Shown: piece after piece, positions 1 to 64,000 of the stretch
Position numbering within the stretch: the first letter of the stretch is position 1
Layout of the letters: every line of letters begins with the position of its first letter
Origin: Lutraria lutraria
Taxonomy: Eukaryota > Mollusca > Bivalvia > Venerida > Mactridae
Direction of reading: 5' to 3'
Assembly: GCA_964023205.1 (NCBI GenBank)
Contig: OZ026844.1
Coordinates: 9,152,416 to 9,216,415 of the forward strand
DNA length: 64,000 nucleotides
Translations under genes and position numbers: made by a program
The notes under the pieces: generated by a model
The model's database searches: none
What the model was told of the DNA's origin: nothing
Seen by the model: only the letters and a program-made list of their open reading frames with translations

Positions 1-376
1 ATGGGAACGTATTAAATTTATTTCGATGGTTGGGAAGTTTCCAAAAGATGGTGCATAATTACTGATTCTCGATTTATCAAATGTATATTTTATAACCACA
101 AAATGTTGCATATGTTTTTACCATCTCATTTCTCCGGTATGAATTTCTGGATTGGATTACTCAATACACAAGAATCGTGCACGTTTGTACCTGCCCTGCT
201 GTATATTTCCCATGGGTTCTCTGCATGGTGTAGGATAGTACGATTATAGCAAAACATGAATACTTGCTTTATATCACAGTTCATTTTAAACATGAAAATT
301 AATTACATTTCACTTTGAATATAGCCATCTATAGCATTCATTTTATACTTGGGCCATCCCTAAAAATGTTCGTTTC
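1..376. repeat. Segmental duplication, copy A (cut by the assembly gap)
   Basis: This stretch matches 3876-4251 base for base in register, offset exactly 3,875 with no indel. A few substitutions are visible, clustered around 230-245. Copy A ends at the N gap, while copy B runs on into a MITE that starts at about 4226. No gene is seen in it. It could be a true local duplication or a second haplotype left in the assembly beside the gap. Confidence 0.9.
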
Positions 377-576
377 NNNNNNNNNNNNNNNNNNNNNNNN
401 NNNNNNNNNNNNNNNNNNNNNNNNNNNNNNNNNNNNNNNNNNNNNNNNNNNNNNNNNNNNNNNNNNNNNNNNNNNNNNNNNNNNNNNNNNNNNNNNNNNN
501 NNNNNNNNNNNNNNNNNNNNNNNNNNNNNNNNNNNNNNNNNNNNNNNNNNNNNNNNNNNNNNNNNNNNNNNNNNNN
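377..576. other. Assembly gap (200 N)
   Basis: An uninterrupted run of exactly 200 N, which looks like a fixed-size placeholder. By comparison with copy B of the flanking duplication, the gap begins inside the left end of a MITE of the family seen at 4226-4453. Confidence 0.99.
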
Positions 577-1566
577 TTCCAGATGCATGCAAAAGATATT
601 GGGTTCGCAAACATGAATTCATACAGATTCGCGCATTATGATGCATGATCGATTGTTGTAAAACGTTTAAGTTCTAAAACATTCCTTTCGCTTTCTTGTG
701 GTGAATAATTATCGACAAGTATTTTCATGTTGTTTGAGAAACACGTGCGTGTAATATGGTAGACGGGTTCTCTCAACGTATCTGCTGTTTGTCTAACAGG
801 TACACAGTCTGCACATGAACAGAAACATTGTACATTTACCTGGGGAATTTTTGAAATTATAACGCATGGATGAAAAACATCATTATAATCTGTAAACCTG
901 GAGTAGAAGAAGCTCGAATCGTTCTACATGTATACTTAAGAAATGTATCATTGCAACATACACATGTGTGCAGAATAGGTACGATACTAGTAAACGCTAG
1001 CAGTTATAATTTAACTGCCTGTCAAATTCCTAACCTTTCTTTCGAGTGCATCAAGAAATACGCAATGTCGACCACCAAGCTTTAAGTTATAAATCACGAT
1101 TGACATCAAGTAAAAAAATCCCTTTGTACCTGATTGGACCTATCTGATCAACGCTTTAAAGAATGGCTAATTTTTCTTGAAAGAGTCAAAACCCCAAAGT
1201 CAACTGTTAAAGGTCGACATTTAGATATGAAAAGTATAATTTCCATTATATTTCTTTATTATAATCAGCATTTGTTCGTTGAATGTTCACATGGTAGCAA
1301 CTAGAGTAAATGCTGTGCACATGTGTTGTAAGCTTGAATGATATGAAATAGATGAATGAATCAGTCGATTATGGTTACACAAAGTGCTAGGTGACTAACA
1401 ACTTTCGACTGGCTGACTGATCAATGACAAAGTGATCACATGCAGACGACATTGCTACAAACTTTTCCGTGAATATTCTCGATGACGTCATCAATCTCAT
1501 GCCATTTTGTGAATCATTGGTCCTTTTGTTTGTCAATAAACAAAATCTATGATAGAGCCAGAATTA
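577..1566. other. Non-coding stretch, nothing recognised
   Basis: AT-rich sequence with only short chance reading frames. I see no splice-supported exon, RNA gene or clear repeat before the minisatellite begins. Confidence 0.5.
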
Positions 1567-2905
1567 TTCGCTCATGATTGATAAAATTACATGAATGATA
1601 ATATAGCATAACATTACATGAGTGATAATAAACATAATATTGTATGAGTGATAATATCACATAATATTACATGAGTGATAACATAATATCTACATGAGTG
1701 ATAATATAACGTAACATTACATGAGTGATAATATTGCATAACATTACATGAGTGATAATAAACATAATATTGTATGGGTGATAATATTACAAAATACGAC
1801 ATAAGTGATATTATCACATAATATTACATGAAATAACATACTATTGTATGAGTGATAATATAACATTATATTACATGAGTGATAACATAATATCTACATG
1901 AGTGATAATATAACGTAACATTACATGAGTGATAATATCACGTATTATGAGTGGTAATGTAACATTATATTACATGAGTGATGATATAATACAGCATAAC
2001 TTGAGTGATAATATTGCATAACATTACATGAGTGATAATATAACATAACATTACATGAGTGATAATAAACATAATACTATATGGGTGATAATATTACAAA
2101 ATACGACATAAGTGATATTATCACATAATATTACATGAAATAACATACTATTGTATGAGTGATAATATAACATTATATTACATGAGTGATAACATAATAT
2201 CTACATGAGTGATAATATAACGTAACATTACATGAGTGATAATATCACGTATTATGAGTGGTAATGTAACATTATATTACATGAGTGATGATATAATACA
2301 GCATAACTTGAGTGATAATATTGCATAACATTACATGAGTGATAATATAACATAACATTACATGAGTGATAATAAACATAATACTATATGGGTGATAATA
2401 TTACATAATACGACATAAGTGATATTATCACATAATATTACATGAAATAACATACTATTGTATGAGTGATAATATAACATAATATTACATGAGTGATAAC
2501 ATAATATCTACATGAGTGATAATATAACGTAACATTACATGAGTGATAATATCACGTATTATGAGTGGTAATGTAACATTATATTACATGAGTGATGATA
2601 TAATACAGCATTACTTGAGTGATAATATTGCATAACATTAAATGAGTGATAATATCACGTATTATGAGTGATAATGTAACATTATATTACATGAGTGATT
2701 ATATAATACAGCATTACATGAGTGATAATATTACATAACATTACATGAGTGATAATATCACGTATTATGAGTGATAATGTAACATTATATTACATGAGTG
2801 ATTATATAATACAGCATTACTTGAGTGATAATATTACATAACATACAGGAGTGATAATATTACATTATATCACATGAGGGATAATATTACATGAGTGATT
2901 ATTTC
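1567..2905. repeat. Minisatellite with 307-bp higher-order repeat
   Basis: A 1.3-kb array of short AT-rich monomers of about 20-26 bp, built around acatgagtgataatat. The monomers are organised into a higher-order unit: the landmark tgggtgataatattac recurs at 1775, 2082 and 2389, exactly 307 bp apart each time. Neighbouring diverged monomers recur in the same order. The 3' end decays into less regular monomers. Confidence 0.95.
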
Positions 2906-3614
2906 AAATCAAATGTTTTTGCGGACGGCTCGTGAGCTGACGTTGATTTCATGTTTAATAACGGAAACACATCTATATCGACAGATTCTGACATCTTCGA
3001 TCTAACATTATGATTTTCTGTCTACACATCTTCATAATTTCGACGGGCTGTTGGTAGATTGATTCAAATGCATCATGAAGCCACATTCGTACGCCAATAC
3101 CTCTCATTTGAGTTATGAATCGACTAGAATCGCTGTTTACCTTCACGGGAAAATGTATTTTACACACGATATTCTATGTCTGGGAGAAATGAGTCAATGA
3201 AAACATCTATTTCGGTACAAATTTATGCTGTCTCTATGATATTCTCCCAGATGTTTGCATTTTTGTTGTTCTATTCTATGGACTACTGATACCGTTAGAG
3301 TTAACGTTCTTGACGCGCATCAATCAATTAGTCGTCTTCTGCCAGATGTTTTCCATACAAACGTCTGCTTCCATTATCATGCAGACGATTTTTGACAACA
3401 ATGTAATAATGAAAAAAGAACTTTGTTATAAATCAGTTCTAGGTATAAAGGTTAAGCTTTCAGTCCCCTGCAATGTTTCAGCTTAGGAACTTTATGTATT
3501 ACAATTACAATTTCTCATAGTGGATGTCTGAGGAATTATTAATTATAAATCGTATTATCATGATAATCATCGCAATATTCTTAAACTTAACATCTACAAG
3601 TATTAATAGCACTA
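2906..3614. other. Non-coding stretch, nothing recognised
   Basis: No exon, RNA gene or repeat can be supported between the minisatellite and the MITE that follows. Confidence 0.4.
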
Positions 3615-3777
3615 CAGTGTAACCTCTCCTGAGTAACACCCTTAGGGAGAAGCAAAATCATGTTGTTATTAAGAGTTTGTTGCTCTAGAGAGGTTAAATT
3701 GATATCTTGGAAAACTCATACTGTTGTATTAGGGAGGTAGCTGCTCAAGAGAGGGCCGCTCTGGAGACGTTGTATTG
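3615..3777. mobile_element. MITE with CAGTG..AACCTCTCC-type ends
   Basis: About 163 bp flanked by TA dinucleotides. The left end cagtgtaacctctcc is mirrored imperfectly by ggagacgttgtattg on the right. Internal blocks (ttgctctagagaggtt, ctcaagagagggccgctctgga) recur at 5983-6084 and 7825-7992, defining a local non-autonomous family. TA target sites and the end sequence suggest a Tc1/mariner-pogo-type source; that class is inferred. Confidence 0.65.
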
Positions 3778-3875
3778 TAGTTTTACCGTTCTCACTATGC
3801 ATTAAGCAAATTAAAAAATTGGTGTAAATGCGGTTTCCATTATAAACTATTTAGTTCCTTAATTCATGGTTTGCT

Positions 3876-4251
3876 ATGGGAACGTATTAAATTTATTTCG
3901 ATGGTTGGGAAGTTTCCAAAAGATGGTGCATAATTACTGATTCTCGATTTATCAAATGTATATTTTATAACCACAAAATGTTGCATATGTTTTTACCATC
4001 TCATTTCTCCGGTATGAATTTCTGGATTGGATTACTCAATACACAAGAATCGTGCACGTTTGTACCTGCCCTGCTGTATATTTCCCATGGGCTCTCTGCA
4101 TGCTGTAGAATTGTACGATTATAGCAAAATATGAATGCTTGCTTTATATCACAGTTCATTTTAAACATGAAAATTAATTACATTTCACTTTGAATATAGC
4201 CATCTATAGCATTCATTTTATACTTGGGCCATCCTTAAAAATGTTCGTTTC
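3876..4251. repeat. Segmental duplication, copy B
   Basis: Colinear partner of 1-376, uninterrupted here and running into the MITE at 4226. Few differences are visible, so the duplication is recent or allelic. Confidence 0.9.
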
Positions 4252-4453
4252 TGGTAACCCTACCCACATTTTCAATGGGTCGGTAGGATCTTTTTTTAAA
4301 AATATATTCCTTAAGTTTAACCAAAATAAAAACATGGAATGCTATTTTTTTATTTAAAAAAATCACCTGTGAGGTAAAACAAGTTCGGTATGGCCTTTTT
4401 TTGGTGAGTTGGTAGTGTAACCGCAAAAAAATTTTTTTTTTAAGGATGGCCTT
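4226..4453. mobile_element. MITE with GGCCATCCTTAAAAA ends
   Basis: A 228-bp element with terminal inverted repeats: gggccatccttaaaaa on the left and tttttaaggatggcc on the right. Its interior is rich in T and A runs. The same ends bound 35404-35649, and the left end alone is present at 352-376 before the gap. It has no coding capacity. Confidence 0.75.
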
Positions 4454-5030
4454 ATCAATCATAAAAATGGCGGTTGTGTTAAACTTTAACTTCAAACAAA
4501 CTTGATTCAAAAGTTTAAGAACATCGTACATTGTAATTACAAATGTTTTAAAGAAGCACAAGGATCTTAATTAAAACTGATTGAAATGCAAACTGAATTC
4601 TTTCTCGCTTATACATATGATTAGGTTCTACCTAACTCTTCATTCTAAAGATAATCTAGTTATATGTAATGACATGTAGACTGTTACTCACTCTGCAGAA
4701 GTTATTATGATTTTGATATAGCTTACAGTCTGTCCCGTGTTCTAGTAGGGGCCGCGTTCGTTCCAGATGTTTGCAGCTATGCTTGCCACTCACTTTTAGC
4801 TACATAATGATTTGTGTAACAAGCAGATGTGTATTTTTGTCCTGAAATATGAATTAATGATTACCGGTAAATGTGAACCCAGAGTGTCTTGTCAATTTCC
4901 TAGTGCAGGTTCTCGGAATAAACTTAAGTTAACATTGCGATTTTTTTCAATTATCTGAGGGCCATGACTGTCGTCTGCTACCTCATGAATTAAACCATAT
5001 TGAGTCTCACTTTCATCGCATTTTTAGCTC

Positions 5031-5300
5031 ACATTAGCAAAACTCAGGATACTATTTTGTCCGTCGTTCGTCCGTCCGTTCACACTTTTCAAACGCATTC
5101 TCCTCTGAAACGGCTGCGTCAAATTTAACGAAACTTCACAGGAATGATCTTTGGGTGGTCCTTTACAAAAGTGGTTAAAAGAATGTCATTCCATGCAAAA
5201 CTCTAGTTTCCATGGTAATCAAAAGGAAACACTTAAAAAATCTAAACTCTTCATAACTCGTTTCTCAGGTGAGCATTTGTTGTCTACATTTTTTCAACGC
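5031..5300 (+). repeat. Dispersed 'agctcac..gtccgt..gggtggtcc' repeat
   Basis: A recognisable high-copy repeat type with agctcac near the start, a gtccgtcgttcgtccgtccg tract, then a block around tttgggtggtcctttacaaa. Diverged relatives lie at 18127-18470 and inside each 3,232-bp unit (24484-24915). I cannot assign it to a transposon class. Confidence 0.5.
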
Positions 5301-5982
5301 AACTTTGGTGTGTGATTAAAAATGACTTTCCATACAAATTTATGGTTAAATATTTCCTGATATATATTTCATATCTTAATATGCAACATTGCAAAGCCGT
5401 TTCATATTTATCACATATATATGTATCATATGGAATAAAGCATTAATTGTGTTGTGTCTTTACATAAGATGTTGAGTCATAAGTGTATCTGTATGTTCGC
5501 ATTCAATATTTACTCAAAGTTTCCGCATAATGAAACCACAAATAAGCAATTCAGATTAAGAATCTGATAAAACGAAATAAAATCCTCTAACATACCCTAG
5601 CAATATCATTCACCGAACGATAAATGATAGAAGCTAATATATATATCTTATACGTTTATGCACAGTATTTCATTATTGTTCATTGGCGCATTGACCACTA
5701 TACATCCCGATATACAAGAGCACCAACCTGACCCACTCAATCTGTTAGCAACTCTAACACGTTATGTTACAGGGAAGTGTCCTCGGGTACAATATGTCAC
5801 ATAGAATCAGAGAACTTACCCAGGACTCAAACCTTGAACTTCTTTATCAAATTCATCCAAAGTTTATACGGAATTTGCTAACTGGACTGACTGACTGTAT
5901 CATTTATAGTTTTTGTGTCATAAAGACAGTACGGTGATCTGAACAATACAGGAAATATTTTGTTAGATGAATGAACGGAATA

Positions 5983-6084
5983 AAGTAAAACCTCTTCAGA
6001 GCAGCCCTCTCTTGAGCAACAACCTCTTAACAGCAGCATAATTTTGCTACTTCCAAAGGGTGTTGCTTTGGAGAGGTTGCACTG
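5983..6084. mobile_element. Short MITE, same family as 3615-3777
   Basis: About 100 bp. The ends aaacctcttcagagcagccctc and ggtgttgctttggagaggtt form an imperfect inverted repeat, with ACTG-TA at the right boundary. This is an internally deleted relative of the element at 7825. Confidence 0.55.
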
Positions 6085-6306
6085 TATATATGTAACTTCA
6101 TCTGCATGTCATGGATTCGATCTGAAACCTGACAGAAAAAGGCATCTAGTTTCTATCAGTTCAATTATAAACATACAATATAGTTTACAACAGCTCCAAA
6201 AATACAATTATTTTTTATTAAATAAGATAAACAAGTAGTTGAGAATAATACATTGACAATAATGCTTAAAATTTTATTGGTCATTCTGGTGGATGTGTTA
6301 CATGCT

Positions 6307-6487
6307 CAGTATAACCTCGATTATCCGAAATCGACGTGACCGAAATATTATTTCGGATAATCCATGGTTTCGGATAACACGAGGTTGTTTTACATTGATA
6401 TATATAGGGGTGGGGGGTCAGGACCGAAGATTCATTTCGGATAACACCAGGTGTTCGGATAATCCGAGCATAAGCGAGGTTTTTCTG
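6307..6487. mobile_element. pogo/Tigger-like MITE (CAGTATAACCTCGATTATCCGA ends)
   Basis: About 181 bp whose left end reads cagtataacctcgattatcc and whose right end carries ggataatccgagcataagc and ctg-TA. Several internal ttcggataa blocks occur. It is colinear with the element at 16402-16596. Ends of this type with TA target sites are typical of pogo/Tigger-derived non-autonomous elements. Confidence 0.7.
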
Positions 6488-6976
6488 TATATTTAATTTA
6501 CATTTGTATACGCGTGTTTACTAAAAGTGCTCTAAAACATCTGTCTTTCGTTACACATATTCATCAGCGTCTAAGACAGGGGAACATCGTTCCTCATTTT
6601 CGATTATCTTTTACACAATTCAGTAAAAGCACATCTAAGTGATCATCCGCTGACAATTTATTTTTACGTTCCACATCAAGATCTCGTTAAATCTCTGGCA
6701 GATTCCAATGTACTTTCGGTAATCTCGACTGTACTCGCTTCACACCGCCAAGAGGAAAGAAAAGACCCGGAATTGATCGATAAGTTACGAGTAAAACGAT
6801 AGATTGTTTCGTCAAGGGCAACGCATGTACCAGATGGCCTCTGTTATATGAAGCGCAGTTCTTGTCTAAATATGAATCTGTACACCATTATAGTCTTACC
6901 TTCTCTTTTGTTTCATCGATTTCTATATTTTATGAACTTCCACACAACTGCATGTATAACTGATCAAGCGTGTATA

Positions 6977-7190
6977 CAGTTGAATCGCGATAGTTCGAAA
7001 TGCCAAGGGAACATCCGAAATTTCGAACTATTGAAATACAGTAAAACCTCGATTATCCGAACACCGATTATCCGAATACCCGGTATTATCCGAATAAAAT
7101 CTACGGTCCCGATTACGTCTCTATATATTTCAAGTACAACGAACCCCGGTTATACGAATCGGATTTTACGAATACCTGATGTAATCCGAA
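6977..7190. mobile_element. pogo/Tigger-like fragments
   Basis: Two adjoining fragments with characteristic ends. One starts cagttgaatcgcgatagttcg near 6977. The other starts cagtaaaacctcgattatcc at 7039 and is followed by several tccgaat blocks. No matching right terminus is visible, so these are truncated. Confidence 0.5.
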
Positions 7191-7561
7191 TGCATTATTT
7201 GGTCCCTAAAGTTACAAATGCGCGTATTTTCACACCTACAATGTATATCGAATGTATATTTGTCCTGCCACAACACTACACGACTGGTCTCATATTTATT
7301 ATTTATCCTGCAGTGAAATCATTAAAATTTGTTCTTACATATGTGTTTGAAGACAACGAGCACATGTCTCGTTAGAAAAAAAGCTGACAACATGACTGCT
7401 ATGATAGTCCCCCAATTAAGTATATTATCATAGGTTATTAATTTTCAAAATCATTGATGGTGACCACCTAGCGGAAATCACACAGATGGGGCATTCTAAT
7501 CTACAGTTTAAGCTTCACATGGTCTGTGCTTGTTTTAATCATTTCTTTTGTGTATTTTCAG

Positions 7562-16837
<9,276 letters not shown>

Positions 16838-17130
16838 ACTTCCGGTAGATGCTTGATTGCAGCCTCGTTTTCATTTAATGTTAATCGACAGGATGGATTG
16901 TTTTAGAAACAACACATAAACATTATCTTGTGAATGTGAGACACTTGAAACTAAATGGTGCTTTATTTTCACAGCTTTAATACTGTAAAAGAATATAGAC
17001 AATCAGAGGCATTCATTGGATGATTCTTTGGTGCTATTTATAGATATCGTTGTAGTGCAATTTCCGGTCTTGTCAACGTCATGTCAGTGTATGACAGGAA
17101 ACACTTGTCTGGGGTCAGCAACGCAATAGC

Positions 17131-17136
17131 AATAAA
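17131..17136 (+). other. Candidate poly(A) signal of the alpha-tubulin gene
   Basis: First AATAAA downstream of the tubulin stop, giving a 3' UTR of about 300 bp. The position fits; no transcript evidence is available. Confidence 0.45.
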
Positions 17137-18126
17137 TACAGCTACAATATGTTACTATATATGTATTATGTTACTGACTCTAGACACGAGAATCACGTCA
17201 CACATGCGCATACTATATAATTTATGTGTGTGTGTTATTAATCCACAGATTTCTGACATTATTCACAAAACATTGTTATGAATGACTACGTTTTTTAAGG
17301 GAGACAATTACAAACAAGACCAAATGTTATTGTGTTCAAACGAACCCCTCCCTATTTTTGGACTTGACAAGTCCAGAAATCGCTTTATGTACGTTTTCCT
17401 TTTATTTATTTGTATTTATTTCATTTAAATTCATTCGTGTGAGCTTTGCTTTTTCCATACATGTCGCCGATCAAATGTTTTGGGGTGATTTGAATATATG
17501 CAAATTCGCTAGTGAAGGTAAGTTTTCGCTAACTCAACCACACTTGCGCCAAACTCTCTGTGACCCATTTACACAAGTTCGGCGTATTTCTACTTCCGGT
17601 TGGGTGAAGTTATAACGAAGATATATATACAGAATATGCCTTCATTTTCTTGCAAGAATATTCTGCTTGATAAATTGATCTTCCGATATTTGCATTTATA
17701 TAAAACCTATTCAACACAATAGAAAGACCTTATATTAATCAGAGAATTTGTTTATGACGTCAGTTCAAAGTTTTGACCAATTGTGTTCGTGGACCAAAGA
17801 TTTAATACATACAAAATAAGCAATGCTTAATGTCTGTAGAGTCATTGTTTCAATGATGATAAATTTTTGATTATATAATATGATAAACTCACGTTTGTGC
17901 TGTCTGAGGTATCGTAACCATGGTGTCTATTTAATTTTTTGCTTTTATTTTAATGTACTTCAGAGGACTTAATTAGGGATTTTATGATTTTGTAAAATTT
18001 GAAAGTATTTAGGTTTTTTGTGACATGCAGCAAATAAAAGCTAATTCGTGAATGTTGTTTGTGCTTTACAGCATGTAAGTTTGCTTCAAAGATTTGCCTA
18101 AACCACACCCACAACCATGAATCGTT
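17137..18126. other. Non-coding stretch, nothing recognised
   Basis: Intergenic AT-rich DNA after the tubulin gene. Reading frames are short and show no recognisable motif. Confidence 0.45.
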
Positions 18127-18470
18127 TTGTAGCTCACCAGAGTACAATATGCTAAATGTGAGCTTTGATGATCACTCTGTGTCCGTCGTGCGTCTTGAAG
18201 TGGCGTCCATCTTTTTTTCAATAACATTTCCTCCAAAGTCACAATGTAAATTGCTACCGAACTTTGCTGGAACGACCATTGGGTGGTCCCCTTTCAAAAA
18301 TGTTGAAACAATTAAATTTCATTTAAAAACTTTAAAATGTTCTTGTCAGAAACCACAATGCCTAAAACTTAGATATTCGGTGTGTAGCATTGCCCAGTGG
18401 ACCTCTACCAAGTTTGTTAAAATTATGGTACTGGGGTTAACAAAATTGACTCAGCCCCAGTGTTAACTTG
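18127..18470 (+). repeat. Dispersed 'agctcacc..gtccgtcgtgcgtc' repeat
   Basis: Contains agctcaccagagtac, gtccgtcgtgcgtcttg, gggtggtcccctttcaaaaatg and a caatgcctaaaacttagatat block that matches caatgtctagagcttagatat inside the 3,232-bp units. It is the same family as 5031-5300. A chance open frame runs through it. Confidence 0.55.
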
Positions 18471-20799
18471 ATTTTACATTGGCTTATATTGGAACAAGTA
18501 CAGAAGTTGCTGCTGTTCGCAGCAAAAAGATAGCGTTGCCCAAAAAGGAAATCGAAGCCGAATGGAAGTAGTGAAATTCCGAAACAGATTAGGAAGTGTT
18601 TTCTTACGTAAGTCTATGCAAAAGAAAAAGGTATCTTCTGTGCGAGGACAATTTTAACCGCAAGGACATGATTTATTATATATTATACTATTTGCATAGG
18701 TATTAAATATATATGCAAGTTGGTCTTGTAGTTCCTGCCACGAAGATTTTTCGAAGATGTCATTTTTAAGCATGTTACATAGCTCCTGTGACTTGTTTAT
18801 GCATCATGCTTGAACAAGCTATATATATATAACATTTGTAGAGGTCCACACAAGGAATATATATATATATATTTGTGAAGTTGGGTCATAATTCGCACAC
18901 TAGTTGGGAGTTTTTTCATTGTAAATTGACACTAGTGTATGTCTCCGAAATGTAGCTTTGAAATTAATTTGGCATACATATGTAATTGAATATGCCTTTG
19001 CCAAAGAGCAAAGACTGAAACAGAGTGTGAACTGAAGCAAAACCATAAAGTTTTAATTTTCTCCTTGAGATTTTTCTGTATAAAAAGGCAATTTATTGAA
19101 TGTAATAGAAAGCAACATGACTTTGACCTTAAATATTAGCAATATTGTTTTATTCCACATAAAGCATTACCGTATGAATAGCATCAAAGTTGAAAACGAG
19201 AACTAGTCTGGACAAACTTTACTCTACAATGACCTTTAAGGTCCCACAACTCTTCCAGAAATAATCCGAGCGTAAAATCATGTGTGTTGACTTAATGTAT
19301 AAGAAATCAAGGACATCCAAGTACAAATGTTGCTGCGGAGACAGCAATTGGGAAGCACCGCGCAAAGCAATGCGTGTTAGCCTTTGAAATGAGTAAACAC
19401 TGGCCATTTACTATTTGGGTATTTGACCTTAAATCAAATGTTTTAAGATCATGTTGGTATTTGGTATGCACTGTCCATGACTGACCAGTAAATATGTATA
19501 CCTTTGAAATGTGTTGAATAAAAAGATTAACATATTTAGCAATAATTCAGTATGCGGGAATAATTGGTGTCAATAAGTTATATGTGTCGTGATAATAACA
19601 CGTAGTCGTATTTACAAGAGGTGTCGTAATATGTATATTTTATACTAAAGGTATGTCTAATAAATCTATTTTAGTATTTACAGTTATGTATTTTCATGGG
19701 CTGGTTGGTGGTAAATTATACTTAGTGTCTTTTATTTGAGTAAGAAAATACTGAACAATTTAATAGATATATACCTAAAATTAAAAACACGCTTTAATTT
19801 ACGTCCATATTGTAATATTTGTGCCCCGGGGATTAACGCAAACTATAGAAAACCTTATAACGTATAACTGTTTCACACCTTCACACCATAACTAACATAA
19901 CGCTGTTTTTGTTGCATTTTATTATTATTTGTTGAATTATTACTTTAAACAATACGTATTCAATTATTGAAGCACTTGCAATCAAGAGAATGTCGATATT
20001 TACTTACCTGTGGACAAATCAGTCTGGTTTATACTCTATATTTATTGTATACATCAACAAAAATGTATTCAGTGTACAGATATACCTGTTTTATACACAT
20101 TACAAGTTAAAAGAATTTAAAGGATATTCAAGACATTAAGATATTCTGCAATGTGGATGGAAGGATACCAACATTCATGCAGTCAGTATCATACAACATA
20201 ATAATTTGAAGTAATAATCAATGATATAATATCTTCAATGGTGAGTTGAAAAAAATCAATAAAGACTTAACATAATGACTTCAACACACACAATGATATA
20301 TATCAACACAACTATAAGCAATGTCAAAGCATTGCTAATCTTATAAAAACAGAGCATGTAGATTATAACATCTACGCAGACATGAAACTTATAAAATATT
20401 TATGTGGATCAAGTATTTTACAACAGTCAAAGGCAACATAATGAAATCGGTATTATAAGATAATACATAAACAAACACTACATAATATGCATAAACATGT
20501 ATTATCAATGAAAGTCATTTATAAAATAGCATTCATATATTTTCTGAGTTCAAAGTAACGTCTGTATGTTCATATTTCTGAGCTTATACTCACGACTGTG
20601 CGTTTATATTTCTGTGTGTTCATATTTTTTAGTTAATACTTACGTCTTTGTGTTCATTGTTTTTAGTTTTAATATACTGTTCACATTTCTGAGTTAAATC
20701 TTTATCTTCATATTTCTTAATCAATTCTGACGTCTTTACCTTCATATTTCTGAGTCGCCCAGAGGGGGCAAAGTGACAATGAATGTAACAAAATAATAA
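18471..20799. other. Non-coding stretch
   Basis: No exon or RNA gene can be supported. Short (AT)n runs occur near 18816-18871. The rest is unassigned AT-rich DNA. Confidence 0.4.
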
Positions 20800-22310
20800 G
20801 ATAGATAGATAGACATTTTATTTAATTCCAAAAGTCTTTAAAGCCCACAAGGATATACACAGCACAATACAAACAGTGTGATGCAATACAATGAATTATA
20901 TAAATATATTATTACATTTAGCAATATTATGGAGAAGATCAGAATATAAAGTAGACTTATAATAATTATTCTTCTTTAAGTATAGAAAGTATTAAAAAGT
21001 GAGATTTACAAATATCTATTATGAGATAGCAGTTGAAAATTAATACATATTTATATTCGCATAAATATAGAAAATGTAAACAATTTTATACGATATCAGT
21101 TATTGTACATGATATTATTTCTAATTTCAAACGCATTATAAATGTAAGAGGCTAGATTTTTAATTACTTTTTTATCTTCAGTATTGATCAATTCTATGAA
21201 TTTTACCATGTTAGTCTAACCCAGTACTTCATTGGAATGAACTTTTTTTCGTTGATCTTTATATATATTGCACTCGATTATAAAATGAAATTCATCTTCA
21301 ATCTGATGACAGTTAAAACATTTACGTTCACTAATTGGTGTCTTTGCTGGTTTTGACCACCTTCCTGTTTCAATATATAATCTGTGAGAGGATACTCACA
21401 AACAAGTTAAAACTTGACAATATTTATTAATGGTTACACATGTTAAATACGGTTGAAATCTAAAATTTGCGATAGTTTTGTAAAAAATAGCTCTACTTGA
21501 GTTATTTATACGAGAATGCCAGTTCTGTAAGAATTGATCGTTAAGTCGTTGTTTTACTAATGAAAGAAATATATCATTATTGCCGACACCTTGATTAAGC
21601 CATGCGTCTGAGAGACCTAGTGAATTCAATAAATCGTAAATATTTTTACACCAATTATTTTTCAATGGACTTTGTTCGAAGTCCATTTTTAGCGTACTGT
21701 TAGTTATGTATACATATTTTGAATGAGGCATTTGTAATATACGTAGCCAGTATTTGATTACTTTAACATGCTGAATACAATTAAATGAAACCCGTCCTAA
21801 TTCCCCATAAATAAAATCAGTTTGTGTTGTTTTTTTCACTCCTAACAATCTTTTACAGAAATGCATGTGTACTTTTTCTATCGATGAATCCTTCGCAAAA
21901 CAACAAACTTCAGAGCAATCATTTAATATTGGCGATACTAGTTTATCCAATATTTCTAATTTATGTTGAGGAGAAATGTATGTTAATTTATGTAAATATT
22001 TATTCAACTTGAATATGGCTTTCAATGCTTGCCCAGATAAATGACTTTGTGCATTACAGAGAGAACCCCCCTGTGGTGAAAACAATCCCTAAATAACAAA
22101 AATTATTCATTATTTCCACTGGCACGCCATCGTAAAGAAATATCACGTTTTGTGGAATAGTACCCCCCTTTTTAAAAATCATGACTTTAGTTTTAGATAC
22201 ATTAACTTTTAATTTCCAGTGTAAACAATATTCATGTAATAAGTTCATATTTCTTTGTAAATTTTCTGCCGAATTAGCATATGATATAATGGTTAGTTTT
22301 ATTTCAGGAT
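20800..22310 (-). pseudogene. Decayed non-LTR retrotransposon (CR1/Jockey-like), 5'-truncated
   Basis: On the minus strand the 22054-22356 frame carries the end of a reverse transcriptase domain (NLQRNMNLLHEYCLHWKLKV, then VSKTKVMIFKKG). The 21396-22085 frame continues after a frameshift (GGSLCNAQSHLSGQALKAIF). A further frame change leads to a C-terminal Cys/His motif (CFNCHQIEDEFHFIIEC), encoded near 21270-21330. The YxDD catalytic box has been lost to a deletion, leaving ISYANSAENL. A (tcta)n tail lies at 20800-20814. Clade is tentative; the C-terminal Cys/His motif favours CR1/Jockey-type. It cannot move on its own. Confidence 0.85.
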
Positions 22311-23518
22311 TCAGGGGTGTAGGAGAAAAGGTGGCCAAGAGGGTGAAAATTGCCAAAACTGTATGATTTAATTATATTTGATGACAATGAGAAAAAGTGG
22401 CAAGGAGGGTAAAAACTGGCCAACAATGTATGGTTTATTTACACCTGAAGACATTTTTAGGGGATAACGTGGCCAAGGGGGTAAAAATAACAGGCAAACG
22501 ACATTCGAACTGATTAATTTTACAAAAACATATCTCATATACAATTTACCAAAAAAGGATCAACACTTTTTAAGTAAAATGAATCTGAACTCAATAATAT
22601 ATTTTTCCATGATATATTAATCCTATTAGTCAAGTATATCAACTGTTATTGTGCAGAAATGAATTGACACTGCACTATCATGATATATCACACAGAACAT
22701 AACAGAACAGTACATATACTTTATGAAGACTTAAGCATTACAGCCCATCGCCAAAATAAACATAAACATACACTTACATGCGTGAACTATAAGCAACATT
22801 TTACAAACATTGAAAATAACATAAAATGTAACAGAACAGAACAAAATCATCAATTTACCAATACAGTACAGTTATTATCTAGCTTAATTTGTAAATGTGC
22901 GAATTTTGTTAATAAAGTAAAAATAATTGTCAGAATTCAAAAGTAAGAAAAGAATAGCCTACGTACATACAGCTGTTAATATCAAGTTTACATTTATTCG
23001 TTTCATTTAGTATTTTTGTAAATTTAAACATACTGTGTCGCATTGTATATACTCTTGGAATGTAAGTACATTAACAGTTACAAGAATAACACTGCATAGC
23101 TAAGCTTTGTGACAAACATTCCTGTGTATTTTCACTGAAATTTCTTCAGCAGTTTTTAAGATGAAGGCTGTGTATTGACTTTATGTATAAAAAATTAAAG
23201 GGCCTCAACTTCGTTAAAAATCACTCAACAGTAAAACCTTTGATATATGTGCAACTTCTTTTAGTAAAGATCATTCCTGTAAATTTTCATACGAATACCA
23301 TCAGTAGTATAGCCGAACTTTACTGAAAATAACTTTGTCCATCTATTTATCGTTCCCTTTGTTTACATTGAAAAGTGTACACATAAGCGATTTTATTAGA
23401 CTTGCATATTATATCATCGTAACATATCAATATTTTTTAGGGGTTTAGGAAAGTTTAAATAACATTGATGGAGACACATACCTAAAAAAATCAATTTTAC
23501 TTCATAACGCATAGATAA
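22311..23518. other. Non-coding stretch with three short 'gtggccaagggggt' repeats
   Basis: Three diverged copies of gtggccaagggggtaaaaa lie about 65-75 bp apart (about 22331, 22396, 22470). Nothing else is recognised up to the start of the tandem array. Confidence 0.45.
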
Positions 23519-24138
23519 GCTGACTAATTTGGTCGATGATATAACAGAGCGAAAAAGGGCATGTACGAAAAAAATATGAAATTAAGACTGAAGTGCAGCT
23601 ATTAAGGATTTCGGTCTGTAACAGCTTTCATTACTTTTATTCCTTTCACCGTCCCATTATACTTTTTTTATATATTTGAAGTGCCACACCCCCACTTATC
23701 ATGTTTGCCCAAATTTGAAAAAACAGGGCTTTATTTAAATAAAAATTGCACATGAAATAAGTTTTTGTAGAATTGTTTTTTGTGTTGGTTTACATTTTGG
23801 ACCCATTCACAGACTCCCGTTTTCACAGAAGCAAAAATTGCACATTTGTTCAAACAACTATAACCAGTGCCCCTGTGTGGGGTCATTCTATAAGACTTAG
23901 ATCAAAAACATCTTCAAAAATATATAAACAAGATGTGAAAATATAAAACACTTTCACCAGATAGATTTTCGGCTATATAACAGTTTGAATGTGATACATG
24001 ATCAGATTTTCTAAATTGCTTTAAACTAGCTTGTATGTATACTCATTTTTTTTAAACACAAGCATGCTTCCGCTTTGATATCTTAACTAATTAATTGAGA
24101 AAAAAATGTTCTATCAAGAAAAAAATACTACAAAAGTA

Positions 24139-24215
24139 ATAGGGTCCGAATGGGGATTCAACTCAGGACCTCTTATTTCACAAGCGAGCATCTTACCACA
24201 GCACCCACTGGCAAT
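24139..24215 (-). mobile_element. tRNA-like SINE head in the 3,232-bp unit
   Basis: The reverse complement carries a box A-like gtggtaagatgctcgctt and a box B-like gagttgaatcccc, spaced as in a tRNA. It is repeated at offsets of 3,232 and 6,464 bp. The acceptor stem and anticodon loop are not convincing, so this is SINE-derived, not a working tRNA gene. Confidence 0.6.
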
Positions 24216-25174
24216 CAATGACAAAAGGATTCTTAATTTAGAATTTCCATTAGAGTTTGAAATCCTTAAATGTAAAAACAGTACATAAAGTTTAGCAATA
24301 GCATTAAATTCATAACACGAGATGGCATTACGTGTCTATAATTCAGCAATTTCACGTCTACATTGTATCACTTTGTTACACAAATCTATTCACTACCACC
24401 AACACTGTTCACTACTACCTCACCAGTGACTTTCAGTTACATGACCCCAAACATGCGTTGCGCTGAGGCGCAACGCAATAATGAAACAATCTTCTTGTCA
24501 AAAACTACAATGTCTAGAGCTTAGATATTTTAAATGTACTACTGTCTAGTAGACCCGGGGGTCACTTAATTTTTTGAAAAGTGTTTTTCTTTAAATTACT
24601 AAGCTTACATATTTGGTATGTAGTATTTTGAAGAGAGCCTCTATCAACTTTAATCATTGCACCGGGGTCAAAACTGGTTCAGCCAAGGAGTCACTTGATT
24701 TTACAATTCGGCATTTGTAGGTATTGTAAGTTTTAAAAATCTTCTTTTCAAAAATAAAGCAATGTGTCGTCGAATTGACAACCCTAATTTTTGTACTAAA
24801 ACGATTTCTATGGTTTGACAGAGTTCTACTCCTAATTAAAGATTAAGATGAAAGTAGCTACACTCTTTTTCTGGTGAGCGATTGTAGGGCCACTAACTGT
24901 GGCCCTCTTGTTTCTATATCACATAGCTGTTTCTCGTATTTGAATTCGGTGTTCTAGATCCCCTTCTACATAATTATATTTTAGAACATTTACCCGTGAT
25001 ACATTGTAAATCACATTGGATGATTTGACGTCACGTGGTGACCTAATATATCGTATATTAGGTTAACAGAATATATTAGGTCTGTAATGGAGTCATTTAT
25101 ATTTAAATATTGGGTTTGTAATGGAGGCTTTTATTGGAAATGATGACGAGGAAGGTAGTCTGCGTGATATAATC

Positions 25175-25314
25175 GTTACAGGGATTGTAACTTACCCGAT
25201 ACGGGATATACGGGTCTGTGGAAAACCATATCGGGACTCGACCTTCGGTCTCGCCCCATATGGTTTTCCACAGACCCGTATATCCCGTATCGGGTCAGTT
25301 ACTAACCCTGTAAC
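25175..25314. repeat. 140-bp palindrome (hairpin) in the 3,232-bp unit
   Basis: The core arms run acccgatacgggatatacgg onward to ccatat. They are perfect over 38 bp and separated by a 26-bp loop that itself holds gaccttcggtc. Imperfect pairing extends outward through gttacaggg/ccctgtaac. Identical copies lie at 28407-28546 and 31639-31778. It is probably a fold-back MITE. Confidence 0.9.
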
Positions 25315-26750
25315 TATTAATAAAGGTAGTAATATATATGTCGACTTATTTCAACAAACCCGTATGTCAAATCGCATTTGAAGTTTTGAAGTTAGGCATT
25401 AGGTTTGTGGAATTTGGGTTACCCTATGTAAAAAATGAAACCAAAAACACAATATCGCCAAAAAATGATAGAAAAGCCGGCGAGTGGTTAATTCTCCAAA
25501 CAAAAACGTTAAACTTTAGAATCCCTTGATAATAAATTTTCGACAAAAGCGGTAACTATAAGAGCAAAATATTGGTTTAATAGATAATCAGTAACACGAG
25601 GACTTCGTCTGTTTAGGTTTATATTTATTTGTACTTGTTATCAGTTAAGTTGACAATGATTTTATTTACAATATACAATCTTTGATTTTTTCCACTTGTG
25701 TTCATACGTTGAAGTCCCTCTGTTTTTTTGTGAATTTTCAATACCCAAGTATTCATTTATAAGATGGACGACCACTTCGATCTTTGTTTTTTATCAATTT
25801 ATTTATTTACACAAATATTAGAATCACTACGCAGTGTATCTACTTTGAGATAAAACAAGCGAAGTCTTATAATTTGATAACAATTCTATAATTGAATTTA
25901 TCTATAGACTTGTTACGGTGAAATTGGTCAATAATTGAGTCAACATTGAGACAACTTGGATAAAGGTATCGATACAATTAATAATGTGATAGATCAGACT
26001 ATATAAAATACGTGTGTCGTAAGGTCGTCTGCTCTGCTTTATAAGTATGAGTTTTGTGTCCTGTGTTGTATATTTACGTTCTTTCTTCAATGTCGTTCTC
26101 GACAATTTACCCATTCTTATCCACCCGTTAACCATTCCCACTTCCTTCATTGTCACTATTTCGAAATCACAAGAAATCTCATTTATCAAGCGCACTGTTT
26201 CTCGACAGAATATGTTTGTTTACGATCGGCAATTTGGCCAGTAATTCAAATCGCTTAAACGGTTATAAATCACATTTATATCTACGTAATCGTTTTATTA
26301 TGACAACAACTATACACATAGATAAAAACTAAAGTCTTATTTTGTACATTAGATGGAAATTTAGGAGACTTGGTGGTATGTTTTGAACTACTTTTTAGAA
26401 GTTGACAGAGACGTTAAACTGGTTCCCGTTCCATCATGCAGTGCACCACATACAAGTTAACGGGAACCAATTAACAGACACGTACGCGAGGCGCGACGAA
26501 CGGCAACTCTGGGTAGAGATGAAATTCGTGTGTTAGAATCTCGGCTCCGCCTTCCTATATTTCAGGGACGAATTGTTCGTGCCCCCGCCCAAACTACCGA
26601 GCCAAGTATATTTTGTAATCTGTTAAGAAAAAACACAGGAATGGGGATAATTAGATATGTATCGGTGATTTACACCGGGCATGATAAAGAACCAGGAAAA
26701 GCTATTCGAAATAATACTTAGGATATAAATGCCCGTTTTTCCTGCATCTT

Positions 26751-29700
26751 GCTGACTAATTTGGTCGATGATATAACAGAGCGAAAAAGGGCATGTACGA
26801 AAAAAATATGAAATTAAGACTGAAGTGCAGCTATTAAGGATTTCGGTCTGTAACAGCTTTCATTACTTTTATTCCTTTCACCGTCCCATTATACTTTTTT
26901 TATATATTTGAAGTGCCACACCCCCACTTATCATTTTTGCCCAAATTTGAAAAAACAGGGCTTTATTTAAATAAAAATTGCACATGAAATAAGTTTTTGT
27001 AGAATTGTTTTTTGTGTTGGTTTACATTTTGGACCCATTCACAGACTCCCGTTTTCACAGAAGCAAAAATTGCACATTTGTTCAAACAACTATAACCAGT
27101 GCCCCTGTGTGGGGTCATTCTATAAGACTTAGATCAAAAACATCTTCAAAAATATATAAACAAGATGTGAAAATATAAAACACTTTCACCAGATAGATTT
27201 TCGGCTATATAACAGTTTGAATGTGATACATGATCAGATTTTCTAAATTGCTTTAAACTAGCTTGTATGTATACTCATTTTTTTTAAACACAAGCATGCT
27301 TCCGCTTTGATATCTTAACTAATTAATTGAGAAAAAAATGTTCTATCAAGAAAAAAATACTACAAAAGTAATAGGGTCCGAATGGGGATTCAACTCAGGA
27401 CCTCTTATTTCACAAGCGAGCATCTTACCACAGCACCCACTGGCAATCAATGACAAAAGGATTCTTAATTTAGAATTTCCATTAGAGTTTGAAATCCTTA
27501 AATGTAAAAACAGTACATAAAGTTTAGCAATAGCATTAAATTCATAACACGAGATGGCATTACGTGTCTATAATTCAGCAATTTCACGTCTACATTGTAT
27601 CACTTTGTTACACAAATCTATTCACTACCACCAACACTGTTCACTACTACCTCACCAGTGACTTTCAGTTACATGACCCCAAACATGCGTTGCGCTGAGG
27701 CGCAACGCAATAATGAAACAATCTTCTTGTCAAAAACTACAATGTCTAGAGCTTAGATATTTTAAATGTACTACTGTCTAGTAGACCCGGGGGTCACTTA
27801 ATTTTTTGAAAAGTGTTTTTCTTTAAATTACTAAGCTTACATATTTGGTATGTAGTATTTTGAAGAGAGCCTCTATCAACTTTAATCATTGCACCGGGGT
27901 CAAAACTGGTTCAGCCAAGGAGTCACTTGATTTTACAATTCGGCATTTGTAGGTATTGTAAGTTTTAAAAATCTTCTTTTCAAAAATAAAGCAATGTGTC
28001 GTCGAATTGACAACCCTAATTTTTGTACTAAAACGATTTCTATGGTTTGACAGAGTTCTACTCCTAATTAAAGATTAAGATGAAAGTAGCTACACTCTTT
28101 TTCTGGTGAGCGATTGTAGGGCCACTAACTGTGGCCCTCTTGTTTCTATATCACATAGCTGTTTCTCGTATTTGAATTCGGTGTTCTAGATCCCCTTCTA
28201 CATAATTATATTTTAGAACATTTACCCGTGATACATTGTAAATCACATTGGATGATTTGACGTCACGTGGTGACCTAATATATCGTATATTAGGTTAACA
28301 GAATATATTAGGTCTGTAATGGAGTCATTTATATTTAAATATTGGGTTTGTAATGGAGGCTTTTATTGGAAATGATGACGAGGAAGGTAGTCTGCGTGAT
28401 ATAATCGTTACAGGGATTGTAACTTACCCGATACGGGATATACGGGTCTGTGGAAAACCATATCGGGACTCGACCTTCGGTCTCGCCCCATATGGTTTTC
28501 CACAGACCCGTATATCCCGTATCGGGTCAGTTACTAACCCTGTAACTATTAATAAAGGTAGTAATATATATGTCGACTTATTTCAACAAACCCGTATGTC
28601 AAATCGCATTTGAAGTTTTGAAGTTAGGCATTAGGTTTGTGGAATTTGGGTTACCCTATGTAAAAAATGAAACCAAAAACACAATATCGCCAAAAAATGA
28701 TAGAAAAGCCGGCGAGTGGTTAATTCTCCAAACAAAAACGTTAAACTTTAGAATCCCTTGATAATAAATTTTCGACAAAAGCGGTAACTATAAGAGCAAA
28801 ATATTGGTTTAATAGATAATCAGTAACACGAGGACTTCGTCTGTTTAGGTTTATATTTATTTGTACTTGTTATCAGTTAAGTTGACAATGATTTTATTTA
28901 CAATATACAATCTTTGATTTTTTCCACTTGTGTTCATACGTTGAAGTCCCTCTGTTTTTTTGTGAATTTTCAATACCCAAGTATTCATTTATAAGATGGA
29001 CGACCACTTCGATCTTTGTTTTTTATCAATTTATGTATTTACACAAATATTAGAATCACTACGCAGTGTATCTACTTTGAGATAAAACAAGCGAAGTCTT
29101 ATAATTTGATAACAATTCTATAATTGAATTTATCTATAGACTTGTTACGGTGAAATTGGTCAATAATTGAGTCAACATTGAGACAACTTGGATAAAGGTA
29201 TCGATACAATTAATAATGTGATAGATCAGACTATATAAAATACGTGTGTCGTAAGGTCGTCTGCTCTGCTTTATAAGTATGAGTTTTGTGTCCTGTGTTG
29301 TATATTTACGTTCTTTCTTCAATGTCGTTCTCGACAATTTACCCATTCTTATCCACCCGTTAACCATTCCCACTTCCTTCATTGTCACTATTTCGAAATC
29401 ACAAGAAATCTCATTTATCAAGCGCACTGTTTCTCGACAGAATATGTTTGTTTACGATCGGCAATTTGGCCAGTAATTCAAATCGCTTAAACGGTTATAA
29501 ATCACATTTATATCTACGTAATCGTTTTATTATGACAACAACTATACACATAGATAAAAACTAAAGTCTTATTTTGTACATTAGATGGAAATTTAGGAGA
29601 CTTGGTGGTATGTTTTGAACTACTTTTTAGAAGTTGACAGAGACGTTAAACTGGTTCCCGTTCCATCATGCAGTGCACCACATACAAGTTAACGGGAACC

Positions 29701-29982
29701 AATTAACAGACACGTACGCGAGGCGCGACGAACGGCAACTCTGGGTAGAGATGAAATTCGTGTGTTAGAATCTCGGCTCCGCCTTCCTATATTTCAGGGA
29801 CGAATTGTTCGTGCCCCCGCCCAAACTACCGAGCCAAGTATATTTTGTAATCTGTTAAGAAAAAACACAGGAATGGGGATAATTAGATATGTATCGGTGA
29901 TTTACACCGGGCATGATAAAGAACCAGGAAAAGCTATTCGAAATAATACTTAGGATATAAATGCCCGTTTTTCCTGCATCTT
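26751..29982. repeat. 3,232-bp tandem repeat unit, copy 2
   Basis: Same length and content as copy 1. The junction is catctt-gctgac. It carries T where copy 1 has G (26935) and G where copies 1 and 3 have T (29035). Confidence 0.97.
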
Positions 29983-32900
29983 GCTGACTAATTTGGTCGA
30001 TGATATAACAGAGCGAAAAAGGGCATGTACGAAAAAAATATGAAATTAAGACTGAAGTGCAGCTATTAAGGATTTCGGTCTGTAACAGCTTTCATTACTT
30101 TTATTCCTTTCACCGTCCCATTATACTTTTTTTATATATTTGAAGTGCCACACCCCCACTTATCATTTTTGCCCAAATTTGAAAAAACAGGGCTTTATTT
30201 AAATAAAAATTGCACATGAAATAAGTTTTTGTAGAATTGTTTTTTGTGTTGGTTTACATTTTGGACCCATTCACAGACTCCCGTTTTCACAGAAGCAAAA
30301 ATTGCACATTTGTTCAAACAACTATAACCAGTGCCCCTGTGTGGGGTCATTCTATAAGACTTAGATCAAAAACATCTTCAAAAATATATAAACAAGATGT
30401 GAAAATATAAAACACTTTCACCAGATAGATTTTCGGCTATATAACAGTTTGAATGTGATACATGATCAGATTTTCTAAATTGCTTTAAACTAGCTTGTAT
30501 GTATACTCATTTTTTTTAAACACAAGCATGCTTCCGCTTTGATATCTTAACTAATTAATTGAGAAAAAAATGTTCTATCAAGAAAAAAATACTACAAAAG
30601 TAATAGGGTCCGAATGGGGATTCAACTCAGGACCTCTTATTTCACAAGCGAGCATCTTACCACAGCACCCACTGGCAATCAATGACAAAAGGATTCTTAA
30701 TTTAGAATTTCCATTAGAGTTTGAAATCCTTAAATGTAAAAACAGTACATAAAGTTTAGCAATAGCATTAAATTCATAACACGAGATGGCATTACGTGTC
30801 TATAATTCAGCAATTTCACGTCTACATTGTATCACTTTGTTACACAAATCTATTCACTACCACCAACACTGTTCACTACTACCTCACCAGTGACTTTCAG
30901 TTACATGACCCCAAACATGCGTTGCGCTGAGGCGCAACGCAATAATGAAACAATCTTCTTGTCAAAAACTACAATGTCTAGAGCTTAGATATTTTAAATG
31001 TACTACTGTCTAGTAGACCCGGGGGTCACTTAATTTTTTGAAAAGTGTTTTTCTTTAAATTACTAAGCTTACATATTTGGTATGTAGTATTTTGAAGAGA
31101 GCCTCTATCAACTTTAATCATTGCACCGGGGTCAAAACTGGTTCAGCCAAGGAGTCACTTGATTTTACAATTCGGCATTTGTAGGTATTGTAAGTTTTAA
31201 AAATCTTCTTTTCAAAAATAAAGCAATGTGTCGTCGAATTGACAACCCTAATTTTTGTACTAAAACGATTTCTATGGTTTGACAGAGTTCTACTCCTAAT
31301 TAAAGATTAAGATGAAAGTAGCTACACTCTTTTTCTGGTGAGCGATTGTAGGGCCACTAACTGTGGCCCTCTTGTTTCTATATCACATAGCTGTTTCTCG
31401 TATTTGAATTCGGTGTTCTAGATCCCCTTCTACATAATTATATTTTAGAACATTTACCCGTGATACATTGTAAATCACATTGGATGATTTGACGTCACGT
31501 GGTGACCTAATATATCGTATATTAGGTTAACAGAATATATTAGGTCTGTAATGGAGTCATTTATATTTAAATATTGGGTTTGTAATGGAGGCTTTTATTG
31601 GAAATGATGACGAGGAAGGTAGTCTGCGTGATATAATCGTTACAGGGATTGTAACTTACCCGATACGGGATATACGGGTCTGTGGAAAACCATATCGGGA
31701 CTCGACCTTCGGTCTCGCCCCATATGGTTTTCCACAGACCCGTATATCCCGTATCGGGTCAGTTACTAACCCTGTAACTATTAATAAAGGTAGTAATATA
31801 TATGTCGACTTATTTCAACAAACCCGTATGTCAAATCGCATTTGAAGTTTTGAAGTTAGGCATTAGGTTTGTGGAATTTGGGTTACCCTATGTAAAAAAT
31901 GAAACCAAAAACACAATATCGCCAAAAAATGATAGAAAAGCCGGCGAGTGGTTAATTCTCCAAACAAAAACGTTAAACTTTAGAATCCCTTGATAATAAA
32001 TTTTCGACAAAAGCGGTAACTATAAGAGCAAAATATTGGTTTAATAGATAATCAGTAACACGAGGACTTCGTCTGTTTAGGTTTATATTTATTTGTACTT
32101 GTTATCAGTTAAGTTGACAATGATTTTATTTACAATATACAATCTTTGATTTTTTCCACTTGTGTTCATACGTTGAAGTCCCTCTGTTTTTTTGTGAATT
32201 TTCAATACCCAAGTATTCATTTATAAGATGGACGACCACTTCGATCTTTGTTTTTTATCAATTTATTTATTTACACAAATATTAGAATCACTACGCAGTG
32301 TATCTACTTTGAGATAAAACAAGCGAAGTCTTATAATTTGATAACAATTCTATAATTGAATTTATCTATAGACTTGTTACGGTGAAATTGGTCAATAATT
32401 GAGTCAACATTGAGACAACTTGGATAAAGGTATCGATACAATTAATAATGTGATAGATCAGACTATATAAAATACGTGTGTCGTAAGGTCGTCTGCTCTG
32501 CTTTATAAGTATGAGTTTTGTGTCCTGTGTTGTATATTTACGTTCTTTCTTCAATGTCGTTCTCGACAATTTACCCATTCTTATCCACCCGTTAACCATT
32601 CCCACTTCCTTCATTGTCACTATTTCGAAATCACAAGAAATCTCATTTATCAAGCGCACTGTTTCTCGACAGAATATGTTTGTTTACGATCGGCAATTTG
32701 GCCAGTAATTCAAATCGCTTAAACGGTTATAAATCACATTTATATCTACGTAATCGTTTTATTATGACAACAACTATACACATAGATAAAAACTAAAGTC
32801 TTATTTTGTACATTAGATGGAAATTTAGGAGACTTGGTGGTATGTTTTGAACTACTTTTTAGAAGTTGACAGAGACGTTAAACTGGTTCCCGTTCCATCA

Positions 32901-33214
32901 TGCAGTGCACCACATACAAGTTAACGGGAACCAATTAACAGACACGTACGCGAGGCGCGACGAACGGCAACTCTGGGTAGAGATGAAATTCGTGTGTTAG
33001 AATCTCGGCTCCGCCTTCCTATATTTCAGGGACGAATTGTTCGTGCCCCCGCCCAAACTACCGAGCCAAGTATATTTTGTAATCTGTTAAGAAAAAACAC
33101 AGGAATGGGGATAATTAGATATGTATCGGTGATTTACACCGGGCATGATAAAGAACCAGGAAAAGCTATTCGAAATAATACTTAGGATATAAATGCCCGT
33201 TTTTCCTGCATCTT
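29983..33214. repeat. 3,232-bp tandem repeat unit, copy 3
   Basis: Same length and content. It ends at catctt and is followed by gc, the first two bases of a further unit, before a C-rich/(CT)n microsatellite. It shares T with copy 2 at 30167 and T with copy 1 at 32267, so it is a mosaic of the two. Confidence 0.97.
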
Positions 33215-33216
33215 GC

Positions 33217-33229
33217 CTCCCCCCCCCCA

Positions 33230-33261
<32 letters not shown>
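33217..33261. repeat. Poly-C / (CT)n microsatellite closing the tandem array
   Basis: Two C runs followed by an uninterrupted (ct)n tract, starting two bases after the third unit ends. Such a tract can stall replication or be an assembly breakpoint. Confidence 0.9.
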
Positions 33262-33262
<1 letters not shown>

Positions 33263-33309
33263 GGGCGACTCAGAGATCAACATAATAGTTGAGTGGACCG
33301 TAAATATAA

Positions 33310-33570
33310 TTATTTGGGTTTAAGACCGTTTTCAAACAAAACATTATTAATTCAGTTATATACGGAGGCTGGTTTACCTAACAAGTTTCCCTGGACGGTA
33401 TTCTAACCAGTACTAACTTGCCGTTACACAAGAGACCGACAGCTGCTCCATATTATGTGAAAGAATATCGTCTATAATTTCATTAAAGGGTATGGCGTGC
33501 TACGACGGGGATTCGAACCAGATTGCCAGGTTCCAAATCCTGTGCAATAACCACTGGACAACGGCCGCGG
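33310..33570 (-). mobile_element. tRNA-derived SINE, minus strand
   Basis: The reverse complement has a box A-like gtccagtggttattgcac, a box B ggttcgaatcccc and a tRNA-like 3' side. A body with tactggttagaatacc and ataactgaattaataatgtt follows, then a cggtcttaaaccc tail resembling the SINE at 39955-40262. Confidence 0.7.
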
Positions 33571-34051
33571 CCTTGAATTAACATTACAAAAGGGGGAAAT
33601 TTAGCTTGATTATTACATGTATAATAAAGTTCCGTTGATTAAGTGACAACTTATATTAGTGTTATCACCAATAAAAACTGTGAATATCTATGTCGATCGC
33701 AACAGTTTGACCAAGTTTGTTCTCAGTTTTCTTTGTTTGAAAAAAAATCACTAGCTATAAATTCAATACATAGCAATATCAATGCTAAGTTGTTACAAAT
33801 AGTTTTAACTTTTTTTATCTGTCCAATATTTAAGTTACGGTCGATATATACCTTACCCTTATTTTTCCAATATTTGCCGTGGCATACACAATCCAAGGTG
33901 GATATTATTACAAGTAGAGTAATCGATATTTCGTATTAACATGATTTAACGTTAGCCTGTTCAGGTATATACATACTCGCTTAGTTAAGTTCAATAATTG
34001 TCTATATACGGACATGGGAATCTGTATTGTGAATTATACTTAAAAAGAAAC

Positions 34052-35344
34052 ATGTATAAACAGTTTAAGAAGTTAAATGGATTTGTAAACTCTGATGGAA
34101 ATAAACTCGTGGATAAAGTGAAACATCGAGATACAATTGACGAGGAGAGTGACTCGAAAGAAACCAAATCGGACGTAAATGATAATAAGATTCGCGTGGA
34201 TACGCTTAGCAACAGTGTAAATAGTGGTAGTCTATTAGTTCATGATGACCGGAAGTTGGTTCTACACTTTGACATCCGGAATACCGTGCTTGTAGCCGAT
34301 TCGATAACTAATGTGTCGGTTGAACAGGCCCTTAACAGCTTCCTGACTGGGGTCGTGTGGGGTCATGAGGGACCCAACGGAGAGTGGATTTGGCACTCTG
34401 ACCAAATCTCTCTCACACAGCCGGCAAGTGACGTTATAACATATTACAAATACCTAGAGAAGAAATATGTAAAAAATACAGACGATCGGACAGCACTCCG
34501 ATTAGCGACGGGTGATTTTGTTCACAGTGAGATAGGTAGTAGATTTGAACCCTATCTTCAATATCATTTAGATTTGCTCAAATGGCGGCACGATTTTGAA
34601 CATGACACTCACAACATTTTAACTATGTCCGGTCTTGACGGACAGCAATATAATTATATTGTACCTGCTTTATATAAATGTATTCACCATTTGGTCAAAA
34701 CCGGAAGAAACTTTGCAATAGTGTTCAGAACGTTCGGTTTAGATGCTCCCAATGTGATTAAAAGCTTAGAACTCGGTCTAAAAGGTAACCACCCGGGTTA
34801 TCCCGAATGCCTAGATTTAAATGTAGACCTCAATATCGGCACGGTCAAGCGAAGCGCGAAAGAACCCACAGTGTTCACAGTGTCATCTGGCTCAGACGAG
34901 AGCTCGCCAAACACTTTCGTAGGTGATAGAGCAATTTACGAAATGTTGTCACAAAAAACAGGTATCTCTGGTTTTAGAGATGACGTGAACTATTGGCTGG
35001 AGAATTCATACCATCATGAAACATCAAAACCTCACATCATCGACCCATTTGATAGTAATGTGCACCATATATTCTTTGATGATAATTTTAGAACATACGA
35101 AGATGATAGCATTATTGACGTGAGAATGTTCGAGTCACGTGATGCCAAAGACGCGCGAAGTTTAAAGAAAGAGGAAATAGCACAGTTTGATAATGTATGT
35201 ATGGTCCAAGCAGATCTCATAAAGTGTATCGAGGATGACAATTACTATGTTGATAGAATACGCGAATGTGAATCTAACTATAGTTTATTTCTAACCAGAT
35301 GGAATCGTCTTTCTAGAAGTTTTTCAGTCAATAATGTAGTGTAA
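34052..35344 (+). CDS. Intronless 430-residue protein, HAD-like (tentative)
   Basis: The open frame reaches back to a TTG at 33998, but the first ATG is 34052 with A at -3, so I start there; TAA at 35342-35344. I infer a haloacid dehalogenase-like (HAD) fold from three blocks, numbered from the ATG: LVLHFDIRNTVL (Asp at about 74, Thr at about 78) resembles motif I; FAIVFRTFGLD (Thr at about 227) resembles motif II; HHIFFDDNFR (Asp-Asp at about 343-344) resembles motif IV. The second Asp of the usual DxD is Arg, so general acid catalysis would be altered and activity is doubtful. An acidic/basic linker precedes the domain (about residues 18-60). No signal peptide or membrane segment is evident, so it is probably cytosolic or nuclear. 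The single exon suggests a retrocopy or naturally compact gene. Substrate unknown. Confidence 0.75.
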   Translation: MYKQFKKLNGFVNSDGNKLVDKVKHRDTIDEESDSKETKSDVNDNKIRVDTLSNSVNSGSLLVHDDRKLVLHFDIRNTVLVADSITNVSVEQALNSFLTGVVWGHEGPNGEWIWHSDQISLTQPASDVITYYKYLEKKYVKNTDDRTALRLATGDFVHSEIGSRFEPYLQYHLDLLKWRHDFEHDTHNILTMSGLDGQQYNYIVPALYKCIHHLVKTGRNFAIVFRTFGLDAPNVIKSLELGLKGNHPGYPECLDLNVDLNIGTVKRSAKEPTVFTVSSGSDESSPNTFVGDRAIYEMLSQKTGISGFRDDVNYWLENSYHHETSKPHIIDPFDSNVHHIFFDDNFRTYEDDSIIDVRMFESRDAKDARSLKKEEIAQFDNVCMVQADLIKCIEDDNYYVDRIRECESNYSLFLTRWNRLSRSFSVNNVV

Positions 35345-35403
35345 ATGAAGTTCTAAGTAATCTTCCGTGCAGAAGTTTAGTGCTCCTATGGAGTTGCGTT
35401 GAT

Positions 35404-35649
35404 TAGGCCATCCTTAAAAAATGTGTTTGTCGTAACGCTACGTACTCGCCAAAAAAAAGCCCCCTTCACAACTTTTGTTGGCCTCTCAGGATTTTATATA
35501 TTTTTTTCTTTCATTAAAACTAGCATTCTGACATGTATTTTGGGTTAAATATACAAAATAAATTGTAAAATAAAAATTCCTACCTACCTACCCACTGAAA
35601 ATGTTCTATGTAGGGTTACAACAAACAAACATTTTTAAGGGTGGCCTTA
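35404..35649. mobile_element. MITE with GGCCATCCTTAAAAA ends, downstream of the HAD-like gene
   Basis: Inverted ends ttaggccatccttaaaaa and tttttaagggtggcctta, 246 bp, same family as 4226-4453. It starts 60 bp after the HAD-like stop. It contains the first AATAAA (35557-35562) downstream of that gene, so it may supply its polyadenylation site; that is inference. Confidence 0.75.
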
Positions 35650-37035
35650 TTTAACAGTTCTGTGAAGCTACCAGTCAGTTCTCAGTAATAGCTTCAGGAA
35701 TAATGATTTTCGATGTCCATGTACTAAAGTTTTAAAGCATCATAACTTTTGTCATTTTTTTACATTATTCATTTTTCAGTTGTTTAGTATAACAGACAAG
35801 AATATTAAATATGTTACATAGGAGGCGATACTAAATTAAGGTGAACATTTCGCAACACATGTACACAGTGTACATAAAATAAAGTGTCCCTTTTTATAAT
35901 TTTTAAAAATTATCTTTTTAAACACTTTTTGCTATATTGTACATAAAAAATCGATTCTGAAAAGATTTCATTTTTTACTTTTAATCCAGTTACATTGAAT
36001 GCAACAAATATTCCAACTGAATAATGCTTAAGAAACTTGGATTAAGACTATTGTATTAGTTGTTGGTATTTATACAGCCAAACATGTGTTAGCAACCGAC
36101 CACCTCCGAATAAAGGCCACCTGTCTATAAAGGTCACAGTTTGTCTTACAAAAGGATGGCCTTTGTACACAGTTTTGACTGCACAAACACATAAAATAAC
36201 GGTCTACATTTTTTACTGTCAAACATGTGCCAAACACATTGAAATAATGGAAGTTTTTCATAGCCATGACTTTAACAATATTTTTTGCCTTAATTTTTCC
36301 ACTTTACTGAACAAACCCTTCGGTATAATTTAATGCACTTCAAGTTGATAAAAATCAATGTTGAACAAATAAATGTCTACTAACACTTTCTAGAATAAGA
36401 ACTGTTAGTTTCCTTACAGATGAAATGTTATATTTTAGAACAACTGAGACTTACTCATGACAATATTGATTATTACCTGTTCTTAGATAGTCCTATGACG
36501 AACGAAGGTCAAAGATCGAGATTAAGACCATGTTCTAGTAGTTCACCCTTGTTTAGAATTTTAATGAAAAGTGTTTGTTTTATTTGATATGTTACAATCG
36601 TAAATTTTATTCGGAAATATTTAGTTGTTAGAATATAAACTTGATACATAATGGTTTATCTTGAAAACTTATCATTGTAAATTTTGATACACGCTGACGG
36701 GTAGATATTTTAATGTTTTCTTCATGCATGTAAACACGAATTTAAACGAATGTCCACGGCGGGTTAGAAAAAATTGATGCAATTTTATGTCAAAATGCAA
36801 TAGAAATATATGTACGAGTTTCATGTATAATTATGATATGTATTAATTTGTCTCAGTCGTATGTTACTTGCATGTACTATGTATGTAGATCTAATAACAA
36901 TGACAATCTAAACTGGCGTTGTATTGTATGTATGAATAAGCACCACAGGTCATAACACACATATTCAACTTTATAACTCTCTGCGGCACTAACATCATAT
37001 ACAAACATCCAACTATACCACACGTATAAACAATA
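35650..37035. other. Non-coding stretch
   Basis: No exon is recognised. A fragment at about 36070-36180 (caaccgaccacctccgaata, aaggccacctgtctataaag) resembles ends of a dispersed inverted-repeat family also hinted at near 42585. Otherwise unassigned. Confidence 0.4.
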
Positions 37036-37208
37036 ATGTATATGACACTCGTAGGTATATATATTTCATTACATATAAAAGATCATGTATATGACACTCG
37101 TAGGTATATATATTTCATTACATATAAAAGATCATGTATATGACACTCGTAGGTATATATATTTCATTACATATAAAAGATCATGTATATGACACTCCTA
37201 GGTACATA
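37036..37208. repeat. 49-bp minisatellite, ~3.5 copies
   Basis: The unit beginning atgtatatgacactcgtagg repeats at 37036, 37085, 37134 and 37183. The first three copies are essentially identical and the last is partial and diverged. Confidence 0.95.
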
Positions 37209-37271
37209 TTATATAACAAACTAGTGATGATGACTGTAAATTTATGAGAACTTGTTATATTGAACTTCAAG

Positions 37272-39187
37272 CAGGGCCTGGGTCCGTATTCAAAAACGTT
37301 GTTAGTTTTCCGAGTTGAGAATTTTCTTAAATTTTGACTAAGACATTTCTTAGTTTTCATCTTAGATTTATTCTAAGCGTAAACTAAGACGGACTCATTC
37401 TTTGTTTGAAAAGAAGTCTTAGTTTTGAAAATTTACCGTTGTCAGGGGGTTTTCCACGGAATATCCATACGTCATAACTTACGCATGCCTTAAAATTGGC
37501 GATTAGTTAAACCTATCCATCATAGATTTTCTCAATTTTACGGATACGTTTGGTATTTTTTCAGCCACAAAATTGTACGAATGACACATATATAATTGCT
37601 AATCATATTTGCAGAATACGAACAGGTTCCTTATAAACAGTGTCGGTGATATATCAATAAAAGATAATTTGTATTGTTAACAGTCAAATTAATGTATTTT
37701 ATGCTCAAGTTTTATTTTATGAAGTATACAGTAATTCGGTAAAGTTCCAGCAACAGGAGTATCAAAATACAAATACGCAACATTAGGGCGTTATAAGTCA
37801 AGTATCATTGATTACTCAGTATGTTTTTTAATTGACTCTTTCTATGGAATATGTAAACATGTATGTATTATGTTTACTGTCTGGTATATTTCTGCTTGTC
37901 ATATCATTACTCACAGTTAGGAGATTTTATAACAACAGAGGTAGAATGTTTCATCGATAACTGAACATCAATCACAGACTATTATTTCAAATACATATTA
38001 TAAAGTTTACTGATATCATATTGCCAAGGGTACAGTTGCATGTTTACGGGTAGTTTCAAAATAGCTTATACCTGTATCATACTCTCTTCAACAAACTGCA
38101 CAAAATAATAGATAAATTATTATTGATGAAATACTAAAGTCACAATGAAATACTTGCATGTATGTGCTTTCAGCAGGAAAAAAAAATTTATCACAACATG
38201 TGCATTAACAACAAGATGTAAACAAGGTAATAAAAAATTAAGATTATACAGTTGCCCTTGGATTTCATGTTCATATCAAACATTATTAAAGCAAAACAGT
38301 GGCTGAATATATTAGAACCCAAAATTGTTCATGCAGAGTAGTGTTTATCTATCTAAATGTTTATCACATCAAAATCACATTAGGCACTGGTATCTGTCTT
38401 TACTAATGTCACTATGAATTGTTCCATGGAGTCCTCAAAAGAATCTGTGAATTACAAAGTACATCATGTCAATTCATAGCAAGTCTTCATAGTTGATAAA
38501 CTCAGAAACTGAAGCAGAATTATTTATGAAGAAGCAAAAACGACATAAATAACGAAATATATCAAATGGTATATGGTTTAAGGATATTTTAGTTCACACT
38601 GATCTCGTATGACAATAAACTTGAACCAATGTCTATCCAAAAAACGTACAATATCCGCATATGCGCAAAGAGTAAAAAAACACGTACTTGTTGATTGTTC
38701 TGTCATAAAGTCCAGTGAAAAGCATCTTGGATCACTGGTAATGAATTTCAAGTTAAGCACCAAAGGGATACATCTTGCTGGATGTTTGCTTATCCTGTGA
38801 TGGCAAATGAATCTTTTCACAATATTTATAAGTGAAATTGACACGTTATTTTGACAACTGCTCCGCCCAAGATCAAGTCAAAATAACGACAGAAAGGTGT
38901 GTAAGTTCATAATCTGTATATTCTTCATAGATATGGACAAATAATGAGTTCGACGTAGCATCCATTTTCGTTTTGTTTTTTTTATCTAAGAAAATTCTTA
39001 AAGTTAAGACACCTCGTTCCTTGACTAAACTTTTAAGATAAAAATCGATTTTTATAAAGATTTTTTTCACTTTTACACAAACGTTAAGACAAATCTTACA
39101 ATGTTAGCAAAACTTGGCGAAAACTAAGATAATTTCGGTATTCTTAGATGATTTTTCATCTTAATTGGTTTGTGAATACGGGCCCTG
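37272..39187. mobile_element. 1.9-kb non-autonomous DNA transposon (CAGGGCC..CCGTATTCA ends)
   Basis: The left end cagggcctgggtccgtattc is mirrored by gtgaatacgggccctgg. Subterminal regions pair loosely through repeated cttagttt/aaactaag blocks at 37300-37435 and 38985-39165. There is no transposase frame; the longest internal frames show no domain. Confidence 0.75.
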
Positions 39188-39954
39188 GAGTTTCAATATT
39201 GAGTTTAAACTGTAAAGTACAGTACTTACTGTTTTATTACGAAAGATGAAAAAGATCCTTTGAGTTTAAGACTATTCTTATATAATTTTATGATAATCGA
39301 ATTGAATAGAGTTGTTTTAAATGATGACTGCTGATAAAAGTTTTATGTTTACCGATTTATCTCATTTCAAGATATAACAACAGATATGCTATACTTACGT
39401 AAAATTTCACCTTCTTACAACGTTGCAATACACATACGGGTATGTATACATAAAATGTATTTCGTCATTATGGTACAATCGATCAATCTATAGATTAATT
39501 GTACAACCTTGTAAATACCATTAACACAATGCTTAATTAAGTCACTTAATATCGATTCTATACTATAGCGAGTTATTTAATACTAAATTCTGACTTAAAT
39601 AACTTTATAAATACATGTACAATGTTTTACACTGGAAGTCATTTTCTGACGTAAATCTCACGAATGACAATCTAGAATAAGTTCACGACTTCCTCATGGT
39701 AAAATGACTTCTTTAAATAAAAGTTTTTAAATGGCGACCAACAATTAAAGTGATTCATATTTTGATAATTTTCCCATATAGACATTGGGTTATTTTAACT
39801 TATATTAAGATTATCGTTTGTAACTGAAATGTTGGTGTGTAATGTGATTAATATACTTTAAGCACACAGTAATTTAGAGAGGATACGTAATTAATTATTC
39901 ACTAAATGACGTAAGTTGTAAGACAGTGCTTTCTTCTAACTCTGACTTATGTAA
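39188..39954. other. Non-coding stretch, nothing recognised
   Basis: AT-rich spacer between two mobile elements. No supported feature. Confidence 0.4.
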
Positions 39955-40262
39955 GCCTGCACGATAAGCTCAGTGGTTAGCTCGTTCATTGGTCTATTGA
40001 TCAAGAGGTCGTGAGCTCGAATACCGAGCCAGGCAAACACTGTCCGTAACTTTGCCTGAAAATATAATATCCTATGTTAAATTGTCCCCAAACTCTGAAT
40101 TATATGGAGTAGCTTGGTAGTAGCTTGAGGATAGAATGTGGTAAATAAGTTGATTAAGACCTAAGTGAAGTCCATGGAAGCTGGTTAAGATAACTGCCCG
40201 CCACGGTATAACTGAAATAATGTTTAAAAATCCGATGAAATTAAATCCGATTAAATAAACTT
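39955..40262 (+). mobile_element. tRNA-derived SINE
   Basis: The tRNA-like head has a box A-like aagctcagtggttagctcg and a box B-like gagctcgaataccgagcc. The body carries cactgtccgtaac, gtagcttggtag, gaagtccatggaagctgg and gataactgcccgccac. The short A-rich tail includes tccgatgaaattaaatccga. The minus copy at 15979-16290 shares the body. Confidence 0.8.
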
Positions 40263-40504
40263 ATAAAATAGTTTTAACTAAATAAAGTGTACGCAGAATT
40301 TTCTAGACCCAAAGCTCCGCTCACCATCTCTCTTAATAGGCATCAAACGTTTTGGTATACGAACCTCAGGTTCGAAAGTTCGAGCTCAGGCCGGGGGGGG
40401 CACTTATTCACAGAGATGATCTGGTTAAAGGTGTTATAATTACATGTATATAGTATAGAAGTATGGTATAATACAGTACAAATGTATTTGCATTTACAAA
40501 TTGG

Positions 40505-40785
40505 CTGTAGTATTAACAGCTCAATTAGTTCAGCTGGTAGAGTATCTGGTATATTCAATATAACTTTTTTTTATTTTATTATGTATTCCGATGTAAATCT
40601 TATGTATTCTCACTGTATTTAATTCCTTACAGTTTTACATACATGTACAACCTGGTATACTGTTATATATGTTAATTCCATACTGTACACTCATTTCATA
40701 TGTATATATATGCTGAGTGAATGAAATAAACTTGAACTATGGTGTGCAAGCAGCAGGTCACGGGTTTGAGCCCCGCATTAGGTAC
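40505..40785 (+). mobile_element. SINE head split by a LINE 3' tail
   Basis: A tRNA-like box A region (ttagttcagctggtagagta) ends at about 40555. The matching box B half (caggtcacgggtttgagccc) resumes at about 40740. The intervening 180 bp ends gagtgaatgaaataaacttg, the kind of tail seen at 3' ends of CR1/L2-type LINEs. Confidence 0.55.
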
Positions 40786-40819
40786 ATTATATTCCTCCTT
40801 ACCTCCTCATATTACAAGA

Positions 40820-40920
40820 TTTAGATTTCAAGATTTATTCAGAACATCAATTATATAACAATACATAAAATTGTGAATTAGGTCAAAGATGACCCCTGAT
40901 CACAATATCAATATAAAATG
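40820..40920 (-). mobile_element. LINE 3'-tail fragment
   Basis: The reverse complement ends ctgaataaatcttgaaatct, resembling CR1/L2-type 3' ends, preceded by a block on hydrophobic-free non-coding sequence. Too short to classify. Confidence 0.4.
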
Positions 40921-42688
40921 TTTCTATATAGTCGTGTTGTAGTCAAGGTAAAAAATACAGACGTAAGAATTATTATTATTATTTTGTAAGTTTAACCAAA
41001 ATGTATGATATAGGGTCTACTTAGTGTGACCGTTACTTAAGACTGAATGTAACCGTCCATTTGACATAATAATTTTAAAATCAGCGTTGCAATGACATCA
41101 TCACTATTATCAATAAAATGTATTCAATAAAATCAAAATGATATAATTAGCCGAAAGGCATTACAAAGTTCATCCACAAATATGATTTACAAATATGTAA
41201 CAAATGATATCATAATCGATAATGAAAATTTGTGAGAGCATAATCAATGATTATACATGTAATAATACTGTATATCAAAATATAAGTATTGTATATCCGG
41301 ATAGATACAGTAGGAACATTCTCTGAGATCTGCCGTTGATCCGAGCGACTCCAGTTGACACTTATTTGAACTAAAACACGGCTACTTTGGTAGAAATGAC
41401 ATTCAATCCATGAAAACTGGTTAGGTTTACTGGTAACCTCTCTGTCAGAATTTTAATTAACTACTGTAGAACACTCACCCTTACACCGAAAAATACAAGT
41501 ACAGATTTTTCCTTCTAAGTAACAGTATTGCCAGTACTTTGATACATGTCGTGGAATAATAAGATAATTCTTTTTTTTTTTTAGTTAATGGTCAACCTCA
41601 TTTTGCATAATATAGCCACCTATTGAAACACACAAGCTTATTTTGAAAAAAAAATCTTAATTCGTCAATTATCATGCCTTTGATGACACAAACATCACAT
41701 CAAACATAATAAAAAGAACAACAGTCAGCTGACAAGTTTAAACTCAGAACATAGAAATCTAACACTACTGATTCCTGTGGGTCACTGTGTCCTACACTAG
41801 AATGCACGAATTTAAATGTCGTTATCGTCTTGATGAAAAACACCGGTGACAGTATTCTCCCTTTTTACGATTACAACAAGACAGACTTTTTTGGTTGACC
41901 AAGCTCAAAACCTAGACTCAGGCGGACGCTTAACAATTAATAAAACAAACTGGCCTAAATTTCTTGTCTTCGAGTGCAAACGAATTGACACTAGTCTTTA
42001 AACTTGAACAAACATAATACCAAGGATCGGCAACAGTAGGAATATCTTCATAAATTACAAGCGTTATTTCCTCACATAGAAACCGTGGTTAAGTATAAAA
42101 ACAAACTGTCCGTCCCTCAATTAAGAATATCTTTCAGTTGTATTTTATAACGAACTAAAACCAATATTGAATCATCTGCAGAGGGGAATTTGTTGGGTCT
42201 TTTTTAAACATGCATTAGTAATATCTAAATATATCCATATTAAATCGATCTATTTAGTCACAAATAACCTACAATGACAATATCGATTTACATCAAACAA
42301 GGATATGTTTTTCATGCCGACATTGTCACTGCACTGTTACTTGTAATTGTAATAGGATATTACATTCAATCAATCGATGAATGTAGTTGATTATTAATAT
42401 AGAACTGTAAACACGGTTTTGTCTACCCCGGTTGTAATTTAGAACATGTGGTTGCGTATGTATATGCCATGGACAACGTAAATTAATGGAGGGTGCAATT
42501 TAAGAATTCCGACAATATTGGTTTTCTTGAAATGCCTAGTTTAAAAGTACGGAGAAAGTGAAAATCGGCGTTTAAAGTCAAACCTGTGTTAGCGGTCACA
42601 TCTGGATGAAGGCCACACTGTGAATAAATGACTTGACTTTATATCATAAAGGGAGGTAATATTGATTGCTTACCTGTACTCTCCCTTT
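40921..42688. other. Non-coding stretch, nothing recognised
   Basis: AT-rich DNA with no supported exon or RNA. A short transposon-end-like piece (gtcaaacctgtgttagcggt) is at about 42577-42597. Confidence 0.4.
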
Positions 42689-43002
42689 TACGAAAGACCG
42701 GTGGTGACATTTCAACTTCAAGATTTATCAATTTCAAAACATGTAATAATGGAGTTGAAATCGTGAAATTGCGAAATCGTGAAATTGTGAAATCGTGAAT
42801 TTTTAAAGAAAAATCGTGAAATGATGAAATCGTGAAATTCACGATTTCGCAATTTCACGATTTCACAATTTCGCGATTTCACGATTTTTCTTCAGAAATT
42901 CACGATTTCACAATTTCACGATTTCACAATTTCAACTTCATTATTTCATGTTTTGAAAATGTGAAATCTTGAAGTTGAAATGTCACCACCGGTCTTTCGT
43001 AC
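42689..43002. repeat. 314-bp near-perfect palindrome built from 'gaaatcgtgaaatt' monomers
   Basis: The outer arms (tacgaaagaccggtggtgac at left, gtcaccaccggtctttcgta at right) are perfect and run inward through atttcaacttcaagatt. The interior is a tandem array of gtgaaatcg/cgatttcac monomers that flips orientation at about 42838. The whole can fold into one hairpin. It may be a fold-back transposon; no coding capacity. Confidence 0.95.
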
Positions 43003-43922
43003 CCTTTTCTATGTTTGTATAGAGCTTTCAATTTCATGATTACAAAATTACACAAATAAGAAAAAGCTCGTGGTGAATGACTTATAAATGATTCATTATA
43101 TATTCATAAACAAGAGTTTAATGATCGGAAATAAATGCTTGTATTAGTGTACGTAATCCTAAAAGAATTTACACTCGTGAAGGATCTTCAGCAGAACTTA
43201 TATATTTTCAAAATCTTTATAAAGATATCAAACTCATACAAATTCCTACTAGCTAGGTTTTACAACCGATGTGGTAAACAAAACTTTAAAACTGAAATAA
43301 CTAGAGCTGCCACAAGGTGACAAATACCCCCACATGCTCCCCGCATGATGCATAGACCTTGGAGTTACATGAGAGTTCTGCGCGACACCTCGTCTACACC
43401 TGGACTAGTGGTGGTTAACATTAAAATTTTGTGGTAAGATATTTCAAATGAATGACAAAGTTGCAGAGCGGACACGATTCGGGACATACAGACCGACCGA
43501 CCGTTTGTTCGTAATTGGCCAATTGTGTGAGGATATTACTAGCGAATTTGTCAACATTTTACGTTCAGTTTTCATTACAAGCACAGTTTATTGGCGATTA
43601 TTGTAATTAACAGACATTTAACAGAAGTTCGGACAGAGCATTTCGGGCAGTCACCTCTTCTCTTGGTGGATACTCAACTGTGTAGATGAATTCATAAGTA
43701 TACACAGTGCAGTATCAAGGTATACAACTCCAGATGCATTATGTATGAAAAAATAGACTCGTCATGGTTATGTCCTCTTTTCACAATGTACCAAATGTTA
43801 GGCGAATAATTACTCTTACTTAGGTATAATTCTCAAGAAATATTTAACCTCGAAATATCAAAATATATAAAACTCTGAGGCGATCTCACAGTTTGCAATG
43901 TTTTATTTAACGTCCAAGACTA
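43003..43922. other. Non-coding stretch, nothing recognised
   Basis: No supported exon, RNA or repeat. Confidence 0.4.
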
Positions 43923-45025
43923 AAGGGCCTGTCACACTACAGCGTATTAGGCCAACGAGTGAGAAACGTGTAAGATTTTGTCTAATACGCTGGCGAACGT
44001 CCGAAACAACAAGGAGAAGCCGCCTTTCAGACGCACACATAGCGTTTTTCGGGCGTGTTTAACAAATACATAACCTCTGAGTAACGACCGAGAAACGTTT
44101 TCACAACTTACGCGAATACATAATTCCAGAGTGTGCTAGGTGTGTGCATAACCTTCTTGACGAGTAAAGAACGCGTGTGTAACCTGTACAATGGTATTGG
44201 TAGTGAATTAGAGCAATATTCATATATATTTCCAACTCCTGCCGCCTCCCGATCCAAGGCTTGGCGTGTCCAGACCGTCCTCTTCAATCCTCTACTCCCA
44301 GTTCGATGCGCAACATACTGCACAAGGTTTAAAATATGTTGCTGGTATTGCAAAACAACAAAGTGTACGCGCTCAGTATCAGCCATATTAGTCATGTACA
44401 CTTGAGATTTTGGATTTGTTTATATCGAGTTTTACGTCCGAGTCATATGAGGGGGGTAGTTCACCTAAGCATCTTTCCTAGAAAGAACCAGTATTAAACT
44501 CCCACCCTCCGTAACGTGAATTAGTAAATTTTCTAATACATGAAATACCGAGTAATAAGCAACGCCCTTATTTTCCTTCCTTATGTCTTGGTACGTTGTA
44601 AGAACGTTTGTCAAACGTTAAATATGCGTTATTCGTGCGTTACTATAGCGTCAGGAAACGTTAAGTCCATCTTATACGCTCCAAGAACGCCCTACACATG
44701 TTATAAATAAGTTAAACAAACGTTACGCATACGTTTAAAACACGTTATGCGAACGCAAGTGAATGTACCGGCGTGTTACCAACTTGTACTTAACGTTTGA
44801 AAGCGTATGGCGAACGTTCGAATAACGAATGAATATCGCTCGTCTAACGTATACATTACCGATGAATATACGTTCGGCACTCGTTGAAAATTGTGTGCTT
44901 TACAAAAAGTTAAAGTAAAAGTTTTAACTTACATAAAACGAATCTTTAGCGAGTACGACGACCACCAGCGTATTCTAACACGTCAGCATACGTTGGGTCA
45001 ATGTGTTGTAGTGTGACAGCACCTT
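43923..45025. mobile_element. 1.1-kb inverted-repeat element (AGGGCCTGTCACACTACA ends)
   Basis: The left end aagggcctgtcacactaca is mirrored by tgtagtgtgacagcacctt. The flanks are ctaa and taaa. The interior is unusually rich in aacgtt/aacgcg/acgttcg motifs on both strands, and a truncated minus-strand SINE (44408-44525) has inserted in it. No transposase frame. The ends resemble those of the nested element at 13317 (cccccatcacac), which may belong to the same superfamily. Confidence 0.75.
44408..44525 (-). mobile_element. 5'-truncated SINE inside the 1.1-kb element
   Basis: The reverse complement contains tactggttctttctagg, ggtgaactacccccctcatatg and acgtaaaactcgatataaac. It is colinear with the 3' part of the SINE at 9065-9305; the tRNA head is missing. 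Confidence 0.7.
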
Positions 45026-46395
45026 AAAACACAATAAAACTTCATAAACGCATGCTTTAAAAAAAATACAAGAATTAATCACACATATCACGGCAATATA
45101 TCATGTCACAAAAATACGCGTTCGCCATTATCTTAAAAAATACTGATTTCTTTCCAAAACAAATTATAAGTATGTGTCAGTTACTTTAATGAGACGATTC
45201 TCCACTTTATCCAATGAAAATTGATAAAGTTTTAGAGAAGATAGCAAAGAAAATGTTACCTAAATCAAGCGTTTATTTAATTATTTTGTTTCACGCATGT
45301 CGTGCCGGAAAGTCACGTGGTACAGACACCGTATGAACTGTCAATCGATTTCATATCCTAAAATTTAAAAGAGTCAAATAAAACAAATTATTGTTATCAG
45401 TTTGTTCTTCTAAGAGTACTGTCTTACACTCATCAAGCACCTACAACAATAACAAAAAGTTCAAATAAAGACTAAATGGAACACCAGGGTTTGTCGCTTT
45501 TATTGCCTCGTGTTCGCTACTTACCACCATTTCGATTGTCCAATAGAATATGCAGATCCTACCCAGGTTTGTCCTCCATTATTTCTATGTACATTGTATC
45601 TGTTGTTTAACGACCCGTTCTTTTGCTATGGTATTTATATCCCTACATTTTTCAAAAAAAAAAAAATTGTTCTTTGTCATGCAGGGTATACCACAGACAC
45701 TTGTTATATATATATATGTATATTGATAGTAAGAGCGACCGTGGTGGGTGGGGTAATTTTTTCTAAACAAGTGTCTGTGGGGTATACAGCACTAATACAC
45801 GCTCCACACGTTTCCTGTGATTTTCTAGACACAGTACTTGGCTCATAGTTGGGAAGGGTTCACTGAAAAGGCGTCCCTGAAATATTGAAAGGCGGAGCCG
45901 AAACACCCATTTGTATGGTCCTGTGTGATTGGTGTTTGAGGATTTTGGGCAATGTTTTGTATGCGTGTGTGTGTGTTTTGCATGAACCATTTCTAATCTT
46001 ATAAGCTTACAAGCCATAAGTCAAATTCAATCCCCAGATGATATTTAAATACAAGGTACCTACGTCAAAATCAAGGATTTACCAAGCAACCGTATTAACG
46101 CATGTCAATGTCAAAACGCATTACATTTCTAGAAGATTACGATCGAGATCTTTATCGGATAAGAAATTCATGGAAACAAATGTCGCTAAGCTTATATGAT
46201 GCACCAATTCTATGAACAAAGTTCATCTATATGTTTAGAGGTTAATGATAATCCATGCTTACATGTCGCCTTAACGTCAGATTTGTCTTCTGTAAGGAAA
46301 ATTTTATGCCTTATGTGACATAATTGCATGGACCTTATGCCGGTAACATATGTTACATGCGGCCGACATTGCTATTTAATGTTTAGTATACCTAC
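45026..46395. other. Upstream region of the VWA-galaxin gene
   Basis: No exon is recognised. A spaced inverted repeat (gtataccacagacacttgtt near 45686, aacaagtgtctgtggggtat near 45766) and a fragment shared in reverse with the 3,232-bp unit (ggcggagccga near 45891 against tcggctccgcc near 26540) mark transposon remains. Confidence 0.45.
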
Positions 46396-46403
46396 TATAT
46401 AAG
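46396..46403 (+). promoter_or_regulatory. Candidate TATA box of the VWA-galaxin gene
   Basis: TATATAAG lies 97 bp upstream of the signal-peptide ATG at 46500, which would place transcription start near 46427 and a 5' leader of about 70 nt. Position and sequence fit; no transcript data. Confidence 0.45.
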
Positions 46404-46499
46404 ATGTTTGCGGTCCTTGAATAAGGTATTGCTGCTGGAAGTCGCCGACTCCACCGTGTTGTTCTGCAGTCACATTTTTGCCAATAAGTGAAGTTCAGG

Positions 46500-49400
46500 A
46501 TGCCGGACATACGCCTATTGGTAGGCAGCCTGCTCCTGATATTTGTTACAGGTAAAATATACGATTATACTTATTATTAATACGATATTTTAAATGCAAT
46601 TTCAAACTAACTGTTACTTAAAAAAAGACAAGCATAGTACATAATTTATAGTTGTATGTCTTACTTTATTTTTAGGAGCGAAAGCTCCTATAGCTATACA
46701 CCACTTTTTCTACTTATTATTTAATGACACCTCTTACATCCACGTTGCAAAAAGTACCATTTGTTGTATAAGTATACATTGCAGACTTTTTTTTCAAAGA
46801 AAGAACTCGAAGAAACCTTATGAATTATTTGAAAATTCAATAGCAGTACATTGTACATGTATATCAATAAAAATATGTTATCTTAAGATTAATCGTGTAG
46901 TCTAATTGCCATTATTTTGCCAATTAAATATCATTACTGTCTTATTATGGTTTTCTATTGTCGTATTAAAGCCGCAAATTGTTCAAACTTCCTCTCATGG
47001 CATACATACAAGACGCATTCTGTATATTAATTATTCGGTATTCATTAATTGAAGAAAACTAGCAATTTATTTACGATTAGTAAATTATTTAAATAAAAAG
47101 ATAAAAAAAATATATAAAAATTATTTACGGACAGTGCTGAAAATACACCGATGAATAACCAAAACGAGAACTTATTTTATTACTTTTTTTTCAGTGGAAG
47201 CCGGACCGTCTGGTATGTATTTTTATTAAGTATCCTACAACAACAATTTAGTAATACTCTATAACACGCTTCATAGTATTGCCAAGTGTAAATGCTTGTT
47301 TAATATTTGTATTAAGTCATTGAATTTCAACGCTTTGGTGTATATTAATATTGTCGTATTGTCAAATGTTAATTACTTTTGATGTCATCGTATTTTATTT
47401 TGATGTTGTATATTAAACAATAATGATAGATGGTTTTATTGTCCTTATTTGAAAGAAATTATAGTTTTAAAAATTCAGTATCTTTTTAATTTGTGTGGGC
47501 TTTTTATCGCTTATGCTAAACTTGCTAATGGTGTCTGTGGACATTTATCTGAATGTCATACAACATTTATGCAGCTTCCATATATTATGCGAGATATTGA
47601 AAGTACAATATGTTTAAAGGATGTACAAATCACACCGTGGGGCAGGTTTGTTGCGATGGGAACCTACAGCCTCGTACTGGAGAAAAAACATGTTGCTGTG
47701 GAGACGAAAGTTTTGACCCAACCAATAAAATATGCTGTAAAGGAAAGATCATTGGAAGAAAGAACATGTTTAAAACAGTTGATTGCTGCTGTACGTATAT
47801 ATGAAAGATCAGTTAAAGCAATAGTAGAAATCTTTTAAAAAATAAAGATACATTGAAAGAAATATAATATTCACTGGAGCTCAAGTTGCACGACCAGCTA
47901 GGGTCATTTGACGACTGCCAAGCGTGGGTCCCGGCTTTCCTCCTAAAAGCTGTCAAAACATTTAAATTTGGGGCACACAACAACGAAAGCAAGGTTCCTG
48001 AAAGCACGTGCAGACTAGAAGGAAAGCCGGGACCCACGCTTATTTTTTGTCACTTCCGCCAATCGAAAAAATGGCGAGTGTGCTACCTTGGTGTTTTTTA
48101 TACACTCAACAAGGAAAAAATTAAAGATTTTTCTTTCGACAGATTTGCGTTGTTTGATGAGATAAATTGAAAAATAACGTCTATTAATATATAAAAATCT
48201 CGGAATCGAGTGCCTATGATTCGAACGCTATGAAATGACTTTAATTTTTAGCTTTAATTATTACTAGTAAGTGCTGTTAGATAATTTCACTTACATTTAC
48301 AGCATGTAACTTCCCGAAGATAGACATCATTTTCGTGTTGGATTCATCCGAAAGTGTTAAGGAAGATAATTTCATTTTAATGCTGGACTTTGTGTCTGAC
48401 TTAATCTTGAATGAAAACACGAGACTTGGCCCAGATGGCATACAAGTAGGAATTCTTTCATACTATCATTTTGTGTCAATACGATTCCATCTGAACGCCT
48501 TCAAGGATCACCTGGAATTCGAAAAAGCGGTTAAAAATATCCCTTACACACGTGGTAGCACCAACACTGCCTTAGGAATAAGGTAATGGACACAATGTCT
48601 TTTCAAATTATATCCTTCCGTTACAGTAAAAAAATCATTAATTATAAATAAAGCTTTTTTATAAGAATGACACTTTTAATTCATATCTATAATAGAAAAT
48701 GTATGTTTTACTAAAAAAAAATTGAGTGAGTCAAATTTATTTGAATTTACAAGTATATTGTCTGAATGTAAAGAAAATGAGAGCCGTCAGATTTTCAATT
48801 AAAATGCACAAGCTAAATGCACCAATAAAACTAGTTTATAAATACGTCTATCGATTGCTAGAGTTGCTATCGACGAAATGCTGACAGAGAAAGCAGGAGA
48901 CCGACCAGATGTAGACGATATCATGTTTGTAATTACGGATGGACAGTCAGACAATGCCACTGAGACACTTGCAAGTGCCGAGTCGGCCAAGCAGAAAGGT
49001 GTGAGGTAAAACCTTTTTTAAGTGTTTGTTTAGTTCCATATGGTTTTGACCTTATTTTCTGAGGAGTGGGATGTTCCATTGTAAATGTTGCTGTCAGACA
49101 TCCGTCTAATATTCTATCCAGTTGATCTACCTAGTATTGTATGTCGTCCCCTTAGAATTAAAAGGGCATATCTTGCTCATTCATACTTGTCAGAGAGACC
49201 CTTTTACTACTATGATAACGGTATACACTACTCCTTTGCCACAAATGACTACTCCAGTCGTCTACACACGAAATTGACTACACTTGACTGGTTGCAATTT
49301 TTTTGTCAAATTATGAGGGAGAAACATATACATTCTTCAGTTCTTGGTCTCTGTCACAAATCGATGATTTAAAGAACAGTAGTCATGTACCTCATAACGG

Positions 49401-52400
49401 GACTAGATTTTTGTGGGACCTATTCAGGGAAAGGATCACATTAAAGTTTTGAATGCCCTGAACTTGTGTTTTACATCGACTTTATCATCGCTGTTTCACT
49501 ATGTTTATTTTTGCAATTGAAATAAAATCACAATCAAACTAAAGATACAAATATCACAATTCAGTTGTCATGGACAAACAAACAAACCAAACATTATACT
49601 CTTGTGGATTGTTCATAGCAGTGGGGCTTTTTCAAGGCCTTATTACGATGCACCAGAATAAGAAACTCCTGAGTGATTCACCATTCTGCATTCATTTACG
49701 TCATTGTGGAATGGCTTAATTTTTTGGAACGGTCGCGAAATTATATTATAATCTTTCAGAGTAATAACTATCGCTGTTGGTGATGAAGTGGACCAAAAGG
49801 AATTACGTGGAATAGCATCAAAACCTTCAGGACAAAATATGTTCAGCGCTAAAGACTATTCAAGATTAAGCAAACTTGAGCCAATGATGTTTTCGACAAT
49901 GTGCGAGGGTGAGTATGATGCTTTTTTTACTGTTGCCGGTGGTTATATTTTAGTCTCAAAACCAATTCAAATGAATTACCTTTTTTCCACATGGCTTCCA
50001 ACATTTGTGTTATAGGATAAGCTTAAAACAGAACATCGTAGATCACGAACAACACATTCAGAAGGATATTTCGACTTTTATTCGGTATTTATTCAAAGTA
50101 GATCGAATTTTGCACAAAAAACATAATTGTTTCCTTGGTCAGGATGATTATACAAACAAATACCTTGGAAAGGCAACTGTTTACGTGTAAAAATATCTTG
50201 AAATGTTAAGAAAAAGTTCTGTAGTCAGATAAATTATGCACAAACGTGGCACAATACAAAACACACAAGTTACAAAGGCATACTGAATTACTTACTTTTA
50301 CTCACAATACCATTCCTTATTTCTATGCAATGGCTAAAGTGAAGGGTTCAATAAAGTGGATATAATGAAGCAATTATGTGAGTTCTCGGGGAAGCGTCAT
50401 AACTAAGTTCTATTGTATAAATACAAAAAAATATACATGCATATTTGATTATAGACGTATGTTTATGGTAAGGTTGTTTTGGGTGTTGCATTGTATGTAT
50501 ACATTGCCTATAAACCGATTTTCTGATTAGTCATAATATGTGATGGCAAATTGCCAACAATAAACAGATCATCATCGAGATTGGATTAACACTGGTGATG
50601 AAATATAAGTTAATGTCCAATATTGAGTACATTGATAAGTTTATCCTAACCCTTGGAACATTTGTTATAAGACTTAACATAATCTATTACTAAATATAAA
50701 AAGATGCCCAGTGCAAACAGTTCGTCACCGATCCAGAAACAACAGAAAACTAATAGGGGGAACGTTCATTAGTGCAAAATACATAATTACCATTCAATGT
50801 GAAGTTCAAATTGCAGACGAAGATGGTTTATGTGGAGCATGGTACCTACTACTGTAACTTTATACTTTATTAAAGTTTTTATCAATTTTGCACTCATGAC
50901 TATATCGTGAGACACATATCAAACATGTTGCACGTGCTTATCGTGTATGAAGTAAAGATATATATGTATGTCGCGTCGGAAGTTCCGATATAAACTGTTT
51001 GTTAATGTTCGGATCTTAAAAAACAATATTCAATATTTTAGATCGACCAATTTTGGAAGAGGACGGTAAGTTGTTTTGGACGAACATTATTTTATTTATT
51101 ATTTTAGATTTCTTCATTAGTCCAATTGTGTTTGGTTATATTTCGTTTCTCTCCTAAGTTTATTTTCATACCTGTACGTATTTACTGATTTATGATTCTC
51201 TGCGATGAGTCCTTGTAATGCAGTTAACACAAACATGAAATGTAATAATTCAACAATTGAAAAGGGCAAATTTCTGTATTTATGACGTTTTCGATGTTTG
51301 TCAAACTTTGCTAATTTCTTAAACGTATTATGTAATTCAAACATATAAAACAATGAATCGAGTGTGATCACTGATCAGATTCAAAGCCATCTCATTGTGT
51401 TCGTGTCTCTGGGCGGACGTTAAAAATCGATTGTCAGCACGTTAAACGCCGTTTTCAGAGGCCGGTTCACACAGACATTTTCCTGAACCATATTGTAACC
51501 AGTATACTCGCCGGTATACTAACTTACACCTCCAACAAGATCCGGCAACCAGCTTTCGATCATATCTGTTATTTGCAGTGTTTTTACTGGAAATAACATT
51601 TGACATTCAATTACTAGTATTCATCATTCCCCCTGTGAATTACATATTGTTTTTATTTAATTATCTGTTTATCATTATTATCATTAATCTGTGTCGTTTT
51701 TATTATTTTGTTTCAATGAGGGAGAGTGTGAGGTTAATTTACGTTACCCCCCCCCCCCCCCTGTTGCAGAATGTTCATACCCTTTTGGAAGACTGAGTTT
51801 TGTCTCAATTTACTCGATGCTTAATAAAAAAATATCATCTACTACGTAGTTGCTCATAAGAAAGCTGGTATTTTCTTTATATCTAATCATCTAATCACGA
51901 TATTACATACGTCTTTATATTAAACTTCTTCCTTAACAAATTATATGCTCTATTTAGCTACCTTTGAAAACTAAACGCTTAAATTCTTTAGTACCACTTA
52001 CTCCTAATAATTTGTGTTCTGTCTCTAGTTTCTATGGTCCTAATGTTTCTAAGATTTATTATTTAATCTCGTTTATTTATCTATGTATTTTTTTATTTTT
52101 GTTTCCCAAGGGGTAAATTAGTGATTTGGCCTTGTTCAAATCCCTAGTAGCTTAGCTGCTCACCGTTATAAGGCGGTCAGTGTTTTGTAGCCAGTATTTT
52201 GTACGTATCTACGTGTTTGTGATAGGCTTTGGTTGAAGTTTTTGAAGAAGGTAGTTTTTTGGGAAGGTGTGATTTTTTGTAAGCGTTTTGTTTTCGGAAT
52301 CCGTTCAACTACAGCAAAGCCTCGTCATGCTTACACCCCACATTCGTCGACACCCCGGTATTAGAGAAGTTTTTGATAGGACAGATACATTGTCTTTAAT

Positions 52401-55400
52401 CTTCATCTGACAATTTTATCAGAAATACGGACATCCCGCTATTCCAGTATCATGGACACTAATGACAGTATCAACATGTATATTAACACTTCAATTAACC
52501 TCATTAATACGGACACTTGTTATCCAGACATATTTCATCAGTCATAAAAAGTAACTCTATATGCCCCTGTATGAGTGAAAGTGCCAAACGTGGCATGATG
52601 TCAATTTGAAGGTTTTTATTTTGCATTTATATAAGGTGTTAATTACCCTTGTAAATCCAAATTGTTAAGATATCCAAGATATCCACAAGTTTGTATTTTG
52701 AGCAATTATTTTATCAAATTTCAATTAATCTTTTATTACAATCTTATCAGCTATATCTGATGAATCTAGAAATCGTACAACTATGGGAAACTGTAAAATC
52801 TTGCACATACAATATGTACATTCCACTCGTCTCTGGATGAGCTCCTTTATTGTTGACACCCCCTTAAAATGGTTTACTGTCCGTAATTTAGATGTTTTAC
52901 AGTACGCGCGTATATTTCAAAGCAATGAATCTGGGAAGATAAAATGTGTGTCTCTCATTATTTTTTAGAATTCCGTTGTGGCAGCCAGCCTTACCGTCCA
53001 GACACTCACATGTGCTGCCAATGGTCTGTGGCCCCAAAAGTTGCCGGTGATCGAACTGAATGTTGTGGTACCATGACGTATGATCCGACGAAACAGATAT
53101 GCTGTGCAAACGACCATATATTAGATCTAATACAAGGTGGAAATACACAATGCTGTGGTCTAGAAGTATATGATAGCAAACGACAAATATGTTGTGGACA
53201 TACGGTATGTACATTCTTGAAGGATGGTGCGACTATTATCACATATCATATCGAAAAAAGTGTTATATTTTGCAGTATATTTGAACTTCATCCATTAAGG
53301 GTATGGTTTTCTGATGAACGCTACAGACAATAAACGAAACGGACAAGTGTTTTAGTATTTAAACACTTGGGTTTTTTATACATAATACTTAGCTTAAAGC
53401 CCCATTAGCATATAAATTTATCGGTTGTAATAGTTTCTGTTAGTCCGGTGTGTTTTCCTCACGTACACACTTAATAGAAAGAAAAAATGTTTCCAAAACC
53501 ACTATCGTATTTTTTCAATATCATTGAAATAAATACTATTTATAGAACAGCTGTGTTTCCAGCAGTCAAGTTATGCACACGTCGTATTTAATGACGTCAC
53601 GCACTCTACATATTTCCAGTTTACAAAAGCAAAAATCACAGTGAAATGAGTGTTTTAAGAATAAAATAGGGCTCGTTTCGTCGGTAATAATTATCTTGGG
53701 ATAATATCAGCAATTGTTTGTTTTTTGCATATATGTTTCTATAGCAAAAAGCTAATGGGACTTTAAATATGTTCCATGAAAACATGAAGGAATTTGATAG
53801 GACTTTACATTACAGAAACTTTGTCATAGCAAACATGAAATGCAATATTATTTCGTGTGTACTGAAGTGTTTTTAATGTCCATACACATTTTAACAGGCA
53901 CTCATATGTTCGGGCATAATGTTGATTACGGCCAAAAAAATAGAGAAAATACTTTGCAAAATGTTCCACAGCCATAAAAATCCACGAAGGAATGAATATA
54001 GAATTAAATCCTATTATAAGATTATCTATCCCATAACAGTATGTTACCATGAATTTATCAATCAAACGTTTTGCGTTGTCAAACAAAGCTTTGTATTGTT
54101 TCCACCATTCCAATCATAATCTTATTATGCAACAGATCTTCTTGTAAAGACATATGTTTACAGATCAGAAGGTGTTAAACATAACGCTTCACCAAATTGC
54201 TACACGAAACAAAACACGTGGAAATTACAAAAATAAAAAAAAACAATGCAACATGCTGAAAATCACATTTCGCTAGAGGTGTATCGCTTGTGTACTTGAC
54301 ACGATACTTCAGCTTTGGTTTGACAAGTACTGTAGCCGTAAACTATCACACACCAAACTTAAATCAGTATGGCTCACATTAAACTTAAATCAGTATGGCT
54401 CACATTAAACTTAAATCAGTATGGCTCACATTAAACTTAAATCAATATGGCTCACACCAAACTCAAATCAATATGGCTCACACCAAACTCAAATCAATAT
54501 GGCTCACATTAAACTTAAATCAGTATGGCTCACCAAACTCAAATCAATATGGCTCACTTAACTCAAACCAACATGGCTCACACCAACCACAAACCAGCAT
54601 GGGTCACACAAACATTTATGTAATTTAAACGAATTAATATTAGTTATTATATATTACCTGACGGTGTTCCAAATTGACGTTTTAACTCCGCTCGGATAAT
54701 CATCTGTGGTGAAGAAATTATACACTTGTTTAAAAAAGGCATTCAATCACCATCGATCGAAAGTTTTTTAATACAAATAATAATAAAATAATATAAATAC
54801 AATTTTTAAAATGCAATCTTTTTATTATTATAGGTTCAGCCGTTAGTGGCTGGCAGCGACACACATTGTTGCGGACACGAAAGTTATGATCCCATGGAAA
54901 GACTTTGTTGTCAAGGTGCGTAGTTCTTACTTTCTTTGTCATTGTTTAACATAGGATTATATATTTTACTTTTTCTGCCAAACAATGCACGCTATTAGGA
55001 GGTAAAACAGTTATATACAAACTAAACAGAAAATACGTAAATTTAAGGGAGCGCAGACATAAATCTAGACTTATTCATGACAATCTAGTGGCAAATAGTA
55101 AATGCCCATTTTGAAAGTTCAAAAACTCTCTAGAAGATTATACATCAGCGACAAAATAGCTTTCGTCAGCTCACATGTACAACGTATTTAGCTAACACAT
55201 CATTTTTCTCACAACAACGTACTTTGTACATGGTTTGTAGGTATGATATTTCCCGCACATGTACATCCTATCTGTTATCACTGTGGAGATGACGGACACG
55301 AAATACCACAATTTGACCCAAATGTCAAAGTATGCTGTAACGGAAAACTTATGCCGGCCGTGGCTGGAAATCTAACATGTTGTTGCAAAGGCAAAGCTTT

Positions 55401-58400
55401 TGACCCATCTGACAAAATATGTTGTGCCGATGTATTGCAAAACAGAAATGGTGGAGATATTTCGTTGTGTTGCGGTGAAAATAATCTAGATCCAACAAAG
55501 GAGATTTGTTGCCATGGTGCAGTTCAGCCTTTTCGAAATGATAAGATTTCCAAATGCTGTTACCAACGTAGTTTTGACCCAGAAATACAAATTTGTTGTG
55601 AAGACTTACAAATTTTGTCAAAAAAGCATGCTGACGATAGCTGTTGCTGCGGCAACAAAACATACAATCCTGATAATGAAGTTTGCTGCGTAGGCAATGT
55701 TCAGGAAAAGTACAAGAAAGGCACTCAGTGCTGCGGTTCGAAGAGTTTTGATAGCACACAGTTTTTGTGCTGTGATGGACGGATACAAAACCTTGCAGGA
55801 CAGAAAAGCGCAACAAGGTGTTGTGGAACAACGAGCTATGATGTTATGAGACAACTGTGTTGCAACGGAAAGCCTGTGAAGAAGGATAATAAAAATGACG
55901 TTGGATGTTGCGGTAGCAAAACATATGATCCAAAATCTCAATACTGTTGTGATGGAGTGAAAGGAAAGCTGTACAGTACTGGCACCAGATGTTGTGGAAC
56001 AAAAAGCTATGACGCAAAACGACAAATTTGCTGCGGAGGTAAATTAAGTTCAAGTAGTATGCAATGCTGTAATAACGTTATTCTCAACCCTAAAACACAA
56101 GTCTGTTGCAATGGTACATATATGCGACCGAAAGATAACAAACTTGATAATGCATGCTGCGGTAGTGCCACTTTTAACATGGAATCGCAAGTCTGCTGCG
56201 AGGGAATACCTCAAACAAAGCATAAAGGTTCTGAAATGACAAAATGTTGTGGAAGTAAGAGTTACAACCCAGATACCCATTTATGCTGTAATACAGTTTT
56301 AGTTGAAAAGCGAAAAACGAATGACAATTGGTGCTGCGGTGATACTACTATTAATACTAACAAAGAGATATGTTGCCGAGGGAAACCTAGCGCAATAAAG
56401 GAGAATATCGACGACACATTTTGTTGTAAAGAGGAAAGTTTTAACATGGTTACAGAGATGTGCTGTTCAGGAAAGATAGAAATTAAGCGATCTTCAAATG
56501 ACGACTCTTGTTGCGGAAATACCACAATGAATACAAAGTCAGAGGTATGTTGTTCAGGTGTACCTCGAAAGGTTAAAGATACCCAGAGTGCGTTTTGCTG
56601 TGGTGACGAAGCTGCAGATGATAATGAACATATTTGTTGCGAAGGTAAACTGATTGCGAAAACAACCAATGCAGATGACAGTTGTTGTGGTAAAACTGCA
56701 ATGAATTCGATGACTCAAATTTGCTGTCGTGATGTTCCTCAACAACTCATCGCTGATGAATATACAAAATGTTGTCAGCATGAAAGTTTTGATTCAAGAA
56801 AACACCTTTGTTGCAATGGTGAGATTGTCCGTAAGAGAGATAATGCCGACAGTTGCTGCTGTGGGGAATCGACTATGAATCCTGAAACAGAAATATGTTG
56901 TATAGACAAAGTACAAAGATCGTTCGCAGGTAAAGACACCAAGTGTTGCCTTTACACCAGTTACAACGATGATGTTCATTTGTGCGAAAATGGAAGAAAC
57001 CTGAGAAAGAAACGAAATAAAGAAGATAACTGTGTTTGTGGAATGACAACTATGGATTCAAACAATGAAATATGCTGTGATGATGTACCACAGCCAAAAC
57101 TAGGTGATAATTCCAAATGCTGTAAGCAAGTCAGCTACAATGGTGACAATTCAGTGTGTTGTAATGGTGAAGTTATTGATAAGGTCAGTGTAGATGATGA
57201 TGTATGTTGTGGTAAGACTACAATTGATTCTAAAACTCAAGTTTGCTGCAGGGGAAAACGAAATAAGAAATATCCTGAAGGTACGTCTTGTTGTGGCGAA
57301 ACTAGTTACGGCATTGAAAGCTATTTATGTTGTGATAATGAAGTTAGACAAAAGAAGAAGCGCGCTGACGATAGTTGCTGTGGTACTACGACATTAAAGT
57401 CAGCTGATGAAATTTGTTGTCAAGGAAATGCTCAACCTGCGAAAGGTGATACAGATATGTGTTGCGGTGCTGATAGTTTTAATCCCAATACTCACATTTG
57501 TTGCGATAACACAGTTATAAAGAAAAACAAAAAAGAAGACAATTGGTGTTGTGATGGCATACCTTATGATACGAATACACAAGTATGTTGTGACATGACA
57601 GTACAATCAGCAAATGGTAATGTCGAGCAATCTCGATGTTGCGGACGACGAAGTTATAACAGTGAAACACATCTTTGTTGCGATGAGACTTTGTTGAAGA
57701 AGAAGAATGGAGATGATGACTGGTGCTGTGGAAATATTACATATAATACGAAAGCTGACGTTTGTTGTATGGGAATGTTTAAACAACCTCGATATGGTTC
57801 GAAAACTAAGTGTTGTGGGGAAAATAGTTACAACAGTAATACACAGCTCTGTTGCAATGACAACATTTTTGATAAGGAAACTAGTGACGATGACGTATGT
57901 TGTGGTGAAACTCCAATGAATTCAAATCGTGATATTTGTTGTCAAGGTCATGTCCATCAAAACGTTGTCGAGGAATTTACTCAATGCTGTGGAACTGCAT
58001 CGGTTAACACAAGAACTCATATATGTTGTAGTCAACAGTCCATCAGAGCTAAACGATATGAAGAAGATGATGTATGTTGTGTTGATACGACTATGAATTC
58101 CGCGCAAGAGGTTTGTTGCAGCGAGGGACCTCAACCCGTGACAAGTTCATTTGAAAACACCGACTGCTGTAATGGACGGTCTTATGATACTACTAAACAA
58201 TTATGTTGCCAAAGTATGGTAATAAAGATGTTGAACGATGGGGATAATTGGTGCTGCAATGGGGTTTCCATGAACACAAACAACGAGATGTGTTGTAATG
58301 GAATAAAACAACCTCGTGCTGCTAGTGGAAACACACGTTGTTGTAAAACTGTGAGCTATGATCCGGACGAACAGTTATGTTGCAACGGTACAAATTTAGT

Positions 58401-61400
58401 TGAAAAGAACAAACCGGATGATAATATATGTTGCGGTGATCAGGCCATGGATACTAGGACCCAGGTGTGCTGTTTGAATACGCCAAGTAAACGATCGGGT
58501 GGTGAATATGCTAAATGTTGTGGTGATGAAAGCTATGATTCTAAATCACACATGTGCTGCGAAGGAGACATTGGTGATTGGAGAGTTGTAGAGAAGAAAA
58601 GTCAAAAGGACGATTCTTGTTGCGGAAATACTACTATTGATACCGATAGAGAAATGTGTTGTGATGGAAATCCCGAAAAGGGTGGAAGAGATACTCAATG
58701 TTGTCATGGCAAGGGTTACAACAGCCGCGATTATATTTGTTGCGATGGCTTTATAATAGAGAAGACAAATAACGATGATGATAGTTGTTGTGGCATAGGA
58801 GAAGATGCGGTCCCAATGAACGGCAACAAGGACATATGTTGTCTAGACAATAAACAGCAACGCACTGGTGGTGCTGACACTATGTGTTGTGTAAATATTG
58901 CATACGATCCTAAATCACAATTATGCTGCGACGGTACCGAAGTTATTACAAAATCTAGTGATGATGATAATTGTTGTTGTGGTCCTTTCCGTTCAATGAA
59001 TTGTGATAGTGAGTTATGTTGCAAAAATATTCCACAACCCAATCCTGTACCAGGTAAATTTAAATGTTGTGGAAATGCAAGTTATAACACTGACACTCAA
59101 CTTTGTTGCCAAGGCAACGTCATAGAAAAAGTGGACATTGACGATAACGCTTGTTGTGGTACTACCTCTTTTAACACTCGAAATGACGTTTGTTGTCAAG
59201 GTGAATACAGACAACCAAAGAAGACCTTGTACTCGGAAGATACGGTGTGTTGCAACAAAGTAAGTTATGATCCAAGTAGCGAAATGTGTTGCAGCGGCAG
59301 AGTTGTAAATAAAGCAAATGGACAAGATAGTTTATGTTGCGGAGATAGTACAATGGCATCGAATGATTTGTGTTGTGAAGGAAACCCTCAACCAGGCGGA
59401 AGGACGTATCATTGTTGTAACAGCGTAAGTTTCGATACAAAAACACATCTATGTTGTGATGGGCTAGTAAGAAAGAAAAAGAACAGGAACGATGACGTTT
59501 GTTGTGGTTCTGATTCTACTTTAGATAGCACAGCTGAAATATGTTGTCAAGGTGTTCCTCGTGTTGTTAATTTAGAAACAGGTGATTGCTGTGGTGACAA
59601 GGGATATGATAAGCGTACTTCCATCTGCTGTTATGATTCTGACGTCATCGGGAAAGAGACCGAAGAAGACGACGTATGTTGTGGTAATAAAACTATGAAT
59701 CAAAACTTGCACGTTTGCTGTAATGACGTTAGACAATTGAAATCCGATGGTGATACTACATTGTGCTGTAAGGAAGAAAGTTATGATCCACAATTGCAGA
59801 TTTGTTGCGATGGATCTACGTTAAAAGACAAATCTCAACCTGATAACGATGGCTGTTGTGGCGATACAACATTCAATAGTAATTCAGAAATGTGTTGTGA
59901 CAATACACCGAGTCTAAGAGCATCTGCTAACTTCTTGTGTTGTGGCAAAATCGGCTTTAATCCTATTTCATACGTGTGTTGTAATGGTGGGTTAATAGAA
60001 AAGAAATCTTCATCAGACGATGCTTGTTGTGGTAACACGACGATAGATATTTTGAACGAAATTTGTTGCCAGGGCACGCCCCAACAAGGCAACCCTTCCC
60101 AATATGATTGCTGTGGCTCTGAAAGTTATAGGAAAAGTACTGAACTGTGTTGCTCATCTGGTAAGATTGTGAACAAGGGAAGGCCTAATGAAGATTGTTG
60201 TTGTGAAAATAAAGGAATGAATTCAAAAGAAGACATTTGTTGTTCTGGAAATGTTGCTAAACGAAAATCTGGCGCACTTACTAGATGTTGTGGTGAATCA
60301 GCATATAATCCGGAGAAAGAAATCTGCTGTGATAATTCTGTGAGACAAAAAACTAAAACAGATGACAATTTGTGTTGTGGAAACACAACTTTTGACGCAG
60401 ACACACAAGTTTGTTGTCATCACGTACCTCAAGAGAAAGTTTCTGGAAAGTTCACTCAATGTTGTGACATCCACAGTTTTGATCCATCTGTGGCACTTTG
60501 TTGTGACAGAGGTGTTGTCGAAAAAACTAACCCAAAAGATTCGTGTTGTTGTGGGAAAAAGACATCTTACAATCCGCTGACACAAATTTGCTGCGCTGGT
60601 CTTATACCACGAGAACTGAAAGGCTACAACACACAGTGCTGCGGAACTGAAAGCTTTGATGCAGATACGCATTTGTGCTGCCATGAAAAAATAATTGAAA
60701 AGAAAACAGAAACTGACGATGCATGTTGTGGGAAAAAAACTTATGATGGGGTATCAGAAATATGCTGTGAAGGAGAAGTTCAGAGAAGAAACGGTGGTAA
60801 ATTTTCTGACTGTTGCGGTAAAATCAGTTACGATATGGTTAATGAGATGTGTTGTAATGGAATTGTGACAATGAAGCGGAAAGAAAGGGATGATGTTTGT
60901 TGTGGGAATAATACTATGCACACTGGTACCGAAATGTGTTGTGAAGGCATGGTGAGTAAAAAATATTCCGACTTTGGTAAATGTTGCGGAAGCGAAAGTT
61001 ATGACACACGTGATCGACTATGTTGCGACGGATATAAAAGAAACAAAAGAAATGAAAAAGACAACGGTTGTTGTGGAGATACAACATTTAATTACGCATT
61101 TGAAGTATGCTGCATGGGCAAACCATCGCCTATTTTAGGACGAATTACTCTATGTTGTTTGGACAAAAGCTACAACGGTAAATTATCTATGTGTTGTGAT
61201 GGAAGAAATATTGTCGATAAAAATAATGTAAAAGATAATTGGTGTTGCGGCGATTCGACAATGAACACTCGCGATCATGTTTGTTGTGAAGGAACAAAAC
61301 AAACAAGATATGGTAAAGATACTAAATGTTGTCAAGAAGTAAGTTACGATTCTAATGTCGCCATGTGCTGCGGAACAACTGTTGTTACAAAACATAGCGA

Positions 61401-64000
61401 AAATGCAGATGTTTGTTGTGGAAGCACGACAGTTGACGTCAGTCATGAAGTTTGCTGTGATGGAATTCCAAATCCTATTGTAGACGAAGACTACACATCG
61501 TGTTGCGGAAACGGAAGTTATTCTGTTACCACGCATCTCTGTTGTGGTAATGGTGTTATCAGAAAAAAACGAAATGAAGACGACAAACTATGTTGTGGTG
61601 AATCGTCTACATACAATCCAAATAGCGAAATTTGCTGCGGTGGGAGACCACAGAGTGTATCTAATGCAGGTAACGCTGGTTGCTGCAATGACAAAGCATT
61701 TGACCTTGAGACTAGTATGTGTTGTATTGATACCGTAGTAGATCGAGGACACGAAGGAAATGAATGGTGCTGTGGTATTAAACCGTTCAACACCATTACT
61801 GAAATGTGCTGCAATGGAAAGATCGACGAAAGAAAAGGTGGAGAGAAATCTCGCTGTTGTTTAGAAAAGAGTTATGACTCAGAAACACAAATATGCTGCA
61901 ATGGACAAGTTATCGAAAAACTGAAGGTGTCTGACAACCTTTGCTGTGGTAAGAACTCGACATATGACTCAAAAAAAGACGTCTGTTGTATGGGTACATC
62001 CCCACAGCCCTTACAATGTGGTGTTAATACACAGTGTTGCCTGGACTTGAGCTTCTGTCCTCGAACTCATATATGCTGCAATAAGAAAATAGTAGAAAAA
62101 TATAATGAAAATGATGATTGCTGCTGCGGTGGCCAGTCTATGAACTCCTTAGATAATATATGTTGTCTGGGTAATAAACAGGATAGAGTGGGGGGAGAGT
62201 TTACGTCGTGTTGCGAAGAATTGAGTTATGATTCAAGATCACAGATATGTTGTGAAGGACAGGTTCGTAACAAGAGAGGAAATAATGATGACACATGTTG
62301 TGGATCTGGAGAAACCATTGACTCAAAAACTGAAATCTGTTGTAATGGAGTTGCTGAGAAATTAGTTGGCAATGAATTCACCGATTGTTGTAATAGTAGA
62401 AGTTTTGATACGATATCTCAGATGTGTTGCTCTAATAAAGTTGTAGATAAAAACGAGGACGAAGACAATTGTTGTTGCGGAGTAACCTCTATAAACAGCA
62501 AAACACAAATTTGTTGCAATGGTATACCGCGATTAGCGAAAGGCGGAAAGGACGCAAGGTGTTGTGCAGACCAAAGTTACAATTCGAAAGAAGAAATATG
62601 TTGTGATAATGAAGAAATAAGAATAAAATCTAACGCTAATCACAATTGGTGTTGTGGATTGTCAACATATGATACAAAGTCTGAGATCTGTTGCAATGAA
62701 ATCCCGCAAGATCGGGTTGGTGGAAAATCTACAAGATGTTGTGGATCACAAAGTTACAACTCTGATACCCAGTTTTGCTGTGGGAAAGATATTGTCCCAA
62801 GGCGTAGTAAAACCGATAACATATGTTGTGATAAGACTCCCATTCGTTCCGACAAAGAAGTTTGTTGCGACGGAAATCCACAGCCAAAATTTGATGGCCC
62901 CACGACGTGTTGTAGAAATTCTAGTTTTAATATAAACACCCACTTGTGCTGTTTCGGTAATATTGTTACTAAGGCAAATAAGAATGATGACGGATGTTGT
63001 GGCGAATCTACATTTGATGGAAGAACTGAGGTGTGTTGCATGGGCCAACCTCAACCTATAAAAGGGAAAGATCGCACAAGATGTTGCGGCCGTGAAAGTT
63101 ATGATACTGCAAAGTCTATGTGTTGTTCAGACACGGTAGTGCAAAAATCCGATCCAAAAAGTGATTGGTGTTGCGGACAGGTACCGTATAATACAAGAAC
63201 GGATTATTGCTGTCATGGTTCAGTAATTCAACCTTACTATGGAGAGAGCACACGTTGCTGTGGAGATGTTACCTACGATGCTGATAGTCAAATTTGCTGT
63301 GACGATGGAATACACAATAAAACAAAAGACAACGACGACTGGTGCTGCGGTGGGATTCCATATAATACCAAATCCGAAGTTTGTTGTCAAGGAAAATTTC
63401 CAAGTGAAGCAGTCGCAGGAATTGCTACAAGATGTTGTCGTCGTGAGAGCTACAACCCAAGAACACATTTATGTTGCGCCGATGGAATCATAACTAAGAA
63501 TGATGAAGACGATAACGTTTGTTGTGGAGATGTAACAATGAATAGCAAAAGAGATATCTGCTGTGAAGGAAACAAGTATACATCGTCGGGTAGATCTTCG
63601 CTAGATTGTTGTGGTAAATCGGCATATGATCCAGAAGAAGCAATTTGTTGCGGAGACAAAAGGGGTGTAATACAAAAATCCAAACCTGGGGACAACAGTT
63701 GCTGTGGATTGAAAACATTTAATACTGGTGATGAGGTTTGTTGTGACCAAAAAGTAAATCCTTCGTATAACGGTCCTACTCATTGCTGTGGTAAGGCAAG
63801 TTTCAATTTGGACGAACATTTGTGTTGCAATGGAAGGCTTACCCTTAAAAGGCGATCGGGTGACAATAGTTGTTGTGGAAATACAACAATGCAATCAGGT
63901 GTTCACATTTGTTGTGATAACAATCCTGGTAAAGGAAATAAATGTTGTGGAACAGAGGCTTACAATTCCGAAGAATATGTCTGTTGTGATACCAATGATC
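46500..64000 (+). CDS. Secreted VWA-domain / galaxin-repeat giant protein (3' end beyond window)
   Basis: Exons: 46500-46551, 47195-47212, 47620-47790, 48303-48582, 48862-49005, 49760-49908, 51042-51065, 52969-53204, 54834-54915, 55241->64000. All borders are AG/GT and every phase joins (1,1,1,2,2,1,1,0,1). The product is at least 3,305 residues. The start is a hydrophobic signal peptide, MPDIRLLVGSLLLIFVTVEA. Exon 3 encodes a galaxin-type Cys-Cys module (about residues 24-80), exons 4-6 a VWA domain (about 81-271), and exons 8-10 galaxin modules to the window edge. Galaxin repeats are disulfide-rich extracellular modules first known from coral skeletal matrix; VWA domains bind protein ligands through a metal ion. 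Together they suggest a secreted, heavily cross-linked matrix or adhesive protein. Exon 7 (24 nt) and exon 2 (18 nt) are micro-exons; a further 9-nt exon at 50817-50825 is possible but has a weak donor. Function is inferred. Confidence 0.88.
47920..48041. repeat. Perfect 21-bp inverted repeat in intron 3
   Basis: aagcgtgggtcccggctttcc (47920-47940) is matched exactly by its complement at 48021-48041, with an 80-bp spacer. It lies in the intron just before the VWA exons and is probably a small inverted-repeat element. Confidence 0.85.
48303..49908 (+). other. Exons encoding the VWA domain with complete MIDAS
   Basis: Three exons (48303-48582, 48862-49005, 49760-49908) encode a von Willebrand factor A fold. 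IDIIFVLDSSES gives the DxSxS motif (Asp94, Ser96, Ser98). The second MIDAS element is Thr167 in RGSTNTALGIRVA, and the third is Asp200 in DIMFVITDGQSD. ITIAVGDEV and a final helix before MCE complete the fold. All five metal-site residues are present, so Mg-dependent ligand binding is feasible. The module layout resembles collagen-type and matrilin-type VWA domains. Confidence 0.92.
51747..51761. repeat. Poly-C tract (15 C)
   Basis: A homopolymer in the intron between exons 51042-51065 and 52969-53204. Its length may be unreliable in the assembly. Confidence 0.9.
54361..54606. repeat. 26-bp minisatellite in the intron before exon 54834-54915
   Basis: The unit aaatcagtatggctcacatt plus aaactt repeats about nine to ten times. 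The first copies are near-identical; later ones drift (aatcaatatggctcacacca) with some shortened units. Confidence 0.95.
55241..64000 (+). other. Giant single exon of galaxin-type Cys-Cys repeats (open at window edge)
   Basis: One exon entered in phase 1 stays open for 2,919 codons to the last base. Two modules of about 29 residues alternate. Module A reads CCGxxSYDxxxxLCCxG, then a linker [VI]xxKxxxxDDxx. Module B reads CCGxxTMNxxxEICCxGxPQ, then a Gly-containing linker. I picked out about 47 A-type K..DD..CC linkers, hence about 45-50 dimers of roughly 58 residues. Cys is near one residue in seven. Modules differ strongly in DNA sequence while Cys, Gly and aromatic positions hold, which points to old duplication with purifying selection. 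Many A linkers are dibasic and a few match the furin-type consensus (RKKR near 57003 and 61561). The minus-strand open frames opposite this exon are shadows of it. Confidence 0.93.

Follow-up and report, generated by a model that had tools for sequence, protein, structure and literature searches.

Does a single bivalve gene encode a VWA domain together with thousands of residues of galaxin repeats, and what might so long an array do? This question is raised by a locus of Lutraria lutraria that we analysed in a window of 64,000 nucleotides (the whole stretch of DNA under study; C13:9152416-9216415, where C13 denotes contig OZ026844.1, of a 728.5-Mb genome in 71 contigs). A first-pass annotation of the letters alone had read the locus as one secreted protein with a VWA domain and a galaxin-like array of more than 3,000 residues, encoded by ten phase-consistent exons, and had named no described protein of this architecture and size.

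A VWA domain and a giant galaxin array very likely share one gene

Ten GT-AG exons on the forward strand join in phase into a stop-free chain of 3,305 aa within the window. Exon 1 (window positions 46500..46551) supplies the start codon and, judged by eye, a signal peptide (MPDIRLLVGSLLLIFVT), and leaves in phase 1. It is followed by an 18-nt microexon, VEAGPS(G) (exon 2, 47195..47212), and by the first galaxin module, which precedes the VWA domain (exon 3, 47620..47790). The VWA domain itself is spread over exon 4 (48303..48582, with the MIDAS motifs DSSES and GSTNT), exon 5 (48862..49005, with the MIDAS motif TDG), and exon 6 (49760..49908). A 24-nt exon 7 (51042..51065, DRPILEED) separates it from the post-VWA galaxin modules of exon 8 (52969..53204) and exon 9 (54834..54915). 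Exon 10 (55241..64000, on to 67272) holds the giant galaxin array: its frame continues 3.27 kb beyond the window, and translation of the downstream DNA placed the stop codon, TAA, at 67270-67272. This last exon is 12,032 nt in total and encodes 4,009 aa. Counting exon 7, the full protein has 4,395 aa (4,387 aa if that exon is left out), about 481 kDa, a pI of 5.1, 591 cysteines, and 282 di-cysteine blocks.

Pfam bore out both domain assignments. PF00092 (VWA) matches residues 88-261 with an E value of 1.6e-38, and the three MIDAS motifs (DSSES, GSTNT, and TDG) are complete, as first read. Galaxin_repeat (PF24748) matches four stretches in the first 620 aa (222 bits) and 25 stretches in the window part of the giant exon (1613.3 bits against a cut-off of 28); the array is thus real, and larger than the annotation could see, running past the window edge. 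Two other readings of the chain were rejected. In 200 Markov-shuffled giant exons the longest open run was at most 164 codons, versus 4,009 observed, and di-cysteine blocks numbered at most 16, versus 282 in the whole protein, which excludes a chance open frame. A collagen VI identity was likewise discarded: Pfam reported no collagen repeat in the parts scanned, the 620-aa N terminus and the window part of the giant exon. In the intron before exon 9 lies a 26-bp minisatellite of about ten copies (54349-54613), whose frames yield a periodic peptide that does not count as evidence of coding.

Is this one gene? The same contig carries a paralog, g8, that starts about 866 kb upstream of the window gene. 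Seven of its exons are identical in size to those of the window gene (18, 171, 280, 144, 149, 236, and 82 nt, matching exons 2-6, 8, and 9), its last exon differs by 3 nt (12,029 versus 12,032 nt), and all are joined in phase. The microexon is also alike in sequence, and the partner of exon 3 has its AG acceptor at the corresponding position. Over the 385 N-terminal residues compared (exon 7 excluded), there are no gaps and dN/dS is 0.158. For exon 1, the putative g8 partner is a probable signal exon at C13:8333112-8333170 (MANIQLFALVFLLVHVLIK), chosen via a hydrophobicity filter. In the region before the giant exon, blastn found similarity between the two genes at exons alone, the introns being without match. 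With a dS of 0.93, a distance of about 0.87 Mb, and introns without a blastn match, g8 as a haplotype copy or recent duplicate was rejected.

One of the ten exons is in doubt. Exon 7 found no convincing partner when one was sought in g8 and is the sole exon without support; we regard it as doubtful and, because both its junctions are phase 1, as optional.

One could still suspect that a gene for a short VWA protein and another for a giant galaxin have been misread as one: exons 6, 7, 8, and 9 are set apart by introns of 1.1, 1.9, and 1.6 kb, and the model was built from genomic DNA. Against this, the exons and phases recur in g8; a third gene, g19, likewise has tblastn matches before its giant exon that are likely counterparts of the N-terminal exons; and public proteins from four bivalves have both domains in single chains. 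Since g8 conserves exon sizes, phases, frame, and both ends while the introns show no blastn match, we consider two genes highly improbable. Sequence comparison thus indicates that the locus is very likely one gene, in agreement with the original reading of VWA and galaxin repeats in one secreted protein.

Several other features lie nearby. A 3,232-bp unit occurs in three near-identical copies at window positions ~23519-33216, neighbours differing at just three scattered sites; the unit was either triplicated very recently or misassembled. A tubulin gene, which we take to be of alpha type, is represented by open frames at 7472-12438 (the first, which was the one scanned, matches Pfam Tubulin with E 4.1e-15), and a 448-aa open frame at 33998-35344 has no Pfam match at E 0.01. 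Downstream of the gene, at window coordinates 71206-72990, there are open frames resembling reverse transcriptase, presumably of a non-LTR retrotransposon.

The array alternates two types of unit

The spacing between di-cysteines in the array is mostly 13, then 15-17, and recurs, which defines units of ~30 aa with two di-cysteine motifs each. The window part of the array comprises 96 regular units and five irregular spacings, with unit lengths of 24-34 aa (~29 aa typical). There are two types: A (SYD..HLCC...K....DDxCC) and B (TTMN..EICC.G.PQ....G..T.CC). In leave-one-out scoring, which took in 98 of the 99 window units, the A/B parity was right in 6 of 10 early units and, starting at unit 10, in 87 of 88, whereas 50 shuffled unit orders averaged 51% and reached at most 67%. 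None of 500 shuffles matched the even-odd excess of the window array. Among 13 other galaxin proteins, a Lingula galaxin came nearest (10 of 500 shuffles), the other twelve being matched by 74-471 of 500. Both giant paralogs, g8 and g19, alternate (0 of 200 shuffles each).

Units two steps apart are far diverged (lag-2 pS 0.72 and pN 0.46, the first 18 of 95 units being excluded from the lag figures), and the best pair of units in the array is 68% identical in DNA. Because the units are synonymously saturated and even the best pair reaches just this level, the array must be old, and a recent tandem expansion was rejected. AlphaFold2 predicted serial short beta-hairpins in the array (pLDDT 94.9 and 94.6). 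We found no solved homolog either by sequence, with the window part of the giant exon as query, or by fold. On these models, the building block would be a two-unit A-B repeat of ~58 aa with four hairpins, a defined piece suited to structural work.

Array length is conserved between paralogs

Repeat copies in tandem arrays are usually added, lost, and made alike over time. The 12-kb array studied here, contained in a single exon, differs in length by no more than one codon from that of a paralog at a dS of ~0.9. At 4,009 aa in the window gene and 4,008 aa in g8, the products of the giant exons align with one 1-aa gap and are identical at 2973/4008 positions (74.2%). By the Nei-Gojobori method with Jukes-Cantor correction, dS is 0.927 (values near 0.9 being rough), dN is 0.15, and dN/dS is 0.164; in each of the ten 500-column blocks, this ratio falls within 0.113-0.211. 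Cysteines are kept at 563 of 564 positions; their codons are identical at 379 and synonymous alternatives at 184. Regex parsing, which omits irregular units, gave 133 units in the window gene, 133 in g8, and 130 in g19. Between the first two, all 133 parsed units are collinear, and the best match of each is its collinear partner (133/133). The comparison of the two paralogs directly shows purifying selection and a conserved length, and it suggests, at the level of sequence, that selection maintains the reading frame, the cysteines, and the length.

The third giant gene, g19, has an open frame of 4,731 aa plus a likely additional last exon. Identity between its array and the window array is 44.6%, with 531 of 556 cysteines kept; synonymous comparisons with it are saturated. 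Ten gap blocks of at least 15 residues separate the two: seven measure 57, 58, or 174 aa, an adjacent pair of 49 and 67 aa makes 116 aa, and one of 48 aa is no multiple of a dimer. As most of these blocks are whole dimers, the A-B dimer appears to be the usual unit of gain and loss. A collinear g19 partner exists for 107 of the 133 window units and is the best match in just 14 of these. The median rank of this partner is 3.0 in the first 20 units and 2.5 in the last 23, versus 13-14.5 between. Ranks that are low at the ends and high between suggest that the array ends are homologous in the two genes and that the interior has turned over independently.

Could a fixed length be functionless? Units that have diverged would bar unequal crossing-over, and ordinary purifying selection on the frame and the cysteines would then suffice. 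Consistent with this idea, the units are synonymously saturated, with a median pairwise nucleotide identity of 0.46 and a maximum of 0.68. The difference of g19 by whole A-B dimers (blocks of 57, 58, and 174 aa) has also been counted in its favour, and it means that array lengths can change. Yet a single one-codon indel separates the 4,009 residues of the window array from g8 despite ~22% nucleotide differences, and since indels are nearly absent although units span 24-34 aa, each unit's own length seems to be held as well. We therefore lean away from a functionless length, while granting it a real share of plausibility, and continue with the reading that length is selected.

The VWA domain belongs to a gene family on one contig

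Compared with solved structures, the VWA domain scored highest against collagen VI alpha 3 and the byssal protein PTMP1 when whole-sequence scores were used. Single-domain scores were 60.0 and 54.5 bits for PTMP1, 59.0 for integrin alpha-1, and 49.9 for the best domain of collagen VI alpha 3. The VWA domains of mussel byssus PTMP1 (4CN8, a PDB chain of 454 aa with two matched VWA stretches), collagen VI alpha 3, and the integrin alpha-1 I domain are thus of the same broad type as ours. The DSSES/GSTNT/TDG motifs are also legible in g8 and g19. To our knowledge, galaxin repeats do not occur in PTMP1, collagen VI alpha 3, or integrin alpha-1.

A maximum-likelihood tree of 39 VWA domains, which omits three proteins and retains five domains each of two others, grouped window, g8, and g19 in one clade (96/92; the g19 domain was pieced together from tblastn segments, with junctions unsure). 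A separate clade (96/93) held 13 domains from bivalve proteins with several VWA domains, the multi-VWA family described below. We rejected orthology of the window gene to this family: its VWA lies outside that clade, and a much closer family match exists at C13:19703014-19722191, 18 kb downstream of g19 and 84% identical to the Mactra protein over the last 352 residues. A tandem copy of the gene at that position is the likely source of the giant type.

Genome-wide searches, which scored at most 150 candidates and whose gene counts are lower bounds, found on C13 at least three giant genes (each with a single VWA match), a multi-VWA gene with charged repeats, and the multi-VWA-type match above. 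In the gene with charged repeats (C13:11411783-11447999), galaxin modules alternate with VWA matches, of which there are at least nine, and lead in one open frame into charged 81-aa repeats that extend past the stretch of DNA read. These repeats have at least 28 starts and form 26 units whose neighbours are ~90% identical in DNA; by eye, they look like coiled coil. At C13:34873461-34876850 (minus strand), regular galaxin units fill an open frame of 748 aa, in which no VWA was seen. A cluster of galaxin matches on another contig (C10:8471632-8484252, minus strand) includes several equal scores, as if from recent tandem duplication.

The domain combination is public, the giant form is new as far as searched

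In a database of ~5.8 billion proteins, VWA and galaxin occur together in five listed proteins, two from Mya arenaria and one each from Mercenaria, Mactra antiquata, and Dreissena. All are from Imparidentia, unnamed or auto-named, and 734-1,995 aa long: Mercenaria LOC123529337, Mactra ACF0H5_014351, Mya LOC128215858 and a shorter 'CO6A4-like' protein, and Dreissena DPMN_129998. The public searches covered length ranges set in the query and sequences with short words in common, so the lack of a giant relative elsewhere is no evidence of absence.

This multi-VWA family resembles the window gene in having VWA and PF24748 in one chain and in that order, a similar CCCG module before the VWA, and a C-terminal module ending in W (37% identity over the last 335 residues). 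It differs in composition. The four long members have 3-4 VWAs, 22-26 regular units, 1,631-1,995 aa, and no A/B alternation, whereas the window gene has one VWA outside the family clade, more than 130 units, and strict alternation. Echinoderm galaxin-repeat proteins (Strongylocentrotus, Lytechinus, Diadema, and Patiria; 1,139-1,210 aa) have long PF24748 arrays of 20-23 regular units, with no VWA listed and no alternation.

Coral galaxin, in the published passages available, shares the ~30-aa repeat with two di-cysteine motifs, and coral galaxins and sponge calcarins are secreted and predicted to form beta-hairpins (PMC2726143, PMC12419799), as is predicted for the window protein. They are far smaller: Amgalaxin has 338 aa, A. 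digitifera galaxin 19 di-cysteines, and calcarins 10-23 (PMC2726143, PMC4890752, PMC12419799), versus 282 di-cysteine blocks plus a VWA here. The window protein is much longer than any galaxin in the accessible parts of the publications compared.

The claim of a novel architecture therefore needs narrowing. The parts and the VWA-galaxin combination are already in public data; the single VWA, the size, the strict A-B alternation, and the length conservation are new as far as we searched. Open-access PMC text, among the matches listed and as far as it is accessible, yielded no description of a VWA-galaxin protein, in keeping with the annotation, nor any paper naming the accessions or the Pfam number, and the available text of the Dreissena genome paper makes no link to the family.

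A proposed matrix protein with a binding head and a long tail

A matrix, adhesive, or mucosal role, as first proposed, is plausible by homology, and shell, ligament, periostracum, adhesive, and mucus are all candidate sites. We favour, with moderate confidence, a secreted extracellular matrix protein of ~4,390 residues from one gene, in which a VWA binding head would be joined to a disulfide-chained galaxin rod of selected length. The disulfide pattern, VWA ligand, tissue, and mechanical role that follow are ones that we infer. The N-terminal VWA would serve as the head, its ligand perhaps collagen or another matrix protein, as in related matrix VWAs. Because the MIDAS is complete and the closest solved VWAs are those of PTMP1, collagen VI, and integrin alpha-1, a metal-dependent grip on a matrix ligand is suggested. 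The tail would be a continuous galaxin array with ~280 di-cysteine blocks, each predicted to lie within a short beta-hairpin. Published galaxin models have a disulfide between adjacent di-cysteines join neighbouring hairpins; if that pattern applies, the tail would be a covalently chained, tough rod. The modelled array could then hold a fixed span as a tough spacer, made rigid by its chained hairpins and probable disulfides. Its ends appear to bear conserved terminal modules, of which the C-terminal one may anchor or cap it, and the protein would span or cross-link matrix layers at a set distance.

Might the protein instead belong to the shell or periostracum matrix proper, with an array occluded in or framing mineral, as for coral galaxins? 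The accessible portions of several papers point that way: coral skeletons contain galaxin (PMC2726143, PMC4890752), RNAi in a freshwater mussel implicates its galaxin-like protein cysrichin in shell-layer formation (PMC10045328), the Crepidula shell proteome includes a galaxin (PMC9365450), and VWA is a core shell-matrix domain (PMC9768464). However, those portions contain no VWA-galaxin protein, skeleton-less animals have galaxin-like proteins too (PMC12419799, in part), and published galaxin showed no calcium binding in the available text (PMC2726143). In addition, the window part of the array is just mildly acidic (336 K+R versus 420 D+E). On balance, a shell role seems rather unlikely to us.

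We give still less credence to defence or symbiosis, in which a secreted galaxin would bind or control microbes and the VWA would provide docking. Excerpts of published work report that squid EsGal1 is antimicrobial and affects symbiont growth (PMC5216023) and that, in clam hemocytes and mussel gill, transcripts labelled as galaxin change when Vibrio is given (PMC4234419, PMC7772429). But a structural role accounts better than an arms race would for the giant size, the length conservation, and a dN/dS of 0.11-0.21 in every 500-column block, as measured by blocks rather than single sites. A structural matrix protein with a binding head remains our preferred reading.

A bolder version of it, which we put forward as speculation and think on the whole improbable, is that of a protein ruler: giant single-VWA genes on one chromosome would carry length-locked A-B arrays of more than 130 units that set the span of an extracellular layer, with paralogs varying by whole dimers or by charged coiled-coil-like ends. 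The gene family offers a natural test of array length as a selected trait, and its 11.44-Mb member has near-identical repeats. Lying on one contig, these genes are testable in shell, ligament, byssus, and mucus proteomics.
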